A stretch of 42,942 nt of DNA, from assembly GCA_017465155.1 (NCBI GenBank), contig JAFTWV010000045.1:1-42942 (forward strand), in the 5' to 3' direction. Numbering within the stretch: position 1 is the first letter of the stretch; each line of letters opens with the position of its first letter. This document shows, one piece after another, positions 1 through 42,942 of the stretch. The translations under genes and the position numbers were made by a program. The stretch comes from Clostridia bacterium. GTDB taxonomy: Bacteria; Bacillota; Clostridia; Christensenellales; Aristaeellaceae. Below the pieces are notes generated by a model, which had not been told where the DNA came from, searched no databases, and saw nothing but the letters and a program-made list of their open reading frames with translations.

Positions 1-80
1 ATCCCGAACACAGAAGTTAAGCTCTCCAGTGCCGAAAGTACTTGGCTGGACACGGCCCGGGAGGATAGGTCGCTGCCGGA
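1..80 (+). rRNA. rrf: 5S ribosomal RNA, 3' part
   Basis: The first 80 bases match the 3' two-thirds of bacterial 5S rRNA. They contain the conserved AAGTTAAGCTCTCCAG segment, then the GTACTTGGCTGG arm and the closing GGTCGCTGCCGG. The 5' end lies outside the window, so the gene is truncated by the edge. It is immediately followed by an intrinsic terminator, as expected for the last gene of an rRNA operon. The exact 3' end is uncertain by a few bases. Confidence 0.95.
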
Positions 81-88
81 TTCCCTTT

Positions 89-118
89 GAAGCATCTCGT
101 ACGAGGTGCTTCTTTTTT
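89..118 (+). terminator. rRNA operon terminator
   Basis: A 12-bp stem (GAAGCATCTCGT pairing with ACGAGGTGCTTC, one G-T pair) is followed by a run of six T. It lies 9 bases after the 5S rRNA and would end the rRNA transcript. Confidence 0.85.
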
Positions 119-159
119 GCTTTTGGCTTAGCTGCATACGCAGATCGAACCCGCGCGCT

Positions 160-188
160 TTGCTTTTACCCAATGCCTGTGGTATACT
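160..188 (+). promoter_or_regulatory. Sigma-A promoter of the Nudix gene
   Basis: TTGCTT (160-165) and TATACT (183-188) are separated by 17 bases. They lie about 30 bases before the start codon, which has a GGAGG ribosome binding site at 206-210. The gene is therefore expressed independently of the rRNA operon. Confidence 0.6.
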
Positions 189-217
189 ATTCACATGCTG
201 CACTTGGAGGGACGAAA

Positions 218-1186
218 ATGCACCAATACCGCGTCACAAAATACGATCCGCAGTACCGCGTCAATGGCGTATACACCCGCGACGAGTGGACCAGCATCGC
301 GGATGTGGGCAATGTCTATGACAGTCAGACCTTTACCATGGCTGAATATGAGCAGGCTGAGCAGCGTCATATCGACTTCCTCTGCGCACTCGCCGAGCAG
401 GATGGCGCTTTCCCGCTGACAATATGCAGCTATGAGTCCCATGGTTCTGAACAAAAATGGCTTGACGGCCAACAGATCGCTCCAGCGGACCTGCCTGCTC
501 TCCTGTGCGACGTTCTCCGCGATGAATGCTGGTGTCGCCTTGAAAGCAAGGAATTCTTCATTCACTTCGGCTATGAATACTATTTGTATGTTGGATGCAG
601 CTTCACGCAGGAGGGCATCATGCAGCTGGCGCAGACACATGGTCTCTACGCCGATCCGATGATCTCTCCCGACCATCCCGATCCAGAGGATTTAAGCCTT
701 ACACCTGACCTGCGCCCGATGACGGCCATTTATCTCACCCGGGGCGACAAGGTCCTTCTCCTGTACCGCATCGGCTCGCGCGTGGTGGGCAACAGCTACA
801 CCGGTTCAGCAGGCGGTCATATGGAGCCGGATGAGATCAGCAGTGCACGGGCTTGTGTCCTTCGTGAGCTGCAGGAGGAAACCGGCCTCACGTCCGCTGC
901 GCTTGATCATCTTCAGATGCGCTATGCTACCATGCGTCTCAAAAACGGCGAGATACGTCAAAATTACTACTTTTTTGCCGAGCTTCGCGATGAATTTGAT
1001 TTAGGCAGCAGCAACGAGGGGCGTCTGCAGTGGTTTGATCTGACGGAGGTAGACGATCTTCCCATGCCCTTTACGGCTAAATATGTGATCCAACACTACG
1101 TGAAAACAGGACGACATACCCAGCTGCTGTACGGTGGCCTGACAACGGAAAACGGCGTGTGCTTCATACCGCTGGAAGAGTTTTGA
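218..1186 (+). CDS. NUDIX hydrolase with N-terminal extension
   Basis: This is a 322-residue protein. A Nudix fold occupies roughly residues 165-300, with the motif GGHMEPDE followed by RELQEETGL, the metal-binding helix that hydrolyses nucleoside diphosphate-X compounds. The spacing between the two halves is two residues longer than the textbook Nudix box, a variant I recall in some Firmicutes members. The first 150 or so residues are an extension I do not recognise; they include two Trp- and Tyr-rich stretches. The start at 218 is chosen because GGAGG lies 7 bases upstream; the reading frame is open further upstream, but into the 5S rRNA gene. The substrate cannot be predicted. It stands alone between the rRNA terminator and the zinc peptidase. 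Confidence 0.85.
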   Translation: MHQYRVTKYDPQYRVNGVYTRDEWTSIADVGNVYDSQTFTMAEYEQAEQRHIDFLCALAEQDGAFPLTICSYESHGSEQKWLDGQQIAPADLPALLCDVLRDECWCRLESKEFFIHFGYEYYLYVGCSFTQEGIMQLAQTHGLYADPMISPDHPDPEDLSLTPDLRPMTAIYLTRGDKVLLLYRIGSRVVGNSYTGSAGGHMEPDEISSARACVLRELQEETGLTSAALDHLQMRYATMRLKNGEIRQNYYFFAELRDEFDLGSSNEGRLQWFDLTEVDDLPMPFTAKYVIQHYVKTGRHTQLLYGGLTTENGVCFIPLEEF

Positions 1187-1281
1187 GGCAGCAGAATCAG
1201 ATGCTGCCGGCATGGATATGATAAAGAAACCGAAGTGCTGTATGACTGAAGCGCCAAATGCGACAATTCAGCCCATGGCTA

Positions 1282-1310
1282 TTGCGTGTTCGATTGCTTT
1301 GTGTTACGAT
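1282..1310 (+). promoter_or_regulatory. Possible promoter of the zinc peptidase gene
   Basis: TTGCGT (1282-1287) and TACGAT (1305-1310) have a 17-base spacer and lie about 45 bases before the start codon. The match is moderate. Nothing else is visible in the short gap after the Nudix gene. Confidence 0.4.
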
Positions 1311-1355
1311 CATTCTGCGGATATGTAGCCGCAATACATGTTGAAGGAGGAAACT

Positions 1356-2042
1356 ATGTTTTTCTGGGATTGGACATATATTCTGATTTTCCCCGGCTTG
1401 CTCCTTGGCCTTTGGGCGCAGCATAAGGTGAAGTCTACCTATGCCGAATACAGCCGTATATCAACACGCCTTGGCATGCCTGCGCATCAGATGGTTGCTG
1501 ATCTGCTGCGCCGCAATGGCAACAACGCCGTGTCTGTTGCCCGTGTATCCGGTTCTCTGACCGACCATTACAACCCGTCGACGGAGACGCTGAATCTCTC
1601 CGATGGTGTGTATGGAAGCGCCTCTGTTGCAGCGCTTGGTATTGCGGCCCACGAGGCAGGTCACGCCATGCAGAAGCACGAGGGCTATATGCCGCTCAAG
1701 CTCCGTTCGACCATCGTTCCCGCAGTGAATATCTGCTCTTCGCTGTCCACGCCGCTGTTCTTCCTTGGTTTGATCATGGCTTGGGAGCCGCTTACGACCC
1801 TTGGCATCATTCTTTTCGCTGCGTCCACCGTTTTTGCGCTGGTGACGCTGCCTGTTGAATTCAATGCGAGTCAGCGCGCAGTGAACATGCTGACCGATGG
1901 CGGCTATGTCACGGGGGATGAGGTGCGCGGCGTGCAGAAGGTACTCAACGCGGCGGCGCTGACTTATGTGGCTGCAGCTGTCACGAGCCTGATGTCGCTG
2001 CTGCGGCTGGTGCTGATTGCCAACAGCCGTCGCCGTGACTGA
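1356..2042 (+). CDS. YugP-type membrane zinc metallopeptidase
   Basis: This 228-residue membrane protein belongs to the Zn_peptidase_2 (YugP) family. A zinc-binding HEAGH motif sits near residues 99-103 in the context AAHEAGHAMQKH. The typical LPVEFNASQRA motif, with the probable third ligand Glu, comes further on. There is one hydrophobic segment at the N-terminus, two in the middle and one at the C-terminus, consistent with a membrane-embedded protease. The length is normal for the family. The start at 1356 has AAGGAGG at 1344-1350; an in-frame ATG at 1338 lies upstream of that site and is unlikely. The natural substrate of the family is not established. The gene appears monocistronic and ends in its own terminator. 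Confidence 0.9.
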   Translation: MFFWDWTYILIFPGLLLGLWAQHKVKSTYAEYSRISTRLGMPAHQMVADLLRRNGNNAVSVARVSGSLTDHYNPSTETLNLSDGVYGSASVAALGIAAHEAGHAMQKHEGYMPLKLRSTIVPAVNICSSLSTPLFFLGLIMAWEPLTTLGIILFAASTVFALVTLPVEFNASQRAVNMLTDGGYVTGDEVRGVQKVLNAAALTYVAAAVTSLMSLLRLVLIANSRRRD

Positions 2043-2063
2043 TCGACTGCTTTATGGATGATG

Positions 2064-2096
2064 ATAGCTCCGGAAAAATGCCGGAGCTATTTCAAT
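2064..2096 (+). terminator. Terminator after the zinc peptidase gene
   Basis: A perfect 10-bp stem, ATAGCTCCGG (2064-2073) with CCGGAGCTAT (2081-2090), has a 7-base loop and is followed by TTCAATTT. The U-tract is imperfect. Confidence 0.7.
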
Positions 2097-2153
2097 TTCC
2101 TGCATCCGTTTCGATGCTCTGATTCGTCTATATAGGTGAAAGGCGGTGAGGCC

Positions 2154-2669
2154 ATGCACTTTGCACAGGGCCCGTGCAGAGACGAGCGAGAAATCAGACT
2201 GGAACAACTCATGGAAAGCTATGGTAGCGAGGTGAAGCGCCTGTGCTGCCTGTATATGACAGATCTGTCGCTGGCGGAGGATGCGGCGCAGGAGACATTC
2301 ATCAAGGCATGGCGGAGTCTGGCGCGATTCCGGGGCGATTGCAGCGAACGGACGTGGCTGATGCACATCGCTGTCAATACCTGCCGGGATATGCTGCGAA
2401 CGAGCTGGTTTCGCCGGATGGATCGGAGCGTTACTCCGGATGAGCTTCCGCTGACAGCGCCTGCACCGCAGGAACCGGAGCTTGCGCAGGCCATTATACG
2501 TCTGCCGCAGCGGGAGCGGGAGGCAATCATTTTGCGATATTACCAGCTGATGTCTGCAATGGAGATTGCCCATATGCTCAATGTACCTGTCAGTACGGTC
2601 AAATCACGCTTGAACCGGGCTCAAAAGAAGCTCAGAACGATGCTGGAGGGATGGGACGACGATGAATGA
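2154..2669 (+). CDS. ECF-type RNA polymerase sigma factor
   Basis: This 171-residue protein has the two-domain layout of extracytoplasmic-function sigma factors. Region 2 (about residues 20-85) contains AEDAAQETFIKAWR, the -10 recognition and core-binding helix. Region 4 (about 105-165) contains a helix-turn-helix ending VPVSTVKSRLNRAQKKL, which recognises the -35 element. It would direct RNA polymerase to a stress or envelope regulon. The ATG at 2154 is preferred; an in-frame GTG 18 bases upstream is an alternative, because the purine-rich AAAGGCGGTGAGG lies between the two. The 3' end overlaps the next gene by 8 bases, indicating translational coupling with a probable anti-sigma factor. The target genes are unknown. 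Confidence 0.92.
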   Translation: MHFAQGPCRDEREIRLEQLMESYGSEVKRLCCLYMTDLSLAEDAAQETFIKAWRSLARFRGDCSERTWLMHIAVNTCRDMLRTSWFRRMDRSVTPDELPLTAPAPQEPELAQAIIRLPQREREAIILRYYQLMSAMEIAHMLNVPVSTVKSRLNRAQKKLRTMLEGWDDDE

Positions 2670-3396
2670 GCAGAAAAGGTACCTCGATCACCAGCTTTCC
2701 GGAGTGACGTGGACACAGCAGGATACACAGGCTGTCCGCTGTGCCGTCATAAAGGAAAAGCAAAGCATAAAAAGAAAACCAGCCGCAGCCTTGACTCTTG
2801 CCGCGGCTCTGATCCTGATGAGTACGCTGGCGCTTGCGGTCAGCCTTAGCTGGGGCGTAATGGACTTTGCCGATCGCAGCAGCTTTCTGCGTGATCGGCT
2901 GCCGGATGCACCGCTTCAGCGGCAGATATCTCAAAGCGGAGGGCAGGGCAGGGAGGCAATTGTGACCGTGACGGACGCTGTTTACGACGGGAAAAACGTA
3001 TACATCACCCTGCATGTTACGCCTCGGGCGGAAGGAACGCTCATGATGGATGCTGTTCTGTCGCTGGACATGCCCGCGAGCAATCTTGACGCAGCGTTCC
3101 CTCGGGACATGAGCATCGCGCAGTGGGCTGAAGCAAACGGCTTCCATGATTTTCTTGGTGTGGATCTTTCACCTTCCGTGGAAAAACGCTTCCGCAGCTG
3201 CGGGATGGCATGGCATACCAGTGAGGATGGAAGTCTGTCTGCGCTGCTCACCTTTGAGGGCGTGACGGATACGAGACAGCTGGACATCTGCTTCTACTGT
3301 GCAACATGGGGTTATCTGCCGGAGAAGGAATCCTTTTCAGACGATGCACGTTCGGATGGATTCACGCTTGAATGCAGCCTCATTACCCCCGAATAA
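2662..3396 (+). CDS. Membrane-anchored putative anti-sigma factor (DUF4179-like)
   Basis: This 244-residue protein has a short charged cytoplasmic segment (1-40), one transmembrane helix (about 41-64) and an extracytoplasmic domain of about 180 residues. The start of that outer domain contains VTDAVYDGKNVYITLHV, resembling DUF4179-type domains of anti-sigma partners of ECF factors. It overlaps the sigma gene by 8 bases, the usual arrangement for a cognate regulator that holds the sigma factor at the membrane until a signal is sensed outside. The cytoplasmic part is short and shows no zinc-binding HxxxCxxC motif, so it is not a classical ZAS-type anti-sigma factor. The anti-sigma role is inferred from position and topology. 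Confidence 0.7.
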   Translation: MNEQKRYLDHQLSGVTWTQQDTQAVRCAVIKEKQSIKRKPAAALTLAAALILMSTLALAVSLSWGVMDFADRSSFLRDRLPDAPLQRQISQSGGQGREAIVTVTDAVYDGKNVYITLHVTPRAEGTLMMDAVLSLDMPASNLDAAFPRDMSIAQWAEANGFHDFLGVDLSPSVEKRFRSCGMAWHTSEDGSLSALLTFEGVTDTRQLDICFYCATWGYLPEKESFSDDARSDGFTLECSLITPE

Positions 3397-3438
3397 AAAA
3401 CAGGAAATGCCCTGCATCCAGCATCCGGATGCAGGGCA
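3390..3438 (-). terminator. Terminator of the GMP synthase-like gene, perhaps shared
   Basis: A perfect 12-bp stem, TGCCCTGCATCC (3408-3419) with GGATGCAGGGCA (3427-3438), has a 7-base loop. Reading on the minus strand it is followed by TTTCCTGTTTTTT, so it terminates the minus-strand gene ending at 3457. The hairpin also lies just after the convergent anti-sigma gene but has no T-run on the plus side. Confidence 0.8.
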
Positions 3439-3456
3439 ATCGTGTATCAGCTGAGG

Positions 3457-4917
3457 TTATCGCCATTCCACCTGACCATAACGCTTGCTGGGCGTGAGAT
3501 CGTACATAACGCGGCGTACCTGCGGGCAGCGGTTCATGATTTCGGTGGTCACGCGCTCCAGCAGGTCACTGGGAAGACGCGCAGCCATTGCAGCGGCGCC
3601 GTCCACGGCCTGAACTGCACGCAGCGTGACAATCAGGCCGCCGTCAGGCATGGGGGATTCCGCCAGCGCAGCGAAATACTGCCACAGGCGTTTGTTCTGG
3701 TTGCTCTGGACAATTTCATAGCGGAAGATGTCGTCTGCTTCACGCAGGATGGCCAGCTTCTCACGGGTAACACAGCCCATGATGCGGGAAGCAAGTCCGC
3801 TGCCGGGGAAGGGCTGACGCTGGATCATCGCGGGGGACAATCCGAGCTCTTCGCCCACATAGCGGATTTCATCCTTGAACAGCTCGCGTACCGGCTCAAC
3901 AATGCGTACATCTTCCGAAGGTGCTTCCAGGGGGAAATCACTGCTATCCTGTACATCTGAGTAATTTGTGCCCTGAATCATCAGCTGCACATTGGGGATG
4001 GCTGCGGCCTCGCGGTTAAGCACTTCCCGCAGCAGCCGGGTGATAATCTGCTCCTTTTCCTGCGGGAGGGTCACGCCGTCAAGGGCAGCGAGGAATTCCT
4101 CGGAGGCGTCAATTCTGCGCAGGTTGAGTCCAACCTGCATATGATAGAAGTCCATCACCTGCGAGGCTTCGCCCTTGCGCAGCAGTCCGGTATCAACAAA
4201 GATGCAGTGCAGCCTGCGGCCCAGCGCCATATTGCCCAGCAGGGCGCACACGCCGCTGTCAACGCCGCCCGACAGCGCGCACAGCGCATCGCCGTCGCCG
4301 GCAGCCCGGGCAATTTCCTCCTTTGCGCGTTCCACAAAGGCGTGATTGCTCCACCATAGCGTGCAGCCGCAGATATCCTTGCAGAAGTTGATCAGCAGCT
4401 GGGTGCCGCCGGGATCATTCCGTTCCAGCGGGAAGGCGAGGCCCCATACATCGCGCTGGGTGGCGCGGAAGCCGAGCAGACCGGCGTCTGTCATGGCAGC
4501 GGGCGTACCCTGACCATCGGCCAGATTCAGATAGCGGCATGCAGGCAGAAAGCGCTCGCCGTCCTCAACCTGATCAAAGAGCTTGTCGCCGCGCTCAAAC
4601 TGTACCTGAACGACGCCGCTCTCCTGCTGCTGCTCCGCCAGCGTACCGCCCAGTGTCTGACACAGGGTCAGCGCGGCGTCGCCCATGCAAAGCATCGGCA
4701 GGCCGCTCTGCAGGTAGTCCATCATGTGGGGAACTTCCGCAGGCTCGCCCGTGGACTTTGCGGCCAGCAGAATGCCCAGCGCTCCCTGCTGCAGGATCTC
4801 ATCCGCCGTGACAGACTGGGGCATAATGCGGCAGTAGATATGCTCCGCCCGCAGTCTGCGTGCCATGGTGCGGCAAGCGGTATCGTCCAGACTGATCAGA
4901 ATGACAAAGTCGTGCAT
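3457..4917 (-). CDS. guaA: Divergent GMP synthase-like protein with degenerate amidotransferase domain
   Basis: This 486-residue protein has the layout of GuaA: an N-terminal class I glutamine amidotransferase-like domain (1-185), an ATP-pyrophosphatase domain with the P-loop SGGVDS (216-221), and the C-terminal dimerisation domain ending RRVMYDLTPSKRYGQVEW. GuaA converts XMP to GMP. Key residues have gone. At the nucleophile elbow, LPMLCMGDAA (73-82), Gly79 takes the place of the catalytic Cys. In the GVQFHPE-equivalent segment GLAFPLE (159-165), Pro163 replaces His, while Glu165 remains. The conserved KSHHNVGG loop before VEPVRELFKDE is deleted, and PFPGPGLA reads PFPGSGLA. It may be an ammonia-dependent GMP synthase or a paralogue with another role. 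The start is set by GGAGG upstream of 4917. Confidence 0.75.
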   Translation of the reverse strand: MHDFVILISLDDTACRTMARRLRAEHIYCRIMPQSVTADEILQQGALGILLAAKSTGEPAEVPHMMDYLQSGLPMLCMGDAALTLCQTLGGTLAEQQQESGVVQVQFERGDKLFDQVEDGERFLPACRYLNLADGQGTPAAMTDAGLLGFRATQRDVWGLAFPLERNDPGGTQLLINFCKDICGCTLWWSNHAFVERAKEEIARAAGDGDALCALSGGVDSGVCALLGNMALGRRLHCIFVDTGLLRKGEASQVMDFYHMQVGLNLRRIDASEEFLAALDGVTLPQEKEQIITRLLREVLNREAAAIPNVQLMIQGTNYSDVQDSSDFPLEAPSEDVRIVEPVRELFKDEIRYVGEELGLSPAMIQRQPFPGSGLASRIMGCVTREKLAILREADDIFRYEIVQSNQNKRLWQYFAALAESPMPDGGLIVTLRAVQAVDGAAAMAARLPSDLLERVTTEIMNRCPQVRRVMYDLTPSKRYGQVEWR

Positions 4918-4999
4918 GTCATCAACCTCCAGCATAGATAAGCATCGGCATTCACAACCATATACATTCGCCGCCGAAGGGCGAAAATCCTTCTTCACA

Positions 5000-5028
5000 T
5001 ATGTATCAAGACGCCCGAAGGCGTGCAA
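5000..5028 (-). promoter_or_regulatory. Probable promoter of the GMP synthase-like gene
   Basis: On the minus strand TTGCAC (5023-5028) and TACATA (5000-5005) are 17 bases apart. The spacer contains a small hairpin, ACGCC-CGAA-GGCGT. The leader of about 80 bases holds a second short hairpin with arms TTCGCC and GGCGAA. I found no purine riboswitch signature in it. Confidence 0.45.
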
Positions 5029-5062
5029 GGGGCGCGGAATGCAGCGAAATGCACGTTTTTTC

Positions 5063-5090
5063 TTGCAATTCCAGCTGAATGTGGTATGAT
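5063..5090 (+). promoter_or_regulatory. Promoter of the nitroreductase gene (extended -10)
   Basis: TTGCAA (5063-5068) and TATGAT (5085-5090) have a 16-base spacer, and TGG directly before the -10 makes an extended -10 element. Start of transcription should fall near 5097, about 23 bases before the ATG. Confidence 0.65.
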
Positions 5091-5101
5091 GATATCATCA
5101 T
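5086..5101. promoter_or_regulatory. 16-bp perfect palindrome, candidate operator
   Basis: ATGATGATATCATCAT is a perfect 16-bp palindrome that covers most of the -10 hexamer and the predicted transcription start of the nitroreductase gene. That position suits a repressor site. The cognate regulator is not evident in the window. Confidence 0.45.
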
Positions 5102-5119
5102 TTTCCCGGGAGGCGCGTT

Positions 5120-5860
5120 ATGAACCAGACCATTCGTGAGCTGATGGAGAGAAAATCTGTCCGTGTATACGAGGAAAGGGAGATTTCTGCGGCGGCGAAG
5201 GAGGCCATCCTGTTGTCCGCTGTGAACGCTCCGACCGCTGGAAATCAGCAGCTTTATACCATCATTGACGTGACCGATCCATTGCTGCGGGCGCGATTGG
5301 CAGAAAGCTGCGATCATCAGCCCTTCATCGCGCAGGGAAAGCTGGTGCTGATTTTCTGTGCCGACTGCCGCAAGTGGTATGATGCGTTTCTGTCTGCCGG
5401 GTGCGAGCCACGCAGGCCCGGCGTGGGCGATTTGCTGCTGGCCGTCTCTGATGCGACCATTGCTGCGCAGAATGCTGTCGTTGCTGCCCAGAGTCTCGGG
5501 ATCGGCTCCTGCTACATCGGCGATATCATGGAAAACTGCGAAATCCACCGTGCAATGCTGAAGCTTCCGGAATATGTATTCCCCTGCTGCATGCTCGTCT
5601 TCGGCTATCCGACGCAGCAGCAGCTTGACAGAGCAAAGCCTGCGCGCGCTGCCATGCCGCATATCGTGCACGAAAATGCTTACCGCACCATGGATGCGCA
5701 GGAGCTCCGGCAGCTGTATGCCGGCAAGGCTGCAGCACGGCCCTATGAGGACTGGATGAAGGCCTTCTGCGACCGCAAATACAACTCGGATTTTTCCCGG
5801 GAAATGACTCGTTCTGTCGCGGTGTACCTGAAGGACTTCGCACCGCAGAATGAAGCATGA
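5120..5860 (+). CDS. Nitroreductase-family FMN oxidoreductase
   Basis: This 246-residue protein has the nitroreductase fold. The N-terminal MNQTIRELMERKSVR carries the conserved RKSVR phosphate-binding motif for FMN, followed by APTAGNQQ, the usual N-terminal flavin contact. The core includes AAQSLGIGSCYIGDI, typical of the family. Such enzymes form homodimers and reduce nitro compounds, quinones or flavins with NAD(P)H in the cytoplasm. The length fits the NfsA/FRP-like branch. GGGAGG lies 6 bases before the ATG. A GNAT acetyltransferase gene follows within about 30 bases, so the two are probably co-transcribed. The physiological substrate is unknown. Confidence 0.9.
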   Translation: MNQTIRELMERKSVRVYEEREISAAAKEAILLSAVNAPTAGNQQLYTIIDVTDPLLRARLAESCDHQPFIAQGKLVLIFCADCRKWYDAFLSAGCEPRRPGVGDLLLAVSDATIAAQNAVVAAQSLGIGSCYIGDIMENCEIHRAMLKLPEYVFPCCMLVFGYPTQQQLDRAKPARAAMPHIVHENAYRTMDAQELRQLYAGKAAARPYEDWMKAFCDRKYNSDFSREMTRSVAVYLKDFAPQNEA

Positions 5861-5891
5861 TGAACGTCATAGAGAAAAGAGGCTCCCGTCC

Positions 5892-6410
5892 ATGCAGATC
5901 CGAACCGAGCGTCTGCTGCTTCGTCCCGTCACGCTGGACGATCTTGTCACAACCCATGCCTATGCTGCCGACCTGTCCAACACCCGCTTCATGATGTTCC
6001 TGCCCTTTGCGTCTCTTGAGGAGACTGCGGAGTCGCTGCGGGAGGCTGTGCAGCAGTGGGAAAACCCTGTGCCGGACAGATGGGAGTTCGCCATCGTGCT
6101 GGACGGCAGACATATTGGCAGTGTCACGCTGTATTTTCAGGAGGATCGGACGGAAGCGGAGCTGGGCTGGGTGCTGCACCGGGATTATTGGCGCAAAGGT
6201 TATGTCAGCGAGGCTGCGCAGGCGCTGATTGACCTGGCCCGGGAGCAGCTGCATATCCGCCGCATCTTTGCCTGCTGCGACAGCGAAAACATTGCATCCT
6301 ACCGCACGATGGAGAAGCTCGGATTGCGCTATGCTGCCAGCGGAACGCGGAAAAACCGTTCCTCCGGCGATGAAGAGCGCGTGGAGCTGATATACGAGCT
6401 TTTCCTGTAA
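5892..6410 (+). CDS. GNAT-family N-acetyltransferase (RimJ/RimL type)
   Basis: This 172-residue protein starts QIRTERLLLRPVTLDD, the signature of the RimJ/RimL-like branch of GNAT acetyltransferases. The acetyl-CoA-binding motif A is seen as LHRDYWRKGYVSEAA, and the later NIASYRTMEKLGLR motif is typical. It transfers an acetyl group from acetyl-CoA to an amine, classically the N-terminal amine of a ribosomal protein, but the substrate here is open. The start at 5892 is supported by AAAAGAGG 9 bases upstream; an in-frame ATG at 5850 would overlap the nitroreductase gene by 11 bases and lacks a clear binding site. It is probably the second gene of the nitroreductase operon. Confidence 0.88.
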   Translation: MQIRTERLLLRPVTLDDLVTTHAYAADLSNTRFMMFLPFASLEETAESLREAVQQWENPVPDRWEFAIVLDGRHIGSVTLYFQEDRTEAELGWVLHRDYWRKGYVSEAAQALIDLAREQLHIRRIFACCDSENIASYRTMEKLGLRYAASGTRKNRSSGDEERVELIYELFL

Positions 6411-6501
6411 GACGATCCGGCTGAGAGGAAAAAACGGCAGTTCGCGCAGCACGCGCCTGACAGAGTCCTTTGGCCAATACCAACGGAATGAGGTTTCACA
6501 T

Positions 6502-8481
6502 ATGTTGAAGAAGCTCTGCGTTCTGACGCTGACGATGCTGCTGCTTCTGCCAGCCGCAGCGCTGGCGGATGTAGTCATCAGCGAAGTGATGGCGTCCAAC
6601 GGTACCTATGAGAATGAGGAATCCTATGATTGGGTCGAGCTGCACAACAACGGCAAGAAGGCTGTTGACCTGAGCGGCTGGTATCTGAGCGACAGCAAGA
6701 AGAATCTTCAAAAGTGGGCCTTCCCCAAGGGCACAAAGCTCAAGGCAGGCGGGTATCTCACTGTTTTCTGCACAGGCGAGGATGATATCGATCCCGGCAA
6801 GAACAGTACCTTCTATGCCACATACAGCCTCTCAGCCGAGGGAGAAACGCTGTATCTCTCAGATGCTCAGGGAACGCTCATCCAGAAGCTGGAATATCCC
6901 CGGCAGTACGGCTGTGTCAGCTATGGTTTGCCCTCGGGCGGCGGCGACTACGGCTATTTTGCGAATGAGACGCGGAACAAGAAGAATGATACAGCTGCCT
7001 ATCCGGGACGCACCGAATCTCCGGGCATTGCTACGACTGGCGGCTTCTATCCGGAGGGTGTGACAGTTCAGGCGACCGGTCCCCGGGGGGCGGTGCTGCG
7101 CTATACCACCGACGGCGAGACGCCTACTGCCCAATCGGAGGTTTTTCCGGCTGCAGGCCTGACGGTCAGCAAGACCACTGTGCTGCGGGTCCGTGCCTTC
7201 CGGGAGGACGAGGTCCCCTCGGTGACGGTCAGCGCCACTTACCTGGTGGAGTCAGAGCAGCTGACGCCCGTCGTATCCCTTGTGACAGACGACAAGTACC
7301 TGTTCAACAAAAAGACAGGCGCGCTCGTCAAGGGAAGCGGGGATACGCCCAATTACGCCAAGGAACTGGAATATCCGGTCAACATCGAGTATTTCAATAT
7401 GGAGGGCGTGTGCGAGATCAACCAGATGGGCACGTTTACCTGTTCCGGGCATTCCGCGCGGATCAACGCCCAGAAATCCATTGCCCTTTATGCCCGCAAG
7501 GCCTACGGAAATGAGACCTTCCAGTTCAATCCTTTCCCGACCCGTGATTATACGGAGTACAAGTCCCTTCTGCTGCGCGCGGCTAATTCTGACGCCTATG
7601 CCACCCGTCTGAGGGATATTGTTGCTTCCTCTCTGGCAGAGGGAGAGGGGTTGCTGTATCAGGATCACGTCATCATTCAGGTGTACATCAACGGTGAATA
7701 CTGGGGGCACTACAATCTCCGAGAGAAGATCAACAAGCATTTCATCGCGCAGTTTGAAGGCGTGACGGACGAGAATGACATCGACAGCATTGATATTCTT
7801 GCCCGCACAGGTACCGACCGCTTTACCCAGAATGGCGATAACGAGGACTGGCTGGCGTTGGCGGATTTCTGCAAGAAAAATGACCTGAACATTCCCGAAA
7901 ACCTTGCCTATGTCGAGGAGCGGCTGGATATCGACAGCATGTTCACCCACGCAGCCTACCAGATCATTCTGGGCAACGTGGACTTTACCAATGTGCGCGT
8001 TTACCGCGTGCCGGGAGGCAAGTGGAAGTACCTGCTCTTCGATGTGGAGGCCTGCTGGCGCAATCTGGACAAGACTCCGCTGGAGTACTACATCAAGCCG
8101 GTCAAAAACAAGATCAACGGTTTCCGTCATGAACCGCTCAATGCGCTGCTTGCCGTGCCTGCGTACAAGGCGAAGTTTCTGAACCGTGTTGCGGAAATTC
8201 TGGAGGATCACTTCCAGTGGCCGGAGGTGGAGGCGAAGTTCGATGCAGTCACGGCGGTGCTGGAGCAGATCCTGCCGCGTCATATTGAGCGCTGGGACAA
8301 TATGAAGCTCAAGAACTGGCGCACCAATGTCAGTGCCACAAAGTATTATGCCCGCGTGCGTCCGCGAAAAATCCCTGAACTCCTGAAGGCGGCCATGAAG
8401 CTGACCAACGCGGAGGTCGAGGAATACTTCGGCGAGGTCCTGGCCCTGCTGGAGGTCACAAACGCCCGACAGGGAGATTGA
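6502..8481 (+). CDS. Secreted LTD-CotH protein
   Basis: This 659-residue exported protein begins with a signal peptide (about 1-22, cleavage near AALA-D). A lamin-tail domain follows (about 22-150; VISEVMASNG, YDWVELHN, VDLSGWYLSD). Next is a short chitobiase-C-terminal-like beta domain (about 175-250; YTTDGETPT), and then a CotH domain (about 270-600) with YTEYKSLLLRAAN, YINGEYWGHYNLREKI and LLFDVEACW. CotH proteins are atypical protein kinases, first described for spore coat proteins; LTD and chitobiase-like domains suggest attachment to the surface or a glycan. It shares this architecture with the larger protein at 13592-16810, so the two are paralogues. There is no anchor or sortase motif. 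Its 3' end runs into a hairpin-rich region. Confidence 0.88.
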   Translation: MLKKLCVLTLTMLLLLPAAALADVVISEVMASNGTYENEESYDWVELHNNGKKAVDLSGWYLSDSKKNLQKWAFPKGTKLKAGGYLTVFCTGEDDIDPGKNSTFYATYSLSAEGETLYLSDAQGTLIQKLEYPRQYGCVSYGLPSGGGDYGYFANETRNKKNDTAAYPGRTESPGIATTGGFYPEGVTVQATGPRGAVLRYTTDGETPTAQSEVFPAAGLTVSKTTVLRVRAFREDEVPSVTVSATYLVESEQLTPVVSLVTDDKYLFNKKTGALVKGSGDTPNYAKELEYPVNIEYFNMEGVCEINQMGTFTCSGHSARINAQKSIALYARKAYGNETFQFNPFPTRDYTEYKSLLLRAANSDAYATRLRDIVASSLAEGEGLLYQDHVIIQVYINGEYWGHYNLREKINKHFIAQFEGVTDENDIDSIDILARTGTDRFTQNGDNEDWLALADFCKKNDLNIPENLAYVEERLDIDSMFTHAAYQIILGNVDFTNVRVYRVPGGKWKYLLFDVEACWRNLDKTPLEYYIKPVKNKINGFRHEPLNALLAVPAYKAKFLNRVAEILEDHFQWPEVEAKFDAVTAVLEQILPRHIERWDNMKLKNWRTNVSATKYYARVRPRKIPELLKAAMKLTNAEVEEYFGEVLALLEVTNARQGD

Positions 8482-8491
8482 CGGCGCGCAA

Positions 8492-8784
8492 AAGCGCAGA
8501 CTCATGCGGAGTCTGCGCTTCAGACTGTCAAAAAAGCTTCACGGGAGGTGTCGGAGGGCCCGCAGGCCCTCTGACTGTAATCGTATCGCGGGGCTTTGCC
8601 GCGCGGGCGGGGCGGTTTCGGCATCAGCCGAAACCATTCCTTACACTTTTCACGGCCGTCAGCCTTGGCTGACAGTGAAAAATGCCCGCTTCCGCAGAAG
8701 CGGAACCTCTTCCCCTTCTCGAAAAAGTGGCCGCAGCCACTTTTTCGACATACTGAAGCGCAGACTCATACAGAGCCTGCGCTT
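8492..8784. repeat. Hairpin array bracketed by two copies of one terminator-like hairpin
   Basis: Seven or more stem-loops occur in about 290 bases. The first (8492-8520, 12-bp perfect stem) and the last (8756-8784, followed by TTTTCTT) are copies differing at only 3 of 29 positions. Between them are stems at 8551-8574 (10 bp), 8587-8603, 8614-8635 (9 bp), 8647-8681 (two nested stems), 8686-8703 (7 bp) and 8719-8748 (13 bp). Three of these loops are the same tetraloop, CGCA. The last hairpin is a good terminator for the CotH gene. No protein-coding sequence is evident between 8482 and 8935; the remaining 150 bases before the ZIP gene show nothing clear. Confidence 0.75.
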
Positions 8785-8935
8785 TTCTTGTATGCGTTTG
8801 CTGTGGGATACACCGGTGATGAAGAAGACCGCATGCGCATAAACATTGCGCATCGGGGAGAGCGTAACCATGCTGCCCCGGTAAAAACAGGTATGGGCAA
8901 CGCCCGGACTCCGTGAAAAGCCGGAAAAACGGCGC

Positions 8936-9751
8936 TTATCCCAGCGCCACGTCAAGGATCATCATCAGCGTAAATCCGGTCAGTGTTGCGATAGTCATCA
9001 GGGCCGGGCGGCGGCTGCGCTGACTCTCCGGCACCAGCTCGGCGATCACCACAACGACCATTGCACCTGCGGCAAAGGAGAGCGCAAAGGGAAGAATCTC
9101 CTGCACATGTACTGCCAGAAGCGCACCCAGCACGCCGGCAACAGGCTCGACAACCGCACTCAGCTGCCCGTAGAAGAACGCGCGGGAACGGTTCATCCCC
9201 TCCCGCCGCAGCGGCAGGCTGACGGCCGCGCCCTCGGGGAAGTTCTGCAGACCGATGCCCAGGGCCAGCATCCATGCGCCTGTCAGTGCAGCGGAGGTCG
9301 GCATGGCAGCGAGTGCACCGAAGGTCACGCCCACGGCAAGTCCCTCGGGGATGTTGTGCAGCGTGATGGAGGACGTCAGCAGGATGGAACGGCGGTGGCT
9401 GTCACTGACTGCCAGATGGTGCGGCAGCCAGCGGGACAGCAGCCTGTCGCAGACGAGCAGCAGCAGCCCGCCGCAGAGGAAGCCCGTTGCCGCCATGATA
9501 AACGGGGACTGCCCGAGCGTCAGGGCCAGCTCAACGGCTGGACTCAGCAGCGACCAGTAGGACGAAGCAAGCATCACGCCTGCGCCAAAGGCGAGCATTG
9601 CATCCATCATCAAGGGGGTGGCACGCTTTGTCAGCAATACAAGGGCTGCTCCGGCAGCGGTGAGCAGCCAGGTCATGATCGTTGCCAGAAGAGCCTGCCA
9701 CATGGGAGATATTGTTAACAGTTCGCCCACGGCAAACCGCCTCGCTTCCAT
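8936..9751 (-). CDS. ZIP-family divalent metal transporter
   Basis: This integral membrane protein of about 271 residues has eight predicted hydrophobic segments. The ZIP hallmark HNIPEGLAVG lies in the fourth helix and the partner motif NFPEGAAVSLP in the fifth; these form the metal-binding site. The family imports Zn2+, Fe2+ or other divalent ions into the cytoplasm, and this sequence is closest to the GufA/ZupT-like bacterial branch. The start is uncertain: ATG at 9751 is listed, a GTG at 9730 has AGGCGG at good spacing, and a GTG at 9787 is also in frame. The gene is divergent from the SNF2 helicase gene. No metal-responsive operator was recognised. Confidence 0.88.
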   Translation of the reverse strand: MEARRFAVGELLTISPMWQALLATIMTWLLTAAGAALVLLTKRATPLMMDAMLAFGAGVMLASSYWSLLSPAVELALTLGQSPFIMAATGFLCGGLLLLVCDRLLSRWLPHHLAVSDSHRRSILLTSSITLHNIPEGLAVGVTFGALAAMPTSAALTGAWMLALGIGLQNFPEGAAVSLPLRREGMNRSRAFFYGQLSAVVEPVAGVLGALLAVHVQEILPFALSFAAGAMVVVVIAELVPESQRSRRPALMTIATLTGFTLMMILDVALG

Positions 9752-9890
9752 ATTGGGATGCCACAGCCTATGCAGCGCGTGTTTCACCGGTGCGTCTGCG
9801 TATGAGTTTTGAAAAAATGTTGAAAAGATGAGCTTTGCCAGCAGGGATTTTCATATCGGAAGCAGAAGTTATCAGAGTTGCCATTTTGAG

Positions 9891-9924
9891 AGCGCCATGT
9901 ATCCGGCTGCGGATGCGGGGCGCT
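9891..9924 (+). other. Nested hairpin in the helicase leader
   Basis: Arms AGCGCC (9891-9896) and GGCGCT (9919-9924) enclose a second stem, ATCCG-GCTG-CGGAT (9901-9914). The hairpin is followed by TTCATT and sits 39 bases before the helicase start, so it could be a weak attenuator or a chance structure. Confidence 0.3.
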
Positions 9925-9962
9925 TTCATTGCGGTATGCATCGAATTTGGAGTGATCATTGC

Positions 9963-12900
9963 ATGATTCAGATTCCTTATACGTTGCGGACGCTGGCCGG
10001 TGAAGAAGAGACGCGCATGGGCGATCGTCTCTTCCGTGCGGGGCGCGTACGCATTATGGAGCAGAGTGCAAAGCTGCTGCGCTGTCACGTGGTGGAGGAG
10101 GGCCGTTACGAGGTGACCTTCACGCCGGACGGCAGCGGCAGGTGCATCTGCCAGACCTTTCAGGATGCCGGCGCGTGCCGCCATGTGGTTGCTGCGATGT
10201 TGGCTTGTCAGGATGCGGGCGCGCTGGATGAAATGCAGCGCAGGAAGGCCATTGCATCCGGCCCCCGCCTGATGGCTGCGATGGAAAAGACCCTCCCGGA
10301 GGACGGTACGCTGCGGATGGGTATACGCCTGATTGCAGAACCCGTCCGTACGGATGAAGCTCCCCGGCTGAAGATGGTGATGCTCATCGGCGAGGAGCGG
10401 CTGTATGTCGTCAAATCCATCCCGCAGATGCTGGACGCCATCGAAGCTGGTACACCCATCGAATTTGGCAAGGGCTTCACATTCCATCCGGAGTGGATGC
10501 GCTTCGGCCCCGTGGAGAACCGGATTCTGTCCATCCTCCGGGCGATGTGCATGGCTCAGAAGGAAGCGGGCATCGCCCTGCGCGGCGCGGAGCAGCGTGA
10601 GCTGGCACTGCCTGATCCCTTTGCCGAGGCCATCCTGAACGAGCTGCGGCATCTGCCCTTCAGCATCAAGGACGGCGATAATACCCATGCGGTCAAGCGT
10701 GTGTTTCAGACGCGTGTTCCGCTGCATTTCCGTGTCTCCTCGGACCTTCGCGGCCTGACGGTGACAGCTCGCTTTCCCCGGGAATTCCGCCCGCTGACGG
10801 CGTCCTGTGCCTATGCGTTGGTGAATGAAAAGGTCATCGCGGTGGAGGAGGAGCAGCGTTCCATCCTGCGTGTGCTGTATGCGGAGCAGATGGGCGGTCA
10901 ATGCAGCTTTGACTATCCCGTACGCGAGGCAGCCCGTGTGATCGGCGAGCTGGTTCCCTTCCTGCAGATGACGGCGGTGGTGGAAATTGCCGAGGATCTG
11001 CAAAAGCAGCTCATCCGCATGCCGATGGTGGCGCGCGTGTACCTTGACCGTGCAGCCAACGGCCGCGATGTGGTGGCCCGGGCGCAGTTCCGCTACGGTG
11101 ACCGGGAGATCGATCCCTTTGACGAAACGCCCCTGCCGGAGAATATTTCCCGCAATGACAAGCTTCTCCTGCGTGATGCAGCGGCGGAGCGCCAGGTGCT
11201 GGATGCGCTGGGCGCCTCGGGCTTCATTGTCAGCAAGGGGCATGTGTACCTTGCCGGACAGGATGCGATCTTTGATTTTGTCAGCGAAGGCGTCGGGAAG
11301 CTGCAGCAGCTGGCAGAGGTGTATCTGTCCAACGATTTCAAGAAGATGACGCCCCGGCGTCCCCGTTTTGCCGGCCGTATGCGCATGAACGGTACGGCGC
11401 TGGAGCTGAAGTTCACCGAAAGCGGCGAACCGGCAGAGGAAATATACGCCATCATGGAAGCGCTGGCCCGCCGCCGCAGGTACTTCCGTCTCAAGGACGG
11501 CTCCTTCCTTGATCTGAGTGCCATGGAGGAATGGCAGCCGCTGGCTGACAGTATCTACGAGGTCGCCTCGATGGAGGGCATTGACGCTATGTCCTGCAGC
11601 GCGGATACCATGCAGCTGCAGGCCTACCGTACCTGCTATATGAAGAGCCTGCTGGAGAGCCTCCAGCTGCCTGTGGAGATCGACAGCTCTGTGGATGAAA
11701 CGGTGCGTGCGCTTGTGGAGCCGATGCCGGATTCTGTCAAGCTGCCGGGCGGCTTATCCCTGCGTCCCTATCAGCAGCGCGGCTTCCAGTGGCTGCATAC
11801 GCTTGATCAGCTGCATATGGGCGGCGTGCTGGCGGACGATATGGGCCTGGGCAAGACGGTGCAGGTCATCGCGTTGCTGCTGGCGACCCGGGAGCCCGGC
11901 CAGACGAGCCTCGTTGTAGCGCCCACGACGCTGACTTACAACTGGCTCAGCGAGCTGGAACGCTTTGCTCCGGACTTGTCCGTGATGGTAATGGCAGGCA
12001 GTGCTGCGCAGCGTGCCAGCCAGATCCGCCATGTCAAGGAGGTTCGCGATGTGGACGTGCTCATCACGTCCTACCCGCTGATCCGGCAGGACATAGACCA
12101 GCTCACCGACATAGACTTCCGCTTCGCCATCCTTGACGAGGCGCAGCACATCAAGAATGCCGGAAGCAAGGGCGCCATCGCCGTCCGTCAGCTGAAGGCC
12201 CGTACCCGTTTTGCACTCACCGGCACGCCTCTTGAAAATGGCGTGGGCGAATTGTGGAGCATCTTCAATTTCGTGTTGCCGGGGTATCTGCTGTCGTACA
12301 GCGCCTTTATGCGCCGCTATCAGGATGGCACCGATGCAGAGGATCTGCGCCGTCGTATCAGTCCCTTCCTGATGCGCCGCCTGAAAAAGGAGGTGCTGAC
12401 CGAGCTGCCCGACAAGATCGAGAACGTCATGACCAGCCAGATGAGCCCCGAGCAGTCGAAGGTCTATCAGGCCACGATGCTGCGTCTGCGGGATCGCGTG
12501 GACTCCATTGTCAAGGAGAAGGGCTTCGAACGCGGACGTACGGAGGTGCTGGCAGCCATTACACAGCTGCGTGAAATCTGCTGTCATCCGGCGCTGGTGA
12601 TGGAGGACTACACCGGCACCTCCGGCAAGCTGGATATGCTGCTGGATATTCTGCCCGAGGCCATTGAAAAGGGGCGGCGCGTGCTGCTGTTCAGCGCCTT
12701 TACATCCATGCTCAAGATTCTCAAGCGCGAATTGGAGGCCAGCGGTTACGAAACCATGTACCTTGACGGCGATACCCCCGCCCAGAACCGCGTGCAGATG
12801 TGCGAGCAGTTCAACGGCGGACAGGGTTCGATCTTCCTGATTTCCCTGAAGGCCGGCGGTACGGGTCTCAACCTGACCGGCGCGGATATGGTGATCCACT

Positions 12901-13130
12901 ACGATCCGTGGTGGAACCCTGCAGCGGAAGATCAGGCCACCGATCGTGCCTATCGCATCGGCCAGACCCGCAAGGTGGAGGTGATCCGCCTGGTGACCCA
13001 CGGCTCCATCGAGGAACAGGTGGTTGCTCTTGGCCAGCGCAAGAAGGCGCTCTTTGATCAGCTGATCAAGCCGGGCGAGACCCTCGTGGGCGGCCTCAGC
13101 CCGCAGGAGATTCTGTCGCTGTTCCAATAA
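9963..13130 (+). CDS. SWIM zinc-finger SNF2-family helicase
   Basis: This 1055-residue protein starts with a SWIM-type zinc finger (about residues 62-81, CxC...CxH in CICQTFQDAGACRH). A long bacterial SNF2-associated region follows (about 130-580). The two RecA-like lobes of a SNF2 ATPase come last. Visible motifs are Walker A DDMGLGKT near 627, DEAQHIKN near 724, LTGTPLENG near 750, and the C-terminal lobe with GGTGLNLTGAD, DPWWNPAAEDQATDR and RIGQ (about 960-1000). Such proteins translocate on double-stranded DNA or remodel nucleoprotein; their bacterial role is largely unknown. The start at 9963 is chosen because GGAG lies 10 bases upstream; the frame is open for 45 more codons that look non-coding. 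It appears to be a single-gene unit. Confidence 0.9.
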   Translation: MIQIPYTLRTLAGEEETRMGDRLFRAGRVRIMEQSAKLLRCHVVEEGRYEVTFTPDGSGRCICQTFQDAGACRHVVAAMLACQDAGALDEMQRRKAIASGPRLMAAMEKTLPEDGTLRMGIRLIAEPVRTDEAPRLKMVMLIGEERLYVVKSIPQMLDAIEAGTPIEFGKGFTFHPEWMRFGPVENRILSILRAMCMAQKEAGIALRGAEQRELALPDPFAEAILNELRHLPFSIKDGDNTHAVKRVFQTRVPLHFRVSSDLRGLTVTARFPREFRPLTASCAYALVNEKVIAVEEEQRSILRVLYAEQMGGQCSFDYPVREAARVIGELVPFLQMTAVVEIAEDLQKQLIRMPMVARVYLDRAANGRDVVARAQFRYGDREIDPFDETPLPENISRNDKLLLRDAAAERQVLDALGASGFIVSKGHVYLAGQDAIFDFVSEGVGKLQQLAEVYLSNDFKKMTPRRPRFAGRMRMNGTALELKFTESGEPAEEIYAIMEALARRRRYFRLKDGSFLDLSAMEEWQPLADSIYEVASMEGIDAMSCSADTMQLQAYRTCYMKSLLESLQLPVEIDSSVDETVRALVEPMPDSVKLPGGLSLRPYQQRGFQWLHTLDQLHMGGVLADDMGLGKTVQVIALLLATREPGQTSLVVAPTTLTYNWLSELERFAPDLSVMVMAGSAAQRASQIRHVKEVRDVDVLITSYPLIRQDIDQLTDIDFRFAILDEAQHIKNAGSKGAIAVRQLKARTRFALTGTPLENGVGELWSIFNFVLPGYLLSYSAFMRRYQDGTDAEDLRRRISPFLMRRLKKEVLTELPDKIENVMTSQMSPEQSKVYQATMLRLRDRVDSIVKEKGFERGRTEVLAAITQLREICCHPALVMEDYTGTSGKLDMLLDILPEAIEKGRRVLLFSAFTSMLKILKRELEASGYETMYLDGDTPAQNRVQMCEQFNGGQGSIFLISLKAGGTGLNLTGADMVIHYDPWWNPAAEDQATDRAYRIGQTRKVEVIRLVTHGSIEEQVVALGQRKKALFDQLIKPGETLVGGLSPQEILSLFQ

Positions 13131-13224
13131 GAAAAACGGCGCTCTGCGCGGAACGGTAGGAGCAATCCTGCTTCTCCCCCGACCTCCATGCGTGAGCACC
13201 CCCAGAATCCCGCGCAGCCCCGAG

Positions 13225-13300
13225 GAAAAACGGGTCAAGGGATGAAATCTCTTGCGGAGTACAGGGGCTTGTCCCCTGGCCGCCGGAGACCTCCGCTTTC
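13225..13300. repeat. Member of a dispersed intergenic repeat (short form)
   Basis: The stretch GAAAAACGGGTCAAGGG, continuing to GGCCGCCGGAGACCTCC, resembles the repeat copies at 22032-22147 and 39504-39612 at its head and tail, but lacks their central part. It contains the small hairpin AGGGG-CTTGT-CCCCT. The flanking sequence from 13131 to 13591 otherwise holds only a terminator and a promoter; no gene is evident. Confidence 0.5.
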
Positions 13301-13312
13301 CCATGATTTATG

Positions 13313-13352
13313 GCCAGCATCCGTCAGGCACGCGCCGGGATGCTGGCTTTTT
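13313..13352 (+). terminator. Intrinsic terminator downstream of the helicase gene
   Basis: A 10-bp stem, GCCAGCATCC (13313-13322) with GGATGCTGGC (13338-13347), is followed by a T-run. It would stop read-through from the helicase gene before the CotH promoter. Confidence 0.75.
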
Positions 13353-13416
13353 CTGGCGGATGCGGAGGAAAAGGCGGTCAAGGTCGTGAATGTTGTGTGA
13401 CGGAGGGCCGCAGGGC

Positions 13417-13446
13417 TTGCGGAAACATGCCGATTTGTGGTACAAT
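13417..13446 (+). promoter_or_regulatory. Promoter of the large CotH gene
   Basis: TTGCGG (13417-13422) and TACAAT (13441-13446) have an 18-base spacer, with TGG directly before the -10. The predicted start near 13453 gives a leader of about 140 bases. The leader contains a hairpin with arms CTCCG and CGGAG, but no riboswitch class I can recognise. Confidence 0.65.
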
Positions 13447-13591
13447 GCAAGAACGGTTGCCCTTCATTCGTTACATATGTGACGGGGCTCCGAACCGGAG
13501 TGATCCGGGAAACAAAAGCAAGTGATATTCCGCGTTTTCGCGTTATGCCCATGGCCCCGGGGATCGCCCGGCAGCCTGAAAGGATGACAGT

Positions 13592-16500
13592 ATGCAGCCT
13601 GTACAGCCCGGAAAGCGAACGGTACGGCGTGCCCATAGCACGCAGCCTGCCGCTGAAAAGCCCGCAGCGGTCAAACGCCGCCAGCGGATGCGCAGGATCG
13701 GCAATATGTTTGCCATGGTGTCCCTGCTGGTGATCGTGCTCCTGATCGTGCTGGTCAGCCCCAAGGAGCCTGTTCGCCATGCCTACTATACCATCAGCAC
13801 GGAGGATAACCTCGTCCATACCAGTGCCTCCAGCGGCAGTGAGTATGAGGGACTGGTGATCAGCGAGGTCATGACCTCCAACCAGACCGCTATGCCCGAT
13901 GAGAACGGCGAATTCTCCGATTGGATCGAGATCTGGAACAGCTCTCCCAATGCGATCAATCTTGAAAATGTCGGCTTGAGTGACGATGAGCTGTCCATCA
14001 GCTTCCTCTTCCCCAAGATGACCATCGCGGCGGATGAGCGTATCGTCGTCATCTGTGACAAGACGAATCAGGCTGTCGCAGGAAAGCCGCTGCATGCCAA
14101 GTTCGGTCTGAGCACCAACGGCGAGACCATCTCCCTCTACGATCCTAATGCGTATCTGATTGATTCCGTCAAGACGCCCATCATGTCCGCAGACGAGAGC
14201 TATGCGCTGACCTCGGACGGGAAATGGGTGCAGACCGCCGAGTTCAGCCCGGGGTATGCGAATACCTCTGAGGGTTATCTGGCCTACCGCAACGCTACCA
14301 TGGTGACGGACGGCGCGCTGATTATCAGCGAGATCTGCCCCGATCCCCTGACTGGTTACCGGGACGCTGACGGCGAGCTGTGCGACTGGGTGGAGCTGTA
14401 CAACACCACTGATCGGCCGATCAGCCTTGCCAATTATGCCCTGTCCAACAAGGAAAACAAGCCCTTGAAGTGGCGCTTCCCCGAGGGTGCGTATGTCGCC
14501 CCCCACGGCTACTACATCGTCTACTGCTCCGGCAAGGATGTGGTGATCAACAGCGTTACGGATGTGCCGCACGCGAGCTTCCGCATCAGCGCGGAGCATG
14601 ACACCATCGTGCTTTCCGACAGCCGGGGCCGTCTGGTGGATCGCGTCACCATTGACAATATCCCCGAGGACGCCTCCTATGCCCGCAATGCGGACGGCAG
14701 CTTCTCCGTCCATCTGCGTCCCACGCCGCAGCTGCCCAACACTACCAGCGGCGCGAACCAGATGGACGTGTACCTGCGCGCGCTGAACGATACGGGCGTA
14801 TATATCACGGAGGTCATGGCCTCCAATGATTCCACCGAGACTACCGTCGGCTCCGATTTTGTGGATTGGATTGAGCTGTACAATCCGACGGCGGTCACGG
14901 TGGATCTGTCGGGGTTCGGCCTGTCTGATAATCTGGGCCGTGCCCGCAAGTGGCAGTTCCCGGCCGGGTCGTACATTGCGCCGGGGGAATACAAGATCAT
15001 CTGGTGCGACGGCGATGCAGCAAAGAACACCGCCTCCGAGCCGCATACCTCCTTCAAGCTCCTCAAGGGCGGCTCTGAGACGCTTGTGTTTGCAGACCCG
15101 ACGGGTAAGATTCTTGACAAGGTCGTGCTGCCTGCGGTACCAACCAATGTGTCCTACGGCCGCACAATGGGGCGTGAGGGCTTTTTTTATTACGACGTAC
15201 CCACGCCCGGCACGCAGAACGGGAGCAACGGTTTCCTTGGCTATGCGGAGGCTCCTTCGCTGACGGTTGAGCCGGGCATGCATGATCAGGGCATCAAGGT
15301 TGGCTTCACTGTTCCGGAGGGCACGACCGTCTTCTATACCACGGACGGCTCCACGCCCACCCAGTACAACAGCACGGCGTATGTCGGCCAGCAGATTGAG
15401 CTGAACTTTACAACGGTGCTTCGTGCCCGGGCCTTCCCGGTTGACCCGCAGTATCATGAGAGCGCTGTCGTCACCGGCACCTATCTCATCAACGCCTATC
15501 ACGAGATGCCTGTGGTGTCCGTCACGATCGATCCGTACCTGCTGTGGAACGAGGAAAATGGCATGCTCGCTGCCGGCCCGGATATGGTCAAGGAGGGGCC
15601 CGGTATCCTGCCCTTCCTGAACACGATCTATCGTGCGTACGGCAAGGAGCCCCGTGAGGGCTACATGGAGTATTACGATACGGAGGGCAATCAGGTGCTC
15701 AGTCAGGGCGTCGCGGTTGGCCTGATCGGCGATTACTCCCTTGACCTGCCGCAGAAGTCCATGAAGCTGCGCGCAAAGTCCCTCTACGGCGAAAATACCT
15801 TCGACGCCGCGCTCTTCGCGGATCGTCCCTATACGGAGTACAAGTCCCTTGTCCTGCGTAATTCCGGCAACGACGGCGTCTGGACCCGCCTCAAGGACGG
15901 CTTCCAGTCCCGGCTGCTGGACAAGTATGGCGCGACGGTCATTCATCAGGCGTGGATGCCTGTTGCTGTGTACCTCAACGGTACCTACTGGGGCCACTAC
16001 AACCTGCGTGAGCGTGTTGACCGCTTCTTTGTTGCCCAGCACGAGGGCCTGACCCTTGACGAGGCGGAGAACATGGACATCCTTGTAGGAAACGGCACCG
16101 TGGAATTTGGCTCCAATACCGAATACCGCGCCATGATCAAGAAGCTCAAGGCCAGTGATCCGGCCAACAACGCGGAGGATCGTGCCTATCTGGACGCGAA
16201 TGTCGATGTAGACAACCTGATCGAATACATGGCACTGGAGATGTTTGTGGGCAACTCCGACATTGGTAACACCCGCTTCTACCGTCTCCACGGCATTGAT
16301 CCGGAGACCGGCGAGCGCTACAAGTGGAAGTGGATCTGGTACGACGTGGACTATGGCCTGTGGGAGTCCTCCTTCAACAGCGCTTACAGCTACACAAAGC
16401 AAAAGGGCATGGGCCAGAAGAACATCGACAACACCATCTTCATGACCGTGCTGTCCGTTCCTGAATACAAGGATCGTTTCCTGCGCAAGCTCGGCGACAT

Positions 16501-16810
16501 TTTCCAGACCTTCACCACCGAATACATGACGGAGGTATTGGCCGAATGCAAGGCGGAAATTGAGCCGGAGCTGAAGATGCACTTCGCCCGCTGGGCGGAG
16601 GAGCATGACCAGATGGTCATCGCCGAGTGGCCCACGACAGTAGACGGCGCATACCGCTACTGGGAGCGCCACATCAGCCGACTGCAGAACACCCTCAAGA
16701 AGCGTCCGAATCTGCTCTGGGGCTATGTGAAGGAAGCATTCAAACTGACCGATGCGCAGATGATCGAGTATCTTGGCCCGCAGCCGGAGATGCCCGCAGA
16801 TGCGGTGTAA
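13592..16810 (+). CDS. Membrane-anchored triple-LTD CotH protein
   Basis: This 1072-residue protein has a basic cytoplasmic N-terminus (1-36) and one transmembrane helix (about 37-57). Three lamin-tail domains follow (about 85-200, 240-370 and 400-540), each with a VISEVM/ISEIC/ITEVMASN start and a DWIELYN-type strand. A chitobiase-C-terminal-like domain (about 555-645, YTTDGSTPT) precedes a CotH kinase-like domain (about 690-1010) with YTEYKSLVLRNSGN, YLNGTYWGHYNLRERV and WIWYDVDYGLW. The catalytic part should lie outside the membrane. The RBS AAAGGATG precedes the ATG. DUF4956 and VTC polyphosphate polymerase genes follow, so it is probably the outer component of that cassette. The C-terminus is acidic and unanchored. 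Confidence 0.9.
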   Translation: MQPVQPGKRTVRRAHSTQPAAEKPAAVKRRQRMRRIGNMFAMVSLLVIVLLIVLVSPKEPVRHAYYTISTEDNLVHTSASSGSEYEGLVISEVMTSNQTAMPDENGEFSDWIEIWNSSPNAINLENVGLSDDELSISFLFPKMTIAADERIVVICDKTNQAVAGKPLHAKFGLSTNGETISLYDPNAYLIDSVKTPIMSADESYALTSDGKWVQTAEFSPGYANTSEGYLAYRNATMVTDGALIISEICPDPLTGYRDADGELCDWVELYNTTDRPISLANYALSNKENKPLKWRFPEGAYVAPHGYYIVYCSGKDVVINSVTDVPHASFRISAEHDTIVLSDSRGRLVDRVTIDNIPEDASYARNADGSFSVHLRPTPQLPNTTSGANQMDVYLRALNDTGVYITEVMASNDSTETTVGSDFVDWIELYNPTAVTVDLSGFGLSDNLGRARKWQFPAGSYIAPGEYKIIWCDGDAAKNTASEPHTSFKLLKGGSETLVFADPTGKILDKVVLPAVPTNVSYGRTMGREGFFYYDVPTPGTQNGSNGFLGYAEAPSLTVEPGMHDQGIKVGFTVPEGTTVFYTTDGSTPTQYNSTAYVGQQIELNFTTVLRARAFPVDPQYHESAVVTGTYLINAYHEMPVVSVTIDPYLLWNEENGMLAAGPDMVKEGPGILPFLNTIYRAYGKEPREGYMEYYDTEGNQVLSQGVAVGLIGDYSLDLPQKSMKLRAKSLYGENTFDAALFADRPYTEYKSLVLRNSGNDGVWTRLKDGFQSRLLDKYGATVIHQAWMPVAVYLNGTYWGHYNLRERVDRFFVAQHEGLTLDEAENMDILVGNGTVEFGSNTEYRAMIKKLKASDPANNAEDRAYLDANVDVDNLIEYMALEMFVGNSDIGNTRFYRLHGIDPETGERYKWKWIWYDVDYGLWESSFNSAYSYTKQKGMGQKNIDNTIFMTVLSVPEYKDRFLRKLGDIFQTFTTEYMTEVLAECKAEIEPELKMHFARWAEEHDQMVIAEWPTTVDGAYRYWERHISRLQNTLKKRPNLLWGYVKEAFKLTDAQMIEYLGPQPEMPADAV

Positions 16811-16849
16811 GATTTCCCTTGTAAATTGCTGAAATATGCGCAAAAATGT

Positions 16850-16878
16850 TTGCGGATACGGCAGGAATGCTGTATAAT
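16850..16878 (+). promoter_or_regulatory. Strong promoter before the DUF4956 gene
   Basis: TTGCGG (16850-16855) and a perfect TATAAT (16873-16878) are 17 bases apart, 57 bases before the start codon. The membrane protein and polymerase can therefore be transcribed without the CotH gene. No terminator separates the CotH gene from this promoter. Confidence 0.75.
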
Positions 16879-16934
16879 GGACAAAGCGGGCGCAAGTCCG
16901 AGTGAATGTGATTGAGTATGAAGGAGGAACCTCC

Positions 16935-17660
16935 ATGTCTGATCTGGCTCTTCTGAGCAGTCTGGGCGTCGGCAATCTGACCGTGTCCGGTACCGGCAAT
17001 AACAATGCCCTGTCTGCGTTTTTCGCGGAGCAGTTTGCCAACCTGACGCCCTGGTCCGTGGGCTTGGGCTTGATCTTTGGCTTTATTGTGGGCATGATCA
17101 TTGCCTTTGTGTACAAGCGCTGCTATCGCGGCGTGCTGTATAGCCCGAACTTCGCCGTCACGCTGGTGATGATGACCCTGATCACGACCCCGGTGGTTAT
17201 GTGTATCGGCTCCAACATCGCGCTGTCGATGGGCATGGTGGGCGCGCTGTCCATTGTCCGCTTCCGTACTGCGGTCAAGGATCCGCTGGATACTGCCTAT
17301 ATGTTCTGGGCGCTGACCATGGGCATCCTGCTGGGTGCGGAGCAGTATATCATCTCTCTGGTGGTGGTGGCGGCGATCTCCGTCATCCTGTTCCTGCTGA
17401 ACATGTTCAAGTTCTCCAATCCCAATGGCTATCTGCTCGTCCTGCACTATGACGAGGATGCGGAATACGACATCAATCAGCAGCTGCGCCGCAGCGTCAA
17501 GCACCGCCGTCTGCGCTCCAAGACCGTCACCCGCGCTGGTGCTGAGATGACCTACGAGGTTCGCCTGGACAACAAGCAGGATCTCGTTGCTCTAATGCTT
17601 AATATCGAGGGCGTTCACGACGCAACCCTTGTCGCCTGCCAGACCGAAGCCGGCGCTTAA
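16935..17660 (+). CDS. DUF4956 membrane protein
   Basis: This 241-residue protein has four predicted transmembrane helices between about residues 35 and 160. The family hallmark SMGMVGALSIVRFRTAVKD sits at the third, with charged residues close to or inside the membrane. A soluble C-terminal domain (about 165-241) carries paired basic residues (RRSVKHRRLRSK). AAGGAGG before the ATG at 16935 sets the start. The function of DUF4956 is not established. Its position directly upstream of a VTC-type polymerase suggests that it forms the membrane part of that system, perhaps a channel or transfer subunit. That role is inferred by analogy with yeast VTC, where catalytic and membrane domains act together. 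Confidence 0.88.
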   Translation: MSDLALLSSLGVGNLTVSGTGNNNALSAFFAEQFANLTPWSVGLGLIFGFIVGMIIAFVYKRCYRGVLYSPNFAVTLVMMTLITTPVVMCIGSNIALSMGMVGALSIVRFRTAVKDPLDTAYMFWALTMGILLGAEQYIISLVVVAAISVILFLLNMFKFSNPNGYLLVLHYDEDAEYDINQQLRRSVKHRRLRSKTVTRAGAEMTYEVRLDNKQDLVALMLNIEGVHDATLVACQTEAGA

Positions 17661-17678
17661 GGGGCGCTGCCCCTTAAG
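17656..17678 (+). other. Hairpin overlapping the DUF4956 stop codon
   Basis: A perfect 10-bp stem, CTTAAGGGGC (17656-17665) with GCCCCTTAAG (17669-17678), includes the stop codon in its first arm. There is no T-run, so it looks like an RNA-stability structure or part of the adjacent repeat rather than a terminator. Confidence 0.5.
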
Positions 17679-17867
17679 GATCCCTGCCAGAGGGATTTAT
17701 CCCTCTGGACTCCCTTTTCGCGATTGAGGCGCGTGCCTTCGGTTGTGATTGCACGCGCGTGAGGGATGCCCCTTAAGGGGCCCTGCCGGAGGGGGTTGTC
17801 CCTCTGGACTCCCTTTTCGCGATTGAGTCGCGTGCCTTCGGTTGTGATTGCACGCGCGTGAGGGATG
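17669..17867. repeat. Two tandem copies of a 99-bp repeat
   Basis: Bases 17669-17768 and 17768-17867 are direct repeats with a period of 99, differing at a small number of positions, mainly near the start. Each copy begins GCCCCTTAAGG and includes CTCTGGACTCCCTTTTCGCG and GTGATTGCACGCGCGTGAGG. They fill most of the gap between the DUF4956 and VTC genes. The repeat keeps an open reading frame on the minus strand because 99 is a multiple of three, but no ribosome binding site or protein family supports coding. Confidence 0.9.
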
Positions 17868-17922
17868 GCTGGTGTGTTTTGCAGCAGCACAGATACTCTT
17901 CTTTGAAAGGAGGCGTTGAGCC

Positions 17923-18630
17923 ATGGCGGCCAATATTCCGCTTCGGCATGAGTTGAAGTTCTTTATCAGCGAAATGCAGTATCATGTTTTATCCCGCCAG
18001 CTGGATCACGTCCTCTGGCGCGATCCCAACGGCGATGAAAACAATGAGTACCACATCCGCAGTCTGTACTTTGACACCATTTTCAACGATGCGTATTATG
18101 ATAAGCTGGATGGCGTTCAGAACCGCAATAAGTATCGTATCCGCATCTACAACCTGTCAGACCGGGTGATTAAGCTGGAATGCAAGACCAAGGTGGGCAG
18201 CCTGATTTCCAAGCGCAGCCTGTCCATTCCACGGGATCTGTGCGATCAGCTGGTTGCGGGTGATCCCACTGATCTGGAACGTACCAGCAGCGGCCTGCTG
18301 GGCGATATGTATCGAGAGATGACCTGTGGGCTGCTGCGGCCGGTGGTTATTGTAGACTATGTGTGCGAGGCGTACCTGCATCCGGCGGAGGAGGTGCGCA
18401 TCACCTTTGACAAGCAGCTCCGGACGGGATTGCGCAGCATCGATCTGTTCAATCCGAACGTCCCGACGATTTCCCCCTTTGACAACAATGAAATGATCCT
18501 TGAGGTCAAGTTCAACCGTGTGATGCCCCCCTATATCCGCGATCTGCTGTGCACCTACTGCCCGAATGCGCTGCAGAGCGCCATCAGCAAATACACCTGG
18601 TGCCGCCGTTTTGAGGGGATGGAAGCATGA
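17923..18630 (+). CDS. VTC-domain polyphosphate polymerase
   Basis: This 235-residue protein consists almost wholly of a VTC domain, a triphosphate-tunnel fold. Tunnel residues are visible in order: RHELKFFIS near residue 8, YHIRSLYFDT near 42, NKYRIRIYN near 68, IKLECKTK with SKRS near 84-98, VDYVCEAY, VRITFD and MILEVKFN near 192. In yeast Vtc4 the corresponding basic residues bind ATP and the growing chain, and the domain makes polyphosphate from ATP. There is no transmembrane helix, so membrane association would need the upstream DUF4956 protein. AAAGGAGG precedes the ATG. No promoter was found in the 260-base gap, so co-transcription with DUF4956 is likely. Confidence 0.9.
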   Translation: MAANIPLRHELKFFISEMQYHVLSRQLDHVLWRDPNGDENNEYHIRSLYFDTIFNDAYYDKLDGVQNRNKYRIRIYNLSDRVIKLECKTKVGSLISKRSLSIPRDLCDQLVAGDPTDLERTSSGLLGDMYREMTCGLLRPVVIVDYVCEAYLHPAEEVRITFDKQLRTGLRSIDLFNPNVPTISPFDNNEMILEVKFNRVMPPYIRDLLCTYCPNALQSAISKYTWCRRFEGMEA

Positions 18631-18635
18631 CGCAT

Positions 18636-18671
18636 ATGGCTGTGTGCAGAAAGCGTACACAGCCATTTTTG
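18636..18671 (+). terminator. Terminator of the CotH-DUF4956-VTC cassette
   Basis: A perfect 10-bp stem, ATGGCTGTGT (18636-18645) with ACACAGCCAT (18657-18666), is followed by TTTTT. It lies 5 bases after the VTC stop codon. Confidence 0.88.
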
Positions 18672-18741
18672 CGGTGTCATGCCGACGGCTTTGGCGAATA
18701 TAATATCTTATGAAAATGTGGATACATCTGTGAACTTATAC

Positions 18742-18770
18742 TTGCAGCGCTGACGGAAATATAGTAAAAT
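18742..18770 (+). promoter_or_regulatory. Promoter of the murB-rapZ-whiA-HPr operon
   Basis: TTGCAG (18742-18747) and TAAAAT (18765-18770) are 17 bases apart, with a start of transcription expected about 15 bases before the murB start codon. Confidence 0.6.
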
Positions 18771-18791
18771 GAAAAGACAGGAGGAATGCAC

Positions 18792-19730
18792 ATGAACGGA
18801 GCATCCCTGATCGAATTAGAATCGAGTTTGCGCGCGAAGGATGAGCATTTGGTTCTGAAGCGCGACGCTGATATGGCACGCTGTACGACGCTGCACCTTG
18901 GCGGCCCGGCGGATCTGATGGCCTCGCCCAGCAACGCGGAGCAGATTCAGCTTCTGCTGATGGAGGCGCACCGGCTGAATGTGCCCGTCACCATCATCGG
19001 CAACGGCAGCAATCTGCTGGTCAAGGATGGCGGCATTCGCGGCCTTGTGATCCGCGTGTGCCGTGACATGCAGGCCATTGAGGTATCCGGCGATCGCATT
19101 CGCGTACAGGCCGGTGCGATGATGAGCACCCTGTCCATGGCAGCGGCGGATTGTCATCTGGGCGGCCTGACCTTTGCCAGCGGCATTCCCGGCACAGTGG
19201 GCGGCGGCGCATACATGAACGCCGGCGCTTACGGCGGTGAAATGAGCCAGGTGGTCACGTTGGTGGAGGGATTCAACATGGTTGGCGAGCCCTTCCGCTA
19301 TGGCAGGCCGGATATGCGTTTTGCCCATCGTTATTCCCGGCTGATGAAGGAGAATAAGCTGATCACGCATGTGACTGTGCAGCTGCCGCAGGGCAAGCGG
19401 GAGGAACTGCTGGCCGAAATGGTCGAGTTCAACCGTCGTCGTGCGGAGAAGCAGCCTCTGACGCAATTCAGCGCCGGCAGCACCTTCAAGCGTCCCCCGG
19501 AAGGCTATGCGTCCCAGATGGTTGATGAATGCGGCTTAAAGGGCTACACCATTGGCGGCGCACAGGTCAGCGAGAAGCACGCCGGCTTCCTGGTCAACCG
19601 CGGCGGCACTGCAGCAGATTTCCTGGCTCTGATGGGCTATGTGCAGCGCGTTGTTTATGAGCAGAAGGGCGTCATGCTGGAGCCTGAGGTTCGCATTCTT
19701 GGTGAGGATGCACCTGTCGCGCGCGCGTAA
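18792..19730 (+). CDS. murB: UDP-N-acetylenolpyruvoylglucosamine reductase
   Basis: This 312-residue cytoplasmic flavoenzyme catalyses the NADPH-dependent second step of UDP-MurNAc synthesis for peptidoglycan. FAD-binding motifs LGGPADL, GNGSNLLV and PGTVGGGAYMNAGAYG are present. The catalytic Ser lies in AGSTFKRP and the catalytic Glu in LEPEVRILG. The motif pattern and length fit the shorter type II MurB of Firmicutes. ATG codons occur at 18786 and 18792; AGGAGG at 18779-18784 gives proper spacing only to 18792. It heads an operon with rapZ, whiA and an HPr-like gene, an order common in Clostridia. Nothing unusual is seen in the protein. Confidence 0.97.
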   Translation: MNGASLIELESSLRAKDEHLVLKRDADMARCTTLHLGGPADLMASPSNAEQIQLLLMEAHRLNVPVTIIGNGSNLLVKDGGIRGLVIRVCRDMQAIEVSGDRIRVQAGAMMSTLSMAAADCHLGGLTFASGIPGTVGGGAYMNAGAYGGEMSQVVTLVEGFNMVGEPFRYGRPDMRFAHRYSRLMKENKLITHVTVQLPQGKREELLAEMVEFNRRRAEKQPLTQFSAGSTFKRPPEGYASQMVDECGLKGYTIGGAQVSEKHAGFLVNRGGTAADFLALMGYVQRVVYEQKGVMLEPEVRILGEDAPVARA

Positions 19731-19775
19731 AGCGGGGGGCACTGCCTTTCTTATTTTCCACAAAGGAGGAACATC

Positions 19776-20675
19776 ATGCGTTTTTTACTCGTTACGGGTC
19801 TGAGCGGCGCAGGAAAGACGTCCGTTAACCGATATCTGGAGGATATGGGCGCCTTTTGCGTGGATAATTTGCCGCCAAACATGATGTTCAAAATGATGGA
19901 AGCATTTGAGCAATCGACGATGCGCTGCCCGATGGTCGCCATGGCGGTAGACGTCCGGAGTGCGGAGTTTTTCGATGCAAAGGCTGTCAGCGATCTGATT
20001 GGCGAGACAAGGTCACTCGGCTACAACATTGAATGTCTGTTCCTGGAAGCCAGCGATGAGGCGCTTGTCAGCCGGTACAAGGAGACGCGCCGTGACCATC
20101 CGCTGGCTGATGCAAGCACATCCCTGACGGATGCCATTGTCCGTGAACGCGGCATCATGCAGCCCCTGCGCGAGACCGCGAACTATATCATCGATACCAC
20201 TGCGCTGAAAACACGGGATCTGAAGGCACTTCTGGGCAGCATTTTCAGCGGAGAAAGCCAGTCGACCGCGATGCGTATTGAGCTGTCCTCCTTTGGCTTC
20301 AAGCGTGGACTGCCCCGTCAGGCGGATCTGGTGTATGATGTTCGCTTCCTGCCTAATCCGTTTTACATCAAGGGGCTGGGCAGCCAAACCGGCCTTGATC
20401 CGGCTGTGCGCGAGTTTGTGCTGGGGAATGCGGTTACCGAAGAGTTCCTTGCAAAGATGGAAGATATGCTGATCTTCCTGCTGCCCCATTATCAGGAAGA
20501 GGGCAAGAGCCGTCTGGCCATCGCCATCGGATGCACTGGCGGTGCGCACCGCAGCGTAGCCATTGCGGAGTATCTGGGCGAATTTCTTCAGAGCAAGGGA
20601 TACCAGGTGACGGTCAACCACCGCGATCTGGCATTGGAACAGGCGCATTGGAAGAGCAGCGCGGAGGCAAACTAA
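19776..20675 (+). CDS. rapZ: RapZ/YvcJ nucleotide-binding protein
   Basis: This 299-residue protein matches RapZ (YvcJ). The N-terminal P-loop GLSGAGKTS lies near residues 8-16, then FLEASDEALVSRYKETRR and the DTTALK segment. The C-terminal domain contains GCTGGAHRSVAIAEYL. In E. coli RapZ controls the GlmY/GlmZ small-RNA pathway for amino-sugar synthesis and binds glucosamine-6-phosphate; in Bacillus YvcJ is a GTP/ATP-hydrolysing protein of less certain role. AAAGGAGG precedes the ATG. The stop codon abuts the whiA start, so translation is coupled. The gene normally between rapZ and whiA, yvcK, is absent. Confidence 0.96.
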   Translation: MRFLLVTGLSGAGKTSVNRYLEDMGAFCVDNLPPNMMFKMMEAFEQSTMRCPMVAMAVDVRSAEFFDAKAVSDLIGETRSLGYNIECLFLEASDEALVSRYKETRRDHPLADASTSLTDAIVRERGIMQPLRETANYIIDTTALKTRDLKALLGSIFSGESQSTAMRIELSSFGFKRGLPRQADLVYDVRFLPNPFYIKGLGSQTGLDPAVREFVLGNAVTEEFLAKMEDMLIFLLPHYQEEGKSRLAIAIGCTGGAHRSVAIAEYLGEFLQSKGYQVTVNHRDLALEQAHWKSSAEAN

Positions 20676-21662
20676 ATGTCGTTTTCACTCAACGTCAAGG
20701 ATGAGCTGTGCCGCTTGCCGCTGGGCAAAAACTGCTGCATGCTCAGCGAGCTGACGGCCTTGTATCGCACCAGCGGCAGCTTGTCCTTTCACGGCATGGG
20801 TCGCGTGCAGGTGCAGTATCGCGTGGAGAATGCTGCGCTGGCCCGCCGTATTTTCCGCCTGCTGCGCGCAAGGCTTGGCATCACGCCGAGACTGCATTAT
20901 GTGCAGCATGCCCGTCTGGGCGGTCAGAGAACCTGCGTGCTGAATGTCGGTGATGAGGATAGCCAGCGCCTGATGCTTGCCCTGCATATGATTGAGCAGG
21001 ATGAGGACGGCAGCATCCGCTATCGCCGCACCACCGTGCGTCATCCCATGACGCGCCAGTGCTGCCGAAGGGCATATCTGCGGGCTGCTTTCCTCGGTGC
21101 AGGTACCATGTCCAGCCCGGATAAGGATTATCATTTTGAAATGTCCACGACGGATCAGAGCCTTGTGAAAGAGCTCAGCCGTCTGCTGGAGAAGTGTGAC
21201 CTTCCCGTGAACACCTATGTTCGCAAGGGGCAAACGGTTGTGTATCTCAAGGGTGCACAGCAGATCAGCGATACGCTGGCGCTCATGGGCGCGGCCAACA
21301 GCGTGTTTGCGATGGAGGATATTCGCATCCGCAAGCAGGCCAGAGGCGCGGCTAACCGTGCCATCAACTGCGATGAGCACAACTTTGAGCGGATGCTCAA
21401 TGCCGCAGACGCGCAGGTGCAGGGGATCCGCCGGTTTGTGATTGAAAAGGGTCTGCGCTCACTGCCGCCTGCGCTGCAGGAAATCGCACAGAAGCGTCTG
21501 GACAATACCGATCTGTCTCTGACGGAACTGGGCCAGCTGTTTGAACCGCCGCTGTCCAAGTCCGCTGTGAATCACCGTATGCGCCGCCTGATGGATATCA
21601 TCCGCAAAATGGAAGCGGAGGCCGTGCAGGCACCGACCGATGTACAGGAGGATTTGCCATGA
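20676..21662 (+). CDS. whiA: WhiA DNA-binding regulator
   Basis: This 328-residue protein has the WhiA architecture. An N-terminal LAGLIDADG-like region, with AYLRAAFLGAGTMSSPDKDYHFE, is degenerate as in other members and lacks nuclease residues. A C-terminal helix-turn-helix (about residues 270-315) reads LSLTELGQLFEPPLSKSAVNHR. WhiA controls sporulation septation in actinomycetes and chromosome segregation or cell division in Bacillus. The start codon directly follows the rapZ stop, with GGAGG 8 bases upstream inside rapZ. Its last bases overlap the HPr-like gene in an ATGA junction. Confidence 0.96.
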   Translation: MSFSLNVKDELCRLPLGKNCCMLSELTALYRTSGSLSFHGMGRVQVQYRVENAALARRIFRLLRARLGITPRLHYVQHARLGGQRTCVLNVGDEDSQRLMLALHMIEQDEDGSIRYRRTTVRHPMTRQCCRRAYLRAAFLGAGTMSSPDKDYHFEMSTTDQSLVKELSRLLEKCDLPVNTYVRKGQTVVYLKGAQQISDTLALMGAANSVFAMEDIRIRKQARGAANRAINCDEHNFERMLNAADAQVQGIRRFVIEKGLRSLPPALQEIAQKRLDNTDLSLTELGQLFEPPLSKSAVNHRMRRLMDIIRKMEAEAVQAPTDVQEDLP

Positions 21663-21907
21663 TCCGCAAGCCGATCGTATTCCCGAATCACCAGCCCCTG
21701 AATCGTGCTTTGGCGGCCGAGGTGGTGCAGACCGCCAGCCGCTTTGAAGCGCGTGTCATGATTTCACATCATCAGAAGATCGTCAATGCCAAGTCCATGC
21801 TGGGGCTTTTGTCCCTTGGCGCGGATGATCAGGACGGTATGATTCTCATGGCGGAGGGCATGGATGAAGCTGCCGCCGCAGAGGCAGTGGCAGCGCTGCT
21901 TGGCTGA
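21659..21907 (+). CDS. Crh-like HPr-family protein without the phosphorylated His
   Basis: This 82-residue protein has the HPr fold and length. In PTS HPr the segment NPLGLHARPAA carries His15, which receives phosphate from enzyme I. Here the aligned segment is NHQPLNRALAA, with Asn at the His position and the Arg17 equivalent also lost. The regulatory Ser46 region is intact (NAKSMLGLLSLG), as is the surrounding helix. This is the pattern of Bacillus Crh, which has Gln at position 15 and acts only through Ser46 phosphorylation by HPr kinase and interaction with CcpA. It is therefore probably a carbon-status regulator rather than a sugar-phosphotransfer protein. It overlaps whiA by 4 bases and ends the operon. 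Confidence 0.88.
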   Translation: MIRKPIVFPNHQPLNRALAAEVVQTASRFEARVMISHHQKIVNAKSMLGLLSLGADDQDGMILMAEGMDEAAAAEAVAALLG

Positions 21908-21925
21908 GCATTCTGATATCAGGCA

Positions 21926-21951
21926 AAAGCTGCCAGAAGGGTGGCTTTTTT
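21926..21951 (+). terminator. Terminator of the murB operon
   Basis: A 9-bp stem with two G-T pairs, AAAGCTGCC (21926-21934) with GGTGGCTTT (21940-21948), is followed by a T-run. Confidence 0.8.
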
Positions 21952-21975
21952 GCCGCGCAATGGAAACCAATGATA

Positions 21976-22014
21976 AAAGGCGCGCACCTCCCACATGTGG
22001 AGATGCGCGCCTTT
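21976..22014. terminator. Long palindromic hairpin, possible bidirectional terminator
   Basis: A perfect 11-bp stem, AAAGGCGCGCA with TGCGCGCCTTT, encloses the 10-bp palindrome CCACATGTGG. Read on the minus strand it is followed by TTTTATCATT, so it could end transcripts coming from the glycosidase gene as well as act as a second stop for the murB operon. Confidence 0.55.
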
Positions 22015-22031
22015 CATTTGGTCAAGGAGCA

Positions 22032-22147
22032 GAAAAAAGGTCACGGGGTGAAGTACCTTGCAGGGTGCAGGGCATTCCGTGGGAGCGAGTCCCCAGTGGG
22101 GACTTCGCCGAAGGCGAAAGCGACGAGGAATGTGCATGCGTCCCTGC
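22032..22147 (+). repeat. Dispersed intergenic repeat, copy A
   Basis: This 116-base stretch is closely similar to the inverted copy at 39504-39612; both contain GGGAGC(G/A)AGTCCCCAGTGG, GACTTCGCCGAAGGCGAAAG and ATGCGTCCCTGC. The central CTTCGCCGAAGGCGAAAG part can fold. The rest of the gap up to 22347 (about 200 bases) shows no gene or clear signal. Confidence 0.8.
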
Positions 22148-22347
22148 CCGCCGGAGGCCCCGTCCGCAGGCGATGTCACCCACAACGTCTTTGAACAATC
22201 CCCGATCGTTCAAACATTCGACACAACTCAAAAAGGAAAGTCAACAAGGTGCACCAATCTCTTGCACGCCCAAAGGAAAACGTACTCCCTGTTTATTCCA
22301 TGCAAAGTCTTTCGTTTGCTGTTACTCCCGTGCGCGGGGAAGCCGCT

Positions 22348-24852
22348 TTATGCGTGAAACCGGAAGGACGTGAAGCGGAAGGCCGGTGCGCTGTACACAA
22401 GATACACATTGTGCGTGCCAGTGATGGTCTCGGGAAGGGCAAGCGTAACCTCATTGCCGCCAAATGCCTTGCTTAGCGGAAGGACGGCGGTGGGGACAGC
22501 CTGCACATTGTCCAGCACAATGGATACCGTGCCGTCACAAACAGAACGATATCTGACCGTCAGTGAGTTCGCACCCTCTGTACCAAAGTTGACGCCAGAG
22601 AGCATTGACCAGCTGTTGGCGACCTGTGTATAGAGCACCATGCCGCTGCGGTCAGGCTGCATGGTCACGCCTGCGATGACGGCTGCTGTCGTGGCGGGGA
22701 TATCCTGATAGGGATCAAGAGCCTGTACCTGCGGCACGCCTGTGCGCGTTCCCGCGATCATCGCAATGTGGCCGTCTGCCTCTACATCCATCTTGTCAAT
22801 GAAGGTGCAGCGGTAACCACTGCCAAGGCCGATGGCGCGTTCCAGCGTCTGCGTGTGATAGGCGATGTACCACTGATCCCGGAAGCGGAACATGCAGTGA
22901 TGATTGTTGCCGCCCACGCCGAAGTAGTCGGCAGGATTCTTCAACACGCGATCCGCATACACAAAGGGGCCGAGGGGCGAATCTGCCAGCATGGTGCAGA
23001 TTTCGCCGTTCCGGAAGGGGACAGGCGCATCTGCCGGGACGCTGAAGTTGGTGCAGTAGGAGAAAATGTATTTGCTGCCAGCCTTCACGATACCGCTGTC
23101 CTCGAACAGGTAGGGCGGATTGAAGGCGACAGGCTCACCATTGAGGGAGATCATGTCAGGGCCAAGCTCGCAGCAGCGTGCCGTGCCAGGATCGGCGGCC
23201 CGGCCTTCCGGAACACCGCCGCCCACGTAGATGTAGGCACGCCCGTCGTCATCTACCAGCACAGCAGGATCAAAAAGCCATGTTACGTCTGCGCAGTTGG
23301 GAGTAGCGCGGTTGATGAGCGCGTGCCCCAATGGATCGCGGAAGGGCCCGGCAGGGCTGTCTGCTTCCAGCACGCCGATGCCATTGCCGCTATCGGCAAA
23401 GTACAGGAAGAACTTCTCGCGGCCATTGACATTCTTGTGCGCTGCAGCGGGGGCCCAGGAATTCCGTGCCCATTTGGCAGCGCCATGGGGACCAGCCGCA
23501 AGAATATCGCCATGATCCGTCCAGTTCACCAGATCTGCGGAGGAGATACAGCGCAGCCGGTCAATGGTGCCGTAGCGGTTCGGGCCGACGGAACCGTCAT
23601 CCCCGTAGGTGTAGAAGTCGCCGGTCATGTACAGGTATACTCGGCCGTCGTAGGGCATGGCCCAGGGATCTGCGCCGAAACGTTGTGTCATGACGGGATT
23701 GTGATCATTGGAAGGCTTGTAGGATTGCTCGATGGGGGAGACAGACGGCAGGTCAACGGCATCAAGGCTTGCAGGGATGGCTTCGTCCAGCAGCGCACCG
23801 AAGAACGCGGGCTTCGGCCGCAGCATGCCATCGAAGAAAAGCGGGTAGGTCGGGCCGTTCCAGCCCATCAGCCAGCTGTGATCGTCAGCAAGGCCCCAGA
23901 GGGTGATGCTGTCAATCGGCAGTCCTTCCCGGCGCAGACGGCGCATCATGGCGAAATAATCGCGATAGCGCACGCCCAGCTTCATCTGGGATGCAGGATC
24001 CGCACCGGGGACTCGGATGTCCATCTCCGTGACTTGCAGCGTCAAGCCCAGCGCAGCGAATTCACGGATGGCCCGCTCGTAGTCGGCGAAGTCGGGGTAA
24101 TCCATGCCGATATGGGTCTGCATACCTACGCCGTCGATCACACCTTCGTCAGCAAGACGCTTCACCAGTGCATACACCCAGGGATACTTATCCGGCTGCG
24201 CGACGCTGAAATCATTGTAGTACAGCTGCTGTCCCGCAGTCTGATACTTCCGGGCGGCGCGGAAGGCCAGTGATACGAAATCCTCGCCGAGGGTCTGATA
24301 CCAAAGGCTCTTGGTGCGGAACATGTTTGCCGCCTTATGATCAGGCTCAATGGCCTCGTTCACAACGTCCCATGCGTACACGAGTCCCGGCCAGGTCTGA
24401 TTGACGTAGGTCATTGTGTCGGCAATGCTGTTTTCCATGCGGCGGATGATTGTTTCCCGGTCGGCGAGGGGGGCGTCCGGTTCAATGGCCCAATCCTTCG
24501 CAAAGAACCAGCGGGGCGTCTGGTTGTGCCACACAAGGACGTGGAAGCGTACGGCCATGCCGTGCTTCTGTGCATATTCCATCAGCGGAACAGCAGGGGA
24601 GAAGCACAGGGCTGCGCGGTCATGACTGCCGGAGGCCAGCGTTGCGCTGCGATCCAGCAGGCACTCGGGCTTCATCACATTTTCCGCGGTGATGGAGCTG
24701 AAGTGCTTGCGAACAGCGCCGTCACATTCCGGACGGAACAGCCATTGCGGCGCGACAGCTACGCCCATGCGGAAGTCATCTGCGTAGAAATCCTTCAGGG
24801 AGGGGATCAGGTCTGTTCTGCCCGTGTGGAGATAATCACGGTAAGCGCTCAT
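22348..24852 (-). CDS. GH10 xylanase - GH43 - CBM6 fusion enzyme, cytoplasmic
   Basis: This 834-residue multidomain glycosidase has a GH10 barrel (about 20-355), with acid/base Glu166 in WDVVNEAIE and nucleophile Glu276 in QVTEMDIR. A GH43 five-blade propeller follows (about 385-710), with a probable catalytic Asp395 in GADPWAMP, DPAVLVDDDG in the middle and a Glu in EDSGIVK. A C-terminal CBM6-like domain occupies about 725-834. GH10 cleaves xylan backbones, and GH43 members remove xylose or arabinose. There is no signal peptide, so the substrate is probably an imported xylo-oligosaccharide. AAGGAGAG precedes the ATG. A terminator lies upstream, so it has its own promoter or depends on read-through from the transporter operon. 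Confidence 0.92.
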   Translation of the reverse strand: MSAYRDYLHTGRTDLIPSLKDFYADDFRMGVAVAPQWLFRPECDGAVRKHFSSITAENVMKPECLLDRSATLASGSHDRAALCFSPAVPLMEYAQKHGMAVRFHVLVWHNQTPRWFFAKDWAIEPDAPLADRETIIRRMENSIADTMTYVNQTWPGLVYAWDVVNEAIEPDHKAANMFRTKSLWYQTLGEDFVSLAFRAARKYQTAGQQLYYNDFSVAQPDKYPWVYALVKRLADEGVIDGVGMQTHIGMDYPDFADYERAIREFAALGLTLQVTEMDIRVPGADPASQMKLGVRYRDYFAMMRRLRREGLPIDSITLWGLADDHSWLMGWNGPTYPLFFDGMLRPKPAFFGALLDEAIPASLDAVDLPSVSPIEQSYKPSNDHNPVMTQRFGADPWAMPYDGRVYLYMTGDFYTYGDDGSVGPNRYGTIDRLRCISSADLVNWTDHGDILAAGPHGAAKWARNSWAPAAAHKNVNGREKFFLYFADSGNGIGVLEADSPAGPFRDPLGHALINRATPNCADVTWLFDPAVLVDDDGRAYIYVGGGVPEGRAADPGTARCCELGPDMISLNGEPVAFNPPYLFEDSGIVKAGSKYIFSYCTNFSVPADAPVPFRNGEICTMLADSPLGPFVYADRVLKNPADYFGVGGNNHHCMFRFRDQWYIAYHTQTLERAIGLGSGYRCTFIDKMDVEADGHIAMIAGTRTGVPQVQALDPYQDIPATTAAVIAGVTMQPDRSGMVLYTQVANSWSMLSGVNFGTEGANSLTVRYRSVCDGTVSIVLDNVQAVPTAVLPLSKAFGGNEVTLALPETITGTHNVYLVYSAPAFRFTSFRFHA

Positions 24853-24950
24853 GTCGTATCTCTCCTTTTTCAGTGATGCGTTGGCTGAAAATAGCGGTGT
24901 CAGGCCGCATTTTTGTGCGCAAAACGCGGTTTCAGCCGTGTTCTGGGTAC

Positions 24951-24983
24951 AAAAAGGGCAGGATAGCGAGTGCTATCCCGCCC
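24951..24983 (-). terminator. Terminator between the solute-binding protein and GH10 genes
   Basis: On the minus strand an 11-bp stem with one mismatch (24956-24966 with 24973-24983) is followed by TTTTT (24951-24955). It would end the transporter transcript. Confidence 0.8.
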
Positions 24984-25018
24984 AAGCGGTTAACCAATGA
25001 TCACGTTTTCAGGCGTGA

Positions 25019-26401
25019 TTACTTGTTGGCCTCGTCCAGGTAGGACTGCCAGGTGGCGCGCATGGCTTCAGCCTGCTCCTGAGGAGTGGTGGCCTTGCCG
25101 TAGACATCCCAGATGTACTGCTTGCCCAGATCGTAGCCGGGAACCAGGTCGGAGTACCACACGAACTGGGTCTCGTTGGCGCGCATCATGGCGATGGTCT
25201 CATCCACAGCGCGGAAGTCGCAGTACTTGCCGTACATATCGTTCTTCCAGTCGTCGGTCTCGCCGTAGCCGGGGGTGGGATTGGTGTAGAGGTTGAAGGC
25301 GAAGGCGATCTTCCAGGCGCGCTCAGCGTCGTAGTTGGCGGGGATCACGTACACGTTGTCGGTGGGAGCCCACTTGTAGTTGTCAGCCTTGGGGCCCTTG
25401 GGGAACATCACGAAGCCATAGTCATCGTCCATCTTCTTCAGGGAGCTGGAGAAGTACTCTTCGTGGCACTGCAGGGCAACTTCGCCGTTGATGAAGGCAG
25501 ACTCGAAGTAGTTCCACTCAGCGCCTTCGGGAGCGGGCATTTCGTACTTGGAAACCAGATCCATGACCCAGTTCATCGCCTCGAGGAAGGCGTCGGACTC
25601 GGCCGCGTTGTAGTACTTGCCATTCTCGTCAACCTGCACGAAGCCGGCATTGTTGGAAACGACAGCAGCGGGCAGCAGGTGGGAGGAGAAGGACATCATG
25701 GCGTACTTGTCGATGATGCCGTCGTTGTCAGTATCGCGATGCAGCTTGGACAGCAGCTCTTCGAAGGCTTCCCAGGTCCAGGTGCCGTTGGCCTGCATGT
25801 CGTAGATGGACTCGGGGTCAACGCCGGCCTCGGTCAGCAGACGCTTGTTGAAGAAGATACCCTTGCGGGCCTCGGCAGCCTGAGCGCGCATGCCGTAGAC
25901 ATTGCCATCCTTGGTCAGCAGGCTGGAGACGATGTCGTTCCACTTCTCGTCTTCGAAGTTCAGGCAGTCCAGGGAGGACAGGTTGTAGAACAGGTCAGCC
26001 TTGAAGGGGCTCAGGTAAGCGCCGGCACGCAGCACCCACACGTAGTTCTCTTCGGTGCCGGTGGTGGCGATGGTGGTGAAGTCCGTGGGAGAGTCGCCCC
26101 AGGTGGTGACAGCGGCGTCGCGGATGGTGAAGTTGTAGGTCTCCTCGATCCACGTACGGTACTCCTCGGTCGCTTCGGCGGAAGCAGTCTCGGCATTGCC
26201 GATGTTGTCGTGCCAGTCAGCAGACCACCAGTCGGCAACGGTGATCACCATGCCGCCCAGATCGTAGGGCTTGCCGGTCGCGGGATCAATCTGGATCTCA
26301 ACGCCATACTCTTCGTAGGGGTTCTCGATGTCTTCGGCCATCGCGGGGACGCAAGCCAGAAGCATCATCAGGGCCAGGAGCATTGCCAGGGTCTTTTTCA
26401 T
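25019..26401 (-). CDS. ABC transporter solute-binding protein (family 1)
   Basis: This 460-residue exported protein has a 22-residue signal sequence. A Cys in LLAC could be a weak lipobox, but AMA-E is also a good signal peptidase I site, so lipid attachment is unsure. The mature part has the two-lobe fold of family 1 sugar-binding proteins, with KGIFFNKRLLTEAGV, GTWTWEAFEELL and FINGEVALQ at the usual places. A DTDNDGIID segment resembles a calcium loop. It delivers an oligosaccharide to the two permeases encoded upstream (26560-28591). AAGGAGG lies before the ATG. It is separated from the permeases by 158 bases containing a stem-loop and a 44-bp inverted repeat, suggesting separate control of its level. 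Confidence 0.92.
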   Translation of the reverse strand: MKKTLAMLLALMMLLACVPAMAEDIENPYEEYGVEIQIDPATGKPYDLGGMVITVADWWSADWHDNIGNAETASAEATEEYRTWIEETYNFTIRDAAVTTWGDSPTDFTTIATTGTEENYVWVLRAGAYLSPFKADLFYNLSSLDCLNFEDEKWNDIVSSLLTKDGNVYGMRAQAAEARKGIFFNKRLLTEAGVDPESIYDMQANGTWTWEAFEELLSKLHRDTDNDGIIDKYAMMSFSSHLLPAAVVSNNAGFVQVDENGKYYNAAESDAFLEAMNWVMDLVSKYEMPAPEGAEWNYFESAFINGEVALQCHEEYFSSSLKKMDDDYGFVMFPKGPKADNYKWAPTDNVYVIPANYDAERAWKIAFAFNLYTNPTPGYGETDDWKNDMYGKYCDFRAVDETIAMMRANETQFVWYSDLVPGYDLGKQYIWDVYGKATTPQEQAEAMRATWQSYLDEANK

Positions 26402-26460
26402 GGGTATACCTCCTTTAGATTATTCTCATGCCCATCAGGGCCAAGAAACGAAGTGGAAAT

Positions 26461-26504
26461 GTGCAAAATGGGTATAATATATCTATATTATACATATTCT
26501 GCAC
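26461..26504. promoter_or_regulatory. 44-bp inverted repeat with TATAAT in both arms
   Basis: The two 21-base arms (26461-26481 and 26484-26504) are inverted copies with 3 mismatches around a 2-base centre. Each arm contains GTATAATATA and ends with GTGCA. The element lies 60 bases upstream of the solute-binding protein gene, whose -10 region may be within it. It is AT-rich in a GC-rich neighbourhood, and could be a promoter-operator or a mirrored pair of promoters. Confidence 0.6.
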
Positions 26505-26517
26505 AAATTCATTGATT

Positions 26518-26552
26518 CCTGCTGGAGAGAAATATTTTTTCTTTCCGGCAGG
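26518..26552 (-). other. Stem-loop between permease and solute-binding protein genes
   Basis: A 15-bp imperfect stem (two mismatches) with a short AT-rich loop lies immediately after the permease stop codon. There is no strong T-run on the minus strand. In sugar ABC operons such a structure often protects or trims mRNA so that the binding protein is made in excess. Confidence 0.5.
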
Positions 26553-26559
26553 CTGCGGT

Positions 26560-27618
26560 TTACTTCAGGCCGGTGGAGGAAATGGATTCCACAAAGCCCT
26601 TCTGCGCGAACAGGTAGAGCAGCAGCAGCGGCGCAATGACCATCAGCGTGCCGGTGGACACGAACTGCTGCTTGTGGCCCATTGTTGCCACATTACCAGT
26701 ACCTCTGATGGATTCGAGGTACTTGCTCAGCGCTTCCGCGATGCCGGAGAGCTTCATGGAAAGCATCGGCAGCGAGGTGTCGCGGATGAACATCTTGGTG
26801 TAGAAGGTGTCCGTCCACTGCCACACGAAGGCGAACAGGAAGCAGGAAACGAGGATCGGCACCGCGTCAGGCAGGATGACCTTCCAGAAGGTCTTGAAGG
26901 TCGAGCAGCCGTCCACATAGGCGGCCTCCTCCAGCGACTGGGGTACGCCCGCGAAGAACTGACGGATCATGTAGATGTACAGACCGTTCTTCAGACCCAT
27001 ACAGGTGGCAGACATCAGGAAGTAGGGGAGGGGAACGTGGGTCAGGCCGAACAGGCTGATGTAGAACTTGCTGCTCAGCAGGCTGATCTCCTCGCCGCCG
27101 TTGAACATCCCCACAATGCCCAGCGGATTGAAGTGGGAGAAGGTCAGGTGCAGGGCGGTGGAGATGGTCTGGGGCGGAATGACAACCGTCAGGATCACTG
27201 CGAAGAACCAGAATTTCTTCAGCGGGAAATTGAAGCGGGCAAAGCCGTAGCCAACCAGCGTTGCGGAAGCAACCTGCAGCAGTGATACGCACAGGCTGAT
27301 GACCAGCGTGTTGGTCAGCGACTTGCCGTAATTCAGCAGCGCAGGCAGCGCGGCGGTCGTGTAGTTTTCCACCGTCAGGTGACGGGGAATGGAGATGATG
27401 GTGGAGTCGTACAGGTCCAACTCGGTCATGAAGGAGACGGAAATCTTCGACAGCAGCGGCTGCACGATCATGAAGCACAGGCCGAACAGCAGCAGGAAGC
27501 GGATGAACTTGTAGGCCTTGTTTCCGATGGTCTTCTTGAGCAGGTAACCGCCGGATTTTCTGTTTCGCACCCAGAAGCTTTCGGAGGGGCGAGCATGTTC
27601 AATGATTTTCTTACTCAT
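26560..27618 (-). CDS. Carbohydrate ABC transporter permease (MalG-like)
   Basis: This 352-residue membrane protein has about six transmembrane helices. The ATPase-contact EAA loop reads EEAAYVDGCSTFKTFWKVILP near residue 235. It has the MalG features of a C-terminal end without a further domain and an extended cytoplasmic N-terminus of about 35 residues. It would pair with the permease encoded just upstream (27611-28591), overlapping by 8 bases, to form the channel of the second ABC importer. Between helices there is a long insertion containing FNGGEEISLL, not usual in short MalG proteins. No ATPase gene is in the window. Confidence 0.92.
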   Translation of the reverse strand: MSKKIIEHARPSESFWVRNRKSGGYLLKKTIGNKAYKFIRFLLLFGLCFMIVQPLLSKISVSFMTELDLYDSTIISIPRHLTVENYTTAALPALLNYGKSLTNTLVISLCVSLLQVASATLVGYGFARFNFPLKKFWFFAVILTVVIPPQTISTALHLTFSHFNPLGIVGMFNGGEEISLLSSKFYISLFGLTHVPLPYFLMSATCMGLKNGLYIYMIRQFFAGVPQSLEEAAYVDGCSTFKTFWKVILPDAVPILVSCFLFAFVWQWTDTFYTKMFIRDTSLPMLSMKLSGIAEALSKYLESIRGTGNVATMGHKQQFVSTGTLMVIAPLLLLYLFAQKGFVESISSTGLK

Positions 27619-28591
27619 CAGTAGCCACCACCTTCGAAATGATCAGGGCACAGATGCCGATCATGGCCAGGGTTACCAGGAAGTAAATCCAGGACATGGC
27701 AGACATGTGGTCGTAACGGAAGTTCAGCAGCTTCTCATCCAGCAGGTCGGTCAGATCGCCGCCCATCTTGGTGAAGAAGTCGATGATCGTGTAGATGATG
27801 TTGACGATCAGCAGGGGAGAGACCATGGGGAAGGTGATCATCCAGAAGGCCTCCCACTTGGTGCAGCCCTCCACGTCAGCGGCCTCGTAGAGGCTGGCGG
27901 GAACGTTCTGCAGACCGGAGAGGAACACGACAATCTGGATGCCCGCGCCCATAACGATGTCATACACCTCAGCAATCAGCTCAAAGACAATGTCCAGCAG
28001 ATCGCCGCCAAGGCCGGTCAGGCGCAGGATTTCCATCATCGAATCGGTGACGGTGAAGGGCGTCTGCTCGGAAATCAGCTCCTGCATGCCCTGCATGAGG
28101 GTATTGTCCGTTTCCAGATTGACCAGCACGCCGCTGGAGAGAATGACGGGCAGGAAGAAGATTGCACGGACGAAGGCGCGGCCCTTGAACTCCTGGTTCA
28201 GCAGCAGTGCGATAACGAAGGCGACAACCAGAATGGCGATGGTGTGGGTCGCAATCTTGGTGATCTCTTCAATCAGCAGCTGATTGAACGTGGGGTCGAC
28301 GGTCAGGGCGTGCACGTAATTGTCCAGGCCCAGCAGGTCGGGGATGGCCTTGAACACCGCGCTGAAGCCGCCGGCAGCATAGATGCCGCCGAGAGTCTGT
28401 CCATCGGACAGGCCGAAGTAGGAATTGAAGATGAAGCCGTTCTTGGAGACGATGACCTCGCTGAAGGACATCTGCAGCGACATGATTAGCGGAGCCGCCA
28501 TGAATACGACAAAGCCGATGATGAAGGGCATGATGAACAGGTAGCCGGAAACGGCCCGCCTGCCCTTCATGGACAAGCGCAGGTTCTTCAT
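27611..28591 (-). CDS. Carbohydrate ABC transporter permease (MalF-like)
   Basis: This 326-residue membrane protein has six predicted helices and the EAA loop SLYEAADVEGCTKWEAFW near residue 235. A first helix starting GYLFIMPFIIGF is typical of MalF/UgpA-type subunits. A region of about 80 residues between helices one and two is enlarged and should lie outside the membrane. The start codon overlaps the DUF5696 stop in an ATGA junction, with AAAGGAGG upstream. It forms a heterodimer with the product of 26560-27618 and works with the solute-binding protein at 25019-26401. Confidence 0.92.
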   Translation of the reverse strand: MKNLRLSMKGRRAVSGYLFIMPFIIGFVVFMAAPLIMSLQMSFSEVIVSKNGFIFNSYFGLSDGQTLGGIYAAGGFSAVFKAIPDLLGLDNYVHALTVDPTFNQLLIEEITKIATHTIAILVVAFVIALLLNQEFKGRAFVRAIFFLPVILSSGVLVNLETDNTLMQGMQELISEQTPFTVTDSMMEILRLTGLGGDLLDIVFELIAEVYDIVMGAGIQIVVFLSGLQNVPASLYEAADVEGCTKWEAFWMITFPMVSPLLIVNIIYTIIDFFTKMGGDLTDLLDEKLLNFRYDHMSAMSWIYFLVTLAMIGICALIISKVVATDE

Positions 28592-31176
28592 TCAATCGCC
28601 TCCTTTGCCGTATAGCTGCGGGCGGGGATGGTCACGCCGTCCACGCTGGCCTCTTCGTAGCCGTAGTTGACGTAAACGCGGATGCCGTTTTCGTAGGTGG
28701 TGATGGTCACATCGCCAATGCGTTCATGGCCGGTCATCTTCTGGTTGAAGGTGCCGCTCAGGGCCTGATTATACGCCTTGACCACGTTGATCATGTCGTC
28801 ATAGATGATGCTGACGTCTGCGCCGTAGTACTCGGAGAACCAGGAATCCTGCAGCTCCTCCACATCGTCGGCCATGAGGGTGTACTGCAGGCTCGCGCCC
28901 ATCTCGGCGGAACGAAGCAGCAGGGTTTCGCGGTCGTCTGCCAGATTGATTGCAGAGCCTGTATAAACCACGGAGCCGTGCAGCGCAGCAGTGTAGAAGG
29001 GCACATACTCATCCAGAATGCGGTACTGCAGGCCGTCGAAGTCCAGATCGGTCACGATATCAGCCAGCACGGCGGCGTAATCGTTGCCCTGACGGATCAT
29101 GACAGACTGGCCCTTTTCCTGCAGCTCCCGGATTTTCGCGATCTGCTGGAGGCGGACCTCCTCGCGGGTGACCAGGTCCTTGGCATTGTAGTCAGCGCTC
29201 AGCATGCCGCCGAGATCGCGGAAGGAAATGCCTGCAGCGCCATAGGCGGTGACAGCGCCGCTCAGTACGTCGGCATTCTTCATTGCCAGCGCAGGCTTGA
29301 GCAGGTAATAAGTGTCGCGGTCTTCAATCGGGCCGTACCAGATGGCGGAATACTCGGGAATCTCCGCTTCCTCGCGGGTGGTGTGCTGGGCTGCATCGCG
29401 CATGGCGAGGAAGCCCTCCAGCATGCCGCTGTCGCGGGCAAACTGGGTCAGACCATCCAGATACAGCGGTACGCCGGCAGCCTTGGCAGCCTCGGCAAAA
29501 GCCTTGAGCTCGCGTTCAGAGCCCAGCTCGCTCATCAGACGGATCTTGTTGAGGATGGTCTGGTTCAGGCCGCCGTTGGTCCAGCCGGTGTAGCGGATGG
29601 AGAGGTTCGGCAGCTTTTCTGCAGCCAGCTTATTCAGCAGCTCGGTGGCCTGCTTGTAGGTCGTCAGGGGAATCGGCACGTTGGTCGGTACGCCCATGCG
29701 CTGCTGTACCTTGTCGATGGCGCCCACCAGCTCGATCACCGTGTGCGCCTCGGCGCTCAGCTCGCGCTGCATCTCGGGATGCGAAGCCAGCAGGTAATCG
29801 CGGTAGGCGGCAGCCATGTCCATGTAGCTGTCGCTGGCCACGAAGCGGTAGCGCTGGCGCAGCATTGCATCAGGCAGCTGCTGCTCGAACATGTAGACAT
29901 TGTTGTTCGTGCGCTCGGACACATCGTAGGAGTCGCCGTGGATGATGGCGTATACCGCGTTGGCGGAGTTATAGGAGCCGGCGCCCGCGCGGCCTGCGAT
30001 ATCAGCATTGATTCCGCCCCAGGACGCGCCTTCCTCCATGATGCACACGAAGGAGCTGCCGCCGGTAGCCATGCCGAAGACGGGGAAGCTCATGCGGGTT
30101 TCGCTCACGACCTCTTTGCGGATGGCGGCCCAGTCCCAGCCATACATGTTGGCATAGTAGGGATTCTGCTTGGTTTTGCCGTTGTTGTAGCGGATGATGG
30201 CGCCGCTGCCCTCGGGCACAAGGATGTAGCCCGTTTCATTGGAGCCGGCTGCACCGAAGGCGGGCAGCACGTTCAGGGCCGTGGGCGGATAGTCGGGGTT
30301 GTAGGTGATCTCAGACAGAGGCACTTCCACCACCAGATCGTCGCCTTCCAGACGGTAGGCGATGGTCACGTTGAAGATAGGCTTGTCCGTTGCACCTTCA
30401 ATCTCACCCGCGCGGACGATACGGCTTTCGTCGTACTCGTAATCGGCCATCGTGTAGCCGCCGGAGATCATTGCTTCCTCCAGCTTGGCGGCTGCGTTGG
30501 CTTTCATGTCCTTGTTGCGCAGCACCCAGACGATCTTGCCTTCCTTCAGATCGGGGTAGGCGGCTTCCAGTGCTGCAGGATCGTCCTTTTTGCCGTATTT
30601 GGCGGGATTGTATTTCTTGTAGGCGTCCTGTACGGTGCGCTTCGCTTTCTTGTCCAGCTTGTCCAGGATGGCCTGGAAACGGTCATCCGTCATGGCTTCG
30701 GGGAAGAGATAGGTGCGGGCGATGTCACCGATGGTGAAGGTTACGCGGATGGTATCGCCCTCGTGGGAAACCTCGTACAGGCTGTTGGTGACCGACTTGG
30801 CAAAGCTGCTGAAGGTGGTCTGCTTGCCGGTGTTGTTCTTGTAGTCAAGAGTCAGGATGGACTGCAGGCGCTCCTTCTCGTTAAGCATGGTGCTGCTGTC
30901 GCTTGCCACGCCGGGAGCGGAAGAGGACCAGACCTTGCCGGTGCGGTGATCGGTCAGGGTGAAGTGGGTGGTAGCGGGATCAAGGGTGAAGGTCAGGTTT
31001 TCGCTGGTGAGGGTGAAATCGCCCTCAGCGCCGGTGTAACGCTTGATGTCCGGCACGAAGGTCTTATCGTAAGCGGAGGTATCAAAGAGGGGAATGAAAA
31101 CCTTCGTCACGCACAGAAACAGGGCCAGGAGAAGAACCAGGCCGAGTACGATGCGCCAGATGATGCGTCGTTTCAT
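28588..31176 (-). CDS. Membrane-anchored DUF5696 protein, possible glycosidase-like fold
   Basis: This 862-residue protein has one N-terminal transmembrane helix (about 6-28) and a very large extracytoplasmic part. The first half (about 50-330) looks like a beta-sandwich with strands such as FTLTDHRTGKVWSS. The second half has alternating strand-helix spacing like a TIM barrel, with SIRYTGWTNGG, PLYLDGLTQF, GISFRDLGG and SADYNAKD as conserved-looking acidic patches. I recognise it as DUF5696 from this cluster type, whose function I do not know to be established. The barrel-like layout suggests a membrane-tethered glycoside hydrolase or carbohydrate-binding relic. It sits between a YIP1 gene and the second permease pair, overlapping the latter by 4 bases. 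Confidence 0.8.
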   Translation of the reverse strand: MKRRIIWRIVLGLVLLLALFLCVTKVFIPLFDTSAYDKTFVPDIKRYTGAEGDFTLTSENLTFTLDPATTHFTLTDHRTGKVWSSSAPGVASDSSTMLNEKERLQSILTLDYKNNTGKQTTFSSFAKSVTNSLYEVSHEGDTIRVTFTIGDIARTYLFPEAMTDDRFQAILDKLDKKAKRTVQDAYKKYNPAKYGKKDDPAALEAAYPDLKEGKIVWVLRNKDMKANAAAKLEEAMISGGYTMADYEYDESRIVRAGEIEGATDKPIFNVTIAYRLEGDDLVVEVPLSEITYNPDYPPTALNVLPAFGAAGSNETGYILVPEGSGAIIRYNNGKTKQNPYYANMYGWDWAAIRKEVVSETRMSFPVFGMATGGSSFVCIMEEGASWGGINADIAGRAGAGSYNSANAVYAIIHGDSYDVSERTNNNVYMFEQQLPDAMLRQRYRFVASDSYMDMAAAYRDYLLASHPEMQRELSAEAHTVIELVGAIDKVQQRMGVPTNVPIPLTTYKQATELLNKLAAEKLPNLSIRYTGWTNGGLNQTILNKIRLMSELGSERELKAFAEAAKAAGVPLYLDGLTQFARDSGMLEGFLAMRDAAQHTTREEAEIPEYSAIWYGPIEDRDTYYLLKPALAMKNADVLSGAVTAYGAAGISFRDLGGMLSADYNAKDLVTREEVRLQQIAKIRELQEKGQSVMIRQGNDYAAVLADIVTDLDFDGLQYRILDEYVPFYTAALHGSVVYTGSAINLADDRETLLLRSAEMGASLQYTLMADDVEELQDSWFSEYYGADVSIIYDDMINVVKAYNQALSGTFNQKMTGHERIGDVTITTYENGIRVYVNYGYEEASVDGVTIPARSYTAKEAIE

Positions 31177-31197
31177 AGAAATGGCTCTCTCCTTTCG

Positions 31198-31863
31198 TTA
31201 ATAGAGTCGGAAGGTAATTTCCTTGTAGAGCGAGGTGAAGTAGCCGACGCCGTCGCCCACCAGGGTGAAGAACAGCAGCAGCAGGAACACCACAATCAGC
31301 ATCGCCGCGATGGTCATGACGATGAACAGAAGCGTCTTGGCCAGGCTGTAATCGTGAATCATCATCATGCCGCAGATGATCAGGCCGCCGGACCACACCA
31401 GGCTCAGGGTAGCAAGGATGTTGTAGAAGGCTGCCTCATCAACGGTGATCCAGTTGGACAGGACGATCATCGGCAGCTGCAGCAGCACATAGGGGGTCAG
31501 TGCGTAGGCCGTGGCCATGTAGACGTCCTTCAGGGTACCTTTGCCTTCAAACAGGGTCGTCAGGCCCCAGTTGCTGATCACGAAGATTACCAGCGGCAGA
31601 AGCACGGAAAGGCACTGCTGCAGGATGTTGACCGAGGGCCAGTAAACCTCATTGAACATGAAGGCTGTATGCTCCAGCGCCAGCAGGCGGGTGATGAGCA
31701 CCGCGATGACAATGATGTTCGCCGCGCCCATGGTGCCGCGCTTTTCGTGGGTCAGATCCCAGAAGCCGTCAAAGGGGTGGGTGATCACATGCAGCGCGTA
31801 CTTGAGGGAGCCGCCAAGACGGCCCCAGCGCTGACGGTCCGTCAGTCGGGACAGGATGCTCAT
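31198..31863 (-). CDS. YIP1-family membrane protein
   Basis: This 221-residue protein has five predicted transmembrane helices with the spacing of the Yip1 domain (about residues 20-205). An N-terminal amphipathic segment, FDGFWDLTHEKRG, is followed by helices rich in Leu and Val, and the domain contains the typical TAYALTPYVLLQLP. Bacterial YIP1 proteins have no clear biochemical role. Its gene overlaps the NHL/TPR gene by 4 bases and lies 21 bases before DUF5696. The strict linkage suggests that it forms a membrane complex with those products and the transporters. Confidence 0.88.
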   Translation of the reverse strand: MSILSRLTDRQRWGRLGGSLKYALHVITHPFDGFWDLTHEKRGTMGAANIIVIAVLITRLLALEHTAFMFNEVYWPSVNILQQCLSVLLPLVIFVISNWGLTTLFEGKGTLKDVYMATAYALTPYVLLQLPMIVLSNWITVDEAAFYNILATLSLVWSGGLIICGMMMIHDYSLAKTLLFIVMTIAAMLIVVFLLLLFFTLVGDGVGYFTSLYKEITFRLY

Positions 31864-33359
31864 GCGTTATCCACCTCCTCCTTGATCTTCCGGATACGGC
31901 CAACGATCATCGGTACCACCAGTACGATGGCAGCAATGCCGAAGATCCAGCCGATGTTCTTTTCGACCAGCTCGCTCCGGTAGTAACGGAAGGCCTCGGA
32001 ATAGTTCTTGTCGTCACGGGCCATTTTGAAGTAGTCGCAGGCTTCCTTGTATTCGCCCTGCTGCAGCTTCGCGCGGCCAATGCCGATGTACGCCAGGTCA
32101 TAGTTACCGTTCTGCTTGAGCACTTCCAGCCAGGTGGCGGCGGAAACGTCGTACTCGCCGCGATCATACTGCTCGGTGGCGTTGTAAATCTGCTGGCCGT
32201 AATTTGTGGGGGTCATGATGGTCAGCGCAGCGGCCTGGGAATCCAGCACAAGCAGGTCATAGCCCATGTGTTCAATGGAGGAGGGCTTGTTGAAGTAGCC
32301 CACCGCATTGCCTAAGCCGCCAAAGGCCCACAGCATATTGCCCTGATGGTCATAGCCGAAGAGACGGTTGTGCGTTTCATCCAGCACGACGTAGATGTCG
32401 TTGTCCAGCACCGTGATGTCCACAAACTTCGAGGGGCCTGTGCGGGAAATGGTGGTGTTGCCGGCAGCCCACTGCACGTCGCCCACGACCCACCAGTTGC
32501 CGTTTTCGATGAGGATGTTGGTGCCGAGGCTGTTGAGCCTGCGGACGGGCTCAGCGCCGCCGCCCATCAGCTCGTTCTCATCGAAGGTCTGGGTCACGAC
32601 GTAGAAGAAGCCCTTCTCGTCAATGGCGATGTTGTCATATTCCGTGGGGACGAAGGAAACCTGCTGCGCGCGCTGCTCCTTGGTGGACAGCAGCCGCCAG
32701 ATCAGCTCGTACCACGTATACTTGACGGGAGAGGCGCCGATGAAGCCGGTGAAGGTGCCGTCGGCTTCGTATTTGATCAGGCCCTTGTTGACATTCTGTG
32801 CCAGCGCGAAGACGCGGCCGGATACGTCGGCCACCATCTTCGTGGGCAGGTAGGACATGGACTGATCAAAGGTAGGATCGACAGGCTTGGTGAAGGACAA
32901 CAGGTAATTGAGGTCCTTGTCCAGCTTGACGATGCGGTTGTTGTTGGTGTCAGCGATGTACATCGTACCCTCGTCATCCACATAGATGTCGGAGGGGCCG
33001 TTGAAGGTGAGGGGCTCCGTATCGCCCGTGAAGCTGTCGATGATGCGGCTGATGGTGTAATTCGTGCCGTCTGTCTCCAGCTGGATGATGCGGTTGTTGC
33101 CCGTATCGACGATGTAGATGGTGTTTCCCTGCACAAACAGGCTCTGCGGATTGACCATCTGCTTGTCAAGGCCCAGATCGGCGGAGGTCAGGAAGGCGCG
33201 GGTACGGTATGCGTCCGGCGACTGGCGCTGATCTCCCCAGTAATCGTAGGTGTAGGTATAGGCATAGTCGAAGCCGTCGGCCGCATAGGCCAGCGGAATA
33301 CCTGCGAGCAGGCATACCGCGGTCAGCAATGCCGAAAGACGCAGGATGGCGTTCTTCAT
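31860..33359 (-). CDS. Exported NHL-propeller/TPR membrane protein
   Basis: This 499-residue protein has a signal peptide (about 1-26). A beta-propeller built of NHL-type repeats follows (about 45-385), seen as IYIVDTGNNRIIQLE, MYIADTNNNRIVKLD and later degenerate blades. A short helical TPR-like region (about 395-460) contains DLAYIGIGRAKLQQGEYKEA. One transmembrane helix lies near the C-terminus (about 468-488), followed by a basic tail. The propeller and TPR part should lie outside, tethered by the C-terminal helix, and may act as a scaffold or ligand sensor. The start with AAAGGA upstream is chosen; the reading frame is open for 77 further codons without support. The function is unknown. 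Confidence 0.85.
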   Translation of the reverse strand: MKNAILRLSALLTAVCLLAGIPLAYAADGFDYAYTYTYDYWGDQRQSPDAYRTRAFLTSADLGLDKQMVNPQSLFVQGNTIYIVDTGNNRIIQLETDGTNYTISRIIDSFTGDTEPLTFNGPSDIYVDDEGTMYIADTNNNRIVKLDKDLNYLLSFTKPVDPTFDQSMSYLPTKMVADVSGRVFALAQNVNKGLIKYEADGTFTGFIGASPVKYTWYELIWRLLSTKEQRAQQVSFVPTEYDNIAIDEKGFFYVVTQTFDENELMGGGAEPVRRLNSLGTNILIENGNWWVVGDVQWAAGNTTISRTGPSKFVDITVLDNDIYVVLDETHNRLFGYDHQGNMLWAFGGLGNAVGYFNKPSSIEHMGYDLLVLDSQAAALTIMTPTNYGQQIYNATEQYDRGEYDVSAATWLEVLKQNGNYDLAYIGIGRAKLQQGEYKEACDYFKMARDDKNYSEAFRYYRSELVEKNIGWIFGIAAIVLVVPMIVGRIRKIKEEVDNA

Positions 33360-33382
33360 GTTGCGGTCGTCCTTTCTCGCAA

Positions 33383-34327
33383 TTAGTCCTTGAGGCCGGA
33401 GGTGGCCATGGTTTCGAGGATCTGGCTCTGGGAGAGCACGAAGGTAGCGATGGGCACCAGCATGACCACGACGGTAACCGCCGCAGCCTGACCGGTACGG
33501 GCGATGCCGCCGGCCTGAATCTGCTGAAGCGCGTAGACCAGCGTCTTCTTCGCTTCGGAGTAGATGACGGTGGAGGCCTTGGCGTTCCACAGGCTCTGCA
33601 CGGAGAAGATGATCATCGTCAGCCAGGCGGGCTTGACGTTGGGCATCACGATCTGCCAGAAGATGCGCATTTCCTTTGCGCCGTCGATCTTGGCGGATTC
33701 GATCAGCGCCATGGGCAGGCCTTCCATGAACTGCTTCATCAGGAACATGCCCATGGGAGCGGCGACTGCAGGCAGGACGATAGCCCAGTAGGTATCGACG
33801 ATGTTGATCTTGGTCATCAGCAGGTAGTTGGGGATGGCGGTCACGTAGCCGTTGAACATCAGGGCGGTCACGACCAGATTGAAGAACGGCTTGCCCAGCG
33901 GGAAGTTGTACTTCGCCAGCACGTAGGCGGCAAGGGAGCCGATGATCACGTTGCCGAAGGTGCCGATGACGGTGATGAACACCGTGTTGGAGATGTAACG
34001 GGAGAAGGGAACCCAGCTCTGGCCCATGGTGACCAGCAGGTCAGAGAAGTTATCGAAGGTGGGCTGCCGGGGGAAGAGCGTGGGCGGGAAGCGGAACAGC
34101 TCATCCAGCGGTTTGAGGGAGGAGCAGATGGCGAACACCAGCGGGAAAGCCATCGCGCAGGCAACCAGCGCCAGCAGGGAGTAGATCAGGAAGTCGCCGA
34201 GGCGGGAACGGTTGGGCTTTTTGTTTTTTGCCTTGGCAGTTTGCTGCAGGCGGAGAACCTTCTTGGGCAGCTCAATGGGCGTGCCGTCCGCACGAACCGG
34301 GCCCTTGTAATGCTTCACAGTCGTCAT
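33383..34327 (-). CDS. Carbohydrate ABC transporter permease (MalG-like), first transporter
   Basis: This 314-residue membrane protein has six predicted helices and the EAA loop ALIESAKIDGAKEMRIFW near residue 215. After the basic N-terminus, the first helix begins about residue 45. AAAGGTGGG precedes the ATG, and only one base separates it from the upstream permease stop. It works with the permease at 34329-35267 and probably the large solute-binding protein at 35348-38263. The family is the carbohydrate uptake transporter-1 type, as is its partner. Confidence 0.92.
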   Translation of the reverse strand: MTTVKHYKGPVRADGTPIELPKKVLRLQQTAKAKNKKPNRSRLGDFLIYSLLALVACAMAFPLVFAICSSLKPLDELFRFPPTLFPRQPTFDNFSDLLVTMGQSWVPFSRYISNTVFITVIGTFGNVIIGSLAAYVLAKYNFPLGKPFFNLVVTALMFNGYVTAIPNYLLMTKINIVDTYWAIVLPAVAAPMGMFLMKQFMEGLPMALIESAKIDGAKEMRIFWQIVMPNVKPAWLTMIIFSVQSLWNAKASTVIYSEAKKTLVYALQQIQAGGIARTGQAAAVTVVVMLVPIATFVLSQSQILETMATSGLKD

Positions 34328-34328
34328 A

Positions 34329-35267
34329 TCAGGTACCCACCTTTCGCAGCGCGCTCTGGATGAGCTTGTTGCACAGGATCATCACGATGAAGAGCATCGT
34401 GGCGATGGCGGAAGCATAGCCCATCTCAAAGCGGGTGTAGCCGTAGTCGAACAGGTGCGTAACGACGGTGCGGGCGGCATAGTCCGTGGAGGGGTAGCCA
34501 GCCAGTGCCATGGGCACGTCGCACACGCCGAAGGCCTGCGTGATGGCCATGACCGCGCCGAAGAGCAGCATGGGCTTCATGTTGGGCAGCGTGATGTAGT
34601 ACAGCTCCTGCCAGCGGTTGCGGATGCCGTCCACATAGCCGGCCTCGTACTGGGAGCGGTCAACACCCTGCAGGCCTGCCACGAAGGACAGGAAGCCTGT
34701 GGACATGGACATCCACAGCGTGACCACGATGATGACGGGCATGATGTAATCCGGCGTGGTCAGCCACAGCATGGGGGTGTTGATGATGCCCAGGTTCATC
34801 AGGATGGCGTTGAGGTAGCCGTAGGCGTCGCCGCGGAAGATGATGGAGAAAATCGCATATGCGTTGCCCGCGATGGACGGCGCATAGAAGATCAGCACGG
34901 CGAGGGTACGGATCCAGCGGGGCAGTTCGTTGATCAGCCATGCGAAGCCGAAGGACATGATGTAGCCGATGGGGCCGGTGATGACTGCCAGGGTGAAGGT
35001 ATTCGTGATGGCCTTGAGGAACACATCGTCCTGCAGGATCAGCGTGATGTAGTTGTCCGCGCCCACGAACTTTGCGGGCTCAAGGATGTTGTAATAGGTG
35101 AAGCTGTAATAGATCGACGTCAGCATCGGCAGGATGTAGAACGCCAGGAACAGAATTGCATAGGGCGCGAGGAACGCGTAGCAGAATTTGTACTGCTTCG
35201 CGCGGTCCCATGCGATGATGGCGTTGCGCTTCCTGAGGGCGACGTACTTTTTCAGAAACGTGGTCAT
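34329..35267 (-). CDS. Carbohydrate ABC transporter permease (LplB/MalF-like), first transporter
   Basis: This 312-residue membrane protein has six predicted helices. It opens with AFLAPYAILFLAFYILPML and carries the EAA loop SQYEAGYVDGIRNRWQELYY near residue 195. AGGAGGG precedes the ATG. It forms the channel with the next gene, and its substrate is supplied by the product of 35348-38263. It has the LplB-like layout found in clostridial oligosaccharide importers. Confidence 0.92.
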   Translation of the reverse strand: MTTFLKKYVALRKRNAIIAWDRAKQYKFCYAFLAPYAILFLAFYILPMLTSIYYSFTYYNILEPAKFVGADNYITLILQDDVFLKAITNTFTLAVITGPIGYIMSFGFAWLINELPRWIRTLAVLIFYAPSIAGNAYAIFSIIFRGDAYGYLNAILMNLGIINTPMLWLTTPDYIMPVIIVVTLWMSMSTGFLSFVAGLQGVDRSQYEAGYVDGIRNRWQELYYITLPNMKPMLLFGAVMAITQAFGVCDVPMALAGYPSTDYAARTVVTHLFDYGYTRFEMGYASAIATMLFIVMILCNKLIQSALRKVGT

Positions 35268-35347
35268 GACCGCTTTTCCCTCCTATTCTTAATGGATGCA
35301 ACGGTTCGGGGGAGGGGGATGGCTGCGGGCCGATCCCCGTGCCGGGC

Positions 35348-38263
35348 TTATTCCAGAGGCAGGCCGAACTCGTCGCGCTTCTTCAGAATCTCTTCGTTGA
35401 TGGTACGCGCGTAATCCAGGAGGGTCTCACGCGGATCGGTCTTTTCGTTGGTGACCTTGCGCACGGCGTTGGTCAGGTGACGGGTGGTGTAGTAGCCGCC
35501 GGCGACCTCGCGGAAGCCAACCGCAACCTGCATCTGATCACGGATGACGTCCAGCTGGGCTTCGGACCAGGCAAGCTGCTCAATGGCGTCGATGTTGGCC
35601 GTGGCATAACGGGCAGAGGAGCCGAGGATAGCTTCGATCTCGCGGCCGAAGCGAACCTGAGAATCGGTGGAGACCCACCACTTCATGAACTCCCATGCAT
35701 TCTGCTTGATCTTCTCGTTATCCGTGGCGATCATCATGCAGCATGCGCCCTGAGAGTGGCCGGCGTGGTTGATGGTCTCATTGCCGTTTTCGTCCGTATA
35801 TGCGGTGCCGGGCATCACGGCAATGTCCCACAGGCCGCGGATTTCCGGCGCGGAGACGGTCAGGGTGTTGAAGGTGGTGTAGTCGAAGATGCCCATGGGC
35901 ATTTCGCCTGAACGGAAGCGGCTCACGAAGTCAAAGATCGTGGGAAGACCGTAGTCATTGTACAGGGAGGTGTACATCTCGAAGGCCTGAACGCCTGCCT
36001 CGGAGTTGACGGTGGTCTGGGTGGCCTTCTCGTTGTACAGGGCGCCGCCGCGCTGGTACAGCATGGAGTACAGGCTGGACAGGTTGGGGGCCACGATGTC
36101 GGGATAGGGGATGCCCACGGACATGTTTGCGCCCTGAATGGTGGGCAGCATGGCAATCAGATCGTCCCATGTACGGGGAACCTCAAGGCCATACTCTTCC
36201 AGAATGTCGCTGCGGTAGAACAGGATGGAGCACAGCTGCGTTTCGGGCAGAGCATAGAGGCCGTCGTTCACGCCGTTGTTGAACTCAAAGGCGGCATAGG
36301 CGCTGGGATAGAAGTCGCTGAGGACCTCATCCAGATCCGCAAACTGCGTCAGATCCTCCGCCGCGCCGCGCAGGGCGTAGTTGACGGGGTTCCAGCTGTC
36401 AGTGGAAACGACCACATCCGGGCCGTTGCCGGCGACGGTTGCGTTCAGCAGCGCGTTGGGGTCGACCAGCATGACGTTGACGGGGATGCCGGTGGCAGGG
36501 GTGAAGGTATCGTCAACCATGGTCTTGAGCACGGTGGACTGATCGCGGCCGGTGAGGATCCAGACCTCCAGCACGTCGGTTTCATCGCCCTCGTAAACAT
36601 TGCCCAGCGCATTGTAATCGACTGTGTAGGAGGCGATACAGGAACGAAGCTCATGCATGACCTTGGCGAAGAAATTCTCGCTCGGCTGCTTCACGGCCAC
36701 GCCGTCGCCGGTGATGATGATCTGATCGATATCCAGCTTGATCTGGCGCAGGTTCTGCATGGCAGTACCCATGGAGGTGATGTTGTCCTTGAAGTTGGTG
36801 AAGGCCTGCGTGATCTCCGCGGGATCCTCCACGAAGGTCTCCAGCTGCACGGCGAGGGTCTGGGCCACGGCCACACGGTCGGACTTCTGGCCTGTCACGG
36901 CCACGGCGTCGTCAACCAGCTTGTACAGCAGGCGGCTTTCCAGCTCCATGCCCTGAATGACCTCGGGATATACCGCTTCCAGATGGTAATCGCGGTACTG
37001 ATCGGGGGTCACGCCGGTCAGAACGAGGATCTTGCGGTACATCTGGTTCAGACGGTAGATGCTCTCCTCCATGTCAGAGAGGATGGCGCCCATATCGCCC
37101 AGCGTTGCTTCAAGGCGGATGGTGTGCTTGCCTTCGGTCAGGTAGAAGCGGTAGGCATTGCCGTTTGCGTCAGAGAGGGTGTTCATCTGCCAGCTGTTGC
37201 TGTAAGGGAAGGAGACGTTCTCGAGCCCGGCGAAGGGAATCTCGCCGTCCAGATACATGATGCGGCTGGAAACGCTGCCGCGGCTGTAGGTCTGGCGGCC
37301 CTTGATGGTGATGTTGTACCAGCCGTCTGCCGGAACGGAGAAATCCCACTCGATCCACTGGCCGGCGTCGCGCCATGCATCACCGCCGATGTAGTTGAGC
37401 ACCGTGTGATACACGTCGTAGGGCTCAGTGGCGGGAGAGGAACGGTCATAACGCGCATACAGGGAGGGGGAGGAGCGGCGGACGCTGTCCTCGCCCTGCA
37501 CGGTACGGGTGAAGTCCTTGAGGGATGCAGGCTGCTGAACATCGGGCTGGGCGGCGATGTAGCTTTCATAGGACTGGGCGCCGCCGGGAGCCTTGAGGGT
37601 AAGGCCGGTCAGAAGCATGGGCTCGCTGGTGGCCTTCAGGGTCAGGGTGTTTTCGCCGGCTTCAAAGTAGAAGCGATAGGGCTCGGTGATGTAGCCCATG
37701 GCGTCGCGGCAAAGGGCAGTCTGCTCAAGGTCGAACAGCTCCACCTGCGTGGGTCGGATTTCGTTGCCCTGATTATCCATCTTGACCTCGCCGCCATCTG
37801 TCCACAGGCGGGAGAAGGCCATCGTGTCTGCGCCGTCGAAGGGCAGCTCGCCATTGATGCGCAGCTCGCGCTCCAGATCAACGCCGCGGCTCTCCTCTGT
37901 CAGATAGCGCAAGGCTACATTGTAGTAGCCGCTCTCGGGCACGGTCACGGTCCAGGTCGCCTCAGAGCCGCTGGCGGTATAAACGCCCTGCTCGCGGATT
38001 TCGACGCCCTCGGCTGCGGCCACGCTGCTCAGGTCGATCTCCACATCGGCCGATGCGTCGGCTGCGCCCTCGTGTGCCCGCAGGTACAGCTCATAGGTGT
38101 TGTCGCGGCCGATGCCCGCAACGCCTGTGGTCAGGTCTGTGCCTTCATACTTGTGAGCATAGCTCTCAATGCCGCTCGACAGGTAGAACCACAGACCCAG
38201 AGCCAGCACCACCACGGCAGTGACGATCCATTTTCCGTACTTATTGCCGAATGAACGCTCCAT
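35348..38263 (-). CDS. Giant solute-binding protein fused to two CBM-like domains
   Basis: This 971-residue protein is three times the usual length. It has an N-terminal transmembrane helix (about 12-31) instead of a lipobox. Two related beta-sandwich modules follow (about 55-230 and 250-400); matching strands SGYYNVALRYLTEESRG and DGWYNITIKGRQTYSRG, each followed by a GELPF or GEIPF turn, show that they are internal repeats of the galactose-binding/CBM6-35 type. A helical spacer (about 400-540) leads to a family 1 solute-binding domain (about 545-960). It probably binds polysaccharide at the membrane and passes oligosaccharide to the adjacent permeases. It is the first gene of the minus-strand operon, controlled from the region shared with the AraC gene. 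The ribosome binding site is AAGGAGG with a longer than usual spacer of about 13 bases. Confidence 0.85.
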   Translation of the reverse strand: MERSFGNKYGKWIVTAVVVLALGLWFYLSSGIESYAHKYEGTDLTTGVAGIGRDNTYELYLRAHEGAADASADVEIDLSSVAAAEGVEIREQGVYTASGSEATWTVTVPESGYYNVALRYLTEESRGVDLERELRINGELPFDGADTMAFSRLWTDGGEVKMDNQGNEIRPTQVELFDLEQTALCRDAMGYITEPYRFYFEAGENTLTLKATSEPMLLTGLTLKAPGGAQSYESYIAAQPDVQQPASLKDFTRTVQGEDSVRRSSPSLYARYDRSSPATEPYDVYHTVLNYIGGDAWRDAGQWIEWDFSVPADGWYNITIKGRQTYSRGSVSSRIMYLDGEIPFAGLENVSFPYSNSWQMNTLSDANGNAYRFYLTEGKHTIRLEATLGDMGAILSDMEESIYRLNQMYRKILVLTGVTPDQYRDYHLEAVYPEVIQGMELESRLLYKLVDDAVAVTGQKSDRVAVAQTLAVQLETFVEDPAEITQAFTNFKDNITSMGTAMQNLRQIKLDIDQIIITGDGVAVKQPSENFFAKVMHELRSCIASYTVDYNALGNVYEGDETDVLEVWILTGRDQSTVLKTMVDDTFTPATGIPVNVMLVDPNALLNATVAGNGPDVVVSTDSWNPVNYALRGAAEDLTQFADLDEVLSDFYPSAYAAFEFNNGVNDGLYALPETQLCSILFYRSDILEEYGLEVPRTWDDLIAMLPTIQGANMSVGIPYPDIVAPNLSSLYSMLYQRGGALYNEKATQTTVNSEAGVQAFEMYTSLYNDYGLPTIFDFVSRFRSGEMPMGIFDYTTFNTLTVSAPEIRGLWDIAVMPGTAYTDENGNETINHAGHSQGACCMMIATDNEKIKQNAWEFMKWWVSTDSQVRFGREIEAILGSSARYATANIDAIEQLAWSEAQLDVIRDQMQVAVGFREVAGGYYTTRHLTNAVRKVTNEKTDPRETLLDYARTINEEILKKRDEFGLPLE

Positions 38264-38385
38264 GATGTCTGTCCGCCCTCCTTGTGATGTCCGGTGATGG
38301 AAAAGGAAGCATGATGCACATGCCTGCTTCATGATCCGGCTTCATCGATTTGTTCAGATATCCAAAACGGTTTCTATCCAACCAC

Positions 38386-38391
38386 ATTATA
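38386..38391 (-). promoter_or_regulatory. -10 element for the glycan-uptake operon
   Basis: A perfect TATAAT on the minus strand lies about 120 bases before the solute-binding gene. No good -35 hexamer is found at 16-18 bases, as is common for promoters that need an AraC-type activator. The predicted leader has no recognisable riboswitch. Confidence 0.5.
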
Positions 38392-38424
38392 TAATATGAA
38401 CAGATGAAAAAACCTATCAAAAAT

Positions 38425-38463
38425 TGCGCCATATACATCATAATTTGCTTGAAACTTGGCGCA
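38425..38463. promoter_or_regulatory. Inverted repeat in the divergent control region, candidate AraC site
   Basis: TGCGCCA (38425-38431) and TGGCGCA (38457-38463) form an inverted repeat with a 25-base gap. The right arm overlaps the spacer of the regulator promoter, while the left arm lies upstream of the operon -10. This position would let the regulator act on both directions. Confidence 0.45.
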
Positions 38464-38477
38464 GTTTGTGATAGGAT
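38449..38477 (+). promoter_or_regulatory. Promoter of the AraC-family regulator gene
   Basis: TTGAAA (38449-38454) and TAGGAT (38472-38477) have a 17-base spacer, about 75 bases before the TTG start codon. Confidence 0.5.
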
Positions 38478-38553
38478 GGATATAAATGAGGGCGAGTTTT
38501 TGTGTAAATCCTTACATGTTGCATGAAAACGATACCGCACGAGGTGATGAACA

Positions 38554-39474
38554 TTGAAGAAGAAATCACTGATCAATGAGTCCGAGCGGGAGCTGTTCAG
38601 CTCCGGCTTCCGGGTAACGCAGGGCGCGCATGAGTTTATTACATATCCGGCCAATACGAGCATCCGGCTGTGGCACGGTGAGGTACCTGATCATTATGAG
38701 CAGCACTTCCATTCTGCCGTGGAGGTAGTTCTGCCGCAGACGGGCGAATGCGTTTATACCGTGGACGGCGAGGAATATTATGTGCAGCCTGGGGAAGTGA
38801 TGATGATCCCTGCCGGCTGTAAGCACGCGCTGCGTATGGGGGAAAACAGCAGCCGCGATCTGCTCCTGTATGAAATGAACGGCGTGTTTACCCTCAAGGA
38901 GTTCGGCGCTTTCCGTCAGCTGATGGCCAAGCCGCTGTATCTGACCGCTGCCCATCCCAACTGTGAACAGGCGCACGCGATCCTGACGGAGCTCACGCAG
39001 ATCTACCGTGCCGGCGGTCTGCTGCGGAACCTGCATTGCTATGCGCTGCTGCTGGAGCTATATGCAATTCTGGGCGAGCAGTATCTTGTGACCAGTGCCT
39101 CTCCGGCGGAAATGAACGCACTCCACCGCCAGCTGTCCGGCGAGGATGCCTTTAACCGTGCGCTGGATTATGTCAACGAGAATTACATGGACGATGTGAC
39201 TCTCGACAGCCTTGCAGCCTATGCAGGATTTTCACGCTATACGCTCTCGCGCATGTTCCGCCAGCATACCGGCGCAACCTTCACGCAGTACCTCAACAAG
39301 CGGCGCGTTACCATGGCCGCGGAGCTGCTTGCAGGCACAAAGATGCCGGTGACACAGGTGGCCCTGCAATGCGGCTTCAACAGCATCGCAACGTTCAACC
39401 GCGTGTTCCGCGATGTCAAGGGCTGTACGCCCACGCAGTACCGCATCATTTACGACGAGTCTCAGCGCAAATGA
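38554..39474 (+). CDS. AraC-family transcriptional regulator
   Basis: This 306-residue protein has an N-terminal cupin (about 30-105), with HFHSAVEVVLPQ and VQPGEVMMIPAGCKHAL, which binds a sugar. A C-terminal double helix-turn-helix (about 205-300) contains FSRYTLSRMFRQHTG and MPVTQVALQCGFNSIATFNRVF. The start is TTG at 38554, supported by GAGGTGATG just upstream; no in-frame ATG occurs near it. It is divergent from the ten-gene glycan operon, and is the likely sugar-responsive activator of that operon and perhaps of the alpha-galactosidase gene. The inducer is unknown. Confidence 0.93.
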   Translation: MKKKSLINESERELFSSGFRVTQGAHEFITYPANTSIRLWHGEVPDHYEQHFHSAVEVVLPQTGECVYTVDGEEYYVQPGEVMMIPAGCKHALRMGENSSRDLLLYEMNGVFTLKEFGAFRQLMAKPLYLTAAHPNCEQAHAILTELTQIYRAGGLLRNLHCYALLLELYAILGEQYLVTSASPAEMNALHRQLSGEDAFNRALDYVNENYMDDVTLDSLAAYAGFSRYTLSRMFRQHTGATFTQYLNKRRVTMAAELLAGTKMPVTQVALQCGFNSIATFNRVFRDVKGCTPTQYRIIYDESQRK

Positions 39475-39503
39475 ATTGGACATCCACAAACCATAATCGT
39501 CGC

Positions 39504-39612
39504 GCAGGGACGCATTAACATTCCTTGTCGCTTTCGCCTTCGGCGAAGTCTCCACTGGGGACTTGCTCCCATGGAGTGCCCTGCAAGGAGCTTCCCCCCT
39601 GCCCCTTTTTTC
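39504..39612 (-). repeat. Dispersed intergenic repeat, copy B (inverted)
   Basis: Read on the minus strand this 109-base stretch aligns with copy A at 22032-22147 with one 6-base gap and only scattered substitutions. It lies between the AraC gene and the alpha-galactosidase terminator. A and B flank the glycan locus in opposite orientation. Confidence 0.8.
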
Positions 39613-39645
39613 GGCTTCCTTGTGAGAATTTCCTTTCATGTTCGA

Positions 39646-39702
39646 TTGAAAAACCGCCTGTTGATTTCCCTCTTGCGGGATAACCAGCAGGCGGCTGTTT
39701 TT
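39646..39702. terminator. Bidirectional terminator between AraC and alpha-galactosidase genes
   Basis: CCGCCTG (39654-39660) pairs with CAGGCGG (39688-39694), and there are further pairs inside. T-runs follow on both strands: on the minus strand after CAGGCGG comes TTTTT, and on the plus strand CTGTTTTT. It serves two convergent genes. Confidence 0.8.
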
Positions 39703-39707
39703 AACCA

Positions 39708-40952
39708 TTACTTCACCAGATATACCACCGCATCGTGTGCGTCCAGCGCAGCTGTCAGGCCGCAGGAGGCGTCGTAAACCTTGCCGGACCACAGCTCCGT
39801 GGCGCTGGCACCAGCCTCGTACTGTGTCGCAGCAATGGACACCGTGCGCTTTTCATCGGACAGATTAAACAGAGCCACATACACGCCCTGACCATCCTGA
39901 CGGGGCGCGACCCAGACGGATTCCTCCTCAGTGGTGGTCAGCGGATGGCCGCAGAAGGATTCCTTGCCAATGTTCAGCACATCCGCATTCTGCAGCAGGG
40001 ACAGCGTGAAATCATCGTTCTTGGTCATTTCGCCGCCGATCATCAGCGGGGAGCGCATCATGGACCAAAGCGTCATCATTGTGCGCTGCTCGGACTGGGT
40101 GAACTTCGTCCAGTCATTGGGATTGTAGCACTGACGCAGTGCGCCCAGAGGCAGCATGTCCGCATCCGGCCAATGACCGGGTGCAGAGTGGATGCACCAC
40201 TTCTCTGCGCGCTCAAACATGGCCTTGAGCAGACGCCAGTCATCCCAGAAATCATCGGTGATGCGCCACATGTTGGCATAGCGCTTGAGATGCTCGGCGC
40301 GTTCCACGGGGGCAGGGCCGGGAGAGAGGGACAGCACCATATCGCGGCCGGAGGCGCGGCAGGCGTCGGAGATGACCTCAATCTCCTTCATGCAGTGGGG
40401 ATACTCACGGGCAATATCGTCACACTTGACGAAGTCCACGCCCCACTCAGCATAGAGACGGAAAATGCTCTCGTAATAGGCCTTTGCAGCGGGCTTGTCG
40501 CAGCGCAGACCGTACATGTCAGGGTTCCACATGCAGATGCTGTTGGGGTTGGCGACCTCGTGGCAGAAGTATTCACTGTCCTTGATGGGGAGGTGCTTGT
40601 GAGCCGCCATGCGGGGCATACCGCGCATGATGTGAATGCCGAATTTGAGTCCGAGGCTGTGAATATAATCAGCCAACGGTTTGAAGCCTGCGCCGTTTGC
40701 GGCGGAGGGGAAGCGGTTTTCAGCAGGCAGCAGGCGGCCGTACTCATCCATCATCAGGGTGGAGAAGGGCTCATATTCATGGTTGATAGCTGTCGGCTGA
40801 TACCACTGGATATCGACCACGACGTACTCCCAGCCATACTGCTTGAGATGCTTTGCCATGTAATCGGCATTCTGACGGACGATGTCCTCGGTGACGGCTG
40901 CACCGTAGCAGTCCCAGGAGTTCCAGCCCATCGGGGGATGCTTGGCGATCAT
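39708..40952 (-). CDS. GH27-type alpha-galactosidase, cytoplasmic
   Basis: This 414-residue protein has a GH27 (clan D) barrel, starting with PPMGWNSWDCYG, and a C-terminal beta domain. The nucleophile Asp178 lies in DFVKCDDI and the acid/base Asp233 in RITDDFWDDW, both in the expected places. A Trp-Asn-Ser motif at the N-terminus is typical of the family. GH27 removes terminal alpha-galactose; some members prefer beta-L-arabinopyranose or N-acetylgalactosamine. It lacks a signal peptide. GGAGG and a TTGACA-containing promoter lie upstream, so it is a separate unit next to the glycan locus, possibly acting on side chains of the imported oligosaccharides. Confidence 0.93.
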   Translation of the reverse strand: MIAKHPPMGWNSWDCYGAAVTEDIVRQNADYMAKHLKQYGWEYVVVDIQWYQPTAINHEYEPFSTLMMDEYGRLLPAENRFPSAANGAGFKPLADYIHSLGLKFGIHIMRGMPRMAAHKHLPIKDSEYFCHEVANPNSICMWNPDMYGLRCDKPAAKAYYESIFRLYAEWGVDFVKCDDIAREYPHCMKEIEVISDACRASGRDMVLSLSPGPAPVERAEHLKRYANMWRITDDFWDDWRLLKAMFERAEKWCIHSAPGHWPDADMLPLGALRQCYNPNDWTKFTQSEQRTMMTLWSMMRSPLMIGGEMTKNDDFTLSLLQNADVLNIGKESFCGHPLTTTEEESVWVAPRQDGQGVYVALFNLSDEKRTVSIAATQYEAGASATELWSGKVYDASCGLTAALDAHDAVVYLVK

Positions 40953-40995
40953 TATCTTGTACCTCCATATATGGTAGATAGGTTGCTTTGGCGAT

Positions 40996-41024
40996 ACGAT
41001 ACCATAGCTGACGCTTCATGTCAA
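40996..41024 (-). promoter_or_regulatory. Promoter of the alpha-galactosidase gene
   Basis: On the minus strand a perfect TTGACA (41019-41024) and TATCGT (40996-41001) are 17 bases apart, with TGG before the -10. It lies about 45 bases before the start codon. Confidence 0.7.
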
Positions 41025-41038
41025 GGCATTGACAGATG

Positions 41039-41072
41039 AAAAAGCCTGCCGTCCGGATAGGAACGACAGGCT
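41039..41072 (-). terminator. Terminator of the MATE transporter gene
   Basis: On the minus strand a 10-bp stem with one G-T pair (41043-41052 with 41063-41072) is followed by TTTTT. Confidence 0.85.
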
Positions 41073-41080
41073 CTGTGGGA

Positions 41081-42472
41081 TCAGTCAGCTGCGGCGGATG
41101 TGCCTGCAGGATACATGCGGATGCGCAGACGCTTGATGGCGCTGAAATAGCAGGGGAAGAGGAATGCGTCGGCCAGCAGCCACGCAGCCGGATTCGCCCA
41201 GCAGGCAGCGCTGAAGCCAAAGATGGGTACCAGAATCATAGCCACGCCTGCACGGCCGATCATCTCCATCACGCCGGCAACCATCGCCACCTTCGTGTAG
41301 CCGATACCCTGAATGGAGAAGCGTACGATATTGACGAACAGCAGCGGGATGTACAGCGCGCTGTTGACGATGAGGAACTGATGCGCCTTGGCCAGCACCT
41401 CGCTGATGATGGCAGGATCCTCCGCATCGACAAACATGGATACCATGCTGCCGCCGAACAGGTAGATCACGAAAAAGGCGATCACGCAGTAAATGCAGCC
41501 CACAATGGAAGCCGCTGCCAGCCCCTGATTGATGCGGTCGAGCTTGCGGGCGCCCACGTTCTGACCGGCGAAGGTAGCCATGGCTGCTGCCAGCGCGTCA
41601 AACACGATGCAGAACAGCATGCTCAGTTTGCCGGCTGCCGTAACCGCGGCAACTGCGACCGTGCCCAGACCGTTGACTGCAACTGTGACCGTCACGGAGC
41701 CGATGGCAGTGATGGAATACTGCAGGCCGAAGGGGATGCCCATGTTCAGCAGGCGGCGGACAAAGGGCGCACGGATGCGCTTATCCTCCGCAGACATCTG
41801 CAGGACGGTGAACTTCCGGCGGATTACAAGCAGACACCACAGGCCGCTGACCAGCTGGCTGATAACCGTTGCGATGGCTGCGCCCGCCACGCCCATGTGG
41901 AACACCAGAATGAACAGCAGATCCAGCACGATGTTCAGCAGCGCAGCAATGACGATGGCCAGCATGGGCGTGCGGCTGTCGCCCAGAGAGCGCATCACGC
42001 CGGCAGTCATGTTGTACAGCACCGTGGTGGGGATGGCGAAAAACACCGGGCGGATATAGCTGACGGCCTGCTGGAGCAGCTCTTCAGGCGTGTTCATCAG
42101 GCGCAGGAAGAAGGGCGTGAGAGAGCCGGTCAGAAGGCCCAGCGCGACGGAGATGATCGCACACAGGTACACCGCATGCATCACGAAGCGGCGCAGCTCT
42201 GTTTCATCCTTGGCGCCGCAGGCCTGGGCGATCGGAATTGCGAAGCCGGAGCAGATGCCCATGCAGAAGCCGTTGATCAGGAAATTCAGCGATCCTGTTG
42301 AGCCTACCGCGGCCAGTGCGTCATAGCCCAGATATTTGCCGACGATGGCGGTGTCCACAAAGCTATAAAGCTGCTGGAAAAGGAAGCCGCCCAGCAGCGG
42401 CAGGGAAAAGCCCAGAACCAGCTTCATGGGAGAGCCCTGGGTAAGATCGCGGGTGACGGTATTGCGGGCCAT
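41081..42472 (-). CDS. MATE-family multidrug/metabolite exporter
   Basis: This 463-residue membrane protein has twelve predicted helices in two halves. It begins with FSLPLLGGFLFQQLYSFVDTAIVGKYLGYDALAAVG, the usual first and second helix region of MatE domains; the second half repeats the pattern from about residue 235. MATE proteins export cationic drugs or metabolites using Na+ or H+ gradients. A ribosome binding site AGAGG lies before the ATG, and the promoter is strong. The substrate cannot be predicted. It is a single-gene unit and I see no link to the sugar genes. Confidence 0.93.
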   Translation of the reverse strand: MARNTVTRDLTQGSPMKLVLGFSLPLLGGFLFQQLYSFVDTAIVGKYLGYDALAAVGSTGSLNFLINGFCMGICSGFAIPIAQACGAKDETELRRFVMHAVYLCAIISVALGLLTGSLTPFFLRLMNTPEELLQQAVSYIRPVFFAIPTTVLYNMTAGVMRSLGDSRTPMLAIVIAALLNIVLDLLFILVFHMGVAGAAIATVISQLVSGLWCLLVIRRKFTVLQMSAEDKRIRAPFVRRLLNMGIPFGLQYSITAIGSVTVTVAVNGLGTVAVAAVTAAGKLSMLFCIVFDALAAAMATFAGQNVGARKLDRINQGLAAASIVGCIYCVIAFFVIYLFGGSMVSMFVDAEDPAIISEVLAKAHQFLIVNSALYIPLLFVNIVRFSIQGIGYTKVAMVAGVMEMIGRAGVAMILVPIFGFSAACWANPAAWLLADAFLFPCYFSAIKRLRIRMYPAGTSAAAD

Positions 42473-42548
42473 GGCGGACGTCCTCTCTGTGTTGAATAGG
42501 TGGGGGAGATGTAGCGGTCAGCTCCGTGTAAGGGCTTTACCACATGCA

Positions 42549-42577
42549 TATATAGCATATTTTCGGGCCTTTCGCAA
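42549..42577 (-). promoter_or_regulatory. Promoter of the MATE transporter gene
   Basis: On the minus strand TTGCGA (42572-42577) and TATATA (42549-42554) have a 17-base spacer, with TGC before the -10 (extended element). Confidence 0.7.
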
Positions 42578-42850
42578 GCGGAGAAATGTGGCGATTTTCC
42601 GACCGGAATGACAATTGCGGGATGATTCAACAAGCAAGGGAGCAGGCAGGTATCCCTTATTCTTTTTCGCTGCACAACGATATGGCAGCTTCTCCTGCAG
42701 AGCGTTCTGCTTCTGTGCTTGCAGGCGCGATGCCGCCGGCAGCCTTTTGCCCTTGTGTGTGGGGCGGTGAGGGCCAGCCAAGGGATACCTGATGATCTTC
42801 AAGCAAAAAACAGATTCTTCACGGAAAGTTAGGGAAAAAGGGTTGCAAAA
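42578..42850. other. Stretch without recognisable gene
   Basis: About 270 bases between the MATE promoter and the last ORF show no convincing gene. A 68-codon open frame at 42586-42792 lacks a ribosome binding site and any family motif, so it is not called. Confidence 0.5.
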
Positions 42851-42851
42851 A

Positions 42852-42912
42852 GAGCATAGAGGACTTCTAATTGAAGTTGCTGAGACAACAAAAAGGAAGT
42901 CGAACTATGCTC
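42852..42912. repeat. Inverted repeat enclosing the start of the last ORF
   Basis: GAGCATAGAGGACTTC (42852-42867) and GAAGTCGAACTATGCTC (42896-42912) are inverted copies with one extra base and one or two mismatches. The right arm contains the ATG at 42907 and abuts the ribosome binding site. It could be the end of a mobile element or an mRNA hairpin that masks the start codon. Confidence 0.65.
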
Positions 42913-42942
42913 CAAGAACAGGATATCGGAATACAGATCAAA
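42907..42942 (+). CDS. Start of an unidentified ORF, cut by window edge
   Basis: The last 36 bases read MLQEQDIGIQIK after a possible ribosome binding site AAAGGAAG. Too little is present to name a family; a transposase is one possibility because of the adjacent inverted repeat and the base composition change. This is a guess. Confidence 0.4.
   Translation, partial: MLQEQDIGIQIK

Follow-up and report, generated by a model that had tools for sequence, protein, structure and literature searches.

Near-obligatory pairing of VTC-domain and DUF4956 proteins with an exchangeable exported partner: a candidate membrane-bound polyphosphate synthase unit

Here, we identify a VTC-domain protein and a DUF4956 membrane protein as a near-obligatory pair that is accompanied, at most loci, by a predicted exported protein of either the CotH or the Cthe_2159 type. 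We lean, at slightly better than even chances, toward a model whereby VTC and DUF4956 constitute a membrane-bound polyphosphate synthase unit with an MgtC-like subunit that serves the exported partner. The window, i.e., the whole 42,942-nucleotide stretch of a Clostridia bacterium contig that was analyzed, contains the following features.

6502-8481: second LTD-CotH gene, with LTD, CHB_HEX and CotH domains (Pfam) and a signal-like N-terminus.
13592..16810, + strand: CotH protein (P0001), predicted to be membrane-anchored and extracytoplasmic from Pfam, hydropathy, aligned residues and a profile match to 5jd9.
16935..17660, + strand: DUF4956 (P0002), polytopic membrane protein with an ACT-like C-terminus, remotely MgtC-like by profile comparison; predicted membrane partner of VTC.
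17673..17867, + strand: intergenic repeat in two tandem copies, located between the DUF4956 and VTC genes and containing an inverted-repeat core.
17923..18630, + strand: VTC-domain protein (P0003), soluble, predicted cytosolic polyphosphate polymerase (Pfam 5e-34; Vtc4 profile match).
18364..18366, + strand: codon TGC for Cys148 of the VTC protein, a residue that is Arg in the aligned relatives and that falls at Vtc4 Arg361 in the alignment to Vtc4.

The three cassette ORFs lie on one strand in the order CotH-DUF4956-VTC, each above its curated Pfam cut-off (for DUF4956, PF16316, E 5.4e-14, 53.1 bits versus 30.6; for VTC, 118.3 bits versus 23), in agreement with an earlier note that had proposed these families in a row. 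By our reading of the sequence, the start codon of DUF4956 is ATG 16935, which follows AAGGAGG, and not GTG 16902. The repeat copies are 96 bp each, have four diverged matches elsewhere in the same genome (contigs C66, C109 and, twice, C115) and are not thought to have a role in the mechanism. The immediate neighbors of the cassette encode SNF2 helicase, MurB, RapZ and WhiA.

Three observations indicate that VTC and DUF4956 are coupled. First, the earlier note had named little or no co-occurrence elsewhere as evidence against its proposal, and the result is clearly the opposite: both families occur in the identical set of 46 among 299 genomes of the phylum, in the same 19 among 25 relatives and in the same 3 of 14 control genomes. 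Second, 53 of the 55 VTC matches in the 299-genome survey adjoin DUF4956 on the same strand; of the other two, one lies at a contig end and one is a 181-position partial match. Third, pairwise distances of VTC and DUF4956 correlate with r 0.95 (128 pairs; 128 of 132 loci used), and at 80 CotH loci with r 0.93, compared to 0.79 for VTC-CotH and 0.82 for DUF4956-CotH; these correlations partly reflect shared species history, which counts against our reading. Two relatives also count against it, G308 with one DUF4956 match (C102) and G326 with one VTC match (C165), neither with a partner match on its contig. Within the genus, CotH, DUF4956 and VTC occur together in 16 of 17 relatives, and the locus of the remaining one (L222) begins near a contig end. 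We give next to no credence to the idea that three unrelated genes are neighbors by chance: although CotH occurs without the pair in 4 of the 41 CotH genomes of the survey, the identical genome set together with genus-wide synteny makes the trio more than chance, and for VTC-DUF4956 these findings and the adjacency refute it.

Sampling bears on how these counts are to be read. The 299-genome survey is an even sample, in which second fragments of split CotH matches were left out with no effect on the genome sets, whereas a further set of 80 loci consists of the best 80 of 507, nearest to one DUF4956, and is therefore biased. One of these, L127, has only a 73-aa VTC fragment in the ORF call. The alignments used 41 of 54 DUF4956, 25 of 55 VTC and 25 of 36 CotH sequences, 21 of 25 MgtC loci and 20 of 26 same-frame pairs.

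VTC is the sole Pfam domain of the window VTC protein, and a profile of the family aligns to yeast Vtc4 (3g3q, E 7.5e-20), catalytic residues included. The positions of Vtc4 K200, R264, R266, K281, R361, R373, E426 and K458, of which we take those other than R264, R266, E426 and K458 to be important as well, show full or almost full conservation across 25 family members. The window protein has equivalents of K200, R264, R266, K281, R373, E426 and K458; its tunnel residues are intact save residue 148, where it has Cys in place of the Arg of Vtc4 R361. All 28 relatives in the alignment (L208-L235; L236 has no aligned row) carry Arg at this position, and the loss of this residue in the window protein counts against our reading, as does the weakness of the alignment segment with E426 and K458 when taken alone (i-Evalue 160). 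Vtc4 numbering was assigned by offset and checked on R264, R266 and E426 (PMC9911596) and on K458 (PMC4641920). The tunnel fold is described as supporting several activities (PMC4641920), and in the first strand motif the second residue is Glu (E8) in the window protein and Thr in Vtc4, both of which would fit another tunnel enzyme, e.g., a tripolyphosphatase or a nucleotide-processing enzyme. We consider such an identity quite improbable: the K458 position is kept, Pfam recognizes VTC only, and of the four acid-patch glutamates described for tripolyphosphatases (PMC4641920) the first is replaced by Arg and the last by Lys, as in the polymerase, according to motif matching without alignment. 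PPK1, the polyphosphate enzyme searched for, was not found in 33 of the 46 VTC genomes; thus, VTC may be a main polyphosphate maker there. A replacement of PPK1 by VTC was not seen, PPK1 being present in 13 of 46 VTC genomes versus 43 of 299 overall. We found no demonstrated activity of any bacterial VTC protein in the literature examined.

In the yeast VTC complex, the tunnel domain of Vtc4 is joined by membrane subunits of the VTC family. The bacterial proteins share the tunnel polymerase domain and its catalytic residues; however, the window protein has neither SPX (Pfam) nor, as the earlier note had stated, a membrane segment of its own, and only 2 of 134 VTC proteins pass the hydropathy threshold. 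Because VTC lacks a membrane segment and the polytopic DUF4956 is hardly ever missing (46 of 46 VTC genomes), the best inference is the one made in the earlier note, namely that the membrane part comes from DUF4956; the membrane partner here would be an MgtC-like protein. The earlier note had also named a predicted DUF4956-VTC contact as a test of its proposal; a fused VTC-DUF4956 read-through model (20 rows, artificial linker, no oligomer) gave no confident arrangement (pTM 0.49).

Four helices do not fully describe DUF4956. In the model, a helix at the N-terminus (21-36) is followed by five long helices (39-63, 71-91, 93-112, 117-134 and 138-158), with lower confidence in the stretch 91-120 (pLDDT 69-74), and by a C-terminal β-α-β-β-α-β domain (165-234). 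By hhalign, DUF4956 matches MgtC (PF02308) with 97.7% probability (E 2e-12) over 199 columns, which span most of the chain including the ACT-like C-terminus, compared to 0.6-0.7% for reversed alignments. Individual proteins score lower against PF02308: the window DUF4956 is below the Pfam cut-off (E 0.0031, 18.3 bits versus 31.4), and another DUF4956 gene (G024) gives E 7.7e-4 and 20.5 bits. As to the MgtC family, the C-terminal domain resembles 2lqj and 7qa5, whereas DUF4956 has no counterpart of the E-R that is invariant in the first helix of MgtC. Foldseek returned no match to the model at E ≤0.001; the listed matches cover mostly the ACT-like domain, for which NikR, ribosomal S6 and MgtC C-termini are tied, so that these matches show fold, not family. 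Judged by profile comparison, DUF4956 is a remote relative of MgtC that carries an ACT-like domain at its C-terminus.

We suggest that VTC and DUF4956 act as a single functional unit. Soluble VTC, on the cytosolic side, would convert ATP to polyphosphate with the tunnel residues known from yeast Vtc4; DUF4956 would dock VTC at the membrane and then either pass the chain outward or gate its synthesis. The third gene would encode an exported client working at the place that the product or effect of the unit reaches, i.e., the anchored LTD-CotH kinase-like protein in the window and a Cthe_2159-like β-helix protein elsewhere. The module, which often adjoins two-component regulator genes, would serve the cell surface or matrix.

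The same architecture of DUF4956, an MgtC-like membrane part and an ACT-like C-terminal domain, would also suit a regulator rather than a channel: DUF4956 would work through its membrane part, as MgtC does, and a ligand sensed by the ACT-like domain would switch VTC or ATP/phosphate metabolism, polyphosphate would stay cytosolic, and CotH would act independently on surface proteins. Salmonella MgtC is described as acting on ATP synthase and PhoR (PMC12345266). In Streptococcus intermedius, SIR_1594, SIR_1593 (a predicted polyphosphate polymerase) and SIR_1592 (an MgtC membrane domain plus ACT) were deleted; aggregation and Pel persisted in all four accessory deletions, and deletion of the MgtC-type gene raised Pel (PMC12345266). 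That report gives changes for the MgtC-type and CotH genes and none for the polymerase, which fits a regulator and counts against our reading. However, a regulatory role leaves unexplained why an exported third gene is present at most loci and why CotH and Cthe_2159 switch while VTC-DUF4956 stays. We regard it as tenable yet rather doubtful.

Exchange of the third gene was seen in a set of 132 loci, of which 85 have CotH only, 35 Cthe_2159 only, 1 both and 11 neither within 3.5 kb; these 11 count against a unit serving an exported client. CotH is thus not obligatory, because a Cthe_2159-like protein takes its place at 35 of the 132 loci. Among 44 non-CotH genes after the pair, 10 were scanned, of which 9 matched Cthe_2159 and 1 DUF4405. 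Interchange of the two types requires 12 parsimony changes on the DUF4956 tree, at least 5 of them forced by well-supported branches; the tree was built quickly and contains long branches, among them that of the window. Genes for a response regulator and a histidine kinase both lie within 3.5 kb at 58 of the 132 loci, and neither was found in the window with script-built HMMs, which also counts against our reading. The Cthe_2159, regulator and kinase counts rely on HMMs built from sequence clusters, not on Pfam, and the ORFs behind the third-gene and regulator counts were picked by a simple longest-first rule.

The window CotH protein contains a hydrophobic segment (41-55), three LTD domains (8e-50), CHB_HEX_C_1 and Fn3_assoc, and a C-terminal CotH kinase-like domain (6e-34), and hydropathy places it outside the cell, in support of the membrane-anchored outer protein of the earlier note. 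Its kinase-like assignment likewise stands: G713, D761, G801, E807, D890 and D918 are kept in all 25 aligned CotH proteins and N888 in 23 of them, residues that we presume to be catalytic, and there is a profile match (E 3.4e-50) to spore coat protein H, whose structure is solved (5jd9). The CotH domain with these conserved residues is common to both; however, the window protein is predicted to be exported and anchored and carries LTD and CHB_HEX domains. An N-terminal hydrophobic segment is present in 85 of 85 cassette CotH proteins of ≥380 aa and in 0 of 3 spore-type CotH proteins checked; the test is lax since 382 of 814 other genes pass too. The second LTD-CotH gene was suggested to encode a secreted partner. 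The gene and its signal-like N-terminus are borne out; conserved closeness to the cassette is not, and it was rejected as a conserved cassette member: orthologs (75-83% identity) were found in 12 of the 15 genus relatives, and in these fragmented assemblies none of them shares a contig with the VTC cassette.

The earlier view that the function of the set is not established holds for its mechanism; the set itself has been described beside pel (PMC7112168, PMC12345266). PMC7112168 places cotH, poly-phosphate polymerase, DUF4956 and DUF4832 next to pel, a link that extends over streptococci, clostridia and bifidobacteria. These Gram-positive Pel accessory genes share with the cassette the three families side by side and a secreted CotH, and differ in that the window has the order CotH-DUF4956-VTC and a CotH with three LTD domains. 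The NELoc-2 locus of Clostridium perfringens encodes, one after another, VTC, a 226-aa membrane protein, a resolvase, VTC, a 222-aa membrane protein and CotH; the 222-226 aa proteins, annotated as tubulin/FtsZ (PMC2879425), are, we suspect, DUF4956. The pel link, together with the binding of cellulose and acidic sugars by Cthe_2159 proteins (PMC6712302) and the altered Pel amount and aggregation after CotH and MgtC-type deletions (PMC12345266), would fit a module for matrix modification, in which an exopolysaccharide or its proteins would be phosphorylated by exported CotH and bound by Cthe_2159, with Pel as only one such client. We consider this unlikely. PelG is present in 2 of 46 VTC genomes, and a single one of the 55 VTC matches has it within 5 kb, Pel being the polysaccharide system tested, and on this basis a Pel accessory role was rejected as a general explanation for the sample. 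The genome with this PelG-linked match, G105, has a second VTC match ∼24 kb from that PelG. Moreover, when the five ORFs upstream of CotH at the Pel-linked locus L104 were compared by blastp with the ORFs chosen in the other 137 neighborhoods, none of them matched. In the window, no Pel family was found among 33 ORFs scanned and the cassette is not next to pelDEADAFG; the window's genome (G000, 68.5% complete) has no PelG match. Our survey also does not support a published statement, the scope of which is not given, that the trio had not been found away from the Pel locus (PMC12345266).

The synthase unit may be taken further to a scenario in which VTC-DUF4956 makes polyphosphate inside and threads it out, CotH uses it as phosphoryl donor in a compartment that lacks ATP and Cthe_2159, from a family of proteins that bind acidic polymers, holds it as a matrix polyanion; we regard this as a long shot, and a keyword search of the literature examined gave no match for extracellular polyphosphate as phosphate donor. 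The ATP source for CotH on spores has been called unanswered (PMC7821199), and the question is sharper for exported CotH proteins. If true, the scenario would amount to extracytoplasmic phosphorylation that is powered by polyphosphate and supplied through an MgtC-like translocator. For DUF4956, a family without assigned function in Pfam, the near-obligatory pairing with VTC and the exchangeable exported client would define a testable machine.

VTC and DUF4956 very probably constitute a functional unit. First, when one set of 299 genomes from the phylum was searched separately for each family, DUF4956 and VTC were each present in 46, and the two genome lists were identical; CotH was present in 41 genomes, 37 of them within the VTC set, leaving nine VTC genomes without CotH and four CotH genomes without VTC. 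Second, DUF4956 lies within 2.5 kb and on the same strand for 53 of the 55 VTC matches, VTC-first in 45 pairs and DUF4956-first in 8, including the window. One unpaired match (genome G062) is 150 bases from a contig end, and its DUF4956 is likewise near a contig end; the other (G270:C23) is partial. The co-occurrence by which the earlier note proposed to judge its gene set therefore holds for this pair. Third, among the 80 named loci, the best 80 of 507, retrieved by DUF4956 alone with 7 kb flanks, a VTC match lies within 1 kb in 78 (in one, L127, the ORF call contains only a 73-aa VTC fragment); VTC is one gene away in L172, and L141 stops at a contig edge. In a set of 25 relatives, the 19 genomes with DUF4956 are also the 19 with VTC. 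One DUF4956 (G308, C102) and one VTC (G326, C165) have no match to the other family on their contigs. Because both families are also present in the same three of 14 control genomes (Bacteroides ihuae, Corynebacterium glutamicum and Methanosarcina acetivorans; genome-level presence), the co-occurrence extends past the phylum, to archaea.

The pair and its neighbors in the window are arranged as follows.

Genes at the window locus
9828-13130, SNF2-type helicase, upstream of CotH
13592-16810, + strand, CotH
16935-17660, + strand, DUF4956
17923-18630, + strand, VTC
18786-21662, MurB, RapZ and WhiA genes, downstream of VTC

Sixteen of 17 genus relatives carry CotH, DUF4956 and VTC side by side, and murB adjoins VTC in 16 of 17; the exceptions are loci near contig ends. 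In the more distant loci L229-L235, CotH likewise adjoins the pair, in the order CotH-VTC-DUF4956 wherever coordinates allow reading. Between DUF4956 and VTC in the window, a 96-bp intergenic repeat (core CGCGTGC...GCACGCG) occurs twice in tandem (17673-17867), with four diverged matches elsewhere in the genome (C66, C109 and two in C115). A 1293-aa open frame antisense to the entire CotH gene (13235-17116, minus strand) is probably a composition effect. Also on the minus strand are a protein with GH10, GH43 and CBM6-like parts (22348-24852) and an 862-aa DUF5696 protein (28588-31176; E 1.9e-174). The window's genome has a second, VTC-first pair (L033, G000:C98:18000-37999, at 12028-13696), with ORFs of 515, 472 and 250 aa nearby; neither a CotH nor a Cthe_2159-like gene was found within 3.5 kb of it.

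The third gene is exchangeable. Of the 132 loci having both core genes, 85 have CotH alone within 3.5 kb, 35 have a Cthe_2159-like gene alone, 1 has both and 11 have neither; independence would predict both in ∼23 (86 × 36/132). CotH is therefore not an obligatory member of the set. On the DUF4956 tree (128 rows, 116 carrying a third-gene label), the label requires 12 changes vs 29.7 in shuffles, with 5 of the 12 forced by well-supported branches, indicating that the pair exchanges partners occasionally yet retains each one for some time. All 85 cassette CotH proteins of at least 380 aa have an N-terminal hydrophobic segment, compared to 382 of 814 other genes (at least 250 aa) and none of three spore-type CotH proteins. 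Across the 25 aligned CotH proteins, six residues are invariant, and N888 is conserved in 23. In the DUF4956-first loci L072, L074, L076 and L078, the next gene encodes a protein of 386-389 aa whose N-terminus is export-like; the protein is LTD-like and leucine-rich by eye and has no CotH domain by HMM (of the pair, L078 contains only VTC, at a contig end). In 58 of the 132 loci, both a response regulator and a histidine kinase are encoded within 3.5 kb; neither was found in the window with the same HMMs.

The gene families and the trio are already known, the trio having been presented as pel accessory genes in PMC7112168. The printed remark that the trio is not found outside the Pel locus (PMC12345266) fails in our sample, because G105 alone has PelG and a VTC match no more than 5 kb apart, while all three families lie within 3.5 kb of each other in 32 of 53 survey loci; the window is one counter-example. 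PelG occurs in 11 of the 299 genomes, among which only G105 and G136 have VTC, in a comparison with 7 kb flanks for named loci, many draft genomes and a window genome that is 68.5% complete. The one Pel-linked cassette of the survey (L104 of G105, 5486-11758) has two tandem CotH genes between PelG and VTC; a blastp comparison of the five ORFs that lie upstream of CotH there with the ORFs chosen from the remaining 137 neighborhoods gave no match. In the literature searched, as far as its accessible text extends, we found no earlier report of the strict pairing, its prevalence without pel or the CotH/Cthe_2159 exchange. In Clostridium perfringens NELoc-2 (CP4_0460-CP4_0465), 222-226 aa "tubulin/FtsZ" membrane proteins adjoin VTC and CotH; going by the portion of PMC2879425 consulted, these may be misannotated DUF4956, and NELoc-2 may be an earlier printed case, unrecognized as such.

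Fifteen columns are invariant across 25 VTC family members, and the known polymerase residues of yeast Vtc4 fall on invariant or nearly invariant columns, the C-terminal part of the alignment being weak alone. Polyphosphate is the likely product of the pair. The window copy departs once, at a nearly invariant place: codon 148 (18364-18366) is TGC, encoding Cys, at the position of Vtc4 R361, which is Arg in 28 of 28 aligned relatives. Cys148 may reflect a sequencing error, a mutation of recent origin or a genuine loss. In a genus relative (L217, G300:C149), the VTC orthologue has an in-frame TAG inside the conserved E-x-K near the C-terminus.

DUF4956 would either move the chain across the membrane or sense and gate. 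Outward transport by the pair is a tentative reading; a fused-chain VTC-DUF4956 model (pTM 0.49) favored neither role. In Streptococcus intermedius, effects are reported for the MgtC-type and CotH genes and none for the polymerase, in the text available of PMC12345266, suggesting either that DUF4956 does more than simply export or that the phenotype lies outside those assayed there. Topology is the main guide to mechanism: a soluble VTC with the residues of an ATP-using polymerase, DUF4956 as the putative membrane partner that VTC is rarely without, and an exported protein as the candidate third component fit a membrane-bound synthase acting on the envelope.

What the first reader, a model, noticed from the sequence alone, without database searches (positions are those of the whole stretch)
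13592..18630. CotH - DUF4956 - VTC cassette: a possible membrane polyphosphate/phosphotransfer system
Three genes in a row encode a membrane-anchored outer protein with a CotH kinase-like domain, a four-helix DUF4956 protein and a soluble polyphosphate polymerase. The polymerase has no membrane segment, whereas in yeast VTC the same domain works with membrane domains that move the chain across. I infer that DUF4956 supplies the membrane part, and that CotH uses a product or modifies surface proteins. A second, smaller LTD-CotH gene at 6502-8481 may be a secreted partner. The function of the set is, to my knowledge, not established.
Basis: partly seen in the sequence, partly recalled or inferred. 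Interest (0 to 1): 0.8.

Follow-up and report, generated by a model that had tools for sequence, protein, structure and literature searches.

The report
Polyphosphate enzyme paired with membrane partner
A gut bacterium carries a three-gene set in which a likely phosphate-chain-making enzyme is tied to one particular membrane protein and a surface protein; enzyme and membrane protein keep together across many bacteria while the surface protein can be swapped, which looks like a machine that delivers phosphate chains to the outside, though that is not yet shown.

Summary
The three genes are real and well placed: CotH (hydrophobic anchor, three LTD, CotH domain), DUF4956, VTC. The set itself is in print: Whitfield 2020 and an S. 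intermedius paper of 2025 describe CotH, polyphosphate polymerase and DUF4956 beside Pel genes, with mutants.

Added here: (1) in 299 genomes of the phylum VTC and DUF4956 occur in the same 46, and 53 of 55 VTC genes have DUF4956 within 2 kb; (2) they co-inherit (128 pairs, three matching clades) and a few natural fusions exist; (3) the third gene varies: CotH, Cthe_2159 or LRR-LTD, and all 9 VTC genomes without CotH have Cthe_2159; (4) Pel is not the rule: PelG found near 7 of 94 three-gene cassettes, no genome-level association; (5) three Paenibacillus genomes fuse PelG to CotH.

Best reading: VTC makes polyphosphate, DUF4956 takes it to or through the membrane, a surface protein uses it. 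Export is inferred. Two linked-chain models gave no confident contact (pTM 0.60), and the published VTC-gene mutant still aggregated and made Pel. The window's VTC has Cys where 54 of 55 survey copies and 120 of 120 close relatives have Arg.

The parts
13592..16810 (+). CotH surface protein: N-terminal hydrophobic segment (about aa 39-55, by eye), three LTD domains, CHB_HEX_C_1, CotH kinase-like domain at aa 713-1040
   Evidence: Asp columns D890 and D918 invariant in the 32 CotH proteins aligned (of 36 in hand) and kept here
15728..16711 (+). CotH domain inside the gene above
   Evidence: the family profile matches spore coat CotH structure 5jd9 at 1.9e-52
16902..17660 (+). DUF4956 membrane protein: hydrophobic domain plus C-terminal ACT-like domain
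17259..17267 (+). codons of the RFR motif (R120, F121, R122), at the end of a predicted helix of the membrane part
   Evidence: the cytoplasmic side is inferred, not measured
17661..17922 (.). gap between DUF4956 and VTC, holding two 99-nt copies (93% alike) of a dispersed hairpin repeat
17923..18630 (+). VTC-domain (polyphosphate polymerase-like) soluble protein
   Evidence: fold of the close relative L097
18364..18366 (+). codon 148, Cys here; the column is Arg in 54 of 55 survey copies and in 120 of 120 close relatives
   Evidence: the column aligns with the Arg of YNRTAF in yeast Vtc4
6502..8481 (+). second LTD-CotH protein; no link to the cassette shown

Best explanation
VTC and DUF4956 are two subunits of one machine at the cytoplasmic membrane. 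VTC, in the cytosol, builds polyphosphate from ATP. DUF4956 anchors it and takes the chain to or across the membrane, with the invariant RFR pair at the cytoplasmic mouth and the ACT-like domain as a contact or control domain. On the outside an exchangeable surface protein (CotH in the window) uses or holds the product; for CotH the bold form is that polyphosphate serves as phosphoryl donor where there is no ATP. Shown here: the pairing, co-inheritance, a few fusions, partner exchange, kept active-site residues in relatives and the Vtc4-like fold. Inferred: polyphosphate as product, passage through the membrane, use by CotH. My rough odds: one functional unit 0.97; VTC makes polyphosphate 0.75; DUF4956 moves it 0.45; CotH uses it 0.3.
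Against: Two linked-chain AlphaFold models gave pTM 0.60: each half good, no confident placement of one on the other. In S. intermedius deletion of the VTC gene left aggregation and Pel, deletion of DUF4956 raised Pel and deletion of CotH lowered it, not what a simple line from VTC to CotH predicts. PPK1 occurs in 13 of the 46 VTC genomes, the window's included, so VTC need not be the cell's polyphosphate source. The window's VTC has Cys at a near-invariant Arg position. No polyphosphate measurement was made. Cut into two clusters, the VTC and DUF4956 trees place 6 of 128 pairs differently. Of the 19 database proteins holding parts of two or three families, at least four whose joints I looked at seem to be deletion or frameshift products.
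Confidence: 0.45

Rival explanations
1. DUF4956 is a regulator, not a channel: an MgtC-like membrane protein with an ACT-like domain that senses a ligand and switches VTC on or off, so that polyphosphate stays in the cell and the surface proteins are only co-regulated.
For: ACT-like C-terminal domain, with matches to NikR and to MgtC's C-terminal domain; weak MgtC match; members of a two-component cluster in the sizes of a regulator and a kinase stand near 22 of 55 VTC loci; opposite Pel levels in the published DUF4956 and CotH mutants.
Against: A pure regulator need not be present in every genome that has the enzyme (46 of 46); the RFR pair in 53 of 53 copies suggests work on an anion in or at the membrane; the partners look like surface proteins.
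Confidence: 0.3
2. The set is an accessory of exopolysaccharide, chiefly Pel, production.
For: Published linkage and mutants; PelG next to or fused with CotH in 7 fetched loci; PelG-CotH fusion ORFs in three Paenibacillus records.
Against: PelG and VTC share 2 of 299 genomes, expected 1.7, p 0.68, and only in one of the two (G105) are they neighbours; PelG in 7 of 94 cassette stretches, or 6 of 53 with at least 5 kb on each side (a very divergent PelG could be missed); none found in the window's genome, which is only 68.5% complete. Another polysaccharide system was not excluded.
Confidence: 0.12
3. The VTC domain is not a polymerase here but another triphosphate-tunnel enzyme, for example one that hydrolyses or transfers phosphate to another acceptor.
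For: The tunnel fold is shared by tri- and thiamine-triphosphatases and class IV cyclases; no activity assay.
Confidence: 0.13

Closest known systems
CotH / poly-phosphate polymerase / DUF4956 accessory genes of Gram-positive Pel clusters (PMC7112168; S. intermedius SIR_1592-1594, PMC12345266)
   Same: the same three families side by side
   Different: no PelG found in the window's genome or near 87 of 94 cassettes; gene order CotH-DUF4956-VTC; a large CotH with three LTD domains; other lineages have Cthe_2159 or LRR-LTD in place of CotH
Yeast VTC complex (Vtc4/Vtc3/Vtc1; 7ytj, 8i6v, 9umg)
   Same: VTC tunnel domain, conserved tunnel residues in relatives, a membrane partner (inferred here)
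   Different: no SPX domain (none found by Pfam) and no transmembrane part in the VTC protein; the partner is DUF4956
MgtC family
   Same: membrane helices followed by an ACT-like domain
   Different: Pfam match below cut-off; paired with VTC in the phylum surveyed
Spore coat CotH kinase (5jd9)
   Same: CotH domain with both invariant Asp residues
   Different: hydrophobic anchor and LTD domains; no spore genes seen beside it
C. perfringens NELoc-2 gene block (PMC2879425, passages)
   Same: VTC genes and CotH close together
   Different: there each VTC gene is followed by a membrane protein that the paper names tubulin/FtsZ; that these are DUF4956 is my guess from size and position, untested

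Membership tests
VTC domain proteins (PF09359) | domain above curated cut-off | tested here: met
   118.3 bits against 23
VTC domain proteins (PF09359) | tunnel residues | tested here: inconclusive
   the columns examined are kept in the window except codon 148, Cys for Arg; 54 of 55 survey copies and 120 of 120 close relatives have Arg there
Eukaryotic VTC complex | SPX domain and own transmembrane part in the polymerase (recalled as the yeast layout) | tested here: not met
   only the VTC domain found by Pfam, no hydrophobic segment
Eukaryotic VTC complex | polyphosphate made and moved across a membrane | not testable with these tools
   needs biochemistry
DUF4956 (PF16316) | domain above curated cut-off | tested here: met
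   52.7 bits against 30.6
MgtC (PF02308) | domain above curated cut-off | tested here: not met
   17.3 bits against 31.4
CotH kinases (PF08757) | domain above curated cut-off | tested here: met
   118.4 bits against 23.8
CotH kinases (PF08757) | two catalytic Asp residues (their role is recalled, not from a call) | tested here: met
   D890 and D918, invariant in the 32 aligned of 36 in hand
CotH kinases (PF08757) | kinase activity | not testable with these tools
   needs an assay
Gram-positive Pel cluster | PelG in or near the cluster | tested here: not met
   no PF16933 match in the window's genome, 68.5% complete, nor in the window by a PelG profile

The most novel reading that the evidence does not exclude
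VTC-DUF4956 is a general bacterial machine that makes polyphosphate and secretes it, with three clades fitted to three kinds of surface receiver (CotH, Cthe_2159, LRR-LTD); with CotH, exported polyphosphate is the phosphoryl donor for phosphorylation of surface proteins or polymers where there is no ATP.
Probability: 0.2. Interest if true: 0.85.

Novelty: new variant of a known kind. Interest (0 to 1): 0.6.

Why it matters
I know of no membrane route assigned to bacterial VTC-domain proteins (recall, plus the searches). A strict pairing with DUF4956 gives that family of unknown function a testable job, explains how a soluble polymerase could deliver its product outside, and frees the set from the Pel system to which it has been tied. 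The exchange of the surface partner points to a general delivery module and to a possible phosphate donor for kinases outside the cell.

Tried and rejected
Pel as the general setting: rejected. VTC as a stand-in for PPK1: not supported, the two co-occur somewhat more than expected (13 against 6.6). The second LTD-CotH gene as partner: no conserved companion of that kind seen in the window's lineage (several stretches there are short). Contact by structure prediction: two linked chains in opposite orders, both pTM 0.60; a surrogate for a complex prediction, inconclusive. A solved relative of DUF4956 by sequence: none at E up to 1. The membrane half of DUF4956 has no row of its own among the 50 shown by VIA-align, where the VTC half fills the list. 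Fusions: of 120 listed proteins (391 matches, only the 7997 candidates with most shared words scored) 19 hold parts of two or three families. I count P0121-P0124 as full length; for P0121 only its domain layout was seen. I printed the joints of seven of the 19: P0122-P0124 are clean, P0125, P0128 and P0130 join broken domains, P0131 looks frame-shifted. The other joints were not looked at; P0133 is nearly full length and P0168 is a fragment with both inner domain ends, so there may be a few more true fusions. P0198 holds parts of all three families with partial domains and is not counted. The Cys at codon 148 may be a sequencing or assembly error; no reads were seen.

Dropped rows: A3 holds 32 of 36 CotH proteins (L056, L065, L075, L087 left out by me as near-duplicate or partial). 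The 128 pairs are from 135 loci (55 and 80); L086, L091, L094, L095, L103, L104 and L151 fell out for a missing or short VTC or DUF4956.

Literature: ten searches. No paper in the held library has both DUF4956 and VTC as words or both Cthe_2159 and VTC; three papers name DUF4956 at all, of which PMC7112168 calls the VTC protein poly-phosphate polymerase. Seen: PMC7112168 passages; PMC12345266 section 20 and passages; PMC2879425 passages; PMC10657179 passages; the rest as listings with abstract starts.
Full report
Check of the observation. The first codes for a 1072-aa protein with an N-terminal hydrophobic segment, three lamin-tail domains, a CHB_HEX_C_1 domain and a C-terminal CotH domain; the second for a 252-aa DUF4956 protein; the third for a 235-aa VTC-domain protein with no hydrophobic segment. 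The second LTD-CotH gene at 6502-8481 is real too. By its relatives the host is an uncultured Clostridia bacterium: where the closest VTC proteins have a source name it is Clostridia, Clostridiales or Aristaeellaceae bacterium, and the nearest named loci are MAGs, many from animal gut by their titles. The assembly holds 2.8 Mb and is 68.5% complete.

Prior knowledge. The set is already in print as accessory genes beside Pel loci: Whitfield 2020 lists CotH, a poly-phosphate polymerase, DUF4956 and DUF4832 next to pelDEADAFG in streptococci and clostridia, and in bifidobacteria the same with DUF4832 replaced by a diguanylate cyclase/phosphodiesterase (PMC7112168, passages). In S. intermedius each gene was deleted: aggregation persisted in all four accessory mutants, fell by more than half in 10% artificial sputum medium for the DUF4956 and CotH mutants, and Pel rose in the first and fell in the second; the text I read reports no such change for the VTC mutant (PMC12345266, section 20). 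[quoted passage not shown] the scope of that search is not given in the passages I read.

Survey. I searched 299 genomes, drawn evenly from the phylum, with six families; the handles show the same genomes each time. VTC rings in 46 and DUF4956 in 46, and these are the same 46. CotH rings in 41, 37 of them with VTC, expected 6.3. Cthe_2159 rings in 34, 28 with VTC, expected 5.2. All 9 VTC genomes without CotH have Cthe_2159 somewhere in the genome; 4 genomes have CotH without VTC and 6 have Cthe_2159 without VTC. PelG rings in 11 (10 over the cut-off), 2 with VTC, expected 1.7, p 0.68. PPK1 rings in 43, 13 with VTC, expected 6.6. The genomes are related, so p-values are only indicative. Among the 14 control genomes VTC and DUF4956 ring in the same three.

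Neighbourhoods. I fetched stretches around all 55 VTC places (the window covers its own). DUF4956 stands within 2 kb on the same strand in 53; of the other two, L086 starts at a contig end while the same genome has a DUF4956 at the end of another contig, and L091 is a truncated VTC. CotH stands within 6 kb in 32. Of the 23 without CotH, 14 have a Cthe_2159 cluster member nearby, mostly as the next gene, 5 an LRR-LTD cluster member, and 4 neither (L038, L063, L066, L091). Pfam confirms four Cthe_2159 members and two LRR-LTD members; the rest go by likeness. LTD also occurs three times in the window's CotH. Members of one cluster in the sizes of a response regulator and a histidine kinase stand together within 8 kb in 22 loci (two pairs checked by Pfam).

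Named relatives. VTC is next door in 78, the other two ending at the contig edge; CotH in 66. Gene orders: VTC-DUF4956-CotH 27, CotH-VTC-DUF4956 20 (one with two CotH genes), CotH-DUF4956-VTC 17 (one with VTC split over two frames), without CotH 14, without VTC 2. In the window's lineage the flanking genes differ from locus to locus; an SNF2 helicase gene upstream is shared by the window and five loci, and no other gene family recurs beside the set in more than four of 23 loci, so the three genes look self-contained there.

Co-inheritance. For 128 VTC/DUF4956 pairs the tree distances correlate at 0.92. Seven genomes hold two or three pairs, which removes the species signal: in 17 of 18 comparisons a VTC follows its own DUF4956 better than its paralogue's. 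Cut into three clusters, the two trees agree 105/17/6 with no exception; cut into two, they place the 6 differently. Partners track the clades: clade I has CotH in 89 of 105 and Cthe_2159 in 6, clade II Cthe_2159 in 14 of 17 and CotH in 3, clade III LRR-LTD in 4 of 6 and CotH in 2. The window's pair is in clade I; the second pair of its genome, on contig 98 with neither partner beside it, is in clade II.

Fusions. A database query with a linked chain, which keeps out short single-domain proteins, listed 120 of 391 matches; 19 of these hold parts of two or three of the families. Four have both domains in full: P0122-P0124, DUF4956-VTC and about 93% alike, with clean joints, and P0121, VTC-DUF4956, of which only the layout was seen. 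Four others whose joints I printed look like deletion or frameshift products; eleven were not looked at. In three Paenibacillus records one ORF of 1035 to 1088 aa holds PelG and CotH. Of the two papers in the library that hold both PelG and CotH, a term search of one shows no gene fusion and no Paenibacillus; of the other I read passages and one section.

Pel. PelG was sought with a profile built from the seven PelG copies in hand: 94 cassettes have all three genes, 7 with PelG in the stretch; among the 53 with at least 5 kb on both sides, 6. A very divergent PelG could be missed. The arrangement outside Pel is therefore common in these collections.

The window's own copy. Its VTC has Cys at codon 148, where 54 of 55 survey copies and 120 of 120 close relatives (the best of 3880) have Arg; this column aligns with the Arg of YNRTAF in Vtc4. 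It may be a private variant, a loss of function or an error. The gap before VTC is 262 nt; eight in-frame relatives of the same gene order have 3 to 18 nt and one 78, while the closest, L096, has a long gap too. In the window the gap holds a tandem pair of a dispersed hairpin repeat with two terminator-like hairpins (8 such sites in the region against 3.5 in shuffles). So the window's copy may be a weaker example of the system than its relatives.

Verdict. The finding is right about the genes and about the VTC-DUF4956 partnership, overlooks published work, and goes further than the evidence on function. The new parts are the strict pairing, the exchangeable partner tied to clade, the spread outside Pel, and the fusions.

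Noticed in passing
17668-17865: Two tandem 99-nt copies (93% alike) of a GC-rich hairpin repeat between DUF4956 and VTC. A 14-base core occurs 16 times in the genome and 0 times when read backwards: a dispersed repeat; a similar stretch lies in the same gap in L096 (by eye).
   Followed up: partly
L122:5965-9231, L131:6128-9238, L138:6125-9232: PelG and CotH in one open reading frame in three Paenibacillus genomes.
   Followed up: partly
P0139, P0160, P0206, P0238, P0195 and similar: VTC proteins with N-terminal tails of about 160-290 residues, rich in Lys and Arg by eye in the three printed and without a Pfam match in the five scanned; such tails might bind polyphosphate.
   Followed up: no
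22 of 55 VTC loci, e.g. L041, L054, L061, L063: A response-regulator and histidine-kinase sized pair beside the VTC genes (Pfam-checked in L041 and L061); none called beside the window's set.
   Followed up: partly
22348-40952, - strand: Genes for GH10/GH43, a DUF5696 protein, two transport permeases, a solute-binding and a melibiase protein: looks like a glycan-use region, on the other strand from the cassette.
   Followed up: no
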